64,000 nucleotides of DNA from an uncultured Eubacteriales bacterium (GTDB lineage: Bacteria; Bacillota; Clostridia; Christensenellales; Aristaeellaceae). Below, piece by piece: positions 1 to 64,000 of the stretch (the first letter of the stretch is position 1; every line of letters begins with the position of its first letter). Both the position numbers and the translations under genes were made by a program. Location: positions 613,579 to 677,578 of the forward strand of contig OMZY01000001.1 of NCBI GenBank assembly GCA_900315675.1, in the 5' to 3' direction. A model generated the notes under the pieces. It was not told the DNA's origin. It saw only the letters and a list, made by a program, of their open reading frames with translations, and searched no databases.

Positions 1-761
1 GCGTCAATGGAATAAGGTCTCTGCAGGGTGCCGTCCATGGCAAGGCTGATAATGCCGGTTTGTTCTGATACCACGATAACGGCTGCGTCCGTGTTCTCGC
101 TGATGCCGACCGCGGCCCGGTGCCTGGTGCCAAGTCCCCGGATCACGCCGCTGGCTTCCGCAAGCGGCAGGATGCAGGCTGCGGCCACGATCCGGTCGTC
201 ACGGATTACAACGGCGCCGTCGTGCAGGGGTGTGTTGGGCTCAAATATGTTTTCAAGCAGGGGTGCGGATATTTCAGCATTCAGGGTGGTACCGGTTTCC
301 ATAACATCCTGCAGGCCGGTTTTCCGCTCGAACACAATAAGAGCGCCTACGCGGCGGCGGCTCAGGTCAACAACCGTCTGAATGATCTCATCAATAATAA
401 CGTCTGTGTCTTCCTCATCATTCCGGTGATTTCCTTTGGTGATAAACCTGCTGCGGCCCATACGCTCAAGCGCTTTTCGCAGTTCCGGCTGAAACAGGAT
501 CACAAGAACAAGTGCGCCGTTTTGCAGCACGGCCAGCAGCAGCCAGTTCAGGCTTGTCAGGCCGAGTATTTTACTGAGAATGACAATCACAAAAAGCAGA
601 AACAGTCCCTTCAGCAGGGCGCTTCCTCTTGTGTGCCGTGTGAGCAGCAGCAATTCGTAGATAATGACCGCAACGATCAGTACGTCAATAACGTCGATGA
701 TACCCATGCGATGACTCAGGTTCCACCACATGCTGCGGACCAGAGACCATACATCTTTCAC
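1..761 (-). CDS. cdaA: Diadenylate cyclase CdaA (3' end cut by window edge)
   Basis: Membrane-bound enzyme of the CdaA family, which makes cyclic di-AMP from two ATP; the nucleotide controls potassium and osmotic balance. Read from a GTG at 761 behind a strong GGAGGTGATC site, 253 codons are visible. Three hydrophobic helices lie at about residues 20-40, 48-68 and 72-90, followed by the DAC domain with the DGA motif (181-183) and the RHR motif (213-215, GTRHRAA). The C-terminus lies beyond base 1. The common Bacillota neighbours cdaR and glmM would lie outside the window. Identification rests on the two catalytic motifs plus the topology. Confidence 0.93.
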   Translation of the reverse strand, partial: MKDVWSLVRSMWWNLSHRMGIIDVIDVLIVAVIIYELLLLTRHTRGSALLKGLFLLFVIVILSKILGLTSLNWLLLAVLQNGALVLVILFQPELRKALERMGRSRFITKGNHRNDEEDTDVIIDEIIQTVVDLSRRRVGALIVFERKTGLQDVMETGTTLNAEISAPLLENIFEPNTPLHDGAVVIRDDRIVAAACILPLAEASGVIRGLGTRHRAAVGISENTDAAVIVVSEQTGIISLAMDGTLQRPYSID

Positions 762-852
762 GGGATCACCTCCGTTCATTTTATCAATTTATTATACACG
801 ACATTCCGGAGATTGAAAAGGGAAACAGCAGGATATAGTGGATGGATTCAGC

Positions 853-880
853 AAAAAAAGCTGCCTGAACAGGCAGCTTT
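853..880 (-). terminator. Intrinsic terminator after the nucleoside transporter operon
   Basis: On the minus strand an AAAGCTGCC stem, TGAACA-type loop and GGCAGCTTT arm are followed by a run of T residues. It lies between the stop of the last permease gene (898) and the start of cdaA (761), so it separates the two transcription units. Confidence 0.8.
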
Positions 881-897
881 AATCGATATATATCGTT

Positions 898-1836
898 TTA
901 CCTCGATCCCTTGTCATAAGGAATTCCTTCGGCCTTCGGTGCATGCGATGCCTTGGAAGTAAATGCCAGCACAATCAGGCACACGATATATGGCATCATG
1001 TTGTAAACATTGCCCGGCAGGTTCAGGGATACCAGGAACGGGAATCCCGTATAGGTGTTGGACAGTGCCCGGAAAAGTCCGAACAGCAGAGCTGCTATCG
1101 CGATCCGCGTGGGTTTCCACTGTCCGAAAATCATAACAGCCAGTGCCAGGAAGCCGAAACCTGCGACGCCGTTTTCAAACTTCCAGAGGGAAACGCCGGC
1201 GAGGATATAACACAATCCGCCGAGTCCGCCGAGCAGTCCGGAAATCAGCACGCCGCACCAGCGCATCTTGTATACGTTGATGCCCACGGAATCAGCCGCC
1301 TGTGGATGCTCGCCGCAGGCCATCAGGCGCAGGCCGAACCTGTTCTTGTACAGGAGGAAATATACGGTAATCACAGCGATGACAGCCACAATCATGAACC
1401 AGTTGAACTCAAAACCGTTAATGTTCACAATGAACATTTTCCGGGCTGCCACATACTCGATTTCAGAGGAGTGATTGTCGGGGTTGGCGGCGGTATTCAT
1501 GGCCTTAACCAGAACGGTGGCCGCTGCCGTTGCCAGCAGGTTCATGGCGGTTCCGATCAGCGTCTGGTCAGCCTTAAAATGAATGGCCGCAACGCCCAGC
1601 AGACAGGAATACAGCATGCCTGCCAGCGCTGCCGCTATCATCGCAGCCAGCACCATCACCACAGCGGAAGTGGTCCCCAGCGAACGCATTACCAGCGCGC
1701 CGCCCAGAGCTCCTACAACCATGATGCCTTCCAGTCCCAGGTTGATGATACCGGAATGCTCTGATATGCATCCGCCCAGGGCGACCAGCAGCAGAACGGA
1801 GGCAAAGATCAATGTATATTGAATCAGAAGCAGCAT
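898..1836 (-). CDS. nupQ: Nucleoside ABC transporter permease, NupQ type
   Basis: Inner-membrane permease of the branched-chain/ribose type (BPD_transp_2 fold), 312 residues, with about eight to nine hydrophobic helices. It is the last gene of BMP protein-ATPase-permease-permease, the order of the Bacillus nupNOPQ guanosine importer and of RnsB/RnsC-D systems. Its ATG shares one base with the TAA of the upstream permease, so translation is coupled. The short, glycine-rich C-terminal half (GLLGGLGGLCYILAG) is typical. Substrate is inferred from operon content; a closely related ligand is possible. Confidence 0.88.
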   Translation of the reverse strand: MLLLIQYTLIFASVLLLVALGGCISEHSGIINLGLEGIMVVGALGGALVMRSLGTTSAVVMVLAAMIAAALAGMLYSCLLGVAAIHFKADQTLIGTAMNLLATAAATVLVKAMNTAANPDNHSSEIEYVAARKMFIVNINGFEFNWFMIVAVIAVITVYFLLYKNRFGLRLMACGEHPQAADSVGINVYKMRWCGVLISGLLGGLGGLCYILAGVSLWKFENGVAGFGFLALAVMIFGQWKPTRIAIAALLFGLFRALSNTYTGFPFLVSLNLPGNVYNMMPYIVCLIVLAFTSKASHAPKAEGIPYDKGSR

Positions 1837-2936
1837 TATTGTTTCGCCCCTTTCTTATCTTCACTGCGTGCAATAACCCGTTTCATGGTCAGTTTGATAA
1901 ACAGGACAAATCCGCACAGATAGATGATCACGGAGGATATAACGTCGGAAATCTGTGAAGAGTAGAAATTCGTGTTCACATACTGTCCGCCGTCTGTAAT
2001 ATGCTGGATAAAGAAGGAGGAGAATACGGCGCCCAGCGGATGAAGTCCGCCGAGGAATGCAGCCGCGATGCCGTTGAATCCCATAGCGGGAACGGAGGAC
2101 TGTGTGCATTCCCATCTCATATAGCCTGTCTGATAGAGCAGCGAGGCGCCGAGACCGGCAAGCGCGCCTGAAATCATAAGGGTCAGGATAATATTCCGGT
2201 TCTGGGCCATGCCGGCATATTTGGCCGCGTTTTTATTGTTGCCCGTAGCCTTCAGTTCATAGCCGAACCGTGTTTTGCTGAGGATCACCCATACCAGTAT
2301 GGCGGCGAGGATGGCCAGCGGAAGCGCGATGGTCACATTGCCGTTTCCGTTGAACAGGTTTTCCAGTCCCATCGTCGGAAGCATGCTGGAGGGATTTTCC
2401 TTGTTCAGGTACAGCGTATAGGGACTGGCTGTTTCCTTGACGTTGGAAAGAATAGTATTGGCGGTGTAGAGGGAAATCCAGTTCAGCATGATCCCGGAGA
2501 TTACCTCATTCACATTGCAGTAGGCCTTCAGGAAACCGGTGACTGCGCCCAGCAATGCGGCGGCAATCATGGCCAGCAGCATGCAGGGCAGCCAGCCCCA
2601 GTGCCATGCCAGCGCTGCGTACAGGCTGGCGCACGCGCCTGCCACATACTGTCCGGCGGTTCCGATGTTGAAAAGTCCCACCTTATAGGCAAACAGGATG
2701 CTGAGGGAACACATGATCAGCGGCATGGTCTTCGCCAGCGTATTGCCCAGTTGTTTGATCTGCTGCTGCGGACGCTTCCAGGTGAAGAAATTCTTCACAA
2801 TATTCTGGATGGATTCACCCGCGCCCTGGGGATTGATGATCAGGAGGACAATATAGCCGATCAGCAGTCCGGCCAGAATGCAAAGGATGGAGGCCAGGAA
2901 AGTCTGAACCGCTTCATTCTTGAAAAACTTTTTCAT
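1836..2936 (-). CDS. nupP: Nucleoside ABC transporter permease, NupP type
   Basis: Second permease of the importer, 366 residues. One N-terminal helix (about 12-34) is followed by a long extracytoplasmic segment and then a bundle of hydrophobic helices from about residue 65. It contains the family pattern of a cytoplasmic loop near KTRFGYELKATGNN, expected to touch the ATPase. Start ATG at 2936 overlaps the upstream ATPase stop by four bases (ATGA), indicating translational coupling. The longer N-terminal region compared with NupQ is usual for the first permease of these operons. Confidence 0.88.
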   Translation of the reverse strand: MKKFFKNEAVQTFLASILCILAGLLIGYIVLLIINPQGAGESIQNIVKNFFTWKRPQQQIKQLGNTLAKTMPLIMCSLSILFAYKVGLFNIGTAGQYVAGACASLYAALAWHWGWLPCMLLAMIAAALLGAVTGFLKAYCNVNEVISGIMLNWISLYTANTILSNVKETASPYTLYLNKENPSSMLPTMGLENLFNGNGNVTIALPLAILAAILVWVILSKTRFGYELKATGNNKNAAKYAGMAQNRNIILTLMISGALAGLGASLLYQTGYMRWECTQSSVPAMGFNGIAAAFLGGLHPLGAVFSSFFIQHITDGGQYVNTNFYSSQISDVISSVIIYLCGFVLFIKLTMKRVIARSEDKKGAKQ

Positions 2937-4489
2937 GCCTTTCTCACCTCATCCCTCTTTGCGCCGGCCATATAGAGTCCAAGTTCTTCCTGGGTGGTCT
3001 TCTTCGGATCGAGTTCTCCGACAATCTCACCTTCGTACATCACCAGGATCCGGTCCGGGACATCCATCACCTCATCCAGCTCCAGTGAAATCAGCAGCAC
3101 GGCCTTGCCCGCGTCCCGCTGTGCTACAAGCTGTTTATGTATATATTCGATGGCGCCCACGTCCAGGCCGCGGGTAGGCTGTACCGCTACCAGCAGTTCG
3201 GGCTGTTTGTCAATTTCACGGGCGATTATGGCTTTCTGCTGGTTGCCGCCGGACATGGAACGCGCCGGTGTAACGGAGCCCTGCCCGGAACGGACGTCGT
3301 ACTGTTCAATCAGCTTATCCGAATACTGACGGATGTTCTTTCTTCTCAGGAAGCCGATCCTGTCCGTGAATCTTGATTCAAAATAGGTCTGCAGGATCAT
3401 GTTGTATTCCAGGGAATAATCCAGGACAAGTCCGTGCTTGTGCCGGTCTTCCGGAATATGGCTCATTCCTGCGGTGGAGCGCTTGCGGATGGAGGATTTT
3501 GTGATGTCCTTTCCGTCCATGATGATTTTTCCGTCAACCAGCGGTTCCAGTCCTGTCAGGCCGTATACCAGTTCCGTTTGTCCGTTTCCGTCGATACCGG
3601 CAATACAGACAATTTCCCCTCTCCGCACCTGGAAGGAAACATCTTTGACGGCATTGTTGTTGTGTACTTTGGAAGCAACTGTCATGTGCTGCACATCCAG
3701 CACAACGTCGCCCGTGTGTGCCGGTTGTTTATCCACATGGAAATTGACGTTGCGGCCCACCATCATGGCGGAAAGTTCTTCCATCGTCGTGTTTTTTGTT
3801 TCAACCGTACCGATGTACTTGCCTTTTCTCAGTACGGTGCAGCGATCTGCCACCGCCATAATTTCGGCAAGCTTATGGCTGATAAAGAGAATGGACTTTC
3901 CTTCTGCCGCGAGATTGCGCATGATTTGCATCAGTTCTTCAATCTCCTGCGGGGTCAGCACGGCGGTCGGTTCGTCAAAAATCAGGATTTCATTGTCCCG
4001 GTACAGCATTTTCAGAATCTCTGTCCGCTGCTGCATACCCACCGTGATGTCGGAAATCACAGCGTCCGGATCGACCTGTAATCCGTATTTTTCTGAAAGG
4101 GCAAGGATTTTCTTCCTGGCTTCGGACTTTTTCAGGATGCCGGCCTTTCCGACAGGTTCATCTCCAAGAATAATGTTGTCAAGCACGGTGAAGCATTCAA
4201 CCAGCTTGAAATGCTGGTGTACCATACCGATTCCCAGTGCGTTTGCGTCGTTCGGATCATTGATCTTGACTTCTTTGCCATCCTTTTTGATGATACCTTC
4301 TTCTGCCTGGTAAAGACCGAACAGCACGCTCATGAGGGTGGATTTACCGGCGCCGTTTTCTCCCAGCAGCGCGTGGATTTCTCCGTGACGGAGCTGCAGG
4401 GTAATATTGTCATTGGCGATGATTCCCGGAAAGCGTTTGGTGATGTTCAGCATTTCGATGGCATATTCCGACTGCCGTTCCTTGTTCAA
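2933..4489 (-). CDS. nupO: Nucleoside ABC transporter ATPase, NupO type
   Basis: Twin-cassette ATPase energising the importer, 518 residues from the preferred start. Cassette one has Walker A GENGAGKS (about 43-50) and Walker B LIFDEPT. Cassette two has the degenerate P-loop GIDGNGQTE and a good signature SMSGGNQQ, the usual asymmetry in CUT2-type ATPases. I place the start at the TTG at 4489, six bases behind GGAGGGG. The ATG at 4552 would add 21 residues but lies inside a strong stem-loop and has no good ribosome site. It is separated from the BMP gene by two hairpins. Confidence 0.9.
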   Translation of the reverse strand: MNKERQSEYAIEMLNITKRFPGIIANDNITLQLRHGEIHALLGENGAGKSTLMSVLFGLYQAEEGIIKKDGKEVKINDPNDANALGIGMVHQHFKLVECFTVLDNIILGDEPVGKAGILKKSEARKKILALSEKYGLQVDPDAVISDITVGMQQRTEILKMLYRDNEILIFDEPTAVLTPQEIEELMQIMRNLAAEGKSILFISHKLAEIMAVADRCTVLRKGKYIGTVETKNTTMEELSAMMVGRNVNFHVDKQPAHTGDVVLDVQHMTVASKVHNNNAVKDVSFQVRRGEIVCIAGIDGNGQTELVYGLTGLEPLVDGKIIMDGKDITKSSIRKRSTAGMSHIPEDRHKHGLVLDYSLEYNMILQTYFESRFTDRIGFLRRKNIRQYSDKLIEQYDVRSGQGSVTPARSMSGGNQQKAIIAREIDKQPELLVAVQPTRGLDVGAIEYIHKQLVAQRDAGKAVLLISLELDEVMDVPDRILVMYEGEIVGELDPKKTTQEELGLYMAGAKRDEVRKA

Positions 4490-4547
4490 AGCGTTCCCCT
4501 CCATCTGTATGTTGTTTATGGCGAACAAGGATATTCTTCGCCTTTCT

Positions 4548-4593
4548 GACATAAACCCCTGTCCATGATTTCTGCGGAACAGGGGCTTATGTC
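4548..4593 (-). promoter_or_regulatory. Fifteen-base-pair stem-loop upstream of the ATPase gene
   Basis: Arms 4548-4562 and 4579-4593 pair over 15 positions with one G-U type exception and a 16-base loop. It lies directly after the terminator-like hairpin and in front of the TTG start at 4489. On the mRNA it could act as a 5' stabiliser or processing site of the ATPase-permease part. No T run follows, so a terminator is unlikely. Confidence 0.6.
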
Positions 4594-4621
4594 AAAAACC
4601 GGGGATGCGGCGCATCCCCGG
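4594..4621 (-). terminator. Terminator-like hairpin between BMP gene and ATPase gene
   Basis: Minus strand CCGGGGATGCG/CGCATCCCCGG stem followed by TTTTTG. It sits 15 bases after the BMP stop. A leaky terminator here would give more binding protein than ATPase, a common arrangement in ABC operons. Confidence 0.7.
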
Positions 4622-4635
4622 CAATCATAAACAGA

Positions 4636-5733
4636 TTACTTGATGTTGCCCTGATAATCGACCTTGATGGTGGTTTCGGGTTCAGCGTCGATGGCGTTGG
4701 AAACGGTGATTTCACCGGCGTTCATCTTCGCAACCAGCGCGTTATAGTCATCAGCGGTGAAGCCGTCCGCAAACTGGGTGGAAGGAGCAATCTGCACGAA
4801 GTTTTCTTCGGGATTGTCGGATACCAGACCCAGGTTCTCAATCTTGCCGCCGGCAAATTCAGCGTTCAGGATGGAGGCCAGTTCGGTATAAACGGTGGCA
4901 GCCAGGCCCTTCATGGCGGAGGTCACGGTGATGCCTTCGCCGAACATGCCGTCAATGGTGCCCTTCTGGTCAACGTCAACGCCGATGACCTTGCCGCCGG
5001 CCTTCTGAGCCGCTTCACCGGCAGAGGTGAAGATGCCGCCGCCGCAGGCAAACACGATTTCGGTGCCGTTGGTATACCAGGTATCCATGTAAGCGGTAAT
5101 GTCCGCGTCACCGTAGAACTGGTTGCCGTAAACATACTTGACTTCCACATCGTCAGCGCCCAGCTCGACAGCCGCGGCGTCAGCACCCTGCACAAAGCCG
5201 TAGCCGTAACGGACAACAGCGGGAACCGCCATGCCGCCCAGGAAGCCCAGCTTCTTGTAGCCCAGTTTCACAGCAGCGTAGCCGGCCATATAGCCGCACA
5301 GCTCTTCCTGGTAAACAGCGCAGTACAGGTTCGCGGGCACATCCTTGGCCAGATCGCCGATATCGCCTTCGCCAACGTCCAGCGCGATGAAGGTAATGTC
5401 GTCGAATTCAGGAGCCACTTTCTGAATCGCGGGTCCGAAAGCGTAACCGGGCATCACGATCACGGTGAAACCGTCGTCGATAGCCTTTTCAATGGAGGAA
5501 ATCCGGTCTTCATCGGAGTCGGAAGCGGGCTTGTAGTACTGGAAGTCGATCTGGGCGGCTTCACAGAACTGTTTGCAGGCTTCATAGGTGGTCTGGTTGA
5601 AGGACTGGTCGGTAATATCGCCGTAGTCGGTGATCATGGCAACCCGCATGCTGCTTCCTTCTTCAGCGGAAGCGAAGGACATAACGCCCATCAGCATCAC
5701 TGCAGCAAGCAGCAGAGCAAAAAGCTTTTTCAT
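4636..5733 (-). CDS. nupN: BMP-family nucleoside-binding protein
   Basis: Extracytoplasmic binding protein of the Bmp/PnrA/Med family, 365 residues, feeding the adjacent importer. The start is the ATG at 5733 (MKKLFALLL), behind AAAGGGG; an upstream in-frame extension has no ribosome site. Residues 1-23 form a signal peptide ending ASFA-SA/EE style (ASA before EEG). BMP features follow: MITDYGDITDQSFN near the N-terminus, VGEGDIGD, and a CGGGIFTSAGEAA stretch. Unlike most Bacillota homologues, there is no lipobox cysteine at the cleavage site, so how it stays near the membrane is unclear. Confidence 0.9.
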   Translation of the reverse strand: MKKLFALLLAAVMLMGVMSFASAEEGSSMRVAMITDYGDITDQSFNQTTYEACKQFCEAAQIDFQYYKPASDSDEDRISSIEKAIDDGFTVIVMPGYAFGPAIQKVAPEFDDITFIALDVGEGDIGDLAKDVPANLYCAVYQEELCGYMAGYAAVKLGYKKLGFLGGMAVPAVVRYGYGFVQGADAAAVELGADDVEVKYVYGNQFYGDADITAYMDTWYTNGTEIVFACGGGIFTSAGEAAQKAGGKVIGVDVDQKGTIDGMFGEGITVTSAMKGLAATVYTELASILNAEFAGGKIENLGLVSDNPEENFVQIAPSTQFADGFTADDYNALVAKMNAGEITVSNAIDAEPETTIKVDYQGNIK

Positions 5734-5782
5734 AGGAAATATCCCCTTTCTGATTGTCGGCATATGCCGTTTGTTTATACCA

Positions 5783-5811
5783 ATTATAACAAAAACCGGT
5801 ACACTTGGAAA
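5783..5811 (-). promoter_or_regulatory. Promoter of the nucleoside importer operon
   Basis: Minus-strand TATAAT (5783-5788) and TTTCCA (5806-5811) with a 17-base spacer. The -35 hexamer and spacer lie inside the terminator hairpin of the upstream gene, so termination and initiation signals share the same DNA. Confidence 0.6.
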
Positions 5812-5830
5812 GAGTGTACCGGTAATTTTT
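5790..5830 (-). terminator. Intrinsic terminator of the SH3 repeat protein gene
   Basis: Minus-strand stem ACCGGTACACT/AAGTGTACCGGT with a CTTTCC loop, followed by TTTTTGTT. It is placed about 50 bases after the stop at 5878. Confidence 0.8.
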
Positions 5831-5877
5831 GTCATCTTTTATTTCCGTAAAATCTGTGAAAAGGATTTGTAATATTG

Positions 5878-6912
5878 TCACAGGATCCCCGCGTACGGAG
5901 ACAGATCAGTTACCGTGGCAGGCGCGGAACCGTCGTAAATGAACTGTCTCATCATATATCCGTAGGCGCCGTCAATCAGCACAAAATACCAGTCAACGCC
6001 TCGGGTAATAATGGTCACAGGGGTTCCCACCTTGCAGGAACGGATCACCGCGCTTTGCGTGGTAGGAGCTGCTCTCAGGTTGACATTCCTGCCGTTTGCG
6101 CTCACCACATACGCGCCGGAAACGTAAGGCGTGGGAACTGCTGGCTGGCTTTCAGTCAGGAATTCGGTCATCATATATCCGTACCGGTTGCCCACGCGGA
6201 TATAGCTCCAGGTGGTTCCCTTGGTAATCATCGCTGCCTGGGTACCAACGCTGTAGAATCCGATGCTCGTATAGGATTTGGACGGGCCCGAGCGCAGGTT
6301 GACGCCGTTACCGTTTCTGCTGGTCACGTACACGGTGTATTCGCTTCCGGAGGGACCGGGCATCGGCGCGGGTGCCGGTGTAACGGGCACGGGTACCGCG
6401 GTTCCGGACAGGAACTGGGTCATCATATATCCGGTATAACTGCCCACCTGAATCCTGCACCAGTTATTTCCGGGGGAAATGATGGTACACTGGGTTCCGG
6501 GTGCATAGGATGCCACAACGGAATATCCCTTGCCGGGACCGCTTCTCATCCTTACATTCAGTCCGTTCGCGCTTGTTATATATGCGGTTGAATCAATAAA
6601 TGTCCCGGTTCCGGTGCTTCCGCCGCTGCTGCCGCCCACCTGCAGGTAGTCTCCGAGCATATAACCCGTCAATCCGTCCTGCGTCGTAACTGCGTACCAG
6701 GAACCGATCTGACCGGTAATGGTCACGGTTGTACCGCTGGGATAGCTGGCCCTGATTGCGCCGTTGAATGATGGTTCTGCGCGCAGAATCAGCCAGCCGC
6801 CTTTGACAACTCCTGTCCTGTTTTCCGCCAGGGCATTGCCGGCCGGCAGCACAGACGCTGCCGTCAGCATCAGGACCATCAGTATAATGGCTATGTTTTT
6901 ACGTTTCATCAT
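5878..6912 (-). CDS. Secreted protein with four bacterial SH3 domains
   Basis: Exported 344-residue protein. A signal peptide (about 1-29, ending ALA/EN) is followed by four SH3_3-like repeats at roughly 35-92, 108-170, 190-252 and 272-330. Each repeat has the L-R/N-x-R-x-x-P/G-S pattern and ends in a G-Y-M-(M/L) strand (DGLTGYM, SYTGYMM, NRYGYMM, GAYGYMM). Proline/glycine/serine linkers separate the first three. No hydrolase domain is present, so this is a pure binding module, probably for peptidoglycan or a peptide ligand. Start ATG 6912 follows GGAAGAAAG. A second ATG three bases on is equally usable. Confidence 0.85.
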   Translation of the reverse strand: MMKRKNIAIILMVLMLTAASVLPAGNALAENRTGVVKGGWLILRAEPSFNGAIRASYPSGTTVTITGQIGSWYAVTTQDGLTGYMLGDYLQVGGSSGGSTGTGTFIDSTAYITSANGLNVRMRSGPGKGYSVVASYAPGTQCTIISPGNNWCRIQVGSYTGYMMTQFLSGTAVPVPVTPAPAPMPGPSGSEYTVYVTSRNGNGVNLRSGPSKSYTSIGFYSVGTQAAMITKGTTWSYIRVGNRYGYMMTEFLTESQPAVPTPYVSGAYVVSANGRNVNLRAAPTTQSAVIRSCKVGTPVTIITRGVDWYFVLIDGAYGYMMRQFIYDGSAPATVTDLSPYAGIL

Positions 6913-6942
6913 ATCTTTCTTCCTTCCGTGCAGAAATTGGCT

Positions 6943-7551
6943 TTACCCAAGTTCCGAATCATTCGTTTCCATCGTATTGATCATGTAATCAATATAGGAT
7001 GAATAGGTTTCTTCCTCAGCGGATGGATAACGGAGAATGATATGGTGGAAACTCTTTTCCGTCAGGTAATACAGATCTGTCTGTATCATTTTATCCTGTT
7101 CTTCGTTCCTTGTCACGCGCAGGCAGTTGTTTGCCTCGGTGCCTTTTCCGTCAAAGCCGGGAACTTCCAGTTTGATGGCTTCCATCAGGATTTCACGCGT
7201 CAGGCTGCCGTCATGTTCCATGTTTTCAATGGACATGGTGGCTTTTCCGTCTGCCGTGGCTGCGGTCAGTCCGTTGGTACCTTCATTGAACTGGAATGTG
7301 GCCGGATACTGCATTCTGAAGCCCGTCACACTGTCCATGTATTCGCACATCGCGGCGTCCGCGAAAGCGTCTGTCATTTCTTCGAGGCTCATGCCTTCTG
7401 TATCCTTCACATCGGTCATCTCAATCAGGGGCTGGATTTCTTCAAGTCCCTGTTCGGTTTCTTCCGTGGAGTTTTCCGCATTCACGCTGAAAGGACAAAC
7501 CGCCAGCATTACGATCATGGTAAAAAGGAATAATAATCTGAATCTGCTCAA
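6943..7551 (-). CDS. Small secreted acidic protein of unknown function
   Basis: 202 residues from a TTG at 7551 with GAGGAAG nine bases upstream. An N-terminal signal peptide (about 1-25, ending VNA/EN) precedes a glutamate-rich stretch (26-60). A compact domain follows with MQYPATFQF and FHHIILRYPS strands. The pattern resembles PsbP/MOG1-like folds seen in secreted clostridial proteins, where a Y-P-x-x-F motif is common, but I do not recognise a named family. It lies 30 bases upstream of the SH3 repeat gene and is probably co-transcribed with it. Function unassigned. Confidence 0.7.
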   Translation of the reverse strand: MSRFRLLFLFTMIVMLAVCPFSVNAENSTEETEQGLEEIQPLIEMTDVKDTEGMSLEEMTDAFADAAMCEYMDSVTGFRMQYPATFQFNEGTNGLTAATADGKATMSIENMEHDGSLTREILMEAIKLEVPGFDGKGTEANNCLRVTRNEEQDKMIQTDLYYLTEKSFHHIILRYPSAEEETYSSYIDYMINTMETNDSELG

Positions 7552-7625
7552 GTCCTCACACTTCCTCTCTCATAAGGGATTCAACTATAAAGACGAAACA
7601 CATCTGGATTTTCTTCCCGAATACG

Positions 7626-7655
7626 GAAAAACCCCTTCCGTACATTGGAAGGGAG
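7626..7655 (-). terminator. Terminator of rpsT
   Basis: Minus-strand CTCCCTTCC, AATGTAC loop, GGAAGGGG, then TTTTTC, about 20 bases after the rpsT stop. Confidence 0.8.
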
Positions 7656-7675
7656 TTTATCACACGCGATTCTGC

Positions 7676-7939
7676 TTAGTTAGCGGCCTTGGTCAACTGC
7701 TTGGCCAGACGGGCCTTTTTCCGATTGGCGGCATTCTTATGAATAACGCCCTTGGACGCGGCCTTATCGATCACTGCGGAAGTCGCGGACAGCTGCTCAT
7801 TGGCGTTCTGCGCGTCAGCGGCAACGGCGGCGTCAAACTTCCGGATGGAAGTACGCATCCCGCTCTTAATGATGCGGTTGCGAAGATTCTTCTTCTCGCT
7901 GACCTTAACGCGCTTCTTTGCGGACTGGATATTCGGCAA
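7676..7939 (-). CDS. rpsT: 30S ribosomal protein S20
   Basis: Small-subunit protein binding 16S rRNA, 87 residues, full family length. The lysine/arginine-rich N-terminus (MPNIQSAKKRVKVSEKKNLR) and C-terminal NAANRKKARLAKQL are diagnostic. Starts at TTG 7939 behind GGGGAGGTGA. Monocistronic: own promoter and own terminator. It is divergent from the nadD-yqeK gene. Confidence 0.97.
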   Translation of the reverse strand: MPNIQSAKKRVKVSEKKNLRNRIIKSGMRTSIRKFDAAVAADAQNANEQLSATSAVIDKAASKGVIHKNAANRKKARLAKQLTKAAN

Positions 7940-7984
7940 CTCGGTTCACCTCCCCTTAGGATCCTTAAAAAACCATCGCATGCA

Positions 7985-8013
7985 ATAATATCACGACAGC
8001 TGTGAAAAAGCAA
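7985..8013 (-). promoter_or_regulatory. rpsT promoter
   Basis: Minus-strand TTGCTT (8008-8013), 17-base spacer and TATTAT (7985-7990), placing the start about 40 bases upstream of the TTG codon. Confidence 0.6.
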
Positions 8014-8066
8014 GTATTTCATAAAAGAAATTTGAAATGTCTCTTCCCTATCCGTTTCTTTTCGTT

Positions 8067-8072
8067 TATAAT
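8067..8072 (+). promoter_or_regulatory. Probable -10 box of the nadD-yqeK gene
   Basis: Plus-strand TATAAT 32 bases before the TTG start. No convincing -35 hexamer at 16-18 bases, so only the -10 is claimed. Confidence 0.4.
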
Positions 8073-8103
8073 ATCCGTAACAGAAAACAGGAGGTTCTTT
8101 CCT

Positions 8104-9291
8104 TTGGCAAAAAAACAGCGTATCGGTATTCTCGGCGGCAGCTTTGATCCGGTTCACCGCGGTCATATTGCTGCGGCGCTGGGTATACTGAATGCTGATT
8201 ATGTGGATCGTCTGCTTGTCATTCCTTCCGGCCGTCCCGGATACAAAAGCTGTTCCGCTTCTGCTGAAGACCGCTGGAAAATGCTTGTAGCCGCCTGTTC
8301 CTGCGATAAGCGCCTGGTGCCTTCCCGCCTGGAGCTGGATCGCGATGGGACTACCTATGCCGTTGATACGCTTCTGGCTGTCCGGAAAGAGTATCCCGAT
8401 GCGAAACTGTTCTATATTATTGGTTCGGATACTCTCATGACGCTGCATCACTGGCTGCGCATGGATGAGGTTTTTCGTCTCTGTTCTTTCCTGGTGATCC
8501 CCCGGGAGGAGGATTCAGTAATCTGCGGCAGGGAGATTTCCCGTCTTTCCGCCATGGGCGGAAACTTCCGTCTTTTGCCGCCAAGCTCTGTCCGTATTTC
8601 CTCTTCATCTATACGCGCCGTGCTTGCCGGCGGCGGAACTCCGGATGATCTCAATCCGGCCGTGCTTGAATACTGCCGCTGTAAAGGACTTTATAACGCT
8701 CCCGGAAGGCTTGATCATATCGATGAATGGATCGATAAGCTTTTCACTGCGCTGAAGCCTCGGCGTTTTGCTCATTCTCTGAGCGTCGCCGCTTCTTCCG
8801 CCCTGCTGGCTGTCCGCTTTGGGGAAGATCCGCTGAAAGCGGAACAGGCCGGTCTGCTCCATGACTGTGCCAAATGTCTTCCTCTGAAGGAAATGCAGCG
8901 TATTGCTGTTGATAACAGTCTGACGGAGGATCCTGATGTACTGTCCAGTGACGCGCTGCTTCATTCCATCGTCGGTGCCTGTCTGGCACAGCAGGAATAC
9001 GGCATGGAAGATCCGGACGTTCTGGAGGCTATCAGCTTCCATAACACCGGTTATCCCGGCATGTCCCGGCTGGCAATGTGCGTCTGTCTCGCTGATTATA
9101 TGGAACCGCTGCGTGAAAGTTTCCCGGTCCTGGAGGAGGTACGGGCTCTCTCCCGCGTCTCCCTGGAAAAAGCACTGCTTCTTTCGCTGGAAAGCACAGT
9201 AAACTACGTTCTGGCCAGGGGATGGTACCTGTATCCCCGTACCGCCGATACAATCAGCTGGCTCAGGGGTTTGCCGTCAGTTCAGGGATAA
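8104..9291 (+). CDS. nadD: NadD-YqeK fusion: NaMN adenylyltransferase plus HD-domain Ap4A hydrolase
   Basis: 395-residue fusion from TTG 8104 with AGGAGG nine bases upstream. Residues 1-195 are nicotinate-nucleotide adenylyltransferase (NAD synthesis): GGSFDPVHRGH (11-21) and ISSSSIR (165-171) are the nucleotide-binding motifs. Residues about 205-395 are a YqeK-type HD phosphohydrolase, with the first metal histidine in RFAHS (about 224) and the HD pair in LLHDCAK (253-254). YqeK enzymes split Ap4A symmetrically to ADP. In most Bacillota these are adjacent separate genes; here they are one frame with no internal stop. rsfS follows 43 bases later. Confidence 0.93.
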   Translation: MAKKQRIGILGGSFDPVHRGHIAAALGILNADYVDRLLVIPSGRPGYKSCSASAEDRWKMLVAACSCDKRLVPSRLELDRDGTTYAVDTLLAVRKEYPDAKLFYIIGSDTLMTLHHWLRMDEVFRLCSFLVIPREEDSVICGREISRLSAMGGNFRLLPPSSVRISSSSIRAVLAGGGTPDDLNPAVLEYCRCKGLYNAPGRLDHIDEWIDKLFTALKPRRFAHSLSVAASSALLAVRFGEDPLKAEQAGLLHDCAKCLPLKEMQRIAVDNSLTEDPDVLSSDALLHSIVGACLAQQEYGMEDPDVLEAISFHNTGYPGMSRLAMCVCLADYMEPLRESFPVLEEVRALSRVSLEKALLLSLESTVNYVLARGWYLYPRTADTISWLRGLPSVQG

Positions 9292-9334
9292 ACCGCTTCC
9301 GCGGTTATGAAATATGTGATTTGGAGGATAAAAC

Positions 9335-9700
9335 ATGCCCGATCATGAAACCGTACTTCGTCTGGCCCGTTTGCTTTACGACCGTAAATCCCAGGATATT
9401 TCCGCCCTGAATGTCACCCGTCTGACTGTTCTCTGCGATTATATGGTTATCGCGTCCGGCCGTTCCGCAACCCAGGTTGCTGCGCTTGCGGATGCCGTGG
9501 ATGATCTCATGGCTGCGGAGGGACTCAATCTCCGCAGAAGTGAAGGTCGCCGTGAAGGCCGCTGGATCGTTCTGGATTACGGCCATATCATTGTGCATCT
9601 CTTCCACCGGGATGACCGGGCTTTCTATGGTCTGGACCGGCTCTGGAACGACGGAACCAATGCCCTGGAGCTCCCCTTCGACCAGACAGTTTCCGACTGA
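9335..9700 (+). CDS. rsfS: Ribosomal silencing factor RsfS
   Basis: Iojap/RsfS protein, 121 residues. It binds ribosomal protein L14 (uL14) on the 50S subunit and blocks subunit joining in starvation. Family signatures: Y-D-R-K-S-Q-D-I, TVLCDYMVIASGRSATQV and the C-terminal GRWIVLDYGHIIVHLFHRDDRAFYGLDRLW split over the last third. Start ATG 9335 follows GGAGG. The usual nadD-yqeK-rsfS order is kept, only with the first two genes fused. Confidence 0.96.
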   Translation: MPDHETVLRLARLLYDRKSQDISALNVTRLTVLCDYMVIASGRSATQVAALADAVDDLMAAEGLNLRRSEGRREGRWIVLDYGHIIVHLFHRDDRAFYGLDRLWNDGTNALELPFDQTVSD

Positions 9701-9729
9701 TAACCTTATTTCCCATATAAAATCAATGA

Positions 9730-9759
9730 AATGCTTCCGGAATCCCGGAAGCATTTTTT
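9730..9759 (+). terminator. Terminator after rsfS
   Basis: AAATGCTTCCGG/CCGGAAGCATTT stem with TTTTTT on the plus strand, 30 bases beyond the rsfS stop. First of three related hairpins in this convergent gap. Confidence 0.8.
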
Positions 9760-9914
9760 CCGCCATTTTTAAGTTTTAATTATTCATTTTTAAGTTTTCA
9801 ATTATAAGTAAAACCGCTTCCTCCCGGAAGCAGTTTTTTCTGCCATTCTTCATTCTTAATTTTTCATTTTTAAGTCTTAAGTAAAACACAGCTTCCATCG
9901 GAAGCTGTGTTTAA
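9760..9914. repeat. AT-rich heptad tracts with two more hairpins between rsfS and coaBC
   Basis: Two tracts built of degenerate seven-base units (CATTCTT, AATTTTT, CATTTTT, AAGTCTT) flank a hairpin at about 9810-9839 (CCGCTTCC/GGAAGCAG with a T run). The region closes with a bidirectional hairpin at 9883-9914 (AAACACAGCTTCC/GGAAGCTGTGTTT). The last hairpin terminates coaBC transcription; all three stems share a CTTCC core. Confidence 0.65.
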
Positions 9915-9916
9915 AT

Positions 9917-11116
9917 TCATTTTCTCAGCTCAATGATCTTATCCAGTATTTTTTCCGCCAGTTCCCGTTTCGTCTGCAGCGGCTGTTCTTCCGTTCCGTC
10001 TTTGGTGATCAGTGCGGCAATGTTGGTATCCACATTGAATCCGGCGCCGGGAAGCGTCACGTCATTGGCAACAATCATGTCCAGGTTCTTTTTTTTCAGT
10101 TTTTCTGCCGCGTTCTTCCGTACGTTGTCCGTTTCAGCTGCAAAGCCGACAAGCGTCTGTCCCTTTTTCTTGATGGCGCCGACCGCTTTGGCAACGTCTG
10201 GATTTTCCTTCAGCGTAAGGGTCAGGGATTCTCCTTCAGCCTTTTTGATTTTGCTGGTGCTGGTCTTTTCAAACCGGTAATCGCATACGGCCGCGGCCTG
10301 GATGATGATATCCTGGTCCGGCGTTTCATGCATCATGGTGTCATACAGTTCCTGTGCGGATTCAATCTGAATCCTGCGGATTCCTTCAGGCACAGGTGCT
10401 GTCACACTGCCGTAAACAGCGGTAACTTCTGCGCCCCGGTTTCTGGCGGCCTCGGCAATCGCGAATCCCATTTTTCCGCTGGAGTCATTCGTCATATAGC
10501 GCACCGGATCCAGCCGTTCCTTTGTGGCTCCGGCTGTTACCAGGATCTTCAGTCCTTCAAGATCCCTGCGTACATCCAGAATATCCCGGATCGCCTCAAC
10601 AATGGCTTCCGGCTCGCTCATGCGTCCTGCGCCCTCGTCTCCGCAGGCAAGGATTCCGCTGTCAGGGCCGACAAAATGCACGCCCCGTGTCTTCAGTTTC
10701 TGTACATTTTCCCGGGTTGCTTCCGCGGTCCACATACCGGTGTTCATCGCGGGTGCGATCAGTACCGGAGCCTTTGTGGCCAATACCGTCGTGGAAAGCA
10801 TGTCGTCTGCAATACCGGACGCCATCTTGGCAATGATATTTGCGGTTGCCGGAGCGATGACAAACACCTCTGCCAGTTTGGCCAGGGCCACATGTTCCAC
10901 ATTCCAGTACTCAGGCGCCTGGAAAGTATCCGTAACCACCTGGTTGGCAGAAAGCGTCTGAAAAGTAAGCGGCGAAACAAATTCCGTCGCGTTCTTTGTC
11001 ATGATCACATGTACATTCGCGCCCAGATGACGCAAACGGGAGACAACCTCTGCGCTTTTGTACGCGGCGATGCCTCCCGTCACTCCCAGCACGATCTCCC
11101 TGCCGGTCAGATCCAT
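9917..11116 (-). CDS. coaBC: Bifunctional phosphopantothenoylcysteine decarboxylase/synthetase
   Basis: Coenzyme A pathway enzyme (Dfp), 399 residues. The N-terminal flavin decarboxylase half (about 1-190) shows GGIAAYK, IAPATANIIAK, APAMNTGMW and the catalytic cysteine in ILACGDEGAGRM. The C-terminal synthetase half carries TAGATKERLDPVRYMTNDSSG and the KIKK lysines. Start 11116 follows GGAGGAGCAGAAC and sits just after the rpoZ stop (11118). It closes the yicC-remA-gmk-rpoZ-coaBC run. Confidence 0.96.
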   Translation of the reverse strand: MDLTGREIVLGVTGGIAAYKSAEVVSRLRHLGANVHVIMTKNATEFVSPLTFQTLSANQVVTDTFQAPEYWNVEHVALAKLAEVFVIAPATANIIAKMASGIADDMLSTTVLATKAPVLIAPAMNTGMWTAEATRENVQKLKTRGVHFVGPDSGILACGDEGAGRMSEPEAIVEAIRDILDVRRDLEGLKILVTAGATKERLDPVRYMTNDSSGKMGFAIAEAARNRGAEVTAVYGSVTAPVPEGIRRIQIESAQELYDTMMHETPDQDIIIQAAAVCDYRFEKTSTSKIKKAEGESLTLTLKENPDVAKAVGAIKKKGQTLVGFAAETDNVRKNAAEKLKKKNLDMIVANDVTLPGAGFNVDTNIAALITKDGTEEQPLQTKRELAEKILDKIIELRK

Positions 11117-11117
11117 A

Positions 11118-11336
11118 TCAGTTCTGCTCCTCCTGCTCCGTCGGGTTGTCGTAGGTCAGCAGTCCGCGGTTAATTTCCTCAACCGCAATCTTCAGCGGCT
11201 TCATGCCTTCCGCGTCAATCATCGGCAGGGCGCCGTTGACGATTTCGCGTCCGCGCTTGCTGGCTTCAACAACCAGGGTATAGCGGCTGTCCGCGTGGTT
11301 CAGCAGTTCAAGTACGCTCGGATCAACAATAGACAT
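11118..11336 (-). CDS. rpoZ: RNA polymerase omega subunit
   Basis: 72-residue omega subunit that helps assemble beta-prime. SRYTLVVEASKRGREI matches the conserved helix; the C-terminus has KPLKIAVEEINRGLLTY. Position directly after gmk is the standard bacterial order. Start ATG 11336 behind GAGGAGG. Confidence 0.93.
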   Translation of the reverse strand: MSIVDPSVLELLNHADSRYTLVVEASKRGREIVNGALPMIDAEGMKPLKIAVEEINRGLLTYDNPTEQEEQN

Positions 11337-11361
11337 TTCTTTTCCTCCTCAGGTATACAGG

Positions 11362-11964
11362 TTATTCCTCAATCACCGGGAAATACCGCACTGTGTTCTG
11401 TTTCTCAGCCCGGACAATCGCCACAAGCTGTTCAAACGCCAGCTCAAGATTGTCGTTCACAATGAGGTAGCGGTAGCGGTCTGTCTGGCGGATTTCGCCT
11501 CTTGCGTTATTCAGTCTCCGCTGAATTTCCTCTTCATTTTCCGTATTGCGGGTATGAAGCCTGACCTTAAGGTCATGATAACTCGGCGGAAGAATGAACA
11601 CGCTGACGCAGTCCTTTTCCTTGCTCATGACTTCCCGTGCTCCCTGGGGGTCGATATCCAGCAGCACGTTCTGTCCTTTTTCCATCCGGTCATAAACCTC
11701 GCTTTTCAGCGTGCCGTACCGGTGACCGTGGACGCTCGCGTGTTCAATGAACGCGTCCTCGGCAAGCAGTTTATCATATTCCTCGTCAGAAATAAAGTGG
11801 TAATGAACATCTTCGATTTCATTTTCCCGCCGTCCCCTGGTGGTAACGCTGACGGAAAAACAGAATGAAGGATCTTTTTCCAGCAGTTTTGCCACCAGCG
11901 TTCCCTTACCGGCGCCTGAGGGGCCGGAGATTACCAGCAGCATCCCTTTTCTTGTCTCTTTCAT
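11362..11964 (-). CDS. gmk: Guanylate kinase
   Basis: Converts GMP to GDP with ATP; 200 residues. P-loop [10 protein letters not shown] (13-22), GMP-binding [18 protein letters not shown] and lid segment around [13 protein letters not shown] 11964 overlaps the remA stop by four bases (ATGA), so expression is coupled to remA. Confidence 0.97.
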
Positions 11965-12218
11965 GTGTCTTCCTCCATCCCTTTTCGTTCATCAATCCGG
12001 GCTGCTACCGTTTCCGGCATCAGCGGTGAAAGAACAACATGTTCTGAATCTGTAACAATGACAGCCCTGGTTTTATGCCCGCATGTAGCGTCTATAACTC
12101 TTCCGCTGTCTCTGGCGTCCTGTATCATTCTGCGGATCGGAGCGGCTTCCGGGGAAACAACAGCCACCAGCCGTTCCGTTGCAAGCATATTTCCGTACCC
12201 GATGTTGACCAGTTTCAT
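11961..12218 (-). CDS. remA: RemA-like DNA-binding regulator (DUF370)
   Basis: 85 residues from ATG 12218; GGAG eight bases upstream selects this codon over a GTG nine bases earlier. [21 protein letters not shown] and the internal [20 protein letters not shown] segments are characteristic of the RemA/YlzA family. That family activates biofilm matrix genes and binds DNA as ring-like oligomers in Bacillus. It lies between yicC and gmk as in many Bacillota. Confidence 0.9.
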
Positions 12219-12223
12219 CGCCG

Positions 12224-13096
12224 TCACTCCACGTTCTGTATCTGTTCTCTCAGCTTCTCAATCTCGCTCTTCAGGTCAACCACATGCTGGGCGATGATTG
12301 TATCGGAAGCCTTGGAGCCGATGGTATTGGTTTCACGGTTCATTTCCTGGATCAGGAAATCCATTTTCTTGCCGGTTTCACCGTTGCTCTCCAGATATTT
12401 ACGCATCTGGCGGATATGACTGTCCAGCCGGGCAAGTTCCTCATCAATCGCACACCGGTCGGCCATGATGGCAACTTCCTGGGCGATTCTCTGGGGTTCC
12501 GCTGCTTCGGTCAGAAGGCTCTTTAGCCGTGCTTCAAGCTTGTCCCTGTATTCTGTCACAACCAGCGGCGCGCGTTCCAGAATGGCCTTGCGGAGCTTTT
12601 CCACCGCGTCCAGGTGAACCTTCAGGTCTTCCTTAAGGTTTTCCCCTTCCCGTGCCCGCATCTGAACCAGCTGTTCAGCCGCGATATTGGTTGCTTCAGC
12701 ACAGATCGTACTGACAGTATCTTCATCCATCTCCTGCTCATTCAGCGTCAGTACGCCTTCCATTTTCATGAGCCGGCTGATGGTCATGTCATTTTCAATG
12801 CCTGTTTTTTCTGCAAGGAGCGCGGCTGCTTCCAGATAATGACCTGCCAGTTCCGGATCGCATTCAACCGTCGTAGCGGAACTGTCTGTCCTCTTGACGG
12901 TCAGGAATACATCCACATGTCCGCGCAGGATGCGTTTGCCGATCCCGTCCCGGATGGTCTGTTCCAGGAAGTTCAGGTTCCGCGGCAGTCTCATACCGAT
13001 ATCCAGGAAACGGTGGTTTACAGTTTTAAGATCAATGGTAACTTCCCATCCGTCCTGCTGAACCTTTCCGCTCCCGCATCCGGTCATACTGTGCAT
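12224..13096 (-). CDS. yicC: YicC-family endoribonuclease
   Basis: 290 residues. N-terminal SMTGCGSG and [18 protein letters not shown] plus C-terminal [20 protein letters not shown] are the YicC_N and DUF1732 signatures. The E. coli homologue is reported as an RNase acting on small RNAs. First gene of the remA-gmk-rpoZ-coaBC run; remA starts six bases after its stop. Confidence 0.93.
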
Positions 13097-13138
13097 GTCA
13101 TCGTCACCTCTCTCCGTATTCGGTTGAGATTATATCAT

Positions 13139-14287
13139 TCACCTGTCTGCTTGGCAACTTTCAGCCGTATCAGTGATCACGCTGATCATATCCCATTTCC
13201 GGGACCATCTGGTGAGGATGGCCGGGCTTCCGGGAACCATATGTCCCGCGACGCTTTCTCCGATGGATCTTGCCGGGGTTGAAGTGCACATTTTGCATGC
13301 GGAAAGCGGATCCGCGCCGTACCGGTGAATCAGGTTGTAGAGTGCTTCGTTCATGGTCAGCACGGAACCGGCCAGTGTACCGTCCGCCAGGCGTGCTGCA
13401 CCTTCCTTTACAAACACCGGTTGTCCGCCCAGGCTGTATTCTCCGTCCGGCATTCCGGCTGCTTCCATAGCGTCTGTAATGGCTACCGCCCTGTCCGCTC
13501 CTTTGCACAGAATGATCAGCCGGACGATATCATCATGCAGATGTTTGCCGTCGCAGATCATTTCGCAGAAGAACCGGTCATCTGTCATGGAGGCACCCGG
13601 CACGCCCGGTTCACGGTGATGCAGGGGTGTCTGTGCGTTGAAAGTGTGGGTAATGTGATCCGCTCCCCAGTCACCGGCTTCATGAACCTTTTCCGCGTCA
13701 GCCTGTGTATGACCGATGGATACATGGATGCCTGCGGCACTGGCTTTGCGGACAAATTCCTCGCTTCCGTCCTTTTCCGGTGCCATTGTGATCAGCCGGA
13801 CCAGTGATGGATCTTCTGCCATATTCAGCAGATCATCCCAGCTGGGGTTCCGGAAAAACTCTTTCCTCTGGGCGCCTGCTTTGCCTTCGCTGAGGAACGG
13901 AGCTTCCATATGGGCGCCCAGTACTCTGGCCCCGTTCCGTTCAGGTTGTTCAATGGTCCTCCGTATGCCGTCAATAACTTTGGCGGTATCTTCCATGGAG
14001 GCGCTCATCGTTGTGGGGCAGAAAGCGCCTGTGCCTGTACCCGCCAGTTCCCGGCTCATCCGCCGGATATCGGTTTCTCCCCGCATGGTATCGCTGCCGC
14101 GGAAAGCGTGAATATGGACGTCTACAAAACCCGGAAGCAGATAATCGCCTTCCAGGTCAATCACTTTTTCCCCGGCTTCCGCACGAAGGCTTTCGCCGAC
14201 TTCCTGCACGATGCCGTTCATCAGCCGGATACTCAGTCCGTTCTCAAATTCTGTCCCTGTAAATACGGTGCCGTTTTCAATCAGCAT
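13139..14287 (-). CDS. nagA: N-acetylglucosamine-6-phosphate deacetylase
   Basis: Amidohydrolase removing acetate from GlcNAc-6-P in amino-sugar recycling; 382 residues. Metal and substrate motifs: VDVHIHAFRG, histidine in SIGHTQAD, THTFNAQTPLHHREPG, and the catalytic aspartate in AITDAMEAAG. No nagB lies nearby. Start 14287 follows AAGGAACC. The C-terminus is slightly longer and unusual in sequence (SRKWDMISVITDT) but the domain is intact. Confidence 0.93.
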   Translation of the reverse strand: MLIENGTVFTGTEFENGLSIRLMNGIVQEVGESLRAEAGEKVIDLEGDYLLPGFVDVHIHAFRGSDTMRGETDIRRMSRELAGTGTGAFCPTTMSASMEDTAKVIDGIRRTIEQPERNGARVLGAHMEAPFLSEGKAGAQRKEFFRNPSWDDLLNMAEDPSLVRLITMAPEKDGSEEFVRKASAAGIHVSIGHTQADAEKVHEAGDWGADHITHTFNAQTPLHHREPGVPGASMTDDRFFCEMICDGKHLHDDIVRLIILCKGADRAVAITDAMEAAGMPDGEYSLGGQPVFVKEGAARLADGTLAGSVLTMNEALYNLIHRYGADPLSACKMCTSTPARSIGESVAGHMVPGSPAILTRWSRKWDMISVITDTAESCQADR

Positions 14288-14320
14288 GGTTTATGGTTCC
14301 TTTCTGTCGCCTGGTAAGGT

Positions 14321-15013
14321 TCAGTCAACGCCCCGCAGCTCAACGGCCGGTATATAGGGCCTGATAATGTCCGCCCAGTGTTCCATCTGCTCCCGGGTCG
14401 GTGCGTGCAGTCCTTCAAACGGGACCGTATCCCTGTCCGTGAATTTCTGCAGATAATACTTCCGGGCTCCCCTGATCCATTCTCCGATTCCCGTAAAGCT
14501 GTCATCATCGTGAAGTTCGTTAACCACAGTTGTCCGGAATTCATATTCAGTGCTGCCTTCCATCAGCATAGCGGCGCTTTCCCGGATCGGACTCAGGTCC
14601 ATTTTCTGCAGTCCAGCGGTCTGAGCGTATCTTTCAGGGCTGTTTTTGATATCCATCGCCACATACTGTACCAGTCCCTCCCTGATCATGCGGCCCAGTA
14701 CGTCCGGATGCAGTCCGTTGGTATCCAGCTTGATGTCATATCCGAGCTCCCTGATTCTCCTGGCCATATCCGGCAGATCTTTCTGCAGCGTCGGTTCACC
14801 GCCTGTAATGGCAACTCCGTCCAGCAATCCCTGTCTTTTTTTCAGGAAGGAGAGCAGTTCATCGTCGTTCATCACCGGCGGAGCTTTTCCGTCCAGCAGT
14901 TCAGCATTATGGCAAAAAGGGCACCGCATATCACAGCCCCCGAAAAAAACAGTACAGGCGACCCTGCCCGGATAGTCCAGCAGCGTCATTTTCTGTAATC
15001 CGTGTATGATCAT
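14321..15013 (-). CDS. nrdG: Anaerobic ribonucleotide reductase activating protein (radical SAM)
   Basis: 230-residue radical SAM enzyme placing the glycyl radical on NrdD. The cluster motif is C-x3-C-x2-C at residues 27, 31 and 34 (CDMRCPFC), followed by the GGEPTL SAM-binding motif. The length fits the longer NrdG2 type (about 230) rather than the short E. coli form. nrdD is not in this window. Start ATG 15013 after AAAGGAG. Confidence 0.88.
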   Translation of the reverse strand: MIIHGLQKMTLLDYPGRVACTVFFGGCDMRCPFCHNAELLDGKAPPVMNDDELLSFLKKRQGLLDGVAITGGEPTLQKDLPDMARRIRELGYDIKLDTNGLHPDVLGRMIREGLVQYVAMDIKNSPERYAQTAGLQKMDLSPIRESAAMLMEGSTEYEFRTTVVNELHDDDSFTGIGEWIRGARKYYLQKFTDRDTVPFEGLHAPTREQMEHWADIIRPYIPAVELRGVD

Positions 15014-15028
15014 AGGCCGGCTCTCCTT

Positions 15029-15367
15029 TTATTCCCATTGGGCCCATACGTCCGGCTGATAGCCGAGCGTCATTTTGTTTCCGTTTCTGACAATGGGAAG
15101 GCGAAGCAGCCAGGGATTTTCCTGAATGGCGGGAATCAGGAGCTCCTCCCTGTCATAGTAGCAGGCTGGATGTTCCTTTACCTTTTTATCTTCCCTGTCG
15201 ATCAGCTTTTCAATGCCGATGGCGGAGATCATCATACGGATCTCCCGTTCTCCAAGCTTGTGTTTCTTCAGATCCAGCGCCTGGAACGGAATGCGTCTTT
15301 CTTTGAAATATCTTTCTGCTTTCTGTGCGTCAAAGTTTTTCTTGCCGCAGTAAATCTGGATATTCAT
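15029..15367 (-). CDS. Spx/ArsC-family thioredoxin-fold protein
   Basis: 112 residues from ATG 15367, just after the stop of the DnaI-like gene. IQIYCGKKNFDAQKAERYFKERR is the start of the ArsC/Spx fold, with a single N-terminal cysteine rather than the Spx C-x-x-C. ENPWLLRLPIVRNG is the conserved strand-proline region. Possibly a redox-linked reductase or regulator; arsenate reduction is not implied because no ars genes are nearby. Confidence 0.75.
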   Translation of the reverse strand: MNIQIYCGKKNFDAQKAERYFKERRIPFQALDLKKHKLGEREIRMMISAIGIEKLIDREDKKVKEHPACYYDREELLIPAIQENPWLLRLPIVRNGNKMTLGYQPDVWAQWE

Positions 15368-15371
15368 GCTT

Positions 15372-16346
15372 TCAGGTTTCCTCCGGCATACGGATGTCTT
15401 CTCCAAGCAGTCTAATAACCTTACAATTGCGACTATCCCCTAGTCTGGAAGCTATACGTTCTGTATATCGTTCACGGAATTTAGGTATTTCAAGATTTGT
15501 AGAAATCACAGTTGACAGATCTCTGTTCTGCCGTTCATTCAGCAGGTTGAACACTTGCTCCACCGTCACATTCTGCATCAGCGGCTCGCTGCCCAGGTCG
15601 TCAATCATCAGCACCTGCGCGTCCAGCAGTTCACTGGAGCTGTTATCATTCTCGAAATAGCTCTTCCGGAGAATCTCCAGCATCTTGTATGCGCTGATGA
15701 TCAGCACATTGATATCCCGTTCAATCAGCCGATCAGCCATAGCGCGTAGCAGGAAAGTTTTTCCCAGCCCTGTGCTGCCTGTCAGTAGCAGGTCACGAAA
15801 CTCTACTTCAGGGTATTCATTTGCCCATTTTTCACAAATATCCTTGTAATGATTCATTAGTTTACGCTGGGTAAATTTCTGTCCCGGTATAATAGTATTC
15901 GGAAAAACAGAGGAATCAAATGTTTCAAATGTTTCAATATGTGCACCAGACAAACCAATTTTTTCTCGGATTTTTCTTTGATATGCCTTTTTTAAGCATT
16001 CACAATTTTCTTTGATTGTATCTCCAATTTTACCTGTGTCTTTACAGATTGGACAACGAAATACCGGTGCGAGATAATCGGCAGGATAGCCGTTTTTTGT
16101 AAGTAGAACGCGAATCTGCTCGTTCAGCTTCTCCATCCGTTCCGGAAGATCATTTGCTTTGGTGGCTGTTCCGTTTACGATATTCCGGAGCGTGCCAAAG
16201 ACGATATTCTCACGCTCTTTGGTCAGTTCATAAATATGCGGCTGTTCCATGCGGATCTTTTCTTTCCGCATTTCCTCTGTCCGTTCGTTATCTGCCCGCA
16301 GCTGGGCATATTCATTTTCCAGTTCGTTCAGCAGATCCTCACGCAT
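15372..16346 (-). CDS. DnaI/DnaC-like helicase loader ATPase
   Basis: 324-residue AAA+ protein expected to load the replicative helicase. Order: helical N-terminus, four-cysteine zinc site (CPICKDTG...CECL, about 98-118), Walker A GSTGLGKTFLL, Walker B MIDDLGSEPL and sensor region STNLEIPKF. ATG overlaps the upstream DnaD-domain gene by eight bases, as expected for primosome partners. Bases of roughly 15840-16080 are clearly AT-richer than the rest of the gene. Confidence 0.9.
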   Translation of the reverse strand: MREDLLNELENEYAQLRADNERTEEMRKEKIRMEQPHIYELTKERENIVFGTLRNIVNGTATKANDLPERMEKLNEQIRVLLTKNGYPADYLAPVFRCPICKDTGKIGDTIKENCECLKKAYQRKIREKIGLSGAHIETFETFDSSVFPNTIIPGQKFTQRKLMNHYKDICEKWANEYPEVEFRDLLLTGSTGLGKTFLLRAMADRLIERDINVLIISAYKMLEILRKSYFENDNSSSELLDAQVLMIDDLGSEPLMQNVTVEQVFNLLNERQNRDLSTVISTNLEIPKFRERYTERIASRLGDSRNCKVIRLLGEDIRMPEET

Positions 16347-17826
16347 CGGATTCTCCTCCGTTTTCGTGCATATAAGCTTCCATTTCTTTCGCTAACGATT
16401 GCATTATTTTATCTTGAACATTTGTATAGTCACGTTGTGCGAAATCCTGAGCAGGAAGTACTTTCCCTTCCTTCTTTGAGCTTATTTTTTTTCTGCTTTC
16501 GTGGTCTAATTTGGCTTTTTCAGGAGTATTTATACCTTTTTCTTTATAATATTCAAGGATTTTTCCTAGATATGTCATAGGTTGTTTTGCTTCAACAGCA
16601 TATTTAGCAGCAGTTTTAATCATTTCTCGACTAAAACCAAGTTCATTTTCCCATTTGTTTATCATATTTCGATCAATTGAACCAACACCTCTATCATTAT
16701 TCCCCCACATCTTACGTATCTCTCTTATCAGTGCCATTTGATCGTGGAAAACATTGATATATGCGTCAACTTCTTGTGTATTATTCAAGCCTTTTTTCTT
16801 CCATGACTTCAAAAGGTCAAGAACATCGTTAATGCTTCTACCAAATCCATATCGAGCACATTCACGTGCTGCTGTAAGAATTATATCTTCAGAATATAAT
16901 AAAACCATCTCATCATATAATTCCAGATTAAGATTATTTACATCACCTCTTCCTAGTTCATGTATAACTCTTCTTAAGCCTTTTGTTCTTTCAGTGTTTT
17001 GTTCTATAGCTTCAGGTGTAGCTTCATCGCCTTTTACATTATCTTGACGCAGTCTATCCAATATACCATCAAGATATCCCATACTTGGATCGCCTTTTGC
17101 TGTTAGTTCAACAGCAGCTTCAATAGCTTCGTGACTAAAGCCCCACTCTTTTGTCCATTTTTTATATAACTGTACTTGAGCTTCGGATGGCAAATATCGT
17201 TTGCCCAATAGTTTTAAAACCTTCTTAACACCTTTATATGGTAAACCATCACGATAAAAGAACTCTTCAGCTGCATCTATAGTCTGTATTTTTTCTTCTG
17301 CCATTTTGGCTGCTGTCTTATCTGCTTCGTAAATGCTAAAATTTTTTCCTTTTATTTCAACCATATGGTTAAGAAGCATTATGATTAATTCTGTTGGTAG
17401 TTTCAGACTTTCATGCCATTCGAAGCAATTGTTTAATTCAGCCCCGTGTAATCGTCTGACTTTTCCAAATGCTTCATATATTGCATTACTAAATTCTTCA
17501 TATTCCGGATCATAGTCGTCGTCAGAAACCAGGTTCTTCTGTTTGATATTGATATACTTCCACTGGGGCGGATCGTCGCTGATCCGGCGGACGAGGCGGC
17601 GTCTTTCCCAGTAGCGGAAAGCTGCCGCCACGTCCTCTTCCGTCATATTCAGCTCGTGGCACATCCGTGCCAGGCTCATGTCTTCCTCGGGATGATAGCA
17701 GCGCATAAGACCGTACAGGTAGACCTTCACATAGTCTCCCTTGGCGTCCGGCAGGTAATCCAGGATAAACTGGTTTTCCACCGGGGTAATGTCAAACATG
17801 GCGTACCGTTCATCAAACCCGAACAT
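16339..17826 (-). CDS. DnaD-domain primosome protein
   Basis: 495 residues. The N-terminal winged-helix region (about 1-90, MTEEDVAAAFRYWERRRLV) is followed by two DnaD-type domains. The second includes WENELGFSREMIKTAAKYAVE and the typical YLGKILEYYKEKGI. Partner of the downstream helicase loader. Composition switches sharply near base 17515: the first hundred codons are GC-rich, the remaining part AT-rich and richer in asparagine and lysine. That suggests recombination or relaxed selection within the gene. Start 17826 after AGGAAGG. Confidence 0.88.
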   Translation of the reverse strand: MFGFDERYAMFDITPVENQFILDYLPDAKGDYVKVYLYGLMRCYHPEEDMSLARMCHELNMTEEDVAAAFRYWERRRLVRRISDDPPQWKYINIKQKNLVSDDDYDPEYEEFSNAIYEAFGKVRRLHGAELNNCFEWHESLKLPTELIIMLLNHMVEIKGKNFSIYEADKTAAKMAEEKIQTIDAAEEFFYRDGLPYKGVKKVLKLLGKRYLPSEAQVQLYKKWTKEWGFSHEAIEAAVELTAKGDPSMGYLDGILDRLRQDNVKGDEATPEAIEQNTERTKGLRRVIHELGRGDVNNLNLELYDEMVLLYSEDIILTAARECARYGFGRSINDVLDLLKSWKKKGLNNTQEVDAYINVFHDQMALIREIRKMWGNNDRGVGSIDRNMINKWENELGFSREMIKTAAKYAVEAKQPMTYLGKILEYYKEKGINTPEKAKLDHESRKKISSKKEGKVLPAQDFAQRDYTNVQDKIMQSLAKEMEAYMHENGGESDA

Positions 17827-17848
17827 GAGTGCTTTCCTTCCTGTCTTT

Positions 17849-19231
17849 TCAGCAGGGATGATCCTCCAGGATGGCTGCGGCCGCCTTCTTGCCTGCGCCC
17901 ATAGCCAGAATCACCGTTGCTGCGCCGGTCACGGCGTCTCCGCCGGCGTATACATTCTTTTTGCCGGTTCTGCCGTTCTCGTCGGTCTGGATGCCTCCCC
18001 ACCTTTCTGTCGGCAGGTCAGGCGTTGTTTTCTTAATCAGCGGATTCGGGCTGTTGCCGATGGCTATGATCACGGTTTCCATCGGAAGCTCGTATTCGCT
18101 GCCTTCAACCGGTACGGGACGCCTGCGTCCGCGTTCATCCGGCTCGCCCAGTTTCATTTCAATGCAGCGGATCGCTTTCACGAATCCGTTCTCGTCTCCC
18201 TCAATGGAGGTAGGCGCTGTCAGCATATGGAACTGGATACCCTCTTCTTTGGCGTGATGTACTTCTTCCGCACGTGCGGGCATTTCAGCCTCGCTCCGTC
18301 GGTAAAGAATCGTCACTTCCGCGCCGAGCCGTTTGGCGCAGCGTGCGGCGTCCATCGCCACGTTGCCGCCGCCGACGACTGCCACGTGCTTGCCGATCTT
18401 CACCGGAGTATCATGTTCCGGGAAAGTATAGGCCTTCATCAGGTTCAGCCGGGTCAGGAATTCGTTGGCGGAATATACGCCGCACAGGCTTTCTCCGGGA
18501 ATCTTCTGGAAATTCGGCAGTCCGGCGCCGCTTCCGATAAAGACCGCGTCGTTTCCTTCCTCCAGCAGTTCATCAACAGTGAAAGCTTTGCCGGCCACAG
18601 CGTTGGTGATAATCTTGACGCCAAGCTCCTTCAGGCTGCTGATTTCCCTTTCAACCAGCGCCTTTGGCAGACGGAATTCCGGAATACCGTACATCAGTAC
18701 GCCGCCCGCGGTATGCAGGGCTTCGTATACGGTAACGTCCCATCCTGCTTTGGCCAGTTCACCCGCACAGGTCAGGCCTGCGGGGCCGCTGCCGATCACT
18801 GCGGCGCGTTTGCCGCAGGGTGCCGCCTTTTCCGCGGACGCTTTGCCCTGTGCCATAGCCGTATCTGCGGCAAAACGTTCCAGCCGGCCGATACCGACAG
18901 GTTCACCCTTAATACCGCGTACGCATTTGCTTTCGCACTGGGATTCCTGCGGACAGACGCGGCCACAGATAGCCGGAAGTGCGTTCTGGGAACGGATCAC
19001 CTGATAGGCGCCGTTGAAATCCCCTTCTTTAATCTTGTCAATAAAATCCGGAATCGGGACATTCACCGGACATCCCGATACGCAGGGTGCGTTCTTGCAG
19101 TGCAGGCAGCGTTGTGCTTCCTCCACGGCAATGTCAGCGGTATATCCGAGGGCTACCTCTTTAAAATTCCCCGCCCGTACCTGCGGATCCTGCTCGGGCA
19201 TGGGATGTTTCTGAAGACTCATGTTGGCCAT
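17849..19231 (-). CDS. nfnB: NfnB/GltA: large subunit of ferredoxin-dependent NADP oxidoreductase
   Basis: 460 residues resembling the glutamate synthase small subunit. N-terminal cysteine clusters CLHCKNAPCVSGCP and CGRVCPQESQCESKC bind 4Fe-4S centres. Two dinucleotide folds follow (GSGPAGLTCAGELAKAG and VVGGGNVAMDAARCAKR). Pairing with the adjacent NfnA-like gene indicates the electron-bifurcating NfnAB enzyme, which links NADH, ferredoxin and NADPH. A stand-alone GltD role is less likely because no gltB is present. Starts one base after the nfnA stop. Confidence 0.9.
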   Translation of the reverse strand: MANMSLQKHPMPEQDPQVRAGNFKEVALGYTADIAVEEAQRCLHCKNAPCVSGCPVNVPIPDFIDKIKEGDFNGAYQVIRSQNALPAICGRVCPQESQCESKCVRGIKGEPVGIGRLERFAADTAMAQGKASAEKAAPCGKRAAVIGSGPAGLTCAGELAKAGWDVTVYEALHTAGGVLMYGIPEFRLPKALVEREISSLKELGVKIITNAVAGKAFTVDELLEEGNDAVFIGSGAGLPNFQKIPGESLCGVYSANEFLTRLNLMKAYTFPEHDTPVKIGKHVAVVGGGNVAMDAARCAKRLGAEVTILYRRSEAEMPARAEEVHHAKEEGIQFHMLTAPTSIEGDENGFVKAIRCIEMKLGEPDERGRRRPVPVEGSEYELPMETVIIAIGNSPNPLIKKTTPDLPTERWGGIQTDENGRTGKKNVYAGGDAVTGAATVILAMGAGKKAAAAILEDHPC

Positions 19232-19232
19232 T

Positions 19233-20075
19233 TTACCGTTCCTCCCCTGTCAGCCTGCAAATGTGTTTTTCTCTTGCTTTCGCCTCTTCGGGGCGGAACA
19301 TGCGTCCCCGGGCCATCGCTTCGTCGAAATCAACAAGATGTCCGTCAAAATCAGGGCCGTCAACGCAGGCAAACTTTGTTTCGCCGCCGACAGTCAGACG
19401 GCAGCCGCCGCACATGCCTGTTCCGTCGATCATGATCGGGTTCATGCTGACAATCGTCTTGATCCTGGGTTCCCGGGTCATGTCGCACACAGCCTTCATC
19501 ATCGGCAGCGGTCCGATGGCAATCACGGTATCATAATTCCTGCCCGCGTCAATCTGCTTCTGCAGGGCCTGTGTGACAAAGCCTTTATTTCCGTTGCTGC
19601 CGTCGTCTGTCATAATGATCAGATTCGTGCAGGCAGCTTCCAGTTCATCCTTCAGGATAATGAGATGTTCATTCCGGAATCCGACAATCAGATCCACTTC
19701 CGCGCCCGCGTCATGCAGTGCTTTGGCCTGCGGATAGGCAATCGCGACACCCAGGCCGCCGCCGATCACGGCGCACCGGTGAATGCCTTCCGTTTTGGTG
19801 GGCTCGCCCAGGGGTCCCACAAAGTCCAGCAGGCTGTCACCCTCGTTGAGGGAATCCAGCTTTTCAGTCGTATAGCCAACCTTCTGGAAAATAATCGTAA
19901 CCGTTCCCTTTTCCCGGTCATATCCGGCGATGGTCAGCGGGACCCGTTCACCTTCTTCATCAATCCGGAAGATGATGAATTGTCCGGGCATCGCTTTGCG
20001 GGCAACCAGGGGAGCTTCAATCTCCATCAGGGTTACCGTCTCGTTCAGAACGCGCTTTTTGACAATAGGATACAT
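19233..20075 (-). CDS. nfnA: NfnA: FAD/NAD-binding small subunit
   Basis: 280 residues. Dihydroorotate dehydrogenase electron-transfer-like fold: FAD-binding PLTIAGYD, glycine-rich GPLGEPT and NAD-binding VIGGGLGVAIAYP. The C-terminal 2Fe-2S cysteines lie in GTGMCGGCRLTV plus a downstream FACVDGP. Co-transcribed with nfnB, whose ATG lies immediately after. The alternative annotation is sulfide dehydrogenase subunit SudB. Confidence 0.9.
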   Translation of the reverse strand: MYPIVKKRVLNETVTLMEIEAPLVARKAMPGQFIIFRIDEEGERVPLTIAGYDREKGTVTIIFQKVGYTTEKLDSLNEGDSLLDFVGPLGEPTKTEGIHRCAVIGGGLGVAIAYPQAKALHDAGAEVDLIVGFRNEHLIILKDELEAACTNLIIMTDDGSNGNKGFVTQALQKQIDAGRNYDTVIAIGPLPMMKAVCDMTREPRIKTIVSMNPIMIDGTGMCGGCRLTVGGETKFACVDGPDFDGHLVDFDEAMARGRMFRPEEAKAREKHICRLTGEER

Positions 20076-20271
20076 GACTGTCCCTCCGATATATATGGAT
20101 GCAGTCTATTTTACTCTTTTCATTTTTCTTTATCAACTTTGTTTTCGCCTTTCCTTCGTATTCTTTCGGTATTCGGCAACCACAAAAAACACAATAGTTT
20201 TATATACTTTTATCTATAGTCATGTGCTTTGATTAGGAATACCGTATAATAAAAAACAGTGATAAACCATC

Positions 20272-20341
20272 TAAATTCTGCATTCTGCATTCTTAATTCT
20301 GCATTGGCGTTTCATGCTGATAAAAATCAGCATGAAACGCC
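20272..20341. repeat. Heptad tract plus perfect 16-bp hairpin upstream of fba
   Basis: AATTCTG/CATTCTG/CATTCTT/AATTCTG units (20272-20305) run into an inverted repeat with arms 20306-20321 and 20326-20341 and an AAAA loop. It lies in the divergent gap between nfnA and fba and belongs to neither a gene end nor an obvious terminator. The rest of the 338-base gap holds the fba promoter. Confidence 0.65.
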
Positions 20342-20372
20342 CTCCCCTCTTTTCTTTCAAGACTTCCTGTGG

Positions 20373-20378
20373 TATAAT
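20373..20378 (+). promoter_or_regulatory. -10 box of fba
   Basis: TATAAT 36 bases before the fba ATG; the hexamer 17 bases further upstream (TTTCTT) is weak, so only the -10 is firm. Confidence 0.45.
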
Positions 20379-20413
20379 CCCAGCTGAAATAAGACGAAGG
20401 AGGGTTCCTGTCT

Positions 20414-21352
20414 ATGCCACTCGTAACCACTACAGAAATGTTTAAGAAGGCCTATGACGGCGGCTATGCTGTCGGCGCGTTCAACGTCAACAACATGGAA
20501 ATCATCCAGGGCATTACCGAGGCTGCCGGAGAGCTGAAGGCTCCCGTCATCCTGCAGGTTTCCAAGGGTGCCCGTGCCTATGCCAACCACACCTACCTGG
20601 TGAAGCTGGTTGAAGCTGCTGTGATCGAAAACCCCGAAATCCCGATCGCTCTGCATCTGGACCATGGCGACAGCTTCGAACTCTGCAAGAGCTGCATCGA
20701 CGGCGGTTTCACTTCCGTTATGATCGACGCTTCTTCCAAGCCCTATGAAGAGAACATCGCCCTGACCCGTAAGGTTGTCGAATATGCACATGACCACGGC
20801 GTTGTGGTTGAAGCTGAACTCGGCACCCTGGCCGGCGTTGAAGACGAAGTCTCCGTCGATTCCGACAAGGCTATGTACACCCATCCCGAAGAAGTCGTTG
20901 ACTTCGCTACCCGCACCGGCTGCGACTCCCTGGCTATTGCTATCGGCACCAGCCACGGCGCCTACAAGTTCAAGCCCGGCACCAAGCCCCAGCTCCGGTT
21001 CGACGTGCTCGAAGAGTGCGCCAAGCAGCTGCCCGGCTTCCCGATCGTGCTCCACGGTTCTTCTTCCGTGCCGCAGGAATTCGTTGCCGAGATCAACAAG
21101 TACGGCGGAAACATGCCCGGTGCTATCGGCATCCCGGAGGAACAGCTCCGTCAGGCCGCTCGCAGCGCTGTCTGCAAGATCAACATCGACTCCGACATCC
21201 GTCTGGCCATGACCGCTGTGATCCGTAAGTACTTTGCTGAGCATCCGGATCACTTCGATCCCCGTCAGTACCTCAAGCCCGCCCGTCAGGCCGTCAAGGA
21301 TATGGTCGCTCATAAGATCGTTGACGTGCTCGGCTGCAACGGCAAGGCCTGA
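20414..21352 (+). CDS. fba: Class II fructose-bisphosphate aldolase
   Basis: Zinc aldolase of glycolysis, 312 residues. Metal and substrate residues lie in ALHLDHGDSFELC, VEAELGTLAG, IGTSHGAYKF and LHGSSSVP. Codons are strongly biased to C-ending forms, unlike neighbours, which fits very high expression. Own promoter and terminator. Start ATG 20414 behind AGGAGGG. Confidence 0.96.
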   Translation: MPLVTTTEMFKKAYDGGYAVGAFNVNNMEIIQGITEAAGELKAPVILQVSKGARAYANHTYLVKLVEAAVIENPEIPIALHLDHGDSFELCKSCIDGGFTSVMIDASSKPYEENIALTRKVVEYAHDHGVVVEAELGTLAGVEDEVSVDSDKAMYTHPEEVVDFATRTGCDSLAIAIGTSHGAYKFKPGTKPQLRFDVLEECAKQLPGFPIVLHGSSSVPQEFVAEINKYGGNMPGAIGIPEEQLRQAARSAVCKINIDSDIRLAMTAVIRKYFAEHPDHFDPRQYLKPARQAVKDMVAHKIVDVLGCNGKA

Positions 21353-21372
21353 TGCTTTGATTCAGGAAACAC

Positions 21373-21413
21373 AAAAGCACGCTGAAGAAATTCTTCAGCG
21401 TGCTCTTTTTATA
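21373..21413 (+). terminator. Terminator of fba
   Basis: AGCACGCTGAAG/CTTCAGCGTGCT stem with AAATT loop and CTTTTTAT tail. It ends just before the convergent VanW-family gene. Confidence 0.85.
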
Positions 21414-21421
21414 TCCTGTGT

Positions 21422-23134
21422 TTATCTCTTGGCAGACGGATCATAATAACGTTCTGCCCTGGGCTCATATTTGTCACGGTACATCTTTTTGCGGCTTGTC
21501 TCAACGCCGTTTGTGTATTCCACCAGGTAGCTGTCCACATAGCATCCGTCTTTTGCCTTGGAGACCAGATCTCTGTCTCCAACTGCTACCGGATTCAGTG
21601 TGCAGGGAATGACTTCCTCCACCGTATCAATATCATAGGTGGTGCTTCCCATATCCTTTCCGTAGATCGTAACCTCGGCAAGAAGCTTTTTCTTCTCTTT
21701 TCTGGTCGCCGGAATTGTCACCACTTTCGCAACAATGTAGATCGGTGCGTCCGATGTGTTCCGGAAGGAAAAGTCTATTTTTTTGCCTCCCCTGAATTCT
21801 GACCAGTAAACTGTCGCGTCTTTCCCGTATTCCGTATAGGATACCGAATCGGAATGGGGTCTGCGCTCAAGAATCTGCATGCCCGCGCGGACCGCTGCCT
21901 GGTAGAGCGTTGTGCTGGCCTGGCAGACGCCGCCGCCGTAGCCTTCTTCGTGCTCTCCGTACACATATTCCGTCGCGGGATAGAAACCGCGTTCCGGTGT
22001 GCGTTTGCCGACCACTTTGTTGAAACTGAAGGTTGCGTTCGGCTGGATCACGGATCCGTAGCTGTTGATATAGTCAAACGCCAGGCGGATATTGTTATTC
22101 CGGTTTTCTTCGGAATGACGGCTGATCTCTGTGGTCGCGTATCCGCGGACCTTGTAGTTCATGATCAGGTCTGCTCGGAATACTGTCGGTGTCGTAATAT
22201 CCGGAATCAGTTCAACCGTACCGCTCTCCATGGTGGATACCATCTGGTACAGCTTCTGCCGGATCGGTTCGATATCCAGGTTGCGTCCGTATTCTTCCTC
22301 GGTAATCACAAAGGGATAATCCTGGCTCGGATCAAACGCGGTCATCTCCGCGTTCACCGCTGGTTTATCAATGACTTCCTTAATCTGCAGCAGTTTCTCG
22401 TCTATGATGTGGGTATTGCCGTCCGGCTTGGCTGTATAGTCCATGTACGGCGTCTGTTCCAGCTGCAGCATGGCTGCATACCGCTGTTCCACGTCGCCTT
22501 CCTTGCCCTGCTGCCACGCACGGGCCAGTACGCTGTTCGTATCCACGCTGAAGCCCATCTTATCTGCGTTGATTTCCAGCACGTCCTGTCCGTTATAGGT
22601 CAGCTGCACCTTCCATGCGTCATGCCGCTGCTGGATCTGGCTGTTCACAGAGTTAGTGGCTTGTTCAGGCGTCATTCCGCCCAGATTGATACCGTCCACA
22701 TAAACGCCGGGGCAGAACAGGTTGTTGTAAGCTTCCACCTTATCGGTGATTTTCTTCATCCTGATCTGGTTAGTGATTGAAAAATAAGCTCCGGTGCCGA
22801 TGGCTCCGGCCATCAGGATAAGGGTAATCGCCAGGAGAACCGGATGCTTTTTCCGCTGTTTCTTCGGTTTCCCTTTGCCGCCTGCCGGAACAATATAGCC
22901 TCGCTGGCTTCCGTAGATCGGCTGCTGCCCTGTATAGAAGCTTTCATTAGGCGATGGAATCTGGCCGTTGGAATACCCGTTGGGTCCCTGCTGCCAGCCG
23001 CCAGTCTGTTGCTGGTTTCTGGGGGGAATATACCCTCTGCTGGGGCCGGCAGCGTGGCTCATCATATTGCGTGCCGCGTCTTCCACACGCTGTGGGATGT
23101 TCCCGCTGCTGTCCGCTTTTTTTCTTCCGGCCAT
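21422..23134 (-). CDS. VanW-family membrane-anchored wall protein
   Basis: 570 residues. A cytoplasmic, glycine/glutamine/proline-rich tail (about 1-95) leads into one transmembrane helix (98-120). Peptidoglycan-binding-4-like repeats follow, with NLGGMTPEQATNSVNSQI at the first. A VanW domain is centred on FSFNKVVGKRT and EGYGGGVCQASTTLYQAAV, and the tail has strands like G5 modules. VanW proteins occur in resistance clusters and widely in clostridia with a presumed wall-remodelling role. It stands upstream of nothing obviously related; ftsH precedes it on the same strand. Confidence 0.85.
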   Translation of the reverse strand: MAGRKKADSSGNIPQRVEDAARNMMSHAAGPSRGYIPPRNQQQTGGWQQGPNGYSNGQIPSPNESFYTGQQPIYGSQRGYIVPAGGKGKPKKQRKKHPVLLAITLILMAGAIGTGAYFSITNQIRMKKITDKVEAYNNLFCPGVYVDGINLGGMTPEQATNSVNSQIQQRHDAWKVQLTYNGQDVLEINADKMGFSVDTNSVLARAWQQGKEGDVEQRYAAMLQLEQTPYMDYTAKPDGNTHIIDEKLLQIKEVIDKPAVNAEMTAFDPSQDYPFVITEEEYGRNLDIEPIRQKLYQMVSTMESGTVELIPDITTPTVFRADLIMNYKVRGYATTEISRHSEENRNNNIRLAFDYINSYGSVIQPNATFSFNKVVGKRTPERGFYPATEYVYGEHEEGYGGGVCQASTTLYQAAVRAGMQILERRPHSDSVSYTEYGKDATVYWSEFRGGKKIDFSFRNTSDAPIYIVAKVVTIPATRKEKKKLLAEVTIYGKDMGSTTYDIDTVEEVIPCTLNPVAVGDRDLVSKAKDGCYVDSYLVEYTNGVETSRKKMYRDKYEPRAERYYDPSAKR

Positions 23135-23184
23135 CTGCCCGCCCCCTTTCTTCAGATTTCTTTTCTGTCTGTCCGCTTATTCCG

Positions 23185-25218
23185 TCAGTTGTTGGCTTCA
23201 GTCGCGGAAGGCTGTGCCTCGGCTGGTTCCTCCTGAACCGGAACAGCTTCTTCCTGTTCGCTGATTCTTTCGGCCTGCGCTTCTTTGCTTTCACGGATGA
23301 TTTCTTCAGCCGTTCGCGGTTTATCTTCCTTTGTCACTTCCGGAAGCTCTCCGTTTTCCATCAGTGCCACAAATTCGGCGCGGTTCAGAGTCTCCTGTTC
23401 AAGCAGGGCCTGTGTCAGCTTTTCAAGCCGGTCCTTGTTTTCTGTCAGGATCTTCTTGGCCTTCTCATAGCAGCTGGCCAGGATGGAAGCTACTTCACGG
23501 TCAATCTTGGCAGCGATTTCTTCACTGTATTCGCGGCTCTGACCGAATTCCATACCCACAAACACTTCCTGGTCGCTTCCCAGGTAGATTGTGCCGATAT
23601 TGTCGCTCATACCGAACTGTGTGACCATCTTCCGGCAGATTTCCGTGGCGCGCTTCAGGTCGCTGGAGGAACCGGTATAGATCTCTCCCAGGCCAACGTC
23701 TTCCGCGGCATGTCCGCCAAGCATCATGGTAATCTGGTCCAGCAGCTGGCTCCGGCTCATGTTGTCATGTTCCTCAGCCGGCAGGGCAAGGGTATGTCCG
23801 GCTGCCTGTCCTCTGGGCACAATGGTAATCAGGTGAACTTCGTCGCAGCCTTCCAGCATATGACCGACGATGGCATGGCCACCCTCATGGATTGCCACCA
23901 TCCGGCGGTCCTTTTCATTCACCTTGTGGCTCTTCTTCTCGGGTCCCATCTGCACCCGGGCAATGGCGTCAATCAGCAGCTGCTGATCAATCAGCTTTTT
24001 CCGGGCGCGTGCGGCCAGAATAGCCGCTTCGTTCATCACGTTTTCCAGATCAGCGCCTGTAGCATACGGCATGCGCTTGGCAATGTTGTCCAGATCCACG
24101 TTTGCGTCGAGCTTCTTGCCTTTGCTGTGAACCTTCAGGATAGCCACGCGGCCGTTCTGGTCGGGATAGTTGACGGTAACCTGCCTGTCAAAACGGCCGG
24201 GCCGCATCAGGGCCGGATCCAGGATGTCGCGGCGGTTGGTCGCAGCCATAACGATAATGCCTTCGTTGACCGCGAAACCATCCATCTCAACCAGCAGCTG
24301 GTTCAGCGTCTGTTCGCGTTCATCATGTCCGCCGCCGAGTCCGGCGCCGCGGTGTCTGCCAACCGCGTCAATTTCATCAATAAACACGATGGCGGGAGCA
24401 ACTTTTTTGGCCTGGTCAAACAGGTCGCGCACACGGCTTGCGCCTACGCCGACAAACATTTCAACAAAGTCGCTGCCGCTGATAGAGAAGAAGGGTACGC
24501 CGGCTTCACCGGCTACCGCCTTCGCCAGCAGGGTTTTACCTGTACCGGGAGGTCCTACAAGCAGCACACCCTTGGGAATTCTGGCGCCAAGTTCGGTATA
24601 GTTCCGCGGATTTTTAAGGAAGTCCACCATTTCCTGGAGTTCCTCTTTCTCTTCGTCCGCGCCGGCCACATCCGCAAATGTGATCTTGTTTTTCGTGGGA
24701 TCCTGCATACGGGCGCGGCTCTTGCCAAAGGACATCACCTTACCGCCGCCGCCCGCCTGGGAGCGGATCATCACAAACCAGATTACGCCCATGATTCCGA
24801 GCATAATCAGATACGGCAGGAAATCATACCACCACGGCACCACAACAGGTGCGCGGTATTCCAGTTCAAAGGGCAGCTGGTCAACCGTCATCTGATCCAG
24901 CGGCACATTCTTTTTGTTGGCCGTAATCTGGCGGACAGTCTCCAGGAAATCTCCGCCGATGGTGGTTTCAAAGTCATAGTTCCGGTCCGGGAAATCATCA
25001 TGTGCCACGGCAGTCGTCTTTGTCACGCCGACCAGGGAGTTGTTCCTGATTGCAACTCTGGCGACTTTTCCGTCCTTGATCATCTCCAACAGCTGGGGAT
25101 ATTCAATCCTGCGGCTTACGGTCTGGCTCAGCCCGCCGTTCAGCAGAATGGCAATCAGCAGCAGTGTGGACAGCAGGATAACATACCCGACAATCCCTCT
25201 GGATGGTTTTTTATTCAA
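23185..25218 (-). CDS. ftsH: ATP-dependent zinc metalloprotease FtsH
   Basis: Membrane-bound AAA+ protease, 677 residues. Two transmembrane helices (about 10-29 and 130-150), Walker A GPPGTGKT (222-229), Walker [12 protein letters not shown] and zinc motif HEGGH near residue 445. The second position is glycine-glycine where HEAGH is more usual, still fitting HExxH. The C-terminal tail is rich in glutamate and proline. TTG start at 25218 behind GGGGGAAT. Order tilS-hpt-ftsH is the conserved Bacillota arrangement. Confidence 0.96.
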
Positions 25219-25241
25219 AAGAGATTCCCCCTTTTACTTAC

Positions 25242-25805
25242 TTATTTATCTCCGTATATTTTCGGAGAAAGAACGCCGATGTCCGGCAGGTTGCGGTACG
25301 TCTGGTCGTAATCCAGCCCGTAGCCTACCACAAAGGCGTCCGGAATGTCAAAGCAGACATAATCCACCTTCAGATCGGGCACCGTCCGTCTTGCTGTCTT
25401 GTCCAGCAGTGCGGCAATCCGGATGGAAGCCGCGCCCCTGTGTTCCAGCATGCTTTTCAGGTAATTCAGCGTAACGCCGGTATCCACAATATCTTCTACA
25501 ATAATAACGTCCTTGCCGACGATATCCTTGTCAAGGTCCTTCAGCACGCGGACAACACCGCTGGTTTTTGTGGCGCTGCCGTAGCTGGAGATGGCCATGA
25601 AATCGGCGGTCAGCGGCAGGTCAATCTCCCTGATCAGGTCAGAGAAGAACAGAACCGCGCCTTTTAAAATACAGACCAGCACAGGTTGTTTCCCGGCATA
25701 ATCCTTCGTAATCCGCTGTCCGAGTTCACGGACCTTCTCCGCGATTTCTTCCTTTGTTACAAGAACCCTGTCCAGGTCCCCGTAGATCTTTGCGCTTTGT
25801 TCCAT
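25242..25805 (-). CDS. hpt: Hypoxanthine phosphoribosyltransferase
   Basis: Purine salvage enzyme, 187 residues. The PRPP loop VIIVEDIVDTGVTL (about 99-112) and GAVLFFSDLIREI are diagnostic. Located between tilS and ftsH as in Bacillus and clostridia. It can recycle bases delivered by the nucleoside importer at the left of the window. Confidence 0.95.
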   Translation of the reverse strand: MEQSAKIYGDLDRVLVTKEEIAEKVRELGQRITKDYAGKQPVLVCILKGAVLFFSDLIREIDLPLTADFMAISSYGSATKTSGVVRVLKDLDKDIVGKDVIIVEDIVDTGVTLNYLKSMLEHRGAASIRIAALLDKTARRTVPDLKVDYVCFDIPDAFVVGYGLDYDQTYRNLPDIGVLSPKIYGDK

Positions 25806-25825
25806 TTGTGTTTAACCTCTCTTGT

Positions 25826-27166
25826 TTATTCTGCCCAGGGCATTTCTCCGTGCCAGGTAATCCGTACCGGTGAATCTTCACTGTTCCATCTGGGGATATT
25901 TCCGGCTCCCACGCCGCATACAAGCAGGACTTCATTTCCCTTGCAGACCATCGGAATCCTGTCCCGGAAAGGCTCGCCGATCCGTCTGTCTGTCAGGTAA
26001 TCCTGCAGTTTTCTGCTTCCGGAGCTGCCGAAAGGTCTGATCCTGTCTCCGGGTCTGCGGGTTCGGATTTCGCATCCCTCCAGGAATCCGTCCGGCACTT
26101 CCTGTGACCTTTTCCCGTCTCCGGGATTCCCTTCTGATTCACTTACCGTGAGCCGGTACTTGCCGAATACAGTCTCTTTTCCCGTTATGGGAACGGAGGG
26201 TTCTTTTTCCGGCGTTCCTGCTTTCCGGAGAATCAGATGTTTGCCCGTCCGGATCGCGTAGGTATCTCCGGGCAGGTTGATCTTGCCTTTGTCCGTATCC
26301 AGCAGCGTGTTCAGCGCCTCTGTCTGCGCGGCGTTCAGTGTGTGTTCCTCCAGCACTGGGCCTTCCCTGTTCCACCATTGCCGCAGTACTCTGCATCTCA
26401 GTGCGTCGGAAGTCCTGGCAATCTCCGTAACATTCAGGATATCGCCTTTTGCGTTGTCACGGAGCAGTTTCTCTGCTTCCTCGTTCAGCGCGTCATTGTC
26501 TCCTGCAAGCAGGCTCGCTGTCCGGCAGATTTTATCAACCGCGGATGCGGAAATATCTTCCAGTGCCGGAATCAGTTCATGCCGGATCCGGTTCCGGAGA
26601 TAGGCTGTATCTGAATTGGTACTGTCTTCTCTCCATTCAATACCGTCTTCCTGCAGTGCCGCCCTGATTTCATTCCTTCTGATCCGGAGCATAGGACGCA
26701 GAATCCTGATCCTGTCAACCGTTTCGTCTTCCCGCATGCATTCCAGGCCTTCAGATCCTGCGCCGCGTAACAGCCGCATCAGGAATGTTTCAGCCTGGTC
26801 GTCCGCGTGATGCGCCAGAATCAGCCCGTCTGCCTTGATGATCATGCAGCGTTCCCGGAAAAAGCCGTATCTTGCCTGTCGGGCTGCTGCCTCATCGGTT
26901 CTGCCGTTCAACTCTGCCCGGTATGTTGTCAGGGCAATCTGTTCCCTTTCGCAAAGACGTCGGCAGAACGCCTCGTCATCGTCAGAATCCTTTCCCCGCA
27001 AACCGTGATTGACATGAACCGCTTCAGCGGAAATCCATCCTGTCCTGATATCAGGAAGCAGCATCGTCAACAGCGCCACGCTGTCGGCTCCGCCGGATAA
27101 TCCGATCAGATACCTGCCTGGCTTAACAGGATACATCCGGTCCTTCAGGCTGTCAGTTGCTTTCAT
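25826..27166 (-). CDS. tilS: tRNA(Ile)-lysidine synthetase
   Basis: Adds lysine to C34 of the minor tRNA-Ile so that it reads AUA; 446 residues. The PP-loop is SGGADS (24-29), with AEAVHVNHGLRGKDSDDDE and LAHHADDQAETFLMRLLRGAG following. The C-terminal TilS domain ends with the R-R-P-G-D-R pattern (RRPGDRIRPFGSSGSRKLQ). Sits seven bases downstream of the repeat-rich membrane protein gene and heads tilS-hpt-ftsH. Confidence 0.95.
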   Translation of the reverse strand: MKATDSLKDRMYPVKPGRYLIGLSGGADSVALLTMLLPDIRTGWISAEAVHVNHGLRGKDSDDDEAFCRRLCEREQIALTTYRAELNGRTDEAAARQARYGFFRERCMIIKADGLILAHHADDQAETFLMRLLRGAGSEGLECMREDETVDRIRILRPMLRIRRNEIRAALQEDGIEWREDSTNSDTAYLRNRIRHELIPALEDISASAVDKICRTASLLAGDNDALNEEAEKLLRDNAKGDILNVTEIARTSDALRCRVLRQWWNREGPVLEEHTLNAAQTEALNTLLDTDKGKINLPGDTYAIRTGKHLILRKAGTPEKEPSVPITGKETVFGKYRLTVSESEGNPGDGKRSQEVPDGFLEGCEIRTRRPGDRIRPFGSSGSRKLQDYLTDRRIGEPFRDRIPMVCKGNEVLLVCGVGAGNIPRWNSEDSPVRITWHGEMPWAE

Positions 27167-27172
27167 CGTTGC

Positions 27173-28846
27173 TTATTCGTCCGGTCTGTCCGGTGCTCCG
27201 CAGATATGGCAGGCTTTCAGATCGGAGTGCAGGCCGTTCAGCAGTTCAGCGTAGGTAAACTGTCCTTGCAGCGGCACGAATTTCTTGCCTACTTTTTTGC
27301 AGTTCGGATCCCGGTGATACAATGAACCGCCGTCGGGATTGTAATACAGGATCGTGGAGCTATAAAGTTCCGGTGAAGGCGTCGGTGTAACAACCGGTGT
27401 TACGGTGGGCTGCTCTTCCTCATTGCTCTGAATGCTGGAAGGATCCACATACCACAATCCGTCATCCGCTTTTTTCATGCCGACTTCCAGCTGGTAGGTC
27501 TGCGGTTGCTGACCGTTGTTTTTGTCTATTTTTACCAGTGCGTTTATGGTGCGCATCGTATCATACGCGGTACCTGAAATGCCGTTAGGCTGATATTCGA
27601 TCGGCAGCCGGTTTCGGGTAATTTTAAAAATGGAGTTCTCTACATAGTCCTGTTTTGCGATCCAGTCAGGACTGCACAATTTGATCATTCCGTTCAGATC
27701 ATTCTGTGCCCAGAGTCTCATGAATTCGTCAAACCGTGAATAAGCTTCTGCGTCAGCGTCATCCATGATCTGACTCTCTTCTTCGGTCGGCGGCGCGGGC
27801 GTAACGGGTGTGCTGTTGGCAGCTGCGCCGTATGGGTTCTGCACAGCACTGCCGGCATCGGCGCTCTGTTCCTGCTGCACAGGCTGGGAACTGGTTGTTG
27901 TCCTCCGGTTCTGTCCTCCCCCTGTTACCAGGCCGATCAGGGTAACCAGCGCAAGCAGACCGAATACGATGGAGAAGCACAGCCTTTTGTTGTTTTCCGT
28001 CAGGGGTTTCAGCCACAGAAGTGCTGTTGAGCCTGCGGCAAGGACAAGGAAAACCCATTTCATGATTCCCATGCCGGGAATAAACATGCCCAGCACAAAC
28101 AGCGCGAGCAGTACAGCGCTGATAATCAGCAGGTAGGTATCCGGCAGCATGAAAGGCTGTTTCCGGACCGGTACCGGTGGTGGCGTATATCCGCCGCCGT
28201 TCAGCGGCACCTGACCGCCGTGTTCCTGCACAGGGGCCGCGGGCTGCTGACGCCCCATCTGGGTATAGGCGTATCCCTGGGCATAACTGCCGGGCGCCTG
28301 GTATCCGGGTGTGGTATATCCGGGACTGTAGGGTGTCTGCGGAATATAGCTTCCTGCAGGCTGCTGGTTCGGCTGATAGGAATAGCCGGCGGCACCGCCT
28401 GCAGTCTGCGGATATCCGTTAGCCTGAGGATAACCGTTCGCCTGGGGATAGCCGTTCGGCTGTGCATAGCCGTTACCGTTCGGATAACCTGCCGTCTGGG
28501 GCTGTGTATATCCTGCCTGGCCATATCCGTTCTGTGCAAAAGCACCCTGTCCGGTATAGCCTGTGTTTTCAGGAACGCCGGCTGTGGTCTGTCCGCCGGG
28601 CACCTGGGGAGTCTGGTAATTCCTCACCGGCTGGTATCCCTGCATCTGAGTATATGCACCCGCCTGGGTATATCCCTGCGGATTGGCATACTCCTGCTGA
28701 TTCTGGTTCTGATAGCCCTGTTGATTCTGATATCCCTGCTGTGCGGGATATCCGGGATAGGCGGTTCCGCCGGGATAGTTTCCCTGCGGATAACCGTTCT
28801 GCTGCGGATACCCTGCCTGATAGGGGTTCTGATCTTTCTTTCTCAT
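27173..28846 (-). CDS. Membrane protein with tyrosine/glutamine/proline repeat tail and C-terminal cysteine motif
   Basis: 557 residues from ATG 28846 (AAAGGAAAAG six bases upstream). Residues 1 to about 220 are low-complexity repeats of the GYPQ-NGYPQ-A type, encoded by visible tandem DNA repeats. Three hydrophobic segments (about 235-310) follow, then an exported region with an NTF2-like stretch (RFDEFMRLWAQNDLNGMIKL). It closes with a module SLYHRDPNCKKVG...LKACHICGAP, i.e. H-x4-C and C-x2-C. No named family recognised for the whole. The tail resembles sticky, phase-separating low-complexity regions. Upstream of tilS, seven bases apart. Confidence 0.75.
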   Translation of the reverse strand: MRKKDQNPYQAGYPQQNGYPQGNYPGGTAYPGYPAQQGYQNQQGYQNQNQQEYANPQGYTQAGAYTQMQGYQPVRNYQTPQVPGGQTTAGVPENTGYTGQGAFAQNGYGQAGYTQPQTAGYPNGNGYAQPNGYPQANGYPQANGYPQTAGGAAGYSYQPNQQPAGSYIPQTPYSPGYTTPGYQAPGSYAQGYAYTQMGRQQPAAPVQEHGGQVPLNGGGYTPPPVPVRKQPFMLPDTYLLIISAVLLALFVLGMFIPGMGIMKWVFLVLAAGSTALLWLKPLTENNKRLCFSIVFGLLALVTLIGLVTGGGQNRRTTTSSQPVQQEQSADAGSAVQNPYGAAANSTPVTPAPPTEEESQIMDDADAEAYSRFDEFMRLWAQNDLNGMIKLCSPDWIAKQDYVENSIFKITRNRLPIEYQPNGISGTAYDTMRTINALVKIDKNNGQQPQTYQLEVGMKKADDGLWYVDPSSIQSNEEEQPTVTPVVTPTPSPELYSSTILYYNPDGGSLYHRDPNCKKVGKKFVPLQGQFTYAELLNGLHSDLKACHICGAPDRPDE

Positions 28847-28972
28847 ATCTTTTCCTTTCCGCTTGGGCGGTAATTGCTGTTCTTTCGGACATGAGAAGCT
28901 GTCAGTTTGCACAGCAACTCAATATAAAATTTTAACATTCATATTGTTTATTGTAAACTCTTTTTTGCGGCG

Positions 28973-29005
28973 TTGACACTTGTTTTAACACTGTGATAGT
29001 ATAAT
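28973..29005 (+). promoter_or_regulatory. Promoter of the polysaccharide gene cluster
   Basis: Perfect TTGACA at 28973-28978. Downstream lies GATAGTATAAT; GATAGT (28995-29000) gives a 16-base spacer, while the better hexamer TATAAT (29000-29005) is 21 bases away. The exact -10 is therefore uncertain. Confidence 0.5.
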
Positions 29006-29034
29006 GTAGTTTTTGAGAAATGGAGGGGTTCCGT

Positions 29035-30513
29035 TTGCCATTCCGGAGTCGTTCATCTCATCAGACAAAAACGGCTGTCCTGGTCGGTCTCCTTTCGTTT
29101 GTCCTTTATGCTTTGCTGGGCATGTCTTTTTTTGCATGCCTTTCTATCAATAACGTTTTCCTGCTGCATGTCAACCGTACGCTGGCTACCACCCTGCTCA
29201 CCTATACGGCGATGAGCATCGCCATGCATGCGGTTTACGGCGGTTATGAAGTCGGCCGCAAAAAGAACAAACCTGTTATTTCCGCTATGATCTCCGGTAT
29301 CGCCATTACCGATATCATCACCTATCTCCAGCTGGAAATCATGAATGTTAACGCTGATTATAATGAGCATCTGATCCTCTTTGGTCCGGACCTTCTCTGC
29401 CTGCTGCTTTGCTTCATTATACAGGTCATCGCGATCATCCTTTTTGTCCGGATCGGAAATCAGCTGTATTTTTACTTCACCCCGCCCCGCAGCTGTCTGC
29501 TCATTCTCGGCTCTCCCTCTCAGGAGGCGGCGCTTCGTTCCAAGATTGAGCGCTATAAGCTGCAGTGGCGTGTGGATGATGTGGTGCTATACAATGTGCC
29601 GGATCTTTCCCGCCGTATTGAAAAAGCAGACGTGATCTTCATCGGTCATCTTCCTTCCGGCGCCAAGATTGAGCTGATGAAAATCTGTTATGATGACCGG
29701 AAGGACGTCATGTGCAAGGCGGAGCTGGAGGATATTATGCTCTGCAACGCCAAGCCCACCATTGTGGATGACGCTGCTTTCCTGTCCATGGACTACAATA
29801 AAATTACTCTTTTCCAGCGTTTTGCCAAACGCTGCGGGGATATCATTATTTCCCTGTTTGCGCTGATTTTCTTCAGCCCCTTCATTATTCTGATTTCTCT
29901 CCTGATCAAGCTGGAGGACGGCGGTCCTATTATTTTCAAACAATCCCGCCTTACGATCGCCGGCAGACCCTTTACCATTCGCAAATTCCGTACCATGACT
30001 CCCCACAGTGAGCTGGATGAGGTTCAGGTCTCCGTGGCTGTGGATGATCCCCGGATCACAAAGGTTGGTTCTTTCCTGCGCCGCTTCCGTCTGGATGAAA
30101 TCCCGCAGTTCTATAATATACTGATCGGGGACATGTCCATTGTAGGTCCCCGTCCGGAAATGATGGCCAACGTAGCCCGTTACAAGATGAACCTGCCCAG
30201 TTTCGTCTACCGGGAAAAAATGAAAGCCGGCCTTACAGGCTATGCCCAGATCGAAGGGCGTTACAATACCTCTGCGGAAGACAAGCTTATGCTCGATATG
30301 ATGTATATCGAAAGCTTTTCCATCTGGCTGGATGTCAAATTACTGCTCAGGACTTTCACTGTCCTGATGAAAAAAGATTCAACCCAGGGCTTTCAGAAGA
30401 GTCCCGGTTCGAATATCTTAGAAAAAAACGAGGAGATATTAAAAAATGAACACAACACTTCTGATCATGGCAGCCGGTCTCGGTTCCCGGTACGGCGGAA
30501 ACAAACAGATTGA
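29035..30513 (+). CDS. Polyprenyl-phosphate sugar phosphotransferase (polysaccharide priming)
   Basis: 492 residues from TTG 29035, six bases behind GGAGGGG; an ATG five codons earlier overlaps the ribosome site. Four N-terminal transmembrane helices (about 15-130) and a central nucleotide-fold region precede the sugar-transferase domain. That domain has one more membrane anchor (ISLFALIFFSPFIILISLLI split), KQSRLTIAGRPFTIRKFRTM and DEIPQFYNILIGDMSIVGPRPE. It loads the first sugar-phosphate on undecaprenyl phosphate. The last 22 codons overlap the next gene's start by 68 bases, an unusually long same-strand overlap. Confidence 0.9.
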   Translation: MPFRSRSSHQTKTAVLVGLLSFVLYALLGMSFFACLSINNVFLLHVNRTLATTLLTYTAMSIAMHAVYGGYEVGRKKNKPVISAMISGIAITDIITYLQLEIMNVNADYNEHLILFGPDLLCLLLCFIIQVIAIILFVRIGNQLYFYFTPPRSCLLILGSPSQEAALRSKIERYKLQWRVDDVVLYNVPDLSRRIEKADVIFIGHLPSGAKIELMKICYDDRKDVMCKAELEDIMLCNAKPTIVDDAAFLSMDYNKITLFQRFAKRCGDIIISLFALIFFSPFIILISLLIKLEDGGPIIFKQSRLTIAGRPFTIRKFRTMTPHSELDEVQVSVAVDDPRITKVGSFLRRFRLDEIPQFYNILIGDMSIVGPRPEMMANVARYKMNLPSFVYREKMKAGLTGYAQIEGRYNTSAEDKLMLDMMYIESFSIWLDVKLLLRTFTVLMKKDSTQGFQKSPGSNILEKNEEILKNEHNTSDHGSRSRFPVRRKQTD

Positions 30514-31348
30514 CAGAATCGGACCCAATGGTGAAATCCTGATGGAGTATTCCATCCACGATGCGGTGGAAGCCGGTTTCGATAAGGTTGTTTTTGTCAT
30601 CCGCAAGAGCATGGATGAGCTTTTCCGTTCCATGATCGGTGACAAGATTGCGAAAAAGGTGCACGTGGAATATGCCTATCAGGAATATGATTCCCTGCCC
30701 GGCGGTTTTACGCCTCCTGCGGATCGTACCAAGCCTTACGGAACGGTTCATGCTGTAATGTGTGCCAAAGATCTGATCAATGAGCCTTTTGCCGTCATCA
30801 ACGCGGATGACTATTACGGCCGGGACGCTTTCAAAGCCATGGCGGACGCTCTCCATCGCCTGCAGGCTGAGGAAAACAAGGCCTACATGGTTGCATACTA
30901 TCTGAAGAACACGGTTTCAAAGCACGGCCATGTGACCCGCGGCGTCTGCACCACGGAAAACGGACATCTCGTTAAGGTGACTGAGACCTTCAACATCCTT
31001 CCCTTCCCGGATGGAACCATCAGGGATATTCATGACAATCCTGAAGGCATCATCCTCGATCCCGACGCGCTCGTATCCATGAACCTCTGGGGCTTTGCGC
31101 CTGATTTCTTTGAAGAAGGAATCAAATACCTGGACAGCTTCCTGAAGGATGAGTCCGGCGATCCCCTCAAGAAGGAATGCCTCCTGCCCTCCCTCGTGGA
31201 TTACCTCATGCATAACCGTGATCTGAAGGTTGAAGTTCTTTCCACGGATGCTGTCTGGTTCGGCGTCACCTATAAGGAAGACAAGGAATATGTCTGTGAA
31301 GAACTGAAAAAGCTGCATGAAGCCGGTGTTTACCCGGCCGTCCTGTAA
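30446..31348 (+). CDS. Sugar-phosphate nucleotidyltransferase-like protein
   Basis: 300 residues of the nucleotidyltransferase fold. MAAGLGSRYGGNKQ is the nucleotide-binding loop, YGTVHAVMCA and FAVINADDYYG the substrate/metal site. Likely makes or senses an NDP-sugar for the neighbouring priming transferase and GalE. The exact sugar cannot be read from sequence. ATG 30446 follows GAGGAG inside the end of the upstream gene. Confidence 0.85.
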   Translation: MNTTLLIMAAGLGSRYGGNKQIDRIGPNGEILMEYSIHDAVEAGFDKVVFVIRKSMDELFRSMIGDKIAKKVHVEYAYQEYDSLPGGFTPPADRTKPYGTVHAVMCAKDLINEPFAVINADDYYGRDAFKAMADALHRLQAEENKAYMVAYYLKNTVSKHGHVTRGVCTTENGHLVKVTETFNILPFPDGTIRDIHDNPEGIILDPDALVSMNLWGFAPDFFEEGIKYLDSFLKDESGDPLKKECLLPSLVDYLMHNRDLKVEVLSTDAVWFGVTYKEDKEYVCEELKKLHEAGVYPAVL

Positions 31349-31399
31349 AGGACAGTACCGGTCACTCCGGTATCATCAGGAAAGGGAATTAATCTTATT

Positions 31400-32416
31400 A
31401 TGAAAATCCTTTTGACAGGCGGTGCCGGATTTATCGGCTCGCATACCTGTGTGGAACTGTGCAATGCCGGCCATGAACCGGTGATTGTGGACAATTATGT
31501 GAACAGCTGTCCTGAAGCGATCCGCCGGATTGAAAAAATCGTCGGCCATCCTGTTTCCCATTATGAAGCCGATGTGGCGGACAGGGCGGCAATGGATCGT
31601 ATTTTCAGTGAGAACAGCTTTGACTGCGTGATTCATTTTGCGGGTCTGAAGGCTGTCGGTGAAAGCGTTGTCCAGCCGCTGCGCTACTATCGCAACAATC
31701 TGGACACGACCCTGACCCTTTGTGAAACCATGCAGGCGCATGGCGTCAAACGTCTGGTCTTCTCTTCTTCTGCTACCGTATACGGTAATCAGACCGTTGT
31801 GCCCTACCGTGAGGACATGGTTTCCCTGGGCTGTACCAATCCCTACGGCTGGACAAAGTATATGATTGAGAAGATCCTGGAAGGTCAGGTTACCGCCGAT
31901 CCGGAATGGAGTGTTGTGCTGCTGCGTTATTTCAATCCGATCGGCGCGCATGAATCCGGCCTCATCGGTGAGGATCCCTCCGGCATTCCGAACAATCTTG
32001 TTCCCTATATCGCCAAAGTGGCTGTCGGTCAGCTTGAAAAACTGTCTGTTTTCGGCAACGATTATCCTACGCCTGACGGCACCGGCGTCCGGGATTATAT
32101 TCATGTTGTTGACCTGGCCAAAGGCCATGTGAAAGCCTGTGATTATGCCGCAAACCATACCGGTTCCGAAATCATCAACCTCGGCACCGGCCACGGCTAC
32201 TCCGTTCTGGATCTGGTCAACACCTATTCCCGGGTCAACAATGTGTCTGTTCCTTATGTGTTCGCGCCCCGCCGCGCCGGTGATATTGCCGAAAACTATG
32301 CTGATCCTTCCAAGGCGAAGGAGCTCCTCGGCTGGGAAGCTGAAAAGGATCTTGAGGACATGTGCCGTGACTCTTATCGTTTCCAGCGTGATAATCCTAA
32401 AGGATATAAAGGATAA
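31400..32416 (+). CDS. galE: UDP-glucose 4-epimerase
   Basis: Interconverts UDP-glucose and UDP-galactose, 338 residues. NAD loop GGAGFIGSH (7-15), SSSATVYG, catalytic YGWTKYM and GDIAENYADPSKA are canonical GalE. Supplies UDP-galactose for the polysaccharide cluster. Ends with heptad tracts and hairpins. Confidence 0.96.
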   Translation: MKILLTGGAGFIGSHTCVELCNAGHEPVIVDNYVNSCPEAIRRIEKIVGHPVSHYEADVADRAAMDRIFSENSFDCVIHFAGLKAVGESVVQPLRYYRNNLDTTLTLCETMQAHGVKRLVFSSSATVYGNQTVVPYREDMVSLGCTNPYGWTKYMIEKILEGQVTADPEWSVVLLRYFNPIGAHESGLIGEDPSGIPNNLVPYIAKVAVGQLEKLSVFGNDYPTPDGTGVRDYIHVVDLAKGHVKACDYAANHTGSEIINLGTGHGYSVLDLVNTYSRVNNVSVPYVFAPRRAGDIAENYADPSKAKELLGWEAEKDLEDMCRDSYRFQRDNPKGYKG

Positions 32417-32438
32417 TTGTCTGGATTGTCCTTTATAA

Positions 32439-32588
32439 ACTCTTCACTTTTCACTCTTAACTCATCACTGAACTCACCTTAAAAGCAGCTTCCTCAGGAA
32501 GATGCTTTTCCCTTTATTCTTCACTTTTCATTCTTCATTTTTCATTGAAAAAGAACGGTTCTGATCATTGATCAGAATCGCTCTTTTT
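32439..32588. repeat. Heptad tracts and two hairpins between galE and the small membrane protein gene
   Basis: CACTTTT/CACTCTT/AACTCAT-type units are followed by a hairpin at 32481-32509 (AAAAGCA/TGCTTTT, usable as galE terminator). A second heptad tract leads to an imperfect hairpin at 32548-32588. In that second hairpin one arm is the C-terminal coding end of the minus-strand gene at 32565 and the stop codon lies in the loop. Confidence 0.6.
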
Positions 32589-32750
32589 CTTCATCCAGAT
32601 ATATCCGTTAATCCCCAGGCCGATCAGGAATGTAATACTGCCGGCGATGGTCATCCATTCTTTAGTGCTTCCTGTCAGATTGAATCCGATAAGGAAAATG
32701 ATCAGTCCCACGATCCACAGCAAGCATCCTGTAAAAGTCAGCTTTCTCAT
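32565..32750 (-). CDS. Small two-helix membrane protein
   Basis: 61 residues: two hydrophobic helices (about 8-25 and 33-52) and a lysine/serine/aspartate tail. A good ribosome site (GGAGG, nine bases before ATG 32750) supports translation. No family recognised. The C-terminal codons double as one arm of a hairpin. Confidence 0.65.
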   Translation of the reverse strand: MRKLTFTGCLLWIVGLIIFLIGFNLTGSTKEWMTIAGSITFLIGLGINGYIWMKKKSDSDQ

Positions 32751-32891
32751 TTTTTCTTTCCTCCTGCCCTTTATGTTTCAACATGCGGAGTATATCATAT
32801 CCCCCTGGATGAGTAAACCAGATTTGAAGGTTTTCCGCCGACGTTTGTCGAATTTTTTATTGTTATATATTTTGAAAGAGGGGACGCTCTT

Positions 32892-35800
32892 TTGAAGTCA
32901 TTTTTACTTCCGGTTGGCCGTTGCGCCGGCACTTCCCTGCCTACGCTTCTTTCCGCTTTATCTTGCGGGGCATCTGTACCGGTCGCCGGACTGGATATTT
33001 TACACATAACAGACAGGCAGCCTGATCCCATTCTTGTTCCCATGATCAGGGATCTGAACCAGGCTCATAATCTTTTCAGGCGGGCGGATAACCGTTCTTT
33101 CTTCCCGTCTTCTTTCTCATACGCTTCTTATCAGCCGGGACTGCCTTCCATCACCGCTCTGTCCTCTGATCCGGCTTCAGCTTCCCTTCTGGCCGCTCTG
33201 CGCGGAAAAGGTGTTCCGCTTTCCTATAAAACAGACCGTGAAGCCGTGGAATGGGCTTTTTCCGCTTTCCTTTCCGCGTTTGATGAAAACAGGGAGAAGG
33301 ATACTTTCCGTCTCTTTTTGGATAAAATATCCCTCTCTCAGTCCGCCGGAGAGGAATTCCGTGTTGCGGTGCTTTGTGATCTGAATGATCCGTTCTCTTC
33401 CGGCGTGGCTTTTGCTTTGCTTCGTTTCCTGCATGAAAAAACCGGAATTGATTCCTCTGTGCTTTCTCTCTTCTGCCTGTCTGTCAGTTCTTCTTCTGAT
33501 GAGTCTCAGGCAAAAGAAATTCTTTCTTCTTCTCTGCATGCCCTTGCCGGCCAGAACCTGGTCGGTAAACCGGATCGCAGTGTTCCGGCATGTGCGGATG
33601 CGGTATGGCTTCTGGCTCTGCCCTCCTCCATGGTGCGTTCAGATGATTCCCTTCGTATTGTGTACGCTGTGCTTGCCGTTCATCTGGCCCGCTTCTTCAG
33701 CGCTGCCGCCGCACCGGCACCGGGCCTCCATACCGTCACTATTCCCGGCGTCCTGACCTTTCAGTCTCTTGGCGCTCAGGCCGGTTCCTTTGCAGCCTTC
33801 CTCCATGCCGGTACCTGGCTGCTGGCTGACCTGATCCCTGCCTTTATTGCCTGGTGTGATCATCACGGTTCACTTCGTTCCCTTGCGCCCAATTCACGCA
33901 GCGGTCTTTTCCGCCGCCTTATGCAGGGTGAAACCGTTTCACCGCAGCAGCGCGAGGTGGTTGAGGTCATTCAACGGGCTTTCAGTGCGGTGCTGGCCGA
34001 AGTGGTCGCTCTCATCCGTTACCTGCCGGATCAGCTTCGTCTTGCGGAAGTTTCCGATCCGCTTTGGCGCAAAGCGGTGGAGGCCTGCGGCAAAACAGTA
34101 ACCGTTGCCTCTGAATACGATGTGTCAAAGCAGGAGGCGGAGGAATCGGGCATTATGGATGTTATGCCCGTGCATCGCGTCTCTATGGCTGATACGGAAG
34201 AGGAAAAAGCAAGAAAACGTCTTGAGGATATTGCGCAGCAGCTGAAATCCGAAACCGAAGCGCGTGATCAGGTCTTTTCCTCTGTTGGCGGATGCTGGGC
34301 ATTACCCGCCCTGCTGGATTGCCGCCGCCGCTGCCAGGAGGCACTGGAACGTGCTTCCGCCCAGCTGGAAAATGTCACCGCTGATCAGGACCATCTGGCC
34401 GTTGCTTCTCTGTCCCGCCGTGTACGTCTTTTACAAGCTGCGGTCAGCCGCTGTGACGAGGATCTCTCATCCGTTTCCTTTACCGGCTCGGGAACCTCTG
34501 CCGGTCTTGAAGGGCTGACGCCTTTCTCCAGCCAGCTGCTCAATGCTCCTGCAGCTGAAAAGCTCTCAGCCCTGCTCAACGCCGCCGGGAACAGTGCGGA
34601 TGCCATCCGCAAGGATCTCCTCGCCCAGATGCCGTCCCTGCTCTTCGGCTGCTCGCTTTCCGATGTGAAAACGCTCTTCCGCCAGCTGCTGTCCTGCTGC
34701 AAGCAGGAATCCGGAATTGATCCTTTTGCGGCTCTCTGCCTGTATACGCTGGATGTCAGTGTCCGGGAACTGTCTGCCCTTCGTTTCCTGTCAGCGGGGG
34801 ACGTACCTTCCATCCCGCTCCTGCCTGATCTGTATCCGTCCGCGCCTCTGCTGAAGGTTTCTTCTCTGCTGCCGCTTCTGGAAGACTCAAAGAAATCTTC
34901 TCCTGACGCCTTATCCGCCAGGCGCGGTCTCCTGGCCATGCTGCTGCTTCGTCAGTACCGCCGCCGTGTTTCCGATGAAGCCTCACTTGAGTCTGACCTT
35001 TATGGCATCAATGATTCACCGGTGCTGAAAGCCTGGCTTTCCGCCCGTTCTTCAGACGCTGTCCGTATTTTCTCCCTGGAGAAAGATGATATCCGTCTCC
35101 CCTTCGCACTTGTTCTGCCCGGCAGGGATTTTATGCCTGCGCGTCTTTCCGCGTTGCATGCTCCCTTTGTTCCATCCTTCGCTGCTCCCTGGTTTGAAGA
35201 GGAGACCCTTACCTTCAGGGATCCTTCTGCGCTTCTCAGCGAAGGGGACCGTGCAATCCTTATTGAGCAGCTCACGGCCATGACGGATCCGCGTCCTGAT
35301 CATCTTTCAGGCAGCCTGTATTCCTTCCTTACGGACTTCCGTCAGGAACTTCTCCGGCATCAGGAGCCTGCCGGCCTTCCGGACCGTCTCACTCTTCGTC
35401 TGAAAGCTGCTTTCGGTCTGCGTCCGCTGCCCGCTTTCAGTGATACCCTCGTTCGTACCACCTGTTTTTATGAGCGTTTCCTGACAGATGACCCCCTGTC
35501 GGCTTCCCTGGTCGGACGTGCCTCCTTTAAGCCTTCTGCCTGCTCTGTACCGGATGATATCATCTATCTTTACAGGGATGTCCCCTTTGCCCGGGAGAAT
35601 TCAAGGACGCTGCTGGACGCAATCCCGCTTCCGGCGGAAAACTGGATCCTGAATCTTCTGGATCAGGAATGCAGAACACTGTCCCGGGCTTCTGATGATT
35701 ACCATGACAATCTTGTCCGGGAGTTGAGCCTCCTGCTCGAACGGTATCCGGATGCTCATTCTGAAGCAAGACAGGTCGCTTTTGATCTGCTGGATAAAGC

Positions 35801-38069
35801 CGGCATGCCTGTTACTGATACGGACACGGAGCTTGTCTGGCCCTGGGATACTGCTTCCCCTTCTGTCAACACCATTCTGACCGAGTCCCTTGGTCAGGCG
35901 CTGGCAGCCGCGGCGCTCAAACCTTTCAGTGATCTGCTGACCCTTTTCCCGGCTCGCGGCTCAGGCGTCATCGGGGATTCTCTCATGGCTGCCATGTGTG
36001 TCCTGCCGCCGGCGGTCGTTCCTGACCCGGAGGATGAAAATGCGGCCTCTGTCTCACCGGACGCTGTGCTGCCGCCCCTTTCTCCCGATTTCTGTACGGC
36101 TCTCTGCCGTTTACCCGAGGGGAAAACCCTGGTTCGTCCCGGTCTTCTTGCACTGGAAAGAGCAGAGAATAATGCAGTCCGTGTCACGCTCACCCTGGAG
36201 GGTAGTTTTACAGTCCGTCTGATCAGGACATACGCTGAGGAGGAAATCCTCAATCTTTATGCACATGATATCCCGACGCTCGCCGTCTGGCCGAATCTGC
36301 CGTTTGCGCCGGAGGACTGGCATGCTTATTTTACCTATGCCTCTCTGCCGGAAGGATTCTCTGTTACGGTCTGCGCGGCTGACGGATCATCCGTTTCTCC
36401 GGAATCCTCTTCCCGCGTTGTCTGCCGCACGTCTTCTTTCCCGCTGTCCTTCTCCCTGCATCGTGACGGTCATTCAGCCGGTTCTGTGCCGAATCTTCTG
36501 CCGCAGCCGGATATTGTAAAACAGGATGTTGTGACTGCCTGTGTGGACTTTGGTTCAGTCGGCACCTCTGTTATCTTCTCTTCCGGCCGCCATCGCCGTC
36601 CGCTTCAGGGACCGACGCTGGTTCGTACGCTGATCAATAATCCTTCTTCTTCCCGCGATCTGCTTCGCCGGGAATTCCTTCCCGCGGTTCCTGTTTCTGC
36701 CCTGCTTCCCACGGCCTCCAGGATCTTCCGCAATGTGCCCGGCGAAGCCCCTGTGCCCTTTGAAGATGGTATTGTCCTGATGTCCGCGGATCTGCAGGAT
36801 GTTCTTTCCATTCCCTCTGACGCTCTTTACACCTGCCTCAAATGGGAAGAGGAAAAAGGCCGTTCCGTTTCCCTCTGCCTGCATCAGATCATGCTCATGG
36901 CTGCTCTTCAGGCTCGTTCCGACGGTGCCCATACCCTGCTTTGGCGTTTTTCCGTTCCGGATGAAATGGCAAAAACCGGACGGGAAAATCTCACAGCACT
37001 TTTTGCCTCTCTTGCTGAACAGGTTTGCAGGGAAGCCGGTTTCCCGACGCCGGACAAGGTTCCTCCTGTCACTTTCGCGGCGGAAAGCTCTGCGCTTGGC
37101 GCTTACTTCCGTTTCTGTGCCTCTGAGGATACCCGCGGCGGCTTCATGGTCATGGATATCGGTGCCTGCACAGCAGATATTTCCCTCTTTCTGCGCGGAC
37201 GTGAACAGGCCGTCCGGACCTGCCAGATTCCGCTGGGGGTACATTACATGCTGCTGCCCGCCCTTTTGCGGAATCCTTCGCTCCTGCGTCAGGAACTCAG
37301 CTTTATCCAGGATCCTTCCATCCAGCAGGATCTGCTCATGCTGGAACAGACAATCCGCAATGCGCAGGCGGATCCTTCCGCTCTTCGTCATTCCCGTCTG
37401 GCGCTGGACAACTTCATTGCCGATCATTTTGCCTATGTGCTTCCCGGTCTCCTGCAGAATCCGGCCAACGGAATACCGACCCGTCTGGGCTCAGTGCTCC
37501 TGCTTCATTTCAGTTTCCTGATGATGTTGTCCGGCCTCGTTCTCCTGCAGATTGCCGCGGATCCCGGCAAGAACGATTTCCTTCCGGAACAGATGACCCT
37601 CTGTCTTTCCGGACGCGGATCCCTGCTTCCGGAACTCCTGCCGGATCCGTATAAAACCGCTCTCTGGCATTTCCTGACCATGTTCCGTAACCGTCGTGTG
37701 GCGTCCCTTTCCTTTCTTTTTTCTTCTGAAAAGAAGATGGAAATACCTGTAGGTCTTTCCATGCTGGAGGATGTGTCTCCCGGTATACCGACCGCTTCAA
37801 CGGTTCCTGCCGCGATCTCTGTCCGTCCGGAGGAACTGCTTCCGCAGTTTATTCTCCGCTTTGCGAAAGAATTCCCGGCTTCTGCTCAGGTGCTTTTCAA
37901 CGGCTTCTTCACCAATGATTTTTATCATCCCTTCTCACCCTGGGGTGAATCCGTCATCACGGAAGCCATTTCACAGTGCTTCACGCCCCAGACCGAGCAT
38001 CGCCCCTACGACGCGCTTTCAGCCTGGATTTCCACCCTCCTCGAACTCATCCAGACCCACACCACCTGA
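32892..38069 (+). CDS. Giant 1725-residue protein with C-terminal actin/Hsp70-like ATPase region
   Basis: TTG start at 32892 behind GAGGGG. No signal peptide or clear membrane helices; rich in serine and leucine. The C-terminal third carries an actin/Hsp70/sugar-kinase ATPase pattern. Phosphate-1-like VDFGSVGTSV lies near residue 1218, phosphate-2 MDIGACTADISLF near 1420 and an adenosine-type SGRGSLLPE near 1572. The order and spacing fit one domain of about 450 residues. A short coiled-coil segment (EEEKARKRLEDIAQQLKSETEA) lies near 435-460. The N-terminal 300 residues look like a Rossmann or tubulin-type fold without the glycine loop (inference). No family name recognised. Confidence 0.8.
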   Translation: MKSFLLPVGRCAGTSLPTLLSALSCGASVPVAGLDILHITDRQPDPILVPMIRDLNQAHNLFRRADNRSFFPSSFSYASYQPGLPSITALSSDPASASLLAALRGKGVPLSYKTDREAVEWAFSAFLSAFDENREKDTFRLFLDKISLSQSAGEEFRVAVLCDLNDPFSSGVAFALLRFLHEKTGIDSSVLSLFCLSVSSSSDESQAKEILSSSLHALAGQNLVGKPDRSVPACADAVWLLALPSSMVRSDDSLRIVYAVLAVHLARFFSAAAAPAPGLHTVTIPGVLTFQSLGAQAGSFAAFLHAGTWLLADLIPAFIAWCDHHGSLRSLAPNSRSGLFRRLMQGETVSPQQREVVEVIQRAFSAVLAEVVALIRYLPDQLRLAEVSDPLWRKAVEACGKTVTVASEYDVSKQEAEESGIMDVMPVHRVSMADTEEEKARKRLEDIAQQLKSETEARDQVFSSVGGCWALPALLDCRRRCQEALERASAQLENVTADQDHLAVASLSRRVRLLQAAVSRCDEDLSSVSFTGSGTSAGLEGLTPFSSQLLNAPAAEKLSALLNAAGNSADAIRKDLLAQMPSLLFGCSLSDVKTLFRQLLSCCKQESGIDPFAALCLYTLDVSVRELSALRFLSAGDVPSIPLLPDLYPSAPLLKVSSLLPLLEDSKKSSPDALSARRGLLAMLLLRQYRRRVSDEASLESDLYGINDSPVLKAWLSARSSDAVRIFSLEKDDIRLPFALVLPGRDFMPARLSALHAPFVPSFAAPWFEEETLTFRDPSALLSEGDRAILIEQLTAMTDPRPDHLSGSLYSFLTDFRQELLRHQEPAGLPDRLTLRLKAAFGLRPLPAFSDTLVRTTCFYERFLTDDPLSASLVGRASFKPSACSVPDDIIYLYRDVPFARENSRTLLDAIPLPAENWILNLLDQECRTLSRASDDYHDNLVRELSLLLERYPDAHSEARQVAFDLLDKAGMPVTDTDTELVWPWDTASPSVNTILTESLGQALAAAALKPFSDLLTLFPARGSGVIGDSLMAAMCVLPPAVVPDPEDENAASVSPDAVLPPLSPDFCTALCRLPEGKTLVRPGLLALERAENNAVRVTLTLEGSFTVRLIRTYAEEEILNLYAHDIPTLAVWPNLPFAPEDWHAYFTYASLPEGFSVTVCAADGSSVSPESSSRVVCRTSSFPLSFSLHRDGHSAGSVPNLLPQPDIVKQDVVTACVDFGSVGTSVIFSSGRHRRPLQGPTLVRTLINNPSSSRDLLRREFLPAVPVSALLPTASRIFRNVPGEAPVPFEDGIVLMSADLQDVLSIPSDALYTCLKWEEEKGRSVSLCLHQIMLMAALQARSDGAHTLLWRFSVPDEMAKTGRENLTALFASLAEQVCREAGFPTPDKVPPVTFAAESSALGAYFRFCASEDTRGGFMVMDIGACTADISLFLRGREQAVRTCQIPLGVHYMLLPALLRNPSLLRQELSFIQDPSIQQDLLMLEQTIRNAQADPSALRHSRLALDNFIADHFAYVLPGLLQNPANGIPTRLGSVLLLHFSFLMMLSGLVLLQIAADPGKNDFLPEQMTLCLSGRGSLLPELLPDPYKTALWHFLTMFRNRRVASLSFLFSSEKKMEIPVGLSMLEDVSPGIPTASTVPAAISVRPEELLPQFILRFAKEFPASAQVLFNGFFTNDFYHPFSPWGESVITEAISQCFTPQTEHRPYDALSAWISTLLELIQTHTT

Positions 38070-38092
38070 TCCTTGTTATCGCTATAATCACG

Positions 38093-38225
38093 TTTGCCGC
38101 AAGCAAATATATCATGTTGCGTAGCGGATAATTAATTTAAAGGATGGCGTAGCCATCCATCCGCCATTATTCATTTTTTAGTTTTCAGTCTTAAGTTTTC
38201 AGTTATTCTTTTGCGCAGCAAAAGA
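38093..38225. repeat. Mixed hairpin and heptad element after the giant gene
   Basis: Hairpins TTTGC/GCAAA (38093-38107), GGATGGC-GTA-GCCATCC (about 38142-38158) and TCTTTTGC-GCA-GCAAAAGA (38207-38225) surround a CATTATT/CATTTTT/AAGTTTT tract (38165-38206). It combines features of both repeat types in the window. Confidence 0.6.
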
Positions 38226-38281
38226 CATTTATCTCCTACCTCCTGCCTTCTCCCTCCAACCTCTTCTGAAAGGGCTTGTCT

Positions 38282-39028
38282 ATGGAACTTCTTTCTTCCC
38301 TCAAAAACCCCAAGGTACTTTCCTGGAAAACGTTGAAGGATAAAAAGGGACGTGATTCTCAGAACGCCTTCCTGGTTGAAGGTGTTCGCATGGTCCAGGA
38401 AGCTCTGTCCTCTGCTTTTGAAGTGCAGGCGCTGCTTCTGCGCGAGGATTATCAGCCGGAATACCGGTTCCCTGCTGAAATACCGGCCTATGTTCTGCCT
38501 GCCCATGTTTTTCAGTCTGTCTGCGATACAAAAACTCCCCAGGGCATTGCGGCAGTTTTAACCCGTCAGACTCGTGAGGCCGGTGGCCCCCGTCTTCTCG
38601 CCCTGGACGGTGTGCAGGATCCGGGTAATGTTGGAACGATCATCCGTACTGCAGACGCTGCCGGCTTTACCGGCGTCCTTTTCAGTCCGGAATGTGCGGA
38701 TTTGTTTTCTCCGAAGGTTCTTCGTGCAACCATGGGCAGCGTCTTCCGTCTTGGTTTTTCCTTCCCTGCTTCCCTTCCGGTTGCTCTGGAACAATTGAAA
38801 AAGGACGGATATTCCGTCCTTTCATCCCAGCTGGATGGTTCTCCTTTTTATGACAGGAAGGATGTTTCCTCTTCCTTTGTGCTTGTCATCGGCAATGAGG
38901 GAAACGGCGTTTCCGACGCTGTCAAAGCAGCCGCCACCCATCATCTCTGTCTTCCCATGCGGGGCGGCGCTGAATCCCTGAATGCAGCTGTTGCAGCAGG
39001 CATTATGATGTATGACCTGACCCGCTGA
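38282..39028 (+). CDS. TrmH/SpoU-family RNA 2'-O-ribose methyltransferase
   Basis: 248 residues from ATG 38282 (AAAGGG seven bases upstream). Substrate-binding N-terminus (SLKNPKVLSWKTLKDKKGR) and the three SPOUT motifs: DGVQDPGNVGTIIRTADA, VIGNEGNGVSD and LPMRGGAESLNAAVAAGI. Methylates rRNA or tRNA ribose; the exact site is not deducible. The Bacillus homologue is YsgA. Confidence 0.92.
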   Translation: MELLSSLKNPKVLSWKTLKDKKGRDSQNAFLVEGVRMVQEALSSAFEVQALLLREDYQPEYRFPAEIPAYVLPAHVFQSVCDTKTPQGIAAVLTRQTREAGGPRLLALDGVQDPGNVGTIIRTADAAGFTGVLFSPECADLFSPKVLRATMGSVFRLGFSFPASLPVALEQLKKDGYSVLSSQLDGSPFYDRKDVSSSFVLVIGNEGNGVSDAVKAAATHHLCLPMRGGAESLNAAVAAGIMMYDLTR

Positions 39029-39035
39029 CCTTATA

Positions 39036-40232
39036 TCATTGTGGTTCAGTATTCTGGCCCACCTTGGCGCCAGTCCCTGTATGATCCGATTCGTAGGTAA
39101 TGTCGCCGGTTTTCCTGGTTGTGGAACCGGCGATTTTCTTTTCAAGCAGATCATGGAATTTTTCACCCGGTACCGGAACAGAAATCATTTCTCCTGTCCA
39201 TCCGGAATAATGGATGGCGTTGGAAAGCTGCAGGGCTCTCAATCCGTCTTCCGCGTCAGCAATCAGCTTTTCTCCGCGCAGCAGGTGCGCTGCAAAAGCA
39301 TTCAGCACGCCCACATGCTGCGGATTATCCCCGTCCGGCTGTATTTCTTCCTCTGTGACTTCTGCCCTGTACCAGGGATTATCGCTGTGAAAGCAGGTTA
39401 CTCTTTCGTTTTCGGTAAGGCGGTAACACCTGATCTGATTGTTTTCGCAAACCAGTTTCCCACATTCACAGTCAATCTCCAGCCGGTTGGTTCCGGGGAG
39501 ATCGCCTGTGGACGCAACAAACACGCCTGTGGCTCCGTTGTCAAATTCCAGATAGGCTGTTACGTCGTCTTCAACTTCAATATGGTGCCATTTCCCATCA
39601 TGACAATGCGCCTGAACCTTCACCGGCATTCCGCACAGCCAGATCAGCAGGTCAAGCTGATGCGGACACTGATTCAGCAGAACACCGCCGCCCTCACCGG
39701 CCCAGGTAGCTCTCCAGGAACCCGAATCATAGTATTTCTGCGTCCTGTACCAGTCGGTGATGATCCAGCTCATGCGCTTGATGGCACCCAGTTCTTTATT
39801 TTCCATCATCCGTCGGATTGCACGGTATACGCCGTTTGTCCGCTGGTTGAACATCAGTGCCAGGGTCTTGCCCGATCCGGCCGCACAACGGATCATCCGT
39901 TCCGCGGCGTCCGCTTCCACAGCAGCCGGTTTCTCGCAAAGCACATGAATTCCATGGCTCAGCGCTTCTATGGTCAGTTGTTCGTGGAAGTAATGAGGCA
40001 CCGCGATCAGGACCGCGTCGCATCCTGCCTCCCGGATCAGATCCCGTCCGGACGGATAGATCTTCACTTTCTCCGGCAGGGCCTTCCGCGCCCACTCCCT
40101 GCGTTCCTCCCGCAGGTCTGCCACCGCAGTCAGTTCAATCTCCGGGCATTTCCCGCCCGCAATATTCCTGCAGTGCTCCGATCCCATATTCCCGATCCCG
40201 ATGATCCCCAACCGGATCTTACTCATTCCCAT
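39036..40232 (-). CDS. Gfo/Idh/MocA-family oxidoreductase (third of three)
   Basis: NAD(P)-dependent dehydrogenase fold, 398 residues. Nucleotide loop IGIGNMGSEHC (9-19), the EKPAAVEAD strand and C-terminal domain with GGGVLLNQCPHQLDLLIWLCG. Probable sugar or inositol oxidoreductase. The serine/threonine-rich tail (about 370-398) looks disordered. Separated from the upstream oxidoreductase by a penta-hairpin element. Confidence 0.88.
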   Translation of the reverse strand: MGMSKIRLGIIGIGNMGSEHCRNIAGGKCPEIELTAVADLREERREWARKALPEKVKIYPSGRDLIREAGCDAVLIAVPHYFHEQLTIEALSHGIHVLCEKPAAVEADAAERMIRCAAGSGKTLALMFNQRTNGVYRAIRRMMENKELGAIKRMSWIITDWYRTQKYYDSGSWRATWAGEGGGVLLNQCPHQLDLLIWLCGMPVKVQAHCHDGKWHHIEVEDDVTAYLEFDNGATGVFVASTGDLPGTNRLEIDCECGKLVCENNQIRCYRLTENERVTCFHSDNPWYRAEVTEEEIQPDGDNPQHVGVLNAFAAHLLRGEKLIADAEDGLRALQLSNAIHYSGWTGEMISVPVPGEKFHDLLEKKIAGSTTRKTGDITYESDHTGTGAKVGQNTEPQ

Positions 40233-40269
40233 CCCGTTATCTCCATAAGTGGTATAAAGTAACTTTCAC

Positions 40270-40417
40270 ATCTGCCGAAGGCAGATATTTCACATTCGGC
40301 GTAGCCGAATAATTCATATTGGCCGCAGGCCAATAATTCATAGCTGAAAACAGGTTTACTGTTTTCAGCTAATTCATTGAGCAGGCATTCGCATTATTTT
40401 ATGCGAATTGCTTGCTC
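40270..40417 (-). repeat. Penta-hairpin element A
   Basis: Plus-strand hairpins: ATCTGCC-GAA-GGCAGAT (40270-40286), ATTCGGC-GTA-GCCGAAT (40294-40310), ATTGGCC-GCA-GGCCAAT (40318-40334), AGCTGAAAACAG/CTGTTTTCAGCT (40342-40370) and a bulged hairpin at 40379-40417. The last encloses the stop codon of the gene ending at 40394. Linkers are AATTCATA, AATTCATA, AATTCATT, and a divergent ATTTCAC. Minus-sense outer end reads GTGAAAGTT. Confidence 0.8.
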
Positions 40418-41470
40418 CTCTGCCTTCAGGCTCAGTTCCGCCGCCTTGAACGCATGCGCCTGTGTCATGGCGTTTTCCGTCCTGTTCAGGCAGTCCAGAA
40501 TCAGCTGTCCAAAGAAAGGATATCCGGTCACGCCGACGGCATTCAGATACTTTTCTCCGCTGTCATTCACCACAAATACATGACCGCCGCCGTTCTGGTC
40601 CGAAGCCAGGTTTACGTACTTGCGGATTTCGATAAATCCTTTCGTTCCCTGGATGAACATCCGTCCGTCGCCCCAGGTCCGCAGGCCGTCCGGTGTGAAC
40701 CAGTCCAGCTTGAAATATCCGGCGGATCCGTTCTGACCGGTAAGCTGTGCGTCTCCGAAATCTTCCAGTTCAGGGTATTCCGGATGGCTGAAGTTGGCGA
40801 TCCGGCTTGCGGTCACCGCAGCTTCTTCTTCTCCCGTGTAATACAGGAATTGTTCAAACTGATGGCTGCCGATATCGCAGAGGATACCACCGTATTTTTT
40901 CCTTTCAAAGAACCAGGCTGGTCTTCCGGGTGCGCCCAGTCTGTGCGGACCGAATCCTGTCACGGAAACCACCTTGCCGATGTCTCCGCTCTGTGCAATG
41001 TATCCTGCCAGGATCGATCCTTCATCATGCAGCCGTTCCGCGTAATAGACCATGTACTTCTTGCCGGTTGCTTTTACGGCTTTCTTTGCGGAATCCAGCT
41101 GTTCCAGGGTTGTAAAAGGAGCCTTATCCGTAAAGTAATCTTTTCCGGCACTCATGGCCCGCAGGCCGAGAGCACAGCGTTCACTGGTCACTGCCGCACC
41201 GGCGATCATATGGGTTTCAGCGTCTTCCAGGGCCTCTTCCTCGCTCCTGGCTGCCTTGGCCTGCGGAAAAGCCTTCAGGAAAGCGGCAACCTTCTTCTCG
41301 TCTGGATCATAAACATACTTCAGTGTACCGCCGGCTTCAGTCAGTCCGTTGCACATACCGTAGATATGACCGTGATCCAGCCGTACCGCGGAAAACACAA
41401 ATTCTCCCGGTTTTACTACAGGCTGCGGTTTCCCTTTCGGCGCATAGTTCATACCGTCAGATACGTTCAT
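40394..41470 (-). CDS. Gfo/Idh/MocA-family oxidoreductase (second of three)
   Basis: 358 residues. The N-terminal strand lacks the usual GxGxxG and reads AVRLDHGHIYGM, a form seen in a subgroup of this family. AGKDYFTDKAPFTTLEQL is the counterpart of the EKP motif, with DKAP in place of EKP. The catalytic-domain region includes GGILCDIGSHQFEQFLYYTG. ATG overlaps the upstream stop by four bases. Sugar substrate unknown. Confidence 0.87.
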   Translation of the reverse strand: MNVSDGMNYAPKGKPQPVVKPGEFVFSAVRLDHGHIYGMCNGLTEAGGTLKYVYDPDEKKVAAFLKAFPQAKAARSEEEALEDAETHMIAGAAVTSERCALGLRAMSAGKDYFTDKAPFTTLEQLDSAKKAVKATGKKYMVYYAERLHDEGSILAGYIAQSGDIGKVVSVTGFGPHRLGAPGRPAWFFERKKYGGILCDIGSHQFEQFLYYTGEEEAAVTASRIANFSHPEYPELEDFGDAQLTGQNGSAGYFKLDWFTPDGLRTWGDGRMFIQGTKGFIEIRKYVNLASDQNGGGHVFVVNDSGEKYLNAVGVTGYPFFGQLILDCLNRTENAMTQAHAFKAAELSLKAEEQAIRIK

Positions 41471-42630
41471 TTGTTTTCCCCTTTCCGGAAGTTGCCGAAG
41501 GACAGTTCTCCGTCCAGGCTGTCTACCGACGCGGTTTTCTCATAAAAATGCGGTACTGATGCCCGGATTCCCTCAACCGTATAAAACGGATCATTCTTGG
41601 CAATGGGCAGCGTCACCGGGGTTCTCAGGGAACCTGCTTTATAGATCGCGCAGATCAGTTCAATCGTGCGCCTGCCGTCTTCTCCCGTAATGGACGGTTC
41701 CCGGTCATTTTCAATGGCGCTGAGTACGTCATCCAGCTGTCCGTCATGCATTTCATACGGCAGCGGCGGCAGCTTGGCCAGGTACTCGTCCGCAGCCTGT
41801 TCAAACGCCTTGTCCGGATCAGGCAGCGGGAATCCGTTCGGCTGGGGCTGGGAGCAGTACACGCTGTACGGGAAAGCTATTTTCGCTTTCTCGCACTGGA
41901 AAATCAGTGCCTGTTCCTCCCCGTGTGATACAACGGAAGCGGTCAGTGTAGCCAGCGCTCCGGGATATTCCATCACAGAAACGGAAAGATCCTCCACCTC
42001 GGCGTTATCATGCCCGGTGTTGGCCAGCACGCTGGTCACCCGTTCCGGTGTACCCATCATCCAGCCCAGCATATCAATGTGATGGACTGCATGATTCAGT
42101 GTGCATCCGCCGCCTTCCGTCTCCCATGTTCCGCGCCACCACAGGTCATAGTAGCTGTGTCCCCGGAACCACAGGCTGTCCACGGTCACATGCCGTACTT
42201 TTCCGGCCATGCCGCTGTCAATCAGCGCCTTCAGGTTCCTCACCGGCAGGCGGAATCTGTTCTGCGCAATAATGGACAGTTTCTTCCCGCTTTCATCCCT
42301 AGCTTTCAGCACTGCGTCGCATTCTTCCAGCGAAGCGGCCATGGGCTTTTCACAGACTACGTTCTTGCCGCTCTTCAGTGCGTTAATGGATATTTCAGCA
42401 TGTACAAAAGGCGGAGTGCATACGTCAACAAGGTCAATATCCTTGTCCAGGATTTCATGGTGATCCAGATAAACGTCAGCGTCCAGGCCATACTGTTCCT
42501 TGACACGCTGTGCCTTTCCGGGGATAATATCCACAAGGGCAGCAATCCTGCACCGGTCCGGGAATTTCAGGTATGCCTTGATGTGCGCATGTGAGATTCC
42601 GCCTGTACCGATAATCGCAACATTAATCAT
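41467..42630 (-). CDS. Gfo/Idh/MocA-family oxidoreductase (first of three)
   Basis: 387 residues from ATG 42630 (GAGG eight bases upstream; an ATG two codons earlier is too close). IGTGGISHAH nucleotide loop, CEKPMAAS, and GGGCTLNHAVHHIDMLGWM. Head of a three-oxidoreductase operon divergent from the AraC regulator gene, which probably controls it together with the importer further right. Confidence 0.88.
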   Translation of the reverse strand: MINVAIIGTGGISHAHIKAYLKFPDRCRIAALVDIIPGKAQRVKEQYGLDADVYLDHHEILDKDIDLVDVCTPPFVHAEISINALKSGKNVVCEKPMAASLEECDAVLKARDESGKKLSIIAQNRFRLPVRNLKALIDSGMAGKVRHVTVDSLWFRGHSYYDLWWRGTWETEGGGCTLNHAVHHIDMLGWMMGTPERVTSVLANTGHDNAEVEDLSVSVMEYPGALATLTASVVSHGEEQALIFQCEKAKIAFPYSVYCSQPQPNGFPLPDPDKAFEQAADEYLAKLPPLPYEMHDGQLDDVLSAIENDREPSITGEDGRRTIELICAIYKAGSLRTPVTLPIAKNDPFYTVEGIRASVPHFYEKTASVDSLDGELSFGNFRKGENK

Positions 42631-42764
42631 TTTCATTACCTCATCAGTGATAACAGAAATTGTTATGGTTTATCAGCAGTATATTCCGTTATCGTTCCGC
42701 CTGCTATACGATTCCTGTTCTCTTGTATGTGAATCCGGCAAAAATTACAGGGAGGTGTAAATCA

Positions 42765-43652
42765 TTGGAATCCTATGATCTCAGCACACCCTTTATGCCT
42801 ATGGAGCAAGGAGGACAGGGATACGAAGCGCGTTACCGTTTTAACGAACATATGAAGGTAACCCAGTATCACTGTCATGATTACTACGAGCTTTATATCC
42901 ACCTTCACGGCGGTGAATATATGGGCGTGGATAACAAGCTGTATACGCTCAAACCTAATCAGGTCTTTATCCTGCCGCCCTTCTGTATGCATGGTCTTTC
43001 CTGCACACGGGATCTGCACAATTATGAGCGTGCTTTCCTCAATCTTTCTTCGGAGGTCATGCGCAACCTCAGCTGCGGTCAGCTGGACCTGAATCAGTTT
43101 CTCCAGGCCCACGCTGCCGGAGGTCACTATACCTACCAGCTGTCAGACACGGATGCCGAACGTTTTGTCCATTGCATCCGCCAGATTGAAACGGCTCAGT
43201 CCCGGAATATTGATGCTGTGGACCGTTATCAGGATTATGCCCATATGATTACGCTGGTCAATCTTCTCTGTCAGGTCATTCGCCGGACGATTCCTGTCCG
43301 TGCTGAATCGGTTTCCGGAAATGTCATCCAGGAAGTTCTGACCTATATCAACAATCACTACACTCAGCCTTTAAGCATCAACGACCTGGCAAAACACTTC
43401 AATATCAGCGCCTCCTGGCTTGCGCACGAGTTTGTGCGTTTCACAAACCGCAGTGTTTATAACTATATTCTGTATCGCCGTGTCATGCTTTCCCGCCGGT
43501 TGATGCTTGGTGAAGACAGCCTTAACACAATCGCCTACCAGTGCGGTTTCAGCGACTACTCAGGTTTTCTTCGTACTTTTACTAAGATCGCGGGTGTTTC
43601 ACCCAGTCAGTATCGTAAGAACTTAAGTCAGTATCAGCAGCACGAGCTGTGA
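42765..43652 (+). CDS. AraC-family transcriptional regulator
   Basis: 295 residues from TTG 42765 behind GGGAGGTG. N-terminal cupin sugar-sensing domain (HCHDYYELYIHLHGGEYM, about 38-56). The C-terminal double helix-turn-helix has SINDLAKHFNISASWLAHEF and the signature GFSDYSGFLRTFTKIAGVSPSQYR. Lies between three divergent oxidoreductase genes and a convergent importer operon, so it likely activates both in response to their sugar. Confidence 0.92.
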   Translation: MESYDLSTPFMPMEQGGQGYEARYRFNEHMKVTQYHCHDYYELYIHLHGGEYMGVDNKLYTLKPNQVFILPPFCMHGLSCTRDLHNYERAFLNLSSEVMRNLSCGQLDLNQFLQAHAAGGHYTYQLSDTDAERFVHCIRQIETAQSRNIDAVDRYQDYAHMITLVNLLCQVIRRTIPVRAESVSGNVIQEVLTYINNHYTQPLSINDLAKHFNISASWLAHEFVRFTNRSVYNYILYRRVMLSRRLMLGEDSLNTIAYQCGFSDYSGFLRTFTKIAGVSPSQYRKNLSQYQQHEL

Positions 43653-43669
43653 TCCTGCTTTTGAAAACA

Positions 43670-43700
43670 GAGGGATGCCGATGAGATATCGGCATCCCTC
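43670..43700. terminator. Hairpin between convergent AraC and binding-protein genes
   Basis: GAGGGATGCCGAT/ATCGGCATCCCTC, 13 pairs with a five-base loop. T content downstream is modest on both strands, so it may serve as a bidirectional terminator of moderate strength. Confidence 0.6.
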
Positions 43701-43734
43701 CTTCATTTGATCATTCAGTCAGTGTCCGTTCAAA

Positions 43735-45372
43735 TCACTTTTCAAAGGTGATGCCGTAGACTTCCTGAAGCTTCTCGATGCGCTCATCGATGATGTCCTG
43801 GCCGCCCATGTTCATGTAGTCTTCCATGATGGTGTCATACACGGAGTCGAACTCTTCGACGGAAGCGGTCACGGCCTTGGTCAGCAGCTCATCGCGCTTT
43901 TCGGTCAGGCTGGAACCGACTTCGGTTTCAGATTCGATCGTGCCGACGTTGTAGTGAGCGGGATAACGGCCGTTGTTCTTACCGAACTCGTTCGCCTGGA
44001 TGACAATCTCAGCGGGGATGCCGGGATAGCTCAGAGCGGTGGTGGCACCGGTGGCTTCGCCCAGGTACAGGCCGTTGCAGGTCATGGTGTAGTCGATGTT
44101 GTTGCCGGAGTTCTTGACCCATTCGCCGGTGGCGGGCAGGATCTCGTAAGCGCCGTCTTCAGTCATGTTGAAGTTGACGCCTTCTTTACCGGTCTGCAGG
44201 TACTTGATGGTCTCGGGGCTGGAGATGAAGTCGATGTACAGCAGGGAGGCCACGGGCTCCTTGTTGGTGGAGGGCAGGAAGATCTTACGATCGGAACCGA
44301 CGGCAGCGCCCATGTACTTCCGGGTGATACCGGCGTCATTCTGGAAGCAGTCGATCGGAACGAACATCGCGTCTGCGCCCACATTGCGCTGCAGGTTCAG
44401 GTTGATGCAGTCTTCGCCGTTACGGAAAGGATAGTCCCAGTTGTGCATGAAAGCGCCAACATAGCCGGCCTTCATGTTGTCATCTTCAACAGTGCTGTCG
44501 GTGTACAGACCGAAGTCTTTCCAGACCAGGCCTTCGTTGTACCACTTGTTCAGCACACGGATGCCTTCTTTGTAGCCGGGAACCAGCAGGTGACGATCAT
44601 CATAGCCGTACACGAACAGGGTCGCGTCGTCGATGTCTTCAGCAACCTTGCTGATGCTCATCAGGTCGTTCCGCCAGCCGATATCGGTGGAGGTGGAGTA
44701 AGGAATCATCTTGTCAGCGTTCTCGCCCAGCAGGGTTTCCGCGTTGTCACGGAAAGCAACCAGGGCATTGTAGAACTCTTCTTCGGTGGTGGGCAGGCCC
44801 AGACCCAGCTTGTCCAGCCAGTCCTTGCGAATGAAGGTGGTGATACGGGAAGTATCAGCGCGGACGCCTTCGATCATCCACACAGCGCCGGTGGCGGGAT
44901 CCTTGTCATAGTACAGGTTGTCTTCGCCGCCGAGCAGGGCAACGATGTTTCCGATGTAGTCCTTGTACTCTTCCAGATAGGGAGCCAGGTCGATAACACC
45001 GGGGTTGCCGTTCTCGTCCACCATGTTGGCGTAGGAGATGATGGTGTTGGCGCCGTAGGTGTAGCTGATATCGGGAGCCTGCTTGTCAGCCATCAGCTGA
45101 GCGATATCATCGGTCTCGGTCCAACGGCCGACAGACACGTATTCAACTTCGACATTGTACTTTTCGAGCATGCCCTTCTTCAGGTACTCGGTCCATACGT
45201 TGTTGGTCGGGTCGGTGCCGCCGTCGTTGTTGCGGTTGTAGATTTCAACGGTGATATGACGGGTTTCGGTGAACTTGCCATCCACAAAACCGTCATCCGC
45301 CGCGAACGCGGTGCTGATACCCATAGCGGCGATCAGCGCCAGAACCAGAACCAGGGACAGGATACGTTTCAT
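43735..45372 (-). CDS. Extracellular solute-binding protein of a sugar ABC importer
   Basis: 545 residues, size of the LplA/YtcQ group of large carbohydrate-binding proteins. Signal peptide 1-24 ends TAFA/AD with no cysteine at the cleavage site, so it does not look like the lipoprotein expected in a monoderm. The ISYTYGANTIISYANM and PYSTSTDIGWRNDL stretches sit in the two lobes. Last gene of its operon (permease, permease, binding protein); a penta-hairpin element precedes it. Codon use is strongly optimised. No ATPase gene is present; a shared MsmX-type ATPase is likely. Confidence 0.9.
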   Translation of the reverse strand: MKRILSLVLVLALIAAMGISTAFAADDGFVDGKFTETRHITVEIYNRNNDGGTDPTNNVWTEYLKKGMLEKYNVEVEYVSVGRWTETDDIAQLMADKQAPDISYTYGANTIISYANMVDENGNPGVIDLAPYLEEYKDYIGNIVALLGGEDNLYYDKDPATGAVWMIEGVRADTSRITTFIRKDWLDKLGLGLPTTEEEFYNALVAFRDNAETLLGENADKMIPYSTSTDIGWRNDLMSISKVAEDIDDATLFVYGYDDRHLLVPGYKEGIRVLNKWYNEGLVWKDFGLYTDSTVEDDNMKAGYVGAFMHNWDYPFRNGEDCINLNLQRNVGADAMFVPIDCFQNDAGITRKYMGAAVGSDRKIFLPSTNKEPVASLLYIDFISSPETIKYLQTGKEGVNFNMTEDGAYEILPATGEWVKNSGNNIDYTMTCNGLYLGEATGATTALSYPGIPAEIVIQANEFGKNNGRYPAHYNVGTIESETEVGSSLTEKRDELLTKAVTASVEEFDSVYDTIMEDYMNMGGQDIIDERIEKLQEVYGITFEK

Positions 45373-45434
45373 AGGTTTCTTCCTCCTTTTTTATTTCAAG
45401 GGCTTCTGCCCTCAGAAATCCGTTATCCACTCAC

Positions 45435-45575
45435 ATTCGCCGAAAGGCGAATAATTCATATTGAACGGTTCGCCGTTCAATAATTCATATCGACCGACAG
45501 GACGATATTTCATATTCCACAGCAACTCTGTTGCTTTGGAATAATTCATTTGGCGTCAGCCCTTAACTGCGCCAA
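45435..45575 (-). repeat. Penta-hairpin element B
   Basis: Plus-strand hairpins: ATTCGCC-GAAA-GGCGAAT (45435-45452), ATTGAACGG-TTCG-CCGTTCAAT (45460-45481), an imperfect ATATCG/CGATAT (about 45488-45508), ATTCC..AGCAAC-TCT-GTTGCT..GGAAT (45514-45542) and TTGGCG..CAG/CTGCGCCAA (45550-45575). The last spans the stop of the permease gene ending at 45556. Linkers AATTCATA, AATTCAT, TTTCAT, AATTCATT. Confidence 0.78.
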
Positions 45576-46491
45576 TCGTAACGCCGGTCACGAAGTATCT
45601 CTGCAGCCACGGATAAACGACCAGGATCGGCACGGTGGCAAACATAACGGTTGCCATCTGGATCGTCTTGGAAACACCGTTGGCAAAGAATCCTTCCTGT
45701 GCGGCCTGTTCGTTGGTCTGGGTGGAATTCTTGATCACGTTGTACAGCAGCAGCTGAATCGGCCAGTAGGGCTCGGATTCGGACTTCTTCAGGTACATCA
45801 GCGCATCAGAGAATCCGTTCCAGCGTCCGACAGCATAGAACAGGCTCAGGGTAGCGATAACCGGCAGACTCAGCGGCAGGTAAATCTTCACAAGCACCCG
45901 GATCGGGCCGGCTCCGTCTATTTCCGCGGCTTCCCGTAAACTGTCCGGTACACCGTAGAAGAACGATCTCATGATGATGACGTTGAATACGCTGATACAG
46001 TTCGGGAAAATCAGTGCATATGGCGTATTCAGCATACCCAGTCTGCTCAGCAGCAGGTATGATGGTATCGTACCGGCGCTGAAATACATCGTGAAGAGGA
46101 TAATGAAGTTGATAAACTTCCCGCCCTTCAGCTCGCTGTAAATCAGCGGATAGGAGCAGCAGATGGTCAGGGAGATGGACAGCAGCGTACACATAACGGT
46201 CAGGATCGCTGTCCAGCCCAGGGACCGTACATACTTCGGCGTGGTCAGCACGGTCCGGTAAGCTTCAATATTCCATCCCTTGGGAATAATAAATACTTCA
46301 TTCTTCACCAGTGCGTCTGCGGAGGATAGACTGCAAGCCAGCACGTGAAGCATCGGCAGCAGGCACAGGATCATCATCACAAAGCAGATGATGGCAATAA
46401 CCATATCTCCTGCCCTGGTGCCCCGGCTCTTGATGATGCCGTCGCGAAGCTTTCGGGAGGAAAAGTCTTTGGTTTCATTCACAACACTCAT
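45556..46491 (-). CDS. Carbohydrate ABC transporter permease (MalG/LplC type)
   Basis: 311 residues from ATG 46491 (GGAGG nine bases upstream); a longer frame to 46572 has no ribosome site. Six predicted membrane helices and the inner-membrane permease EAA-loop (DSLREAAEIDGAGPIRVLVKIYLPLSLP). Partner of the adjacent permease. The C-terminal end GAVKG is encoded within a hairpin. Confidence 0.9.
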   Translation of the reverse strand: MSVVNETKDFSSRKLRDGIIKSRGTRAGDMVIAIICFVMMILCLLPMLHVLACSLSSADALVKNEVFIIPKGWNIEAYRTVLTTPKYVRSLGWTAILTVMCTLLSISLTICCSYPLIYSELKGGKFINFIILFTMYFSAGTIPSYLLLSRLGMLNTPYALIFPNCISVFNVIIMRSFFYGVPDSLREAAEIDGAGPIRVLVKIYLPLSLPVIATLSLFYAVGRWNGFSDALMYLKKSESEPYWPIQLLLYNVIKNSTQTNEQAAQEGFFANGVSKTIQMATVMFATVPILVVYPWLQRYFVTGVTIGAVKG

Positions 46492-46505
46492 CTTTTCTTC
46501 CCTCC

Positions 46506-47465
46506 TTACCAGATTCCGCGCTCGCCGAACTTCTTCGCAAGCGAGTTGGACATCAGCAGGAAGATGACGCATACCACGCTCTGGAAGAGACCAACGGCGG
46601 TCGTCAGAGAATACTGCTGGCCGTTAATACCCTTCTCATATACGTAAATCGATATGGTCTTACTGGCTTCCTTCACCAGCGGGTTACTTAACGTAAATGG
46701 TCTGTCGAATTCAGATCCCAGGATATGGCCCAGGTTCATGATCAGCAGGATGATGATCGTGGAGCGGATACCCGGCAGCGTCACGTGCCAGATCTTTTGG
46801 AGCCGTGTCGCGCCGTCCACTTCAGCCGCTTCATACAGTTCCGGACTGATACCGGTGAGGGCAGCCAGGTAAATGATGGTATTCCATCCGCATTCCTTCC
46901 AGATGCCCAGTACGATGTACGATGCGCGCCAGTGGTTTGCGTCTCCGAAGAATGGGATGCTCGTTCCCAACAGCTTATTGACGATACCGTCGTTCGTTGC
47001 GAACATCCGCAGTGTGATGCTGGAGATGATAACCCAGCTCAGGAAGTGCGGCAGGTAAAGAACGGTCTGTGTGATCCTCTTGTATTTCGGGAAAGCCAGC
47101 TCGTTCAGCAGCAGTGCCATGATAATCGGCATCGGCATACCGATCACCAGGTCAAGCAGGTTCAGGAAGATCGTGTTCTTTAGTGCAATCAGGAAGTCCT
47201 TATCCTTAAATGCTTTCAGGAACCATTGCCATCCGTTGTTCTTGGCCCATTCTACTTTCCACGGCGGAATCAGAATGTTGTTCTTCTTGAACGCCTGGAG
47301 AATGTAGGCCATGGGGGTATAGCGGAAAAGAACGAAAAACAGAACAGGAAGAATCAGGAGCAGGTAAAGCGTCCAGTATCTCTGCAGGTAGGTTTTGAAA
47401 GAGTAACCTTTGTGCAGATTCTTCATAGGGGTTTTCGCCTTTTCCCCGGCAGCAATCTGAGTCAA
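46506..47465 (-). CDS. Carbohydrate ABC transporter permease (LplB type)
   Basis: 319 residues from TTG 47465, seven bases behind GGGAGG. Six helices; EAA motif PELYEAAEVDGATRLQKIWHVTLPG. The N-terminal tail (TQIAAGEKAKTPMKNLHKG) is cytoplasmic. First gene of the importer operon, with a long 5' region holding AGAAAG direct repeats. Confidence 0.9.
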   Translation of the reverse strand: MTQIAAGEKAKTPMKNLHKGYSFKTYLQRYWTLYLLLILPVLFFVLFRYTPMAYILQAFKKNNILIPPWKVEWAKNNGWQWFLKAFKDKDFLIALKNTIFLNLLDLVIGMPMPIIMALLLNELAFPKYKRITQTVLYLPHFLSWVIISSITLRMFATNDGIVNKLLGTSIPFFGDANHWRASYIVLGIWKECGWNTIIYLAALTGISPELYEAAEVDGATRLQKIWHVTLPGIRSTIIILLIMNLGHILGSEFDRPFTLSNPLVKEASKTISIYVYEKGINGQQYSLTTAVGLFQSVVCVIFLLMSNSLAKKFGERGIW

Positions 47466-47547
47466 TGGGCTCCCTCCCTTTCGTTTCCTCGTGTTACAGG
47501 AGAGTTTTCTGTAAAAATATGAATCATATCTAACCATTTAATCCATG

Positions 47548-47618
47548 ATTATAATATATGCAATGATTGCTCACTTTCTATGTGAAAAATGCTTTCTAGT
47601 ATGCAAAAACTGCTTTCT
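47548..47618 (-). promoter_or_regulatory. Candidate activator-dependent promoter of the sugar importer
   Basis: Minus-strand TATAAT at 47548-47553 with no good -35. Three minus-strand copies of AGAAAG(T/C)(G/A) occur at 47572-47579, 47590-47597 and 47611-47618, spaced 18 and 21 bases. The first overlaps the expected -35 position. Direct repeats at helical-turn spacing fit an AraC-family activator. The remainder of the 350-base gap up to the tRNA holds nothing else I can name. Confidence 0.45.
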
Positions 47619-47784
47619 GAAAGTAGATCATTTATACATCCTGTGATGCCTTTCGCATAAAAAATCCCCTGTTTCACATAGTCGAAAGGATAAAAATCCT
47701 GTTATATCCACGTTTTCTGTATACAATCGCTTTCAATCCGACAGCAGTTTTTGTCCCTTTTCTCATCTGTTTCGGAAACATAAG

Positions 47785-47812
47785 AAAAGCCTCCATCTGA
47801 CGATGGAGGTTT
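47785..47812 (-). terminator. Terminator of the tRNA-Trp gene
   Basis: Minus-strand CCTCCATC-GTCA-GATGGAGG followed by CTTTTCTT, a few bases beyond the tRNA. Confidence 0.8.
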
Positions 47813-47817
47813 TCTGC

Positions 47818-47888
47818 AGGGGCAGAAGGATTCGAACCCTCAACAAAGGTTTTGGAGACCCACGTGTTACCATTACACCATGCCCCTA
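47818..47888 (-). tRNA. tRNA-Trp (anticodon CCA)
   Basis: 71 bases without encoded CCA. Acceptor AGGGGCA pairs with TGCCCCT, discriminator G. The D arm is GTGT-AATGGTA-ACAC, the anticodon loop CTCCAAA gives CCA, and the T arm is GAGGG-TTCGAAT-CCTTC. The first pair of the anticodon stem is a T-T mismatch, which is tolerable. Flanked by its own promoter and terminator. Confidence 0.92.
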
Positions 47889-47908
47889 TTGCATTCGCAA
47901 CAGTGGCA

Positions 47909-47938
47909 TTATATGAAAAAACACACCACTTTGTCAAG
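47909..47938 (-). promoter_or_regulatory. tRNA-Trp promoter
   Basis: Consensus TTGACA (47933-47938) and TATAAT (47909-47914) on the minus strand with an 18-base spacer, 20 bases before the tRNA 5' end. Confidence 0.8.
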
Positions 47939-48028
47939 GTATTTTTTATTCTTCTTCTGTCTCTTTCTTCTTGCCTCTTTCCCTTCTCTTTTATATACTT
48001 TTTATATACTGTCTCAGGGGGTGATAAC

Positions 48029-48373
48029 ATGCAGGAAAACAAACTCATAGAAATGTCCATGAATTTCTCTGTTTCCGTCCTGAAACTAACCGAAACAATC
48101 AAAGGTCATTATTCTCTCGTCAATCAACTTGAAAAATCTGCCACTTCTATCGGAGCAAATATTCATGAGTCATGTTACGCTCAAAGCAAATCAGATTTTA
48201 TTTCCAAACTGCAGATTGCTCTGAAAGAATGTCATGAAACAAAGTATTGGCTCGATTTATTTACCAGAGCATCAGTATGCGAATTTGATACTCTTCAGAA
48301 ATTACGCAATGAATGTGATACCATTCGGCGTATTCTTGTATCATCAATCAACACAGCTAAAAGCAATCAGTAA
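48029..48373 (+). CDS. Four-helix-bundle protein of the S23/IVP family
   Basis: 114 residues from ATG 48029 (GGGGGTGAT upstream). Matches the family encoded in 23S rRNA intervening sequences and also found alone: KLTETIKGHYSLVNQLEKSATSIGANIHES and LQIALKECHETKYWLDLF. The family is related to the Avd accessory protein of diversity-generating retroelements, but no reverse transcriptase or template repeat is visible here. AT-rich compared with neighbours and adjacent to a tRNA, which may mark acquisition. Confidence 0.85.
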   Translation: MQENKLIEMSMNFSVSVLKLTETIKGHYSLVNQLEKSATSIGANIHESCYAQSKSDFISKLQIALKECHETKYWLDLFTRASVCEFDTLQKLRNECDTIRRILVSSINTAKSNQ

Positions 48374-48380
48374 ATATCAT

Positions 48381-48544
48381 ATACGGCTTTAGCCGTATAA
48401 TTCATATCCCGCATTAAGCGGGATAATTCATATTGAAGGGAAATACGTCGTATTTCCCTTCAATAATTCATATAGCGGAAGCACATAAATGTGCTTCCGC
48501 TATAATTCATTTACGATAAGTGGTTATTTACCACTTATCGTAAT
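48381..48544 (-). repeat. Penta-hairpin element C
   Basis: Plus-strand hairpins: TATACGGC-TTTA-GCCGTATA, ATCCCGC/GCGGGAT, a near-perfect 30-base palindrome TTGAAGGG..CCCTTCAA, TATAGCGGAAGCACA-TAAA with its complement, and TTACGATAAGTGGT/ACCACTTATCGTAA. The last contains the final codons and stop of tldE. Linkers ATTCATA, AATTCATA, AATTCATA, ATTCATT. Lies between convergent genes. Boundaries are good to about one base. Confidence 0.8.
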
Positions 48545-49825
48545 CCCATCGAAGGCAATAAACGGTAGTGCGTTGCTTCCGTCCTTCGCAACATCCTTAC
48601 TGATCTCCCTTATATTCACCAGCATTTCCGGTACGCATCCGCTGATCATAGTTTCCGAAACCGCGTTGCTGATCTTCCCGTTTTCAATGAGGAAGCTGTT
48701 CTTTGCCACTCCGGAGAATTCTCCGCTTGCTGCCGGCTGTCCGCCGGAGAATCTCATGACCAGCAGGCCTTTATCGATACTCCCGATGATCTCGTCCAAT
48801 GTTTTGTCACCGACGGCAACATGCAAGTTTCTTCCGCTGTTTCCGGCACGTTTCTTGCCTGTCTTATTGGCGGCATATTGGCTCAGGCAGAAGCTGTTCA
48901 GCTTTCCTTCTTTGATCAGGTCAAAGTTTTCAGTCTCGTATCCTTCAGCTGTATGTCTTTCCCTGACAACAACGTCATCATTGTACGGCTCAAAGCTCAT
49001 GCTGAACCGCGGGTCTGCCACCTGTTCGCCCATCTTGTCTTTCCATATGCTGGTGCCGTCAATCATGCATGCATCTCCGGTAAAGTTGCCCATAATCGTG
49101 CTCAGTACGATCTCATAAAGGGCCATGGGCGCCAGGATCACGGGTCCACTGAATTTGCCTTCCAGGGTGATCGGATCCAGCTGCTTTTCAATCTGGCTGA
49201 TTTCCCATTCAATGGTGCCGCATTCAAGCACCGGCTTGTCCAGCGTCTTCAGGGTAATATCGCTGCCGTAGAAGGAGGTGTTCTTCTCCCCTTCGTGTGC
49301 GGAATACATCAGTGAAAAGGTGTATGCACCGGACTTCGATACGTACTGTACGTCATTTGTGTTCAGATACACTTCAGTGTAGCCGGTGTGATCTGTGATC
49401 ATCTGCTCCATCAGGATCGTCGGATGCTTTTCCTTGATGCTTTCAAGCAGTTCCTTGGTCCGCATGAACAGCTTATCTGTATCGCATTCCGCTGCGCCGT
49501 CAGTAAAATCCTTCTCAACAGGCTCTTTCGCGAATTTCCAGGCTTCGTCGGGCTGACCGCTTTCCGCGGCTGCAATGGCGTCGGAAACAGCGTTCATCAC
49601 TGTTTCATTGTCAAACTTATTGATCGTTACGGTGCCTTTCCGCATGCCCTTCAGCAGGGTAATGGTAACATTGTGGTTAAACAGCGTTCTCATCAGGGAA
49701 AATCTTCCGCCGTCCACATTGAATTCTTTCTTTTCGCTTTCGCTGACTGTGCACTGGGCATATTCCGCACCCTTGGCTTTTGCTTCAGCCAGGATCTCCC
49801 TGGCTAGTTCTTTCATTCTATCCAT
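48524..49825 (-). CDS. tldE: TldE/PmbA-type peptidase subunit
   Basis: 433 residues. Partner of TldD in the TldD/TldE heterodimer that cleaves unfolded peptides and matures some modified peptides. TldE lacks the metal motif; family stretches include SGRNLHVAVGDKTLDEIIGSIDKGLLV and SGGQPAASGEFSGVAKNSFLIENG. Starts two bases after the tldD stop on the same strand. Its last codons form one arm of a hairpin. Confidence 0.9.
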   Translation of the reverse strand: MDRMKELAREILAEAKAKGAEYAQCTVSESEKKEFNVDGGRFSLMRTLFNHNVTITLLKGMRKGTVTINKFDNETVMNAVSDAIAAAESGQPDEAWKFAKEPVEKDFTDGAAECDTDKLFMRTKELLESIKEKHPTILMEQMITDHTGYTEVYLNTNDVQYVSKSGAYTFSLMYSAHEGEKNTSFYGSDITLKTLDKPVLECGTIEWEISQIEKQLDPITLEGKFSGPVILAPMALYEIVLSTIMGNFTGDACMIDGTSIWKDKMGEQVADPRFSMSFEPYNDDVVVRERHTAEGYETENFDLIKEGKLNSFCLSQYAANKTGKKRAGNSGRNLHVAVGDKTLDEIIGSIDKGLLVMRFSGGQPAASGEFSGVAKNSFLIENGKISNAVSETMISGCVPEMLVNIREISKDVAKDGSNALPFIAFDGITISGK

Positions 49826-49826
49826 C

Positions 49827-51212
49827 TTATCGGCCTCCGATCTTTACCTTGCAGCGCAGCGCCGGTCCGCCCATGCCCACAGGCATCGGCTGTTTCTTTC
49901 CGCACATACCGGAACTCACCCACACGACTTTGTCGCTGACCATATCAACGGTCTTCAGCATCTCGAACGCCACACCGGAAATCGTGGTGTCCAGCAGGGC
50001 TTTACCGATTTTGCCCTTTTTGATTTCATAACCCATCGTCACGCCGAACATGAATTCGCCCGTCGTGTCTGCCTGTCCGTTATTGGACTGGATCAGGTAA
50101 TATCCGTCGTCAATGGAGGCAATCATGTCCTCCAGCTTGTCTTTTCCGGGGTGAATGGATGTATTGCGCATCCGGATCAGCGGTTCATCCTGGAACAGCC
50201 ATGCACGGGCGTTGCCCTGGGGAGTCATGCCGAAATGCTGTGCACTCTCCCTGTTGTTCATGTACCCTGTCAGAATACCGTTTACGATCAGCGGGGAATC
50301 TGTCGCTTCAGTGCCTTCATCGTCAATGTACACCGGCAGCGGACAGGTTTCTCCGAAAGCGGTATGCGCAAAGTCTGTCAGGGTAACCAGATCGCTGGCA
50401 ACCCGCTTATTCAGATTGGGACCGGCTACGCTTCCGCCCAGCACCAAGTCCGCTTCCACGGTATGGCCGACAGCCTCATGGCTCAGCATACCGCTCATCA
50501 TCCCGTCAAGGATAACAGTCTTTTCACCGGCGTCCGCGTATACGCCTTCCCGCTTCTGCATCAGCTTTTCATACAGGTCGTCAATCTCCGCGTGCAGTTT
50601 TGCCGGATCGGCAAAGTTATCGCTGAAAACGCCGCTGCCGCCGTAAGCCTGATACAGTTCCACAGGTGCCCCTGCGTCTGTCTGTGCAGTCAGCACAACA
50701 TATGTATAGGATCTGGGCGCAAGAATATGTCCGCTTGCCCCGTCAGAAGTCACAATCAGTTTCTCCATGGAATCTTCCATGGCTACTACTGTACGGCTCA
50801 TGAGGTTCGGATACTTCTTCGCAATGTATGCGTCTACCTCACGGGCATAATCCACATACAGCTTCTGTTCCGCGTCTTTGATATCTTCCTGCGTCGGCAT
50901 CTGTTTCAGTGCCATTTTCGGCAGGGCAGGCTTCCCTGCTCCCGCATGTTTGTTCATAAAGGCAGCGTTTTCTGTCGCGGCCTTCAGTACGGTTTCCGCA
51001 GCCTCTCCGGTATATTCGGCCATGGAAGAAAAACCGTATACGCCGCCCTCGTATACGCGTGCGGAAACCCCGGAGACGTCCGAACGCACATTTCCCATCA
51101 GGGCACCGTTCAGAAGCACGGCACGGCGGGTTCTGTTTTTCTGTCCCCGCAGTTCTGTATGGACGCCGTCTGCGAACAGGGTTTTTTTATCTGTCAGTAT
51201 ATCCTGCAGCAT
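49827..51212 (-). CDS. tldD: TldD-type zinc metallopeptidase
   Basis: 461 residues. The metal motif HEAVGHTVEADL fits HExxxH of TldD, with later cysteine-containing metal-site region (VSSGMCGKKQPMPVGMGGPALRC). Operon tldD-tldE is the usual pair. No precursor peptide gene for a modified peptide is seen nearby, so a general role is more likely. ATG 51212 after AAAGGAAAA. Confidence 0.92.
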   Translation of the reverse strand: MLQDILTDKKTLFADGVHTELRGQKNRTRRAVLLNGALMGNVRSDVSGVSARVYEGGVYGFSSMAEYTGEAAETVLKAATENAAFMNKHAGAGKPALPKMALKQMPTQEDIKDAEQKLYVDYAREVDAYIAKKYPNLMSRTVVAMEDSMEKLIVTSDGASGHILAPRSYTYVVLTAQTDAGAPVELYQAYGGSGVFSDNFADPAKLHAEIDDLYEKLMQKREGVYADAGEKTVILDGMMSGMLSHEAVGHTVEADLVLGGSVAGPNLNKRVASDLVTLTDFAHTAFGETCPLPVYIDDEGTEATDSPLIVNGILTGYMNNRESAQHFGMTPQGNARAWLFQDEPLIRMRNTSIHPGKDKLEDMIASIDDGYYLIQSNNGQADTTGEFMFGVTMGYEIKKGKIGKALLDTTISGVAFEMLKTVDMVSDKVVWVSSGMCGKKQPMPVGMGGPALRCKVKIGGR

Positions 51213-51225
51213 GTGTTTTTTCCTT

Positions 51226-52146
51226 TCATTCGTTAATTTCGTTCAGATCGTACGGTGTGGTCTGGTAGACCATGTAGTTCAGCCAGTTGGCGTACAGCAG
51301 GTTCGCGTGGCTGCGCCAGGTCACCAGCGGTTCCTGCGTATCGTCATCGTTGGGATAGTAATTCTTCGGCACTTCAATCGGCAGACCTGCGTTTTTATCC
51401 CGCAGGTATTCCTTTTCCAGGGTTCTCGGATCATACTCGCTGTGTCCCATGATGAACACCTGCCGTCCGTTTTCCGTAATCGCCGCATATACGCCGGCTT
51501 CTTCGGAAGAGGCCAGAATCTTCAGTTTTCCGCAGGCTTCCAGATCTTCCCGCCGCACGGTGGTGTGCCGGCTGTGGGGCGCCATAAACACATCGTCAAA
51601 TCCGCGCAGAAGGATATAATTCTTCCTTTCTGCCTTATGCGGGAATACACCGAACAGTTTCTTATCCAGCGGCACCTTCGGAATACCGAAGTGATAATAC
51701 AGCGCTGCCTGCGCGCCCCAGCAGATGTGGAAAGTGCTGTGTACATGCTTCTTGCTCCATTCCATAATGGTGCAAAGCTCGTCCCAGTACTCTACTTCTT
51801 CAAAGGGCATCTGTTCCACCGGCGCGCCGGTAATGATCATTCCGTCAAAATTCTGGTCCTTGATTTCATCAAACGTCTTATAGAAAGCGGTCAGGTGTTC
51901 AGCTGATGTATTCCTGGACACATGGCTTGCCATCTTCACGAGCTCTGTCTCCACCTGCAGTGACGTATTGCCCAGCAGGCGCAGCAGCTGCGTTTCCGTA
52001 TCAATCTTTGTGGGCATCAGATTCACAATGGCGATTCTCAGCGGACGGATATCCTGGGTTGTAGCCCGGTTCTCCGTCATCACAAAGATATTCTCATCTG
52101 TCAGCGTTCTGTAAGCCGGCAGCTCATTCGAAATCTTGATCGGCAT
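51226..52146 (-). CDS. metA: Homoserine O-acetyltransferase (MetA family)
   Basis: First committed step of methionine synthesis, 306 residues from ATG 52146 (an in-frame extension to 52266 runs into a repeat element). Catalytic cysteine in [10 protein letters not shown], catalytic His and Glu in MGHSEYD. The acyl-CoA selectivity site reads [12 protein letters not shown]; glutamate at this position marks acetyl-CoA users (Bacillus type) whereas E. coli MetA has glycine and uses succinyl-CoA. Confidence 0.93.
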
Positions 52147-52180
52147 AGTGCATCTTCCTTCCTGGCGTTTACTGTGCAAT

Positions 52181-52209
52181 ATTGTATGCCCTAACCCGGT
52201 ATTTATCAA
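52181..52209 (-). promoter_or_regulatory. metA promoter
   Basis: Minus-strand TTGATA (52204-52209), 17-base spacer and TACAAT (52181-52186), 35 bases before the ATG. No S-box or T-box leader fits in the short space. Confidence 0.6.
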
Positions 52210-52250
52210 GTTTTCTTCCTTGAACATCATCTGAACATTCCGTGAATACA

Positions 52251-54039
<1,789 letters not shown>

Positions 54040-54055
54040 TCAAACAAACTTTCAC

Positions 54056-54611
<556 letters not shown>

Positions 54612-54713
54612 TTACTCTCATATGCTCCCGTTTTCTTCATATTTCTTCGTTTCTTCTGCTGGAATCCTTGTGTTACAATCCTTCTGACCATTTTCGACAG
54701 GGAGTTTTTAAAC

Positions 54714-55754
54714 ATGGAAAAGCTGACGTCCGCCTTGCTGGCCTGGTATGACCGCTGTGCCCGGGATCTTCCCTGGCGCGGCTTCCATGACGCCTACCGT
54801 ACCTGGGTCAGTGAAGCCATGCTGCAGCAGACCCGTGTGGAAACGGTCCTTTCCTATTATGATCGTTTTCTTACCCGTTTTCCTTCCCTTTCCTCCCTGG
54901 CCGAAGCGCCGGAAGAGGATGTGCTCAAAGCATGGGAAGGACTGGGGTATTATTCCCGTGCCCGTAATCTGTGGAAGGGCGCCCGCCAGGTGATGGACGA
55001 ATATAACGGTACCCTGCCGCGGGATCCTGAAAAGCTGAAAAAGATTCAGGGAATCGGCCCCTATACTGCCGGAGCCATCGCTTCTATCGCCTATGATGTA
55101 CCCATCCCGGCTGTGGACGGCAATGTGATTCGTGTACTGTCCCGGATTTACGGCATCCGCACAGATGCGCTGGAACCTGCCACCCGCAAACGGATCGAAT
55201 CCCTGGCCGCCGCCCTCGTTCCTTCCGAACGGCCCGGGGATCATAATCAGGCGGTCATGGATCTGGGCGCTACTGTCTGCGTGCCCGGCACACCGGACTG
55301 TGCCCGCTGCCCGCTTTCTTTCTTCTGTGATGCTTTCAAAGCCGGGGACGCGGCGGATCTTCCTGTCCTGCCCAAGGCAAAGGCGCAGAAAGTGATTCCT
55401 TATAATCTCCTGATCATCCGCTCCGGAGACCGTGTGCTCATGCGTCAGCGTACAGAACGCCTGCTGCAGGGGCTCTGGGTATTCCCTATGTTTGAAGGTG
55501 AATCCGGTCCTCAAGAGCTCCTGCCTTTTGCCGGCAAAAAACTGCGTCTCTCGCTCAGTCCCATGCGGGATGCCGGGTCCGCCCGTCATGTGTTCACTCA
55601 CCAGATTTGGCTGATGCATATATATGAAACAGACGCGGAAGCTTCCGCTTCCGCGCCTGCGGGATATGAATTTATTCCAGTTTCAAAGCTGAAAGATCTT
55701 ACCCTTCCGGCAGCCATGAACGCCGCCGTGAATCTGCTTATGCCTGAAGCATAA
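54714..55754 (+). CDS. mutY: A/G-specific adenine glycosylase MutY
   Basis: Removes adenine opposite 8-oxoguanine; 346 residues from ATG 54714. SEAMLQQTRVETV carries the catalytic glutamate, IQGIGPYTAGAIAS the helix-hairpin-helix and AVDGNVIRV the catalytic aspartate. The 4Fe-4S cysteines are C-x6-C-x2-C-x5-C in CVPGTPDCARCPLSFFC. A C-terminal NUDIX-like MutT domain recognises oxoG. Its 3' end overlaps the convergent aminopeptidase gene by 17 bases. Confidence 0.95.
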   Translation: MEKLTSALLAWYDRCARDLPWRGFHDAYRTWVSEAMLQQTRVETVLSYYDRFLTRFPSLSSLAEAPEEDVLKAWEGLGYYSRARNLWKGARQVMDEYNGTLPRDPEKLKKIQGIGPYTAGAIASIAYDVPIPAVDGNVIRVLSRIYGIRTDALEPATRKRIESLAAALVPSERPGDHNQAVMDLGATVCVPGTPDCARCPLSFFCDAFKAGDAADLPVLPKAKAQKVIPYNLLIIRSGDRVLMRQRTERLLQGLWVFPMFEGESGPQELLPFAGKKLRLSLSPMRDAGSARHVFTHQIWLMHIYETDAEASASAPAGYEFIPVSKLKDLTLPAAMNAAVNLLMPEA

Positions 55755-57120
55755 ACGCGGTATATCCCTTAACGGCTTCATACAGATCAGCCTTGGAGAT
55801 AATCTCCATAGGGGCGTGCATGTTCAGCACAGCCAGGCCGCTGTCGATGACTTCCATGCCGTACAGGGCACAGATATAGGCGATGGTTCCGCCGCCGCCC
55901 TGGTCAACCTTGCCCAGTTCAGCCGTCTGCCAGCAGACCTTGTTTTCGTCCAGGATCCTGCGCAGCTTGGCCATATACTCGGCATTCGCGTCGTTGCTGC
56001 CGCCTTTTCCGCCGCTTCCGGTATACTTGTTGAAGCATACGCCTCTGCCCAGCTGGGCGGAGTTTTTCTTTTCAAATGCGGAGGCGTACAGGGGATCGAA
56101 GCCCGCGCTTACGTCGCAGCTCAGCATCCGGCTGTTCTGCAGCGTCCTGCGCACATTCAGTTCGCTGTAGCTGCCGGTCAGCTCCAGCAGTTCAGCCACA
56201 TAATTTTCCAGGTAGTTGGCCCGCATGCCGGTAGCACCCACGCTGCCGATCTCTTCTTTATCCACCAGCATTCCGCAGCAGGTGTAATCCGGAACTGCCG
56301 GCAGGCTCAGTACCGCTTTCAGTTCAGCAAAAGCGCAGCACCGGTCGTCATGGCCGTAACCCATGATCATGCTGCGGTCCAGACCGAAGTCTCTTGCTTT
56401 GCCGGCGGGAACGGCTTCGATCTCGGCTGAGATAAAGTCTTCTTCTTCAATGCCGTACTCATCCTTCAGGATCTTCAGGATCTGAGCCTTGACCGGTTCC
56501 TTTTCCTCACCCTTCAGCGGTTTCCCGCCCAGCATGATGTCCAGGTTCTCACCGGTAATGGCTTCCCGCAGCTTCTTGTCCAGCTGGTCATGGGACAGGT
56601 GGATCAGCAGGTCGCTGATGCCGACTACCGGATCATCGTCCTTTTCGCCGATGCAGATATTGACCACGGTGCCGTCTTTCTTCACTACCACGCCATGCAG
56701 CGCCAGTTCCCTGGCGGTCCACTGGTATTTCTTCACGCCGCCGTAGTAGTGGGTATCGGCCAGTACATAATCATTGTCTTCGTACAGGGGATTCTGCTTC
56801 AGGTCCAGCCGCGGGCTGTCAATGTGGGCGCCCACGATGTTCATGCCTTCGCTCAGCGGTTTTTTGCCGATGTGGAAGGTCAGGATCGCCTTGCCCATCC
56901 GGTTCACATATACCTTGTCCCCGGCTTTCAGCTTTTTCTTCCCGCCGATCATGGTTTCCAGGTTCACGTACCCGGCTTTTTCCAGCGCGTCCACAGCATA
57001 TACGGCGCATTCCCGCTCTGTTTTTCCGGCGTCAATAAAAGCCTTGTATTCCTTTGCGATCTCCTCAAGCTTTTTGAGATCGGTCTTCGTGTAGTTTTTC
57101 CATGCGTTGGGTCTTTCCAT
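55738..57120 (-). CDS. M18-family aminopeptidase
   Basis: 460 residues from ATG 57120 (AAGGAG ten bases upstream; the GTG three codons earlier is too close). Metal ligands lie in NIVGAHIDSPRLDLK, VDKEEIGSVGATGM and near the C-terminal VLNMHAPMEII. Cytosolic zinc aminopeptidase forming large oligomers; prefers acidic or neutral N-terminal residues in homologues. Confidence 0.93.
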   Translation of the reverse strand: MERPNAWKNYTKTDLKKLEEIAKEYKAFIDAGKTERECAVYAVDALEKAGYVNLETMIGGKKKLKAGDKVYVNRMGKAILTFHIGKKPLSEGMNIVGAHIDSPRLDLKQNPLYEDNDYVLADTHYYGGVKKYQWTARELALHGVVVKKDGTVVNICIGEKDDDPVVGISDLLIHLSHDQLDKKLREAITGENLDIMLGGKPLKGEEKEPVKAQILKILKDEYGIEEEDFISAEIEAVPAGKARDFGLDRSMIMGYGHDDRCCAFAELKAVLSLPAVPDYTCCGMLVDKEEIGSVGATGMRANYLENYVAELLELTGSYSELNVRRTLQNSRMLSCDVSAGFDPLYASAFEKKNSAQLGRGVCFNKYTGSGGKGGSNDANAEYMAKLRRILDENKVCWQTAELGKVDQGGGGTIAYICALYGMEVIDSGLAVLNMHAPMEIISKADLYEAVKGYTAFMLQA

Positions 57121-57271
57121 GGTTTTCACACTCCTTACGGTTTATCTTACCACTGCCGCCGGATAAATACAATTTGTATACAATTCCCCGTCAATATGGA
57201 GCATTATTTCTTCACCAATCTTTCACATAGCATTCTCTTATCCTTGAACTTCCTTCTATATTATATGCAAT

Positions 57272-57409
57272 GGATGGCTCTGCCATCCCGGTGACTTTCA
57301 TATTCTGCGCATCAGAATAATTCATATTTGACGAAGTCAAATAATTCATATTGGCGTCAGCCAATAATTCACATCGCGAAGCGATAATTCATTGAAACCG
57401 GAGGTTTCA
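57272..57409 (-). repeat. Penta-hairpin element F upstream of the dnaK-like gene
   Basis: Plus-strand hairpins: ATTCTG/CAGAAT (57302-57318), ATTTGAC-GAA-GTCAAAT (57326-57342), ATTGGC/GCCAAT (57350-57365), ATCGC-GAA-GCGAT (57373-57385) and TGAAACC-GGA-GGTTTCA (57393-57409). A preceding GGATGGC-TCT-GCCATCC (57272-57288) lies outside the regular linkers. Linkers AATTCATA, AATTCATA, AATTCACA, AATTCAT. The last hairpin contains the ribosome site of the plus-strand gene. The rest of the divergent gap shows no clear promoter. Confidence 0.8.
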
Positions 57410-57410
57410 T

Positions 57411-59162
<1,752 letters not shown>

Positions 59163-59173
59163 GGAGGCTCCTC

Positions 59174-60028
59174 ATGTTTGGATATATTGCTCCTGTGCTT
59201 TCCGTCCTCAATGACGAACAGAGGCTGCGTTACCGCTCTCTTTACTGCGGTGTCTGCCATGCCCTGAAGCAGCGCCACGGCCAGTCCGGACGGCTGTCAC
59301 TCAGCAATGATATGACTTTCCTCGCCATGCTTCTCTCTTCGCTCTATGAGCCGGAAACTGTGCAGAAGGATTCCCGCTGCGGTATCCACCCGCTGAAAAA
59401 GCATTCTTTCTGCTCCTCTTCCATGATTGATTACGCCGCGGATATGAACGCCCTGCTTTTCTTCTGGAAGTGTGAAGACCAGCGTATGGATGATCATTCC
59501 CTGGTCGGAAAAACCGGAGAAGCCCTCTTCCGGAAAGCGTCGAAAAAAGTCCGCGCCCTCTGGCCCGCCCAGTCTATCGTGGTGGAAAGAGCCCTTTCCG
59601 ACCTCTGGCAGGAGGAAAAGAAAGCTGCGCCGGATCCGGATCGTCTCTGCAACCTTTCCGGGGAAATGCTCGGCGCGGTCTTTGTACCGGATCCGGAGGA
59701 TACCTGGGCGCCTGTGCTCCGATCTGTCGGTAACAGCCTGGGTCGCTTCATCTACTGGATGGACGCCTGGGAGGATTACGACGCGGACCATCGGAAAAGA
59801 CGGTTCAATCCCCTGGACGGTTATCATGACCGTCCGGATTATGAAGACTTCTGCCGGGAAACCCTGGAGCTGCTCATTTCTGAAGCAGCAAACAGCTTTG
59901 AGATCCTTCCGCTGGAACAGGATCTGGATATCCTGCGCAATGTCCTGTACAGCGGTGTATGGCAGCGATATACGCTGCTCAACGAAAAGAAACTGAAACA
60001 AAGAAAGGAGGATGCCCATGCCGAATGA
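59174..60028 (+). CDS. DUF5685-like protein of the DnaK cluster
   Basis: 284 residues beginning [30 protein letters not shown]; the C-x2-C plus a third cysteine ([11 protein letters not shown]) could bind metal or cofactor. [17 protein letters not shown] and [21 protein letters not shown] are conserved-looking helices. I recognise it as the clostridial DUF5685 group that accompanies DnaK and DnaJ genes; biochemical role unknown. The ribosome site is again inside a hairpin (GAGGA-GGC-TCCTC) just before the ATG. Confidence 0.75.
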
Positions 60029-60827
60029 TCCATTTGCGGTATTGGGGCTTTCTTCCTCCGCAACCGAGGATGAAATCAAATCCGCCTATCGGAAGCTGGC
60101 CAAAAAGTATCACCCGGACCTGAATCCGGGCGACAAGGCAGCGGAAGAAAAAATGCGGGAAGTCAATGAGGCTTATACCCGTGCACTGCAGATCAAAAAG
60201 ACCGGCAGGGATCCCTATCAGAATCCTTACGGTTCCGCAGGTTCCTCTTCCGGTGCTTCCGGCTATTACAATCCCTTCGGCGGTGCCTGGGGAGGGAGCC
60301 AGGACAGTTACAGCCAGAACAGCTACGGAGGCGGCGGTCAGCAGCAGGATCCCTTCGGGGATTTTGGTTTCGGCTTTGATCCCTTCTCCGCCTTCTTCGG
60401 CGGCCAGCAGGGCTATCAGCAGCAGACCCGTTACCGCACCCGAAACTATGCGAATCCGGAACTGAAAACCGCGGAGAATCACGTCCTGGCCAACCGTTAT
60501 CATGACGCGATTTCCCTGCTGAACCGGGTTCCCAATCATGACGCTGACTGGCATGCCCTTTATGCCCGGGCGGATATGGGACTCGGCAACCGGATTTCAG
60601 CCCTGGATCATGCCCGCACAGCCGTGCGGATGTCCCCCAATGATCCGGATTTCCAGTCCCTGCTGAATTCCATTGAGGCCGGCCGCCAGGCATATCGCCA
60701 GGCCCGCAGCAGCGGTTATGATTTCCGTTCCGCCATCTGCGGCAATCCCTGCCTCTCCTGCTTTGTGGCCAATATGTTCTGCAATTGCTGCCTCGGCGGG
60801 TGTGGCCGTTATGGTTTGTTCTGCTGA
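60018..60827 (+). CDS. J-domain protein with cysteine-rich C-terminus
   Basis: 269 residues from ATG 60018, six bases behind GGAGG and overlapping the previous gene by eleven bases. J domain at 4-65 with [16 protein letters not shown] (HPD intact). A glycine/serine/tyrosine/glutamine linker (about 70-145) and a TPR-like helical part (about 152-225) follow. The tail has nine cysteines in 32 residues (CGNPCLSC...[15 protein letters not shown]). It lacks the zinc centre order of canonical DnaJ; likely the dedicated partner of the upstream Hsp70. Confidence 0.88.
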
Positions 60828-60852
60828 CTAATATACACAGCAAAAATTCAGA

Positions 60853-60925
60853 AAAACAGCATCCTGTGCTGTTTTCACCACCATTATTCATTATTCATTC
60901 TTAAGTTTTAAGTTTTCAGTTATTT
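60853..60925 (+). terminator. Terminator-like hairpin and heptad tract after the J-protein gene
   Basis: AAAACAGCA-TCCTG-TGCTGTTTT (60853-60875) is followed by CATTATT/CATTATT/CATTCTT/AAGTTTT/AAGTTTT units up to about 60925, in front of the ribosome site of the next gene. Confidence 0.65.
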
Positions 60926-60968
60926 TACCGCATGAGCGGCAATCCATTTCCGAAAGGAGCTTTTACCC

Positions 60969-61382
60969 ATGAATTTTCTCCAGCGTCTCCGTGAGTCCCT
61001 TGCCCGTTTTATGATCGGCCGTCACGGTCCCGATAACCTGGGCATGTTTACTTTGCTGGCCGGTCTCGCCTGCTCTCTTCTGGGCAGTTTTACAGGCATC
61101 GGTCTGTTTTCCCTTGTCGGTTTTGCGTCCTATGTCTGGACCGTCTTCCGTATGTTCTCCCGCAATAACGATAAGCGTATCGCCGAAAACCGGAAGTATA
61201 TCGAACTGACCTCCAACTGGAAGCTCAAGTCCAGCCAGTTCGTCAAGCGGATGAAGAACAGCAAGGACTATAAATACTTCAAGTGTCCCAACTGCAAGGT
61301 CCTCCTGCGCATGAAGCGCGGTTCCGGTGAACGCGACATCACCTGCGTCCGCTGCGGCCATCAGTTTAAAGCCAAATCCTAA
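60969..61382 (+). CDS. Small membrane protein with C-terminal zinc ribbon
   Basis: 137 residues. Two hydrophobic helices (about 24-42 and 44-62), a basic linker and a zinc ribbon with CPNC and CVRC pairs (about 105-131). Same strand as the chaperone cluster and 141 bases behind the J-protein. No named family beyond generic zinc-ribbon proteins; a membrane-tethered chaperone or translation accessory role is only a guess. ATG 60969 after AAAGGAG. Confidence 0.75.
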   Translation: MNFLQRLRESLARFMIGRHGPDNLGMFTLLAGLACSLLGSFTGIGLFSLVGFASYVWTVFRMFSRNNDKRIAENRKYIELTSNWKLKSSQFVKRMKNSKDYKYFKCPNCKVLLRMKRGSGERDITCVRCGHQFKAKS

Positions 61383-61470
61383 AAGTGGACACTGGGTACA
61401 TATCAGTCCCCGGTGTCCACTTCCATCATTGTTCATTCTTAATTGTTCATTGACATCGCTTCGCGATGTC
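61383..61470. repeat. Two hairpins and a heptad tract between convergent genes
   Basis: AAGTGGACAC..GTGTCCACTT stem (61383-61424) is followed by CATTGTT/CATTCTT/AATTGTT/CATT units. GACATCGC-TTC-GCGATGTC (about 61452-61470) then abuts the stop codon of the LexA-type gene. Neither hairpin has a strong T run. Confidence 0.6.
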
Positions 61471-61731
61471 TTACCCTGCGCTTCTCAGTATTTCAGCGGC
61501 GTTGTGGGTGACAAAATAGTTTCTTCTCGCCTGTCCTCCCTGTGCAAGCAGGCCTTCATTCACCATCCGGCGCAGATATCCGGCTGTTGTGGAAGTAGAC
61601 TGCAGTCCGGCGGCCATACCGATCTCCCGGACCGAAGGCTGCCTGCCCTGTTCAGTGGCAAAGTTGATAATATACTCCATAATCTGTATACGTTTTTCAG
61701 GATTTCTGGCTCTGGACATCGTCATGTTCAT
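61471..61731 (-). CDS. Lone LexA-type winged-helix DNA-binding domain
   Basis: 86 residues. RIQIMEYIINFATEQGRQPSVREIGMAAGLQSTSTTAGYLRRMVNEGLL matches the LexA N-terminal domain, but the protein stops before any S24 protease domain. ATG overlaps the stop of the upstream XRE-S24 gene by four bases (ATGA). A truncated LexA, or a partner that shares operators with the self-cleaving protein, are the two readings; the coupled arrangement favours a functional pair. Confidence 0.85.
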   Translation of the reverse strand: MNMTMSRARNPEKRIQIMEYIINFATEQGRQPSVREIGMAAGLQSTSTTAGYLRRMVNEGLLAQGGQARRNYFVTHNAAEILRSAG

Positions 61732-62555
61732 CTCTCTTTCCGCTCATATTCCTGCCAGGCACGGACGCTTTCGTCATCCGCCCAGGCGTTCGCCATCACT
61801 TTACCGATTACCTTACCGACGCAGTGAACCGGTTCGTTCTCACTGAAGGTAAGCGGTGCATATGCCGGATTGTGGCTGTGCAGCCCGTCCTTCCTGTATT
61901 CCTTGATATAACCGGTATCCCCGCAGATAAAGACGCCGATCTCCCCTTCCCGGACGCTTCCGGTATGCTTCACCAGCACCATGTCCCCGTCCGCGAAGGT
62001 GGGCTCCATACTGTTACCGTTGACCCGGATAATTTCATCCGCCATTTCGGTCACGCTGTCAGCGAACAGGTACACCTCTTCGCCTCTGGCGGCTTCCAGC
62101 GTTTCGCCGGGACCGGCGGATGCGGCCAGCTCGTTCCGGAACAGGCGGATAATCTTCCGCGGTATCGGTACAACCTCCTGCATGCCGTAGAGCATATCCA
62201 TCTGCTTCATAACCACCTGGCGGTTATAGGGGTTCAGGGAGGAATACTTCCGCAGCAGGGCTGCCCGTTCTTCCGGAAGGATACCGGTCAGGTCAGCGCC
62301 GAATTCCCCGCTTCTGTCCGGATAGCCGAAGAACTCTTCCAGGGAAAGATCAAGCGCGTCACAGATCACCGGTACGCTGCCCACATCCGGACGGCTTCTT
62401 CCGGCTTCCCAGGCACCGACGGCGTTCTTCCCCACCTTCACCAGGGCGCCCAGTTCCTCCTGGTTCATCTTCTTGGCCTTGCGCTGACGGCGGATCAGAT
62501 CTCCGTAAGCAATCCCGGCGTTATTCGTCATTCCGTTCTGATCGCTTCTGGCCAT
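61728..62555 (-). CDS. Self-cleaving XRE-S24 repressor (CI/LexA-like)
   Basis: 275 residues from ATG 62555 (AGGGGAG upstream). N-terminal XRE helix-turn-helix (QEELGALVKVGKNAVGAWEAGRSRPD), linker, then S24 peptidase. Probable Ala-Gly cleavage site in AASAGPGETLEAA, catalytic serine in GNSMEPTFADGDMV, general-base lysine in GYIKEYRKDG. RecA-stimulated autocleavage on DNA damage is expected for this architecture. No other prophage genes are visible, so it appears to be a chromosomal regulator. It faces a promoter containing a matching inverted repeat. Confidence 0.9.
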   Translation of the reverse strand: MARSDQNGMTNNAGIAYGDLIRRQRKAKKMNQEELGALVKVGKNAVGAWEAGRSRPDVGSVPVICDALDLSLEEFFGYPDRSGEFGADLTGILPEERAALLRKYSSLNPYNRQVVMKQMDMLYGMQEVVPIPRKIIRLFRNELAASAGPGETLEAARGEEVYLFADSVTEMADEIIRVNGNSMEPTFADGDMVLVKHTGSVREGEIGVFICGDTGYIKEYRKDGLHSHNPAYAPLTFSENEPVHCVGKVIGKVMANAWADDESVRAWQEYERKER

Positions 62556-62586
62556 ATACTTCTCCCCTTTTCTTTGTACTGAACAC

Positions 62587-62632
62587 ATTATAGCACAATT
62601 TTATTGTGCTTGTAAATACATAATTTTGTGCT
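62587..62632 (-). promoter_or_regulatory. Autoregulated promoter with operator for the XRE-S24 gene
   Basis: Minus-strand TTTACA (62611-62616), 18-base spacer and TATAAT (62587-62592). The spacer is filled by a perfect inverted repeat AGCACAAT-N3-ATTGTGCT (62592-62610); a further half-site TTGTGCT lies at 62626-62632. The position between -35 and -10 is typical for repressor binding. Confidence 0.7.
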
Positions 62633-62768
62633 TTACTTTACACAGTATAATATTCTTGTTCAGTTTTATGCTATTTTCTCTGTTCTAAACCGGATATATC
62701 ACTCTCTGTATATCAGCAGTACAGTGTTATTTTTGAATCCTGTATGATATTCTGTTTTTGTTCAGTAT

Positions 62769-62804
62769 TAATTCTGATTTCTGAATTCTGAATTCTGAAT
62801 TGAA
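62769..62804 (+). repeat. Heptad tract upstream of the carbamoyltransferase gene
   Basis: AATTCTG/ATTTCTG/AATTCTG/AATTCTG/AATTGAA, five seven-base units. The remainder of the gap 62633-62870 is AT-rich with TATACTATTCATATT-like sequence but no promoter I can fix. Confidence 0.6.
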
Positions 62805-62870
62805 ATTGTTTTTCCCACCTTTTTCCTTTATACTATTCATATTCTTCTATATCGTTTTGAGGTGATTGAA

Positions 62871-63869
62871 ATGGGTTCCCTGAAAGGTAAAAGCTTTTTG
62901 AAACTTCTTGATTTCTCTCCGGAAGAAATCAATTATCTTCTTGATCTGGCTGCTGATCTGAAGGCGAAAAAGAAAGCCGGTATTCCGCATGCCTGCTGCG
63001 CCGGCAAAAATGCTGCCCTGATCTTTGAAAAGACCAGCACCCGTACCCGCTGCTCCTTCGAAGTGGCTGCCTATGATCTGGGCATGAACTGCACTTATCT
63101 GGATCCCTCCGGAAGCCAGATCGGCAAAAAGGAAAGCACCGCCGATACCGCCCGCGTTCTGGGCCGGATGTATGACGGTATTGAATATCGCGGCTACGGC
63201 CAGTCCATTGTCGAAGATCTTGCCAGGTTCTCCGGCGTCCCTGTCTGGAACGGACTGACCAATGAATTCCATCCCACACAGATTCTGGCTGACTTCCTCA
63301 CCATCCGGGAACATTTCGGTTCCCTGAAGGGTGTCAAGCTGGTCTACATGGGCGACGCCCGCTACAACATGGGCAATTCCCTCATGGTGGGCTGCGCCAA
63401 GATGGGCATGCATTTTGTTGCCTGCGCGCCGAAGAAGTATCATCCCGCTTCTGATCTGATTGAAACCTGCAACAAGATCGCCGCTGAGACCGGCGCTGTG
63501 CTGGAGTTTGAGGACGATGTGGATAAGGCAGTCACCGGTGCCCAGGTCATCTACACCGATGTCTGGGTCTCCATGGGTGAACCTGACAGCGTCTGGGAAG
63601 AACGCATCCATGACCTCATGCCCTACCGCGTCACTTCCGCTGTTATGAAGAAAGCCGGTCCCCAGTGCGTTTTCATGCACTGCCTGCCTTCCTTCCACGA
63701 CCTCAACACCACCATCGGCCGCACCATCTTTGAGAAGTTCGGCATCGACTGCATGGAAGTCACAGATGAAGTCTTCGAGTCCCCTGCCTCCATCGTCTTC
63801 GACGAAGCAGAAAACCGCATGCATACCATCAAGGCGGTTATGGCCGCCACCCTCTCCGACACCCTGTAA
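62871..63869 (+). CDS. argF: Ornithine carbamoyltransferase
   Basis: 332 residues from ATG 62871 (GAGGTG six bases upstream). Carbamoyl-phosphate loop [36 protein letters not shown] and catalytic MHCLPSFHD are present. The sequence looks closer to the catabolic ArcB type ([32 protein letters not shown] split) than to short anabolic ArgF. No arginine deiminase or carbamate kinase genes are in the window, so the direction of use is open. Confidence 0.93.
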
Positions 63870-63892
63870 TGAACCGTACAATCAAAACGCAC

Positions 63893-64000
63893 CGTGATAA
63901 TTGAACCGCTTCCCGTCAAGTGGACAGTGAAATAAAAAACAGGATGGGAACAAGAAATCTCTGGTAACCAACAAAGGCTGCCAGAGGTTTTCTTTGGAGA
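63893..64000. other. Non-coding right edge, possible end of an insertion sequence
   Basis: Contains CCCGTCAAGTGGACAG, a composition seen at ends of several IS families, and an imperfect hairpin (CTCTGG/CCAGAG) followed by TTTTC. No transposase frame starts before the window ends, so this is only a suspicion. Confidence 0.25.

Follow-up and report, generated by a model that had tools for sequence, protein, structure and literature searches.

Multi-hairpin DNA arrays with a conserved foot form a dispersed, fork-oriented repeat family in an uncultured Eubacteriales bacterium and its relatives

The described systems that come closest to the arrays reported here are REP sequences and elements of the IS200/IS605 type, and the background on them given in this paragraph follows portions of the papers cited. 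Some REPs are short perfect palindromes with loops of 3-4 bases that stand behind a conserved foot (PMC8266576, PMC3733652), and the rule in print is one REP family per tnpAREP (PMC6006769). IS200/IS605 elements have their hairpin recognised in one of the two strands, and a guide sequence lies 5' of that hairpin (PMC8266576, PMC6006769). The transposases of IS608 and ISDra2, which are related to RAYT, contact a T in the hairpin loop (PMC8266576), and both elements target the lagging-strand template (PMC6006769). Template switching, in turn, is able to create as well as to maintain perfect hairpins (PMC8794818).

Six arrays of hairpins lie in the window, i.e. the whole stretch of 64,000 nucleotides that was analysed, and no account of such arrays was met among the literature matches listed from open-licence papers. 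From our point of view, and with a probability of about one half, they represent a non-coding, dispersed, multi-unit REP-like repeat that spreads via the single-stranded lagging-strand template and the stems of which are kept perfect by template switching. What is new here is that free stems, fork polarity and a chain layout come together with a first hairpin that appears to be derived from the host.

Layout of the six elements and extent of the family

The six loci had been predicted to be intergenic chains of five hairpins with a constant linker, and all of them could be read as such chains on the minus strand. The hairpins are joined by ATGAATTA(T) or the close variants GTGAATTA, ATGAAATA and GTGAAATA (minus strand). 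Exact ATGAATTA occurs 20 times in the 64-kb window (outer coordinates 40310..57392), always on the minus strand and always inside the six elements, compared to 2.11 +/- 1.46 occurrences in the shuffled window (0/100 shuffles reach 20).

Element 1 (40256..40417, minus strand), which was read by eye and also detected by the array search, uses three ATGAATTA and one GTGAAATA as linkers and ends in the tail TGTGAAAGTTACTTT at 40256-40270; its first hairpin takes in the end of an oxidoreductase-like ORF (40394-41470), with the stop codon in the loop. Element 2 (45435..45575, minus strand) stands at the end of an ABC-permease-like ORF (45556-46572). The claim of five paired hairpins per locus applies to all six elements, with the reservation that hairpins 1 and 3 of element 2 are imperfect. 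In element 3 (48369..48544, minus strand), the first of the five hairpins spans the stop codon of a TldD/PmbA-like ORF (48524-49825), and the chain is followed by ATGATATTTACT at 48369-48380. The five hairpins of element 4 (52251..52409, minus strand) come after groEL (52399-54033), the end of which is the fold-back partner in the first hairpin; the second one seems to resemble the groEL terminator of relatives. Element 5 (54048..54190, minus strand) is located between groEL and a 108-aa ORF upstream of it, presumably groES, and has the stop codon of this ORF in its first hairpin and the tail GTGAAAGT at 54048-54055. Element 6 (57294..57409, minus strand) occupies the divergent region between an aminopeptidase gene (55738-57129, minus strand) and dnaK (57411-59162, plus strand); its first hairpin lies over the presumed dnaK ribosome-binding region, so that the element is antisense to dnaK, and its tail is ATGAAAGT at 57294-57301. 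A tail of the form RTGANAGTTACT, with variants, is recurrent 3' of the last hairpin. Besides groEL, dnaK and the aminopeptidase, the neighbouring genes thus include TldD/PmbA-, ABC permease- and oxidoreductase-like ones, assigned on profile scores below the curated cut-offs.

The term intergenic describes these loci only in part. In five of the six copies the stop codon of the upstream gene lies inside the first hairpin, either in an arm or in the loop, and at the same five loci (40270, 45435, 48381, 52251 and 54056) the 5' arm of this hairpin is within the coding end of that gene; the sixth is the one over the presumed dnaK ribosome-binding region. When folded as ssDNA, the six elements gave z-scores of -5.6 to -12.6 (element 1, -10.9; element 2, -8.8), and 0/200 shuffles folded equally well, two elements having been trimmed to 150 bases at the loss of part of the first hairpin. 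The antisense strand, with its GNA loops, folds slightly better in all six elements, a small difference that is not relied on as a driver. A coding peptide repeat was rejected, since not every unit length is a multiple of three.

The six loci are members of a dispersed, high-copy DNA repeat family. A genome-wide scan had been named as the result on which the original prediction could fall, and in the bacterium's own genome (G000) it returned 210 matches to TATGAATTAT versus 3 for the reversed pattern, and 94 versus 0 for two linkers with a short gap between them, a pattern that demands no hairpin; the prediction has thus withstood this check. The same linker-gap-linker pattern occurs 163 times in G002, 91 in G022, 86 in G035, 78 in G001 and 27 in G005, and its reverse not once in any of these genomes. 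It is abundant in six of the 45 genus members searched; the other 39 have none, except for G004 (3), G008 (1) and G033 (1), and among a further 205 genomes of the family and order (250 genomes overall) 15 have a match, with a maximum of 10. In the DNA examined, 192 of 205 linker-flanked stretches are hairpins and 13 are not. A scan of public genomes with three linkers yielded at least 113 stretches among the matches listed, 21 of which have two Watson-Crick hairpins of at least 4 bp between the linkers. Nineteen of these 21 carry titles of Clostridia, Oscillospiraceae, Eubacterium or Ruminiclostridium, and one is a Bacteroidales; the other listed stretches comprise some look-alikes below the hairpin bar and many tandem heptamers or chance matches. 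Most linkers at the 15 distant loci that were viewed read GTGAAATA, and the arrays often occur there as converging pairs.

Stem sequence and orientation relative to the replication fork

The foot 5' of each palindrome has the consensus RTGAAWTA, and the linker type is mostly uniform within an array, with 48 ATGAATTA-ATGAATTA and 40 GTGAAATA-GTGAAATA neighbours among 124 units of G002. On the sense strand, 98 of 147 triloops read TNC (46/75 in G002, 52/72 in G000) and 5 read GNA (3 and 2, respectively), and 182 of 224 units close their stem with C-G. The stems had been described as unrelated, which holds for their otherwise variable sequence but not for the C-G closing pair on a T-first loop in most of them, nor for those stems that recur between loci.

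Within 192 array units (stem of at least 4 pairs), 1359 stem pairs include 5 G-T and 7 A-C, as against 282 G-T and 45 A-C among the 5064 pairs of a control set, 459 terminator-like hairpins from outside the arrays that were defined by a stem of at least 6, 4 G-C pairs and a T run, with G-T allowed in both sets, and that include chance hairpins. The near-pure Watson-Crick stems, compared to these G-T-richer hairpins, indicate that the arrays were shaped at the DNA level. In an alignment of 45 equal-length units, gathered by the foot pattern RTGAAWTA, the five variable stem pairs contain 73 cells changed on both sides, 1 changed on one side and 4 unpaired (of 225), and as many as four different pair types occur at a single stem position. 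For the structure as a whole, the covariation score amounts to 0.537 compared to 0.178 in shuffles (0/500 reach the observed value), and two of the five covariation measures, namely pairs changed on both sides (35/500) and further pair types (167/500), are not clearly above shuffles. The 15 invariant columns of this alignment are fixed by the search pattern itself and were disregarded as evidence. Next to the foot, the only pairs seen are T-A and T-G, depending on the linker subtype.

The same was seen between species. Across orthologous hairpins of five species, 28 double and 3 single changes were counted in 241 pairs (30 hairpins kept, 13 dropped for less than 60% identity, pairs of unequal length skipped), which agrees with the view that structure rather than sequence is kept. 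At close distance there are 2 double changes in 94 stem pairs and 7 changes in 42 loop bases, and such a lower rate in stems than in loops is not what pure drift with correction would predict.

For orientation, origin and terminus were placed independently of the arrays, by GC skew in G022 and by skew and the 16S strand in G002. In the latter genome, the skew switches sign at two points that are separated by half a chromosome, near 0.88 and 2.58 Mb, and three of three 16S genes are on the minus strand between the two changes, giving an origin at 2.58 and a terminus at 0.88 Mb; dnaA, at 1.307 Mb, contradicts both skew and rRNA and was rejected as an origin marker. The expected skew sign was found in 41/43 sampled stretches of G002, excluding three that adjoin the terminus, and in 21/22 of G022. 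In fork direction run 66 of the 71 arrays of G002 versus 334 of 596 sampled ORFs, and 45 of the 50 arrays of G022 versus 177 of 304 ORFs, in stretches picked partly for arrays, which affects density and not polarity. Of the ten arrays (out of 121) that run against the fork, five are each part of a close inverted pair. In the densest region of G002 (1.0-1.1 Mb), where 32 of 62 ORFs are leading, each of the 29 arrays detected is on the minus strand, and where the sign of the local skew alone was used, 51 of 52 arrays agree with it (window and stretches of G000, G035, G022 and G001). The control motif TATAAT is unbiased (198 to 214 in G002, 84 to 92 in G022). As the arrays point in fork direction, their sense strand is the lagging-strand template.

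Origin and spread of the arrays

Arrays are present at some orthologous sites and absent or replaced at others. The 40270 array is found in G000 and G002, and other repeats occupy this site in G035, G022 and G001; the 48381 site has orthologous arrays in G000 and G002, with stem changes matched hairpin by hairpin. G035 and G001 have an array in common at the end of one gene, and the same gene end in G022, with flanks that are ~96-98% identical, carries four different hairpins and also a different first hairpin. In G035, one array is present as three tandem copies, which comprise two, four and two units. The orthologous-site comparisons did not reveal any clean empty site for which the boundaries were exact.

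In five genomes, a long hairpin abuts the first linker in 31 of 72 arrays compared to 3 of 360 random positions, the latter not being confined to intergenic DNA. Stop-codon hairpins in general were rejected as the cause of the first hairpin, since they occur at only 3-17% of ORFs in array-rich samples and at 3% in the distant sample and hence are no general feature of genes. The long hairpins that lie at the groEL stop codon, or extend across it, differ among G000, G001, G002 and G035. The fold-back arm of G000 pairs as a TGA stop and the gene now ends in TAA, which would fit an arm that was copied from an older gene end.

Fork polarity, Watson-Crick purity and stem changes on both arms, almost without G-T intermediates, argue for a DNA-level, replication-linked element over an RNA one. 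In the REP-like reading that we prefer, the unit consists of the foot RTGAAWTA and a perfect palindrome, the loop of which is small and usually begins with T, and several units stand head to tail. Copies would spread and be exchanged while the sense strand is single-stranded as lagging-strand template, with a putative ssDNA-handling enzyme that would read foot, loop and hairpin shape but not the stem sequence. Template switching at the fork may in addition make the first hairpin from host sequence and keep the stems perfect, such that stems would drift and the foot would be kept. A mobile single-strand-DNA repeat was among the meanings initially considered, and fork polarity, the patchy occurrence among congeners and the conserved foot speak in its favour, but no enzyme was found. 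If it is true that an enzyme reads these chains, they would represent a structure-reading, sequence-tolerant ssDNA mobility system. One could go further and speculate, as a tentative possibility, that the arrays are replication-coupled mobile DNA known by foot and hairpin shape alone, in several Clostridia, with units that are captured, exchanged and renewed on the lagging-strand template, a first hairpin made from the host sequence at the insertion point, and nearly free stems.

A purely mutational origin, in which template switching at forks makes and keeps hairpin chains in a prone lineage with neither movement nor a reading enzyme, appears rather unlikely to us. It would account for the perfect stems, the matched changes with hardly any G-T intermediates and the long hairpins that differ at the groEL stop codon between the four species, and it is slightly favoured by the density of perfect hairpins of at least 10 bp, which in array-rich genomes ranges from 2.7 per 10 kb (window) to 7.3 (G001), with 2.8 in distant congeners (groEL loci only). 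What it leaves unexplained is the foot that is kept across loci and species, the recurrent tail, the tendency of an array to keep to one of the two linker subtypes, and the same plan in other Clostridia. The original suggestion of repeated template switching is in keeping with the perfect, doubly changed stems and with the fold-back hairpins at gene ends, but does not on its own account for conserved linkers and tail. Perfect stems and double changes in DNA that follows the fork make the arrays a test bed for template switching as a palindrome maker.

Less likely still is a REP-type element moved by a Y1 (RAYT) transposase that these genomes already have. Genes for RAYT-like Y1 enzymes are indeed present (G000 3, G002 4, G001 4, G022 3, G035 2); the PF01797 search of G000, a genome that is 95.66% complete, gave three matches with open frames of 275-341 codons, all RAYT-like, and beyond these no partner TnpA element of the IS200/IS605 type. 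The perfect REP palindromes behind a foot and the loop T contacted by the IS608 and ISDra2 transposases, as described in the portion of PMC8266576 referred to above, would also suit such an enzyme. All 16 RAYT loci of the five genomes, read by eye, are accompanied by other palindromes and lack an array in the ~420 bases to either side, for which reason the arrays were rejected as a RAYT-cognate repeat. Further points against it are the foot, which differs from GT[AG]G, the printed rule of one REP family per tnpAREP (PMC6006769, in the portion cited), and the RAYT-type genes of congeners without arrays (G009, G012, G017, G018 and G020). A core of the RAYT-linked palindromes, GGGGACGG, is fork-biased as well (33 to 5 in the G002 sample and 17 to 8 in that of G022), which could be counted for this explanation, though it is a G-rich word and such a bias is expected for words of this kind. 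Spread driven by a reverse transcriptase was rejected, as PF00078 (RVT_1) had 0 matches in the five array-rich genomes G000, G002, G022, G035 and G001.

We consider it improbable that the arrays act as RNA, i.e. as multi-hairpin mRNA segments by which transcripts would be stabilised, processed or insulated, the linker being the site of a protein or nuclease. Five of the six window copies begin at a gene stop codon in sense, the T-A or T-G pair next to the foot is compatible with RNA wobble, and a crude ORF caller placed the start of 72 arrays from five genomes at a gene end in sense in 33 cases, antisense in 14 and neither in 25. Fork polarity, with 56-58% of ORFs leading, may explain only part of this sense excess. 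However, array orientation tracks the fork far better than genes do; in the G002 cluster, 23 arrays have at least 3 linkers, and the gene 5' of them was called in the same sense in 11 cases and in the opposite one in 12 (crude ORF caller, at least one miscall); G-U is nearly absent from the stems, unlike in terminator-like hairpins; and Rfam at the gathering score detects tRNA and no other family in the window. The RNA element bound by a dedicated protein that the original prediction had listed is therefore disfavoured by an orientation that follows replication and by stems without G-U. Compensatory change is usually taken as proof of RNA function and is here abundant in fork-following DNA, so that the arrays serve as a warning for covariation-based RNA discovery.

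Least probable of all is a chromosome-polarity site under selection to mark the direction from origin to terminus, with a role in e.g. segregation, priming or termination. The strong fork polarity in two complete genomes (G002, G022) and the dense array regions of G002 at 0.33-0.58 and 1.0-1.09 Mb, either side of the skew-derived terminus, could be quoted for it, but against it stand the absence or near-absence of arrays in 39 of 45 genus members, their very uneven spacing and their presence or absence at orthologous sites.

Comparison with known systems

In integron attC sites, structure is kept while sequence is varied, and the enzyme reads the folded single strand. The arrays are alike in keeping structure while sequence varies, but have no gene cassettes between units. 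Group IIC introns insert behind hairpins such as terminators; the arrays differ in that the five array-rich genomes searched have no reverse transcriptase. They differ from CRISPR in that the stretches between the linkers are hairpins (192/205) and not non-palindromic spacers, and the initial statement that the layout matches neither REP nor CRISPR stands as far as tested.

With quasipalindrome correction and template-switch hairpins, as far as the cited portion of PMC8794818 describes them, the arrays share perfect stems, double changes and new fold-back stems that arise in one step; yet this is known as a mutation process, whereas the arrays form a family that is dispersed and has both its linker and its tail conserved. 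The likeness to IS200/IS605 lies in an orientation set by the lagging-strand template (66/71 and 45/50 arrays), and the difference from these elements and their non-autonomous derivatives in the lack of an internal gene and in the many hairpins per element.

To REP, BIME and REPIN sequences, as described in the portions of the literature used here, the arrays are similar in their short palindromes, conserved unpaired foot, high copy number and intergenic location, often downstream of genes. The high-copy intergenic palindromes expected of a REP/RAYT system are found (163 in G002, 94 in G000, 0 in the controls). Unlike in that system, the foot reads RTGAAWTA instead of GT[AG]G, the stems vary freely within a genome instead of being shared, several units stand head to tail with a strong fork polarity, and no RAYT gene was seen flanked by an array (16 loci). 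A REP label therefore does not hold, in view of the foot, the lack of stem sharing and the missing link to RAYT, and the account that fits best is a REP-like or other lagging-strand ssDNA element, the stems of which are kept by template switching.

Arrays shared between genomes and interrupted by another repeat

The only array matches of G004, a congener of the array-rich genus members, lie on contig C57 (17794-17873) and consist of the same three hairpins as an array of the array-rich genome G001 (contig C6, 37067-37146). This match suggests that the segment has been transferred between genomes. In G022, the loop of one array hairpin (locus L233, around 2374-2500) holds another repeat of about 90 bases.

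Other repeats and their polarity

Some sites without arrays (L231-L236) are occupied by a different repeat, in which ACTTAAAACTTAAAA is followed by ATGGCGGAAGAAAAATCC and then by a terminator-like hairpin. In the sampled stretches of G002 and G022 taken together, ACTTAAAACTTAAA occurred 17 times in the leading sense and twice in the opposite one.

On contigs C8-C10 of G000, the source genome of the window, loci L010, L011, L012 and L018 carry inverted pairs of tandem AATTCATAATTCA heptamers, which are spaced by about 100 bases, enclose other sequence and have a TGAAT core in common with the array linker. As the leading-sense counts for TGAATTATGAATT were 9 vs 18 in sampled G002 and 21 vs 14 in sampled G022, its polarity is not clear.

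The RAYT genes (L245-L260) have their own palindromes on either side, and the core of many of these resembles GGGGACGG. The leading-sense excess of GGGGACGG (33 vs 5 in sampled G002, 17 vs 8 in sampled G022) is in part what GC skew predicts.

Genomic landmarks and arrays of other Clostridia

In both complete genomes, G002 and G022, dnaA (C1 1306829 and C1 3135772, respectively) lies far from the skew-derived origin. The 1725-codon window ORF at 32892-38069 had no match in an NCBIfam search at E 0.001.

Among 20 scanned loci with GTGAAATA arrays from other Clostridia, a tRNA was present in 14, an uncontrolled count; the tRNA gene is often at most a few hundred bases away, with arrays near one at L118, L134, L137, L144, L165, L168, L177 and L182.
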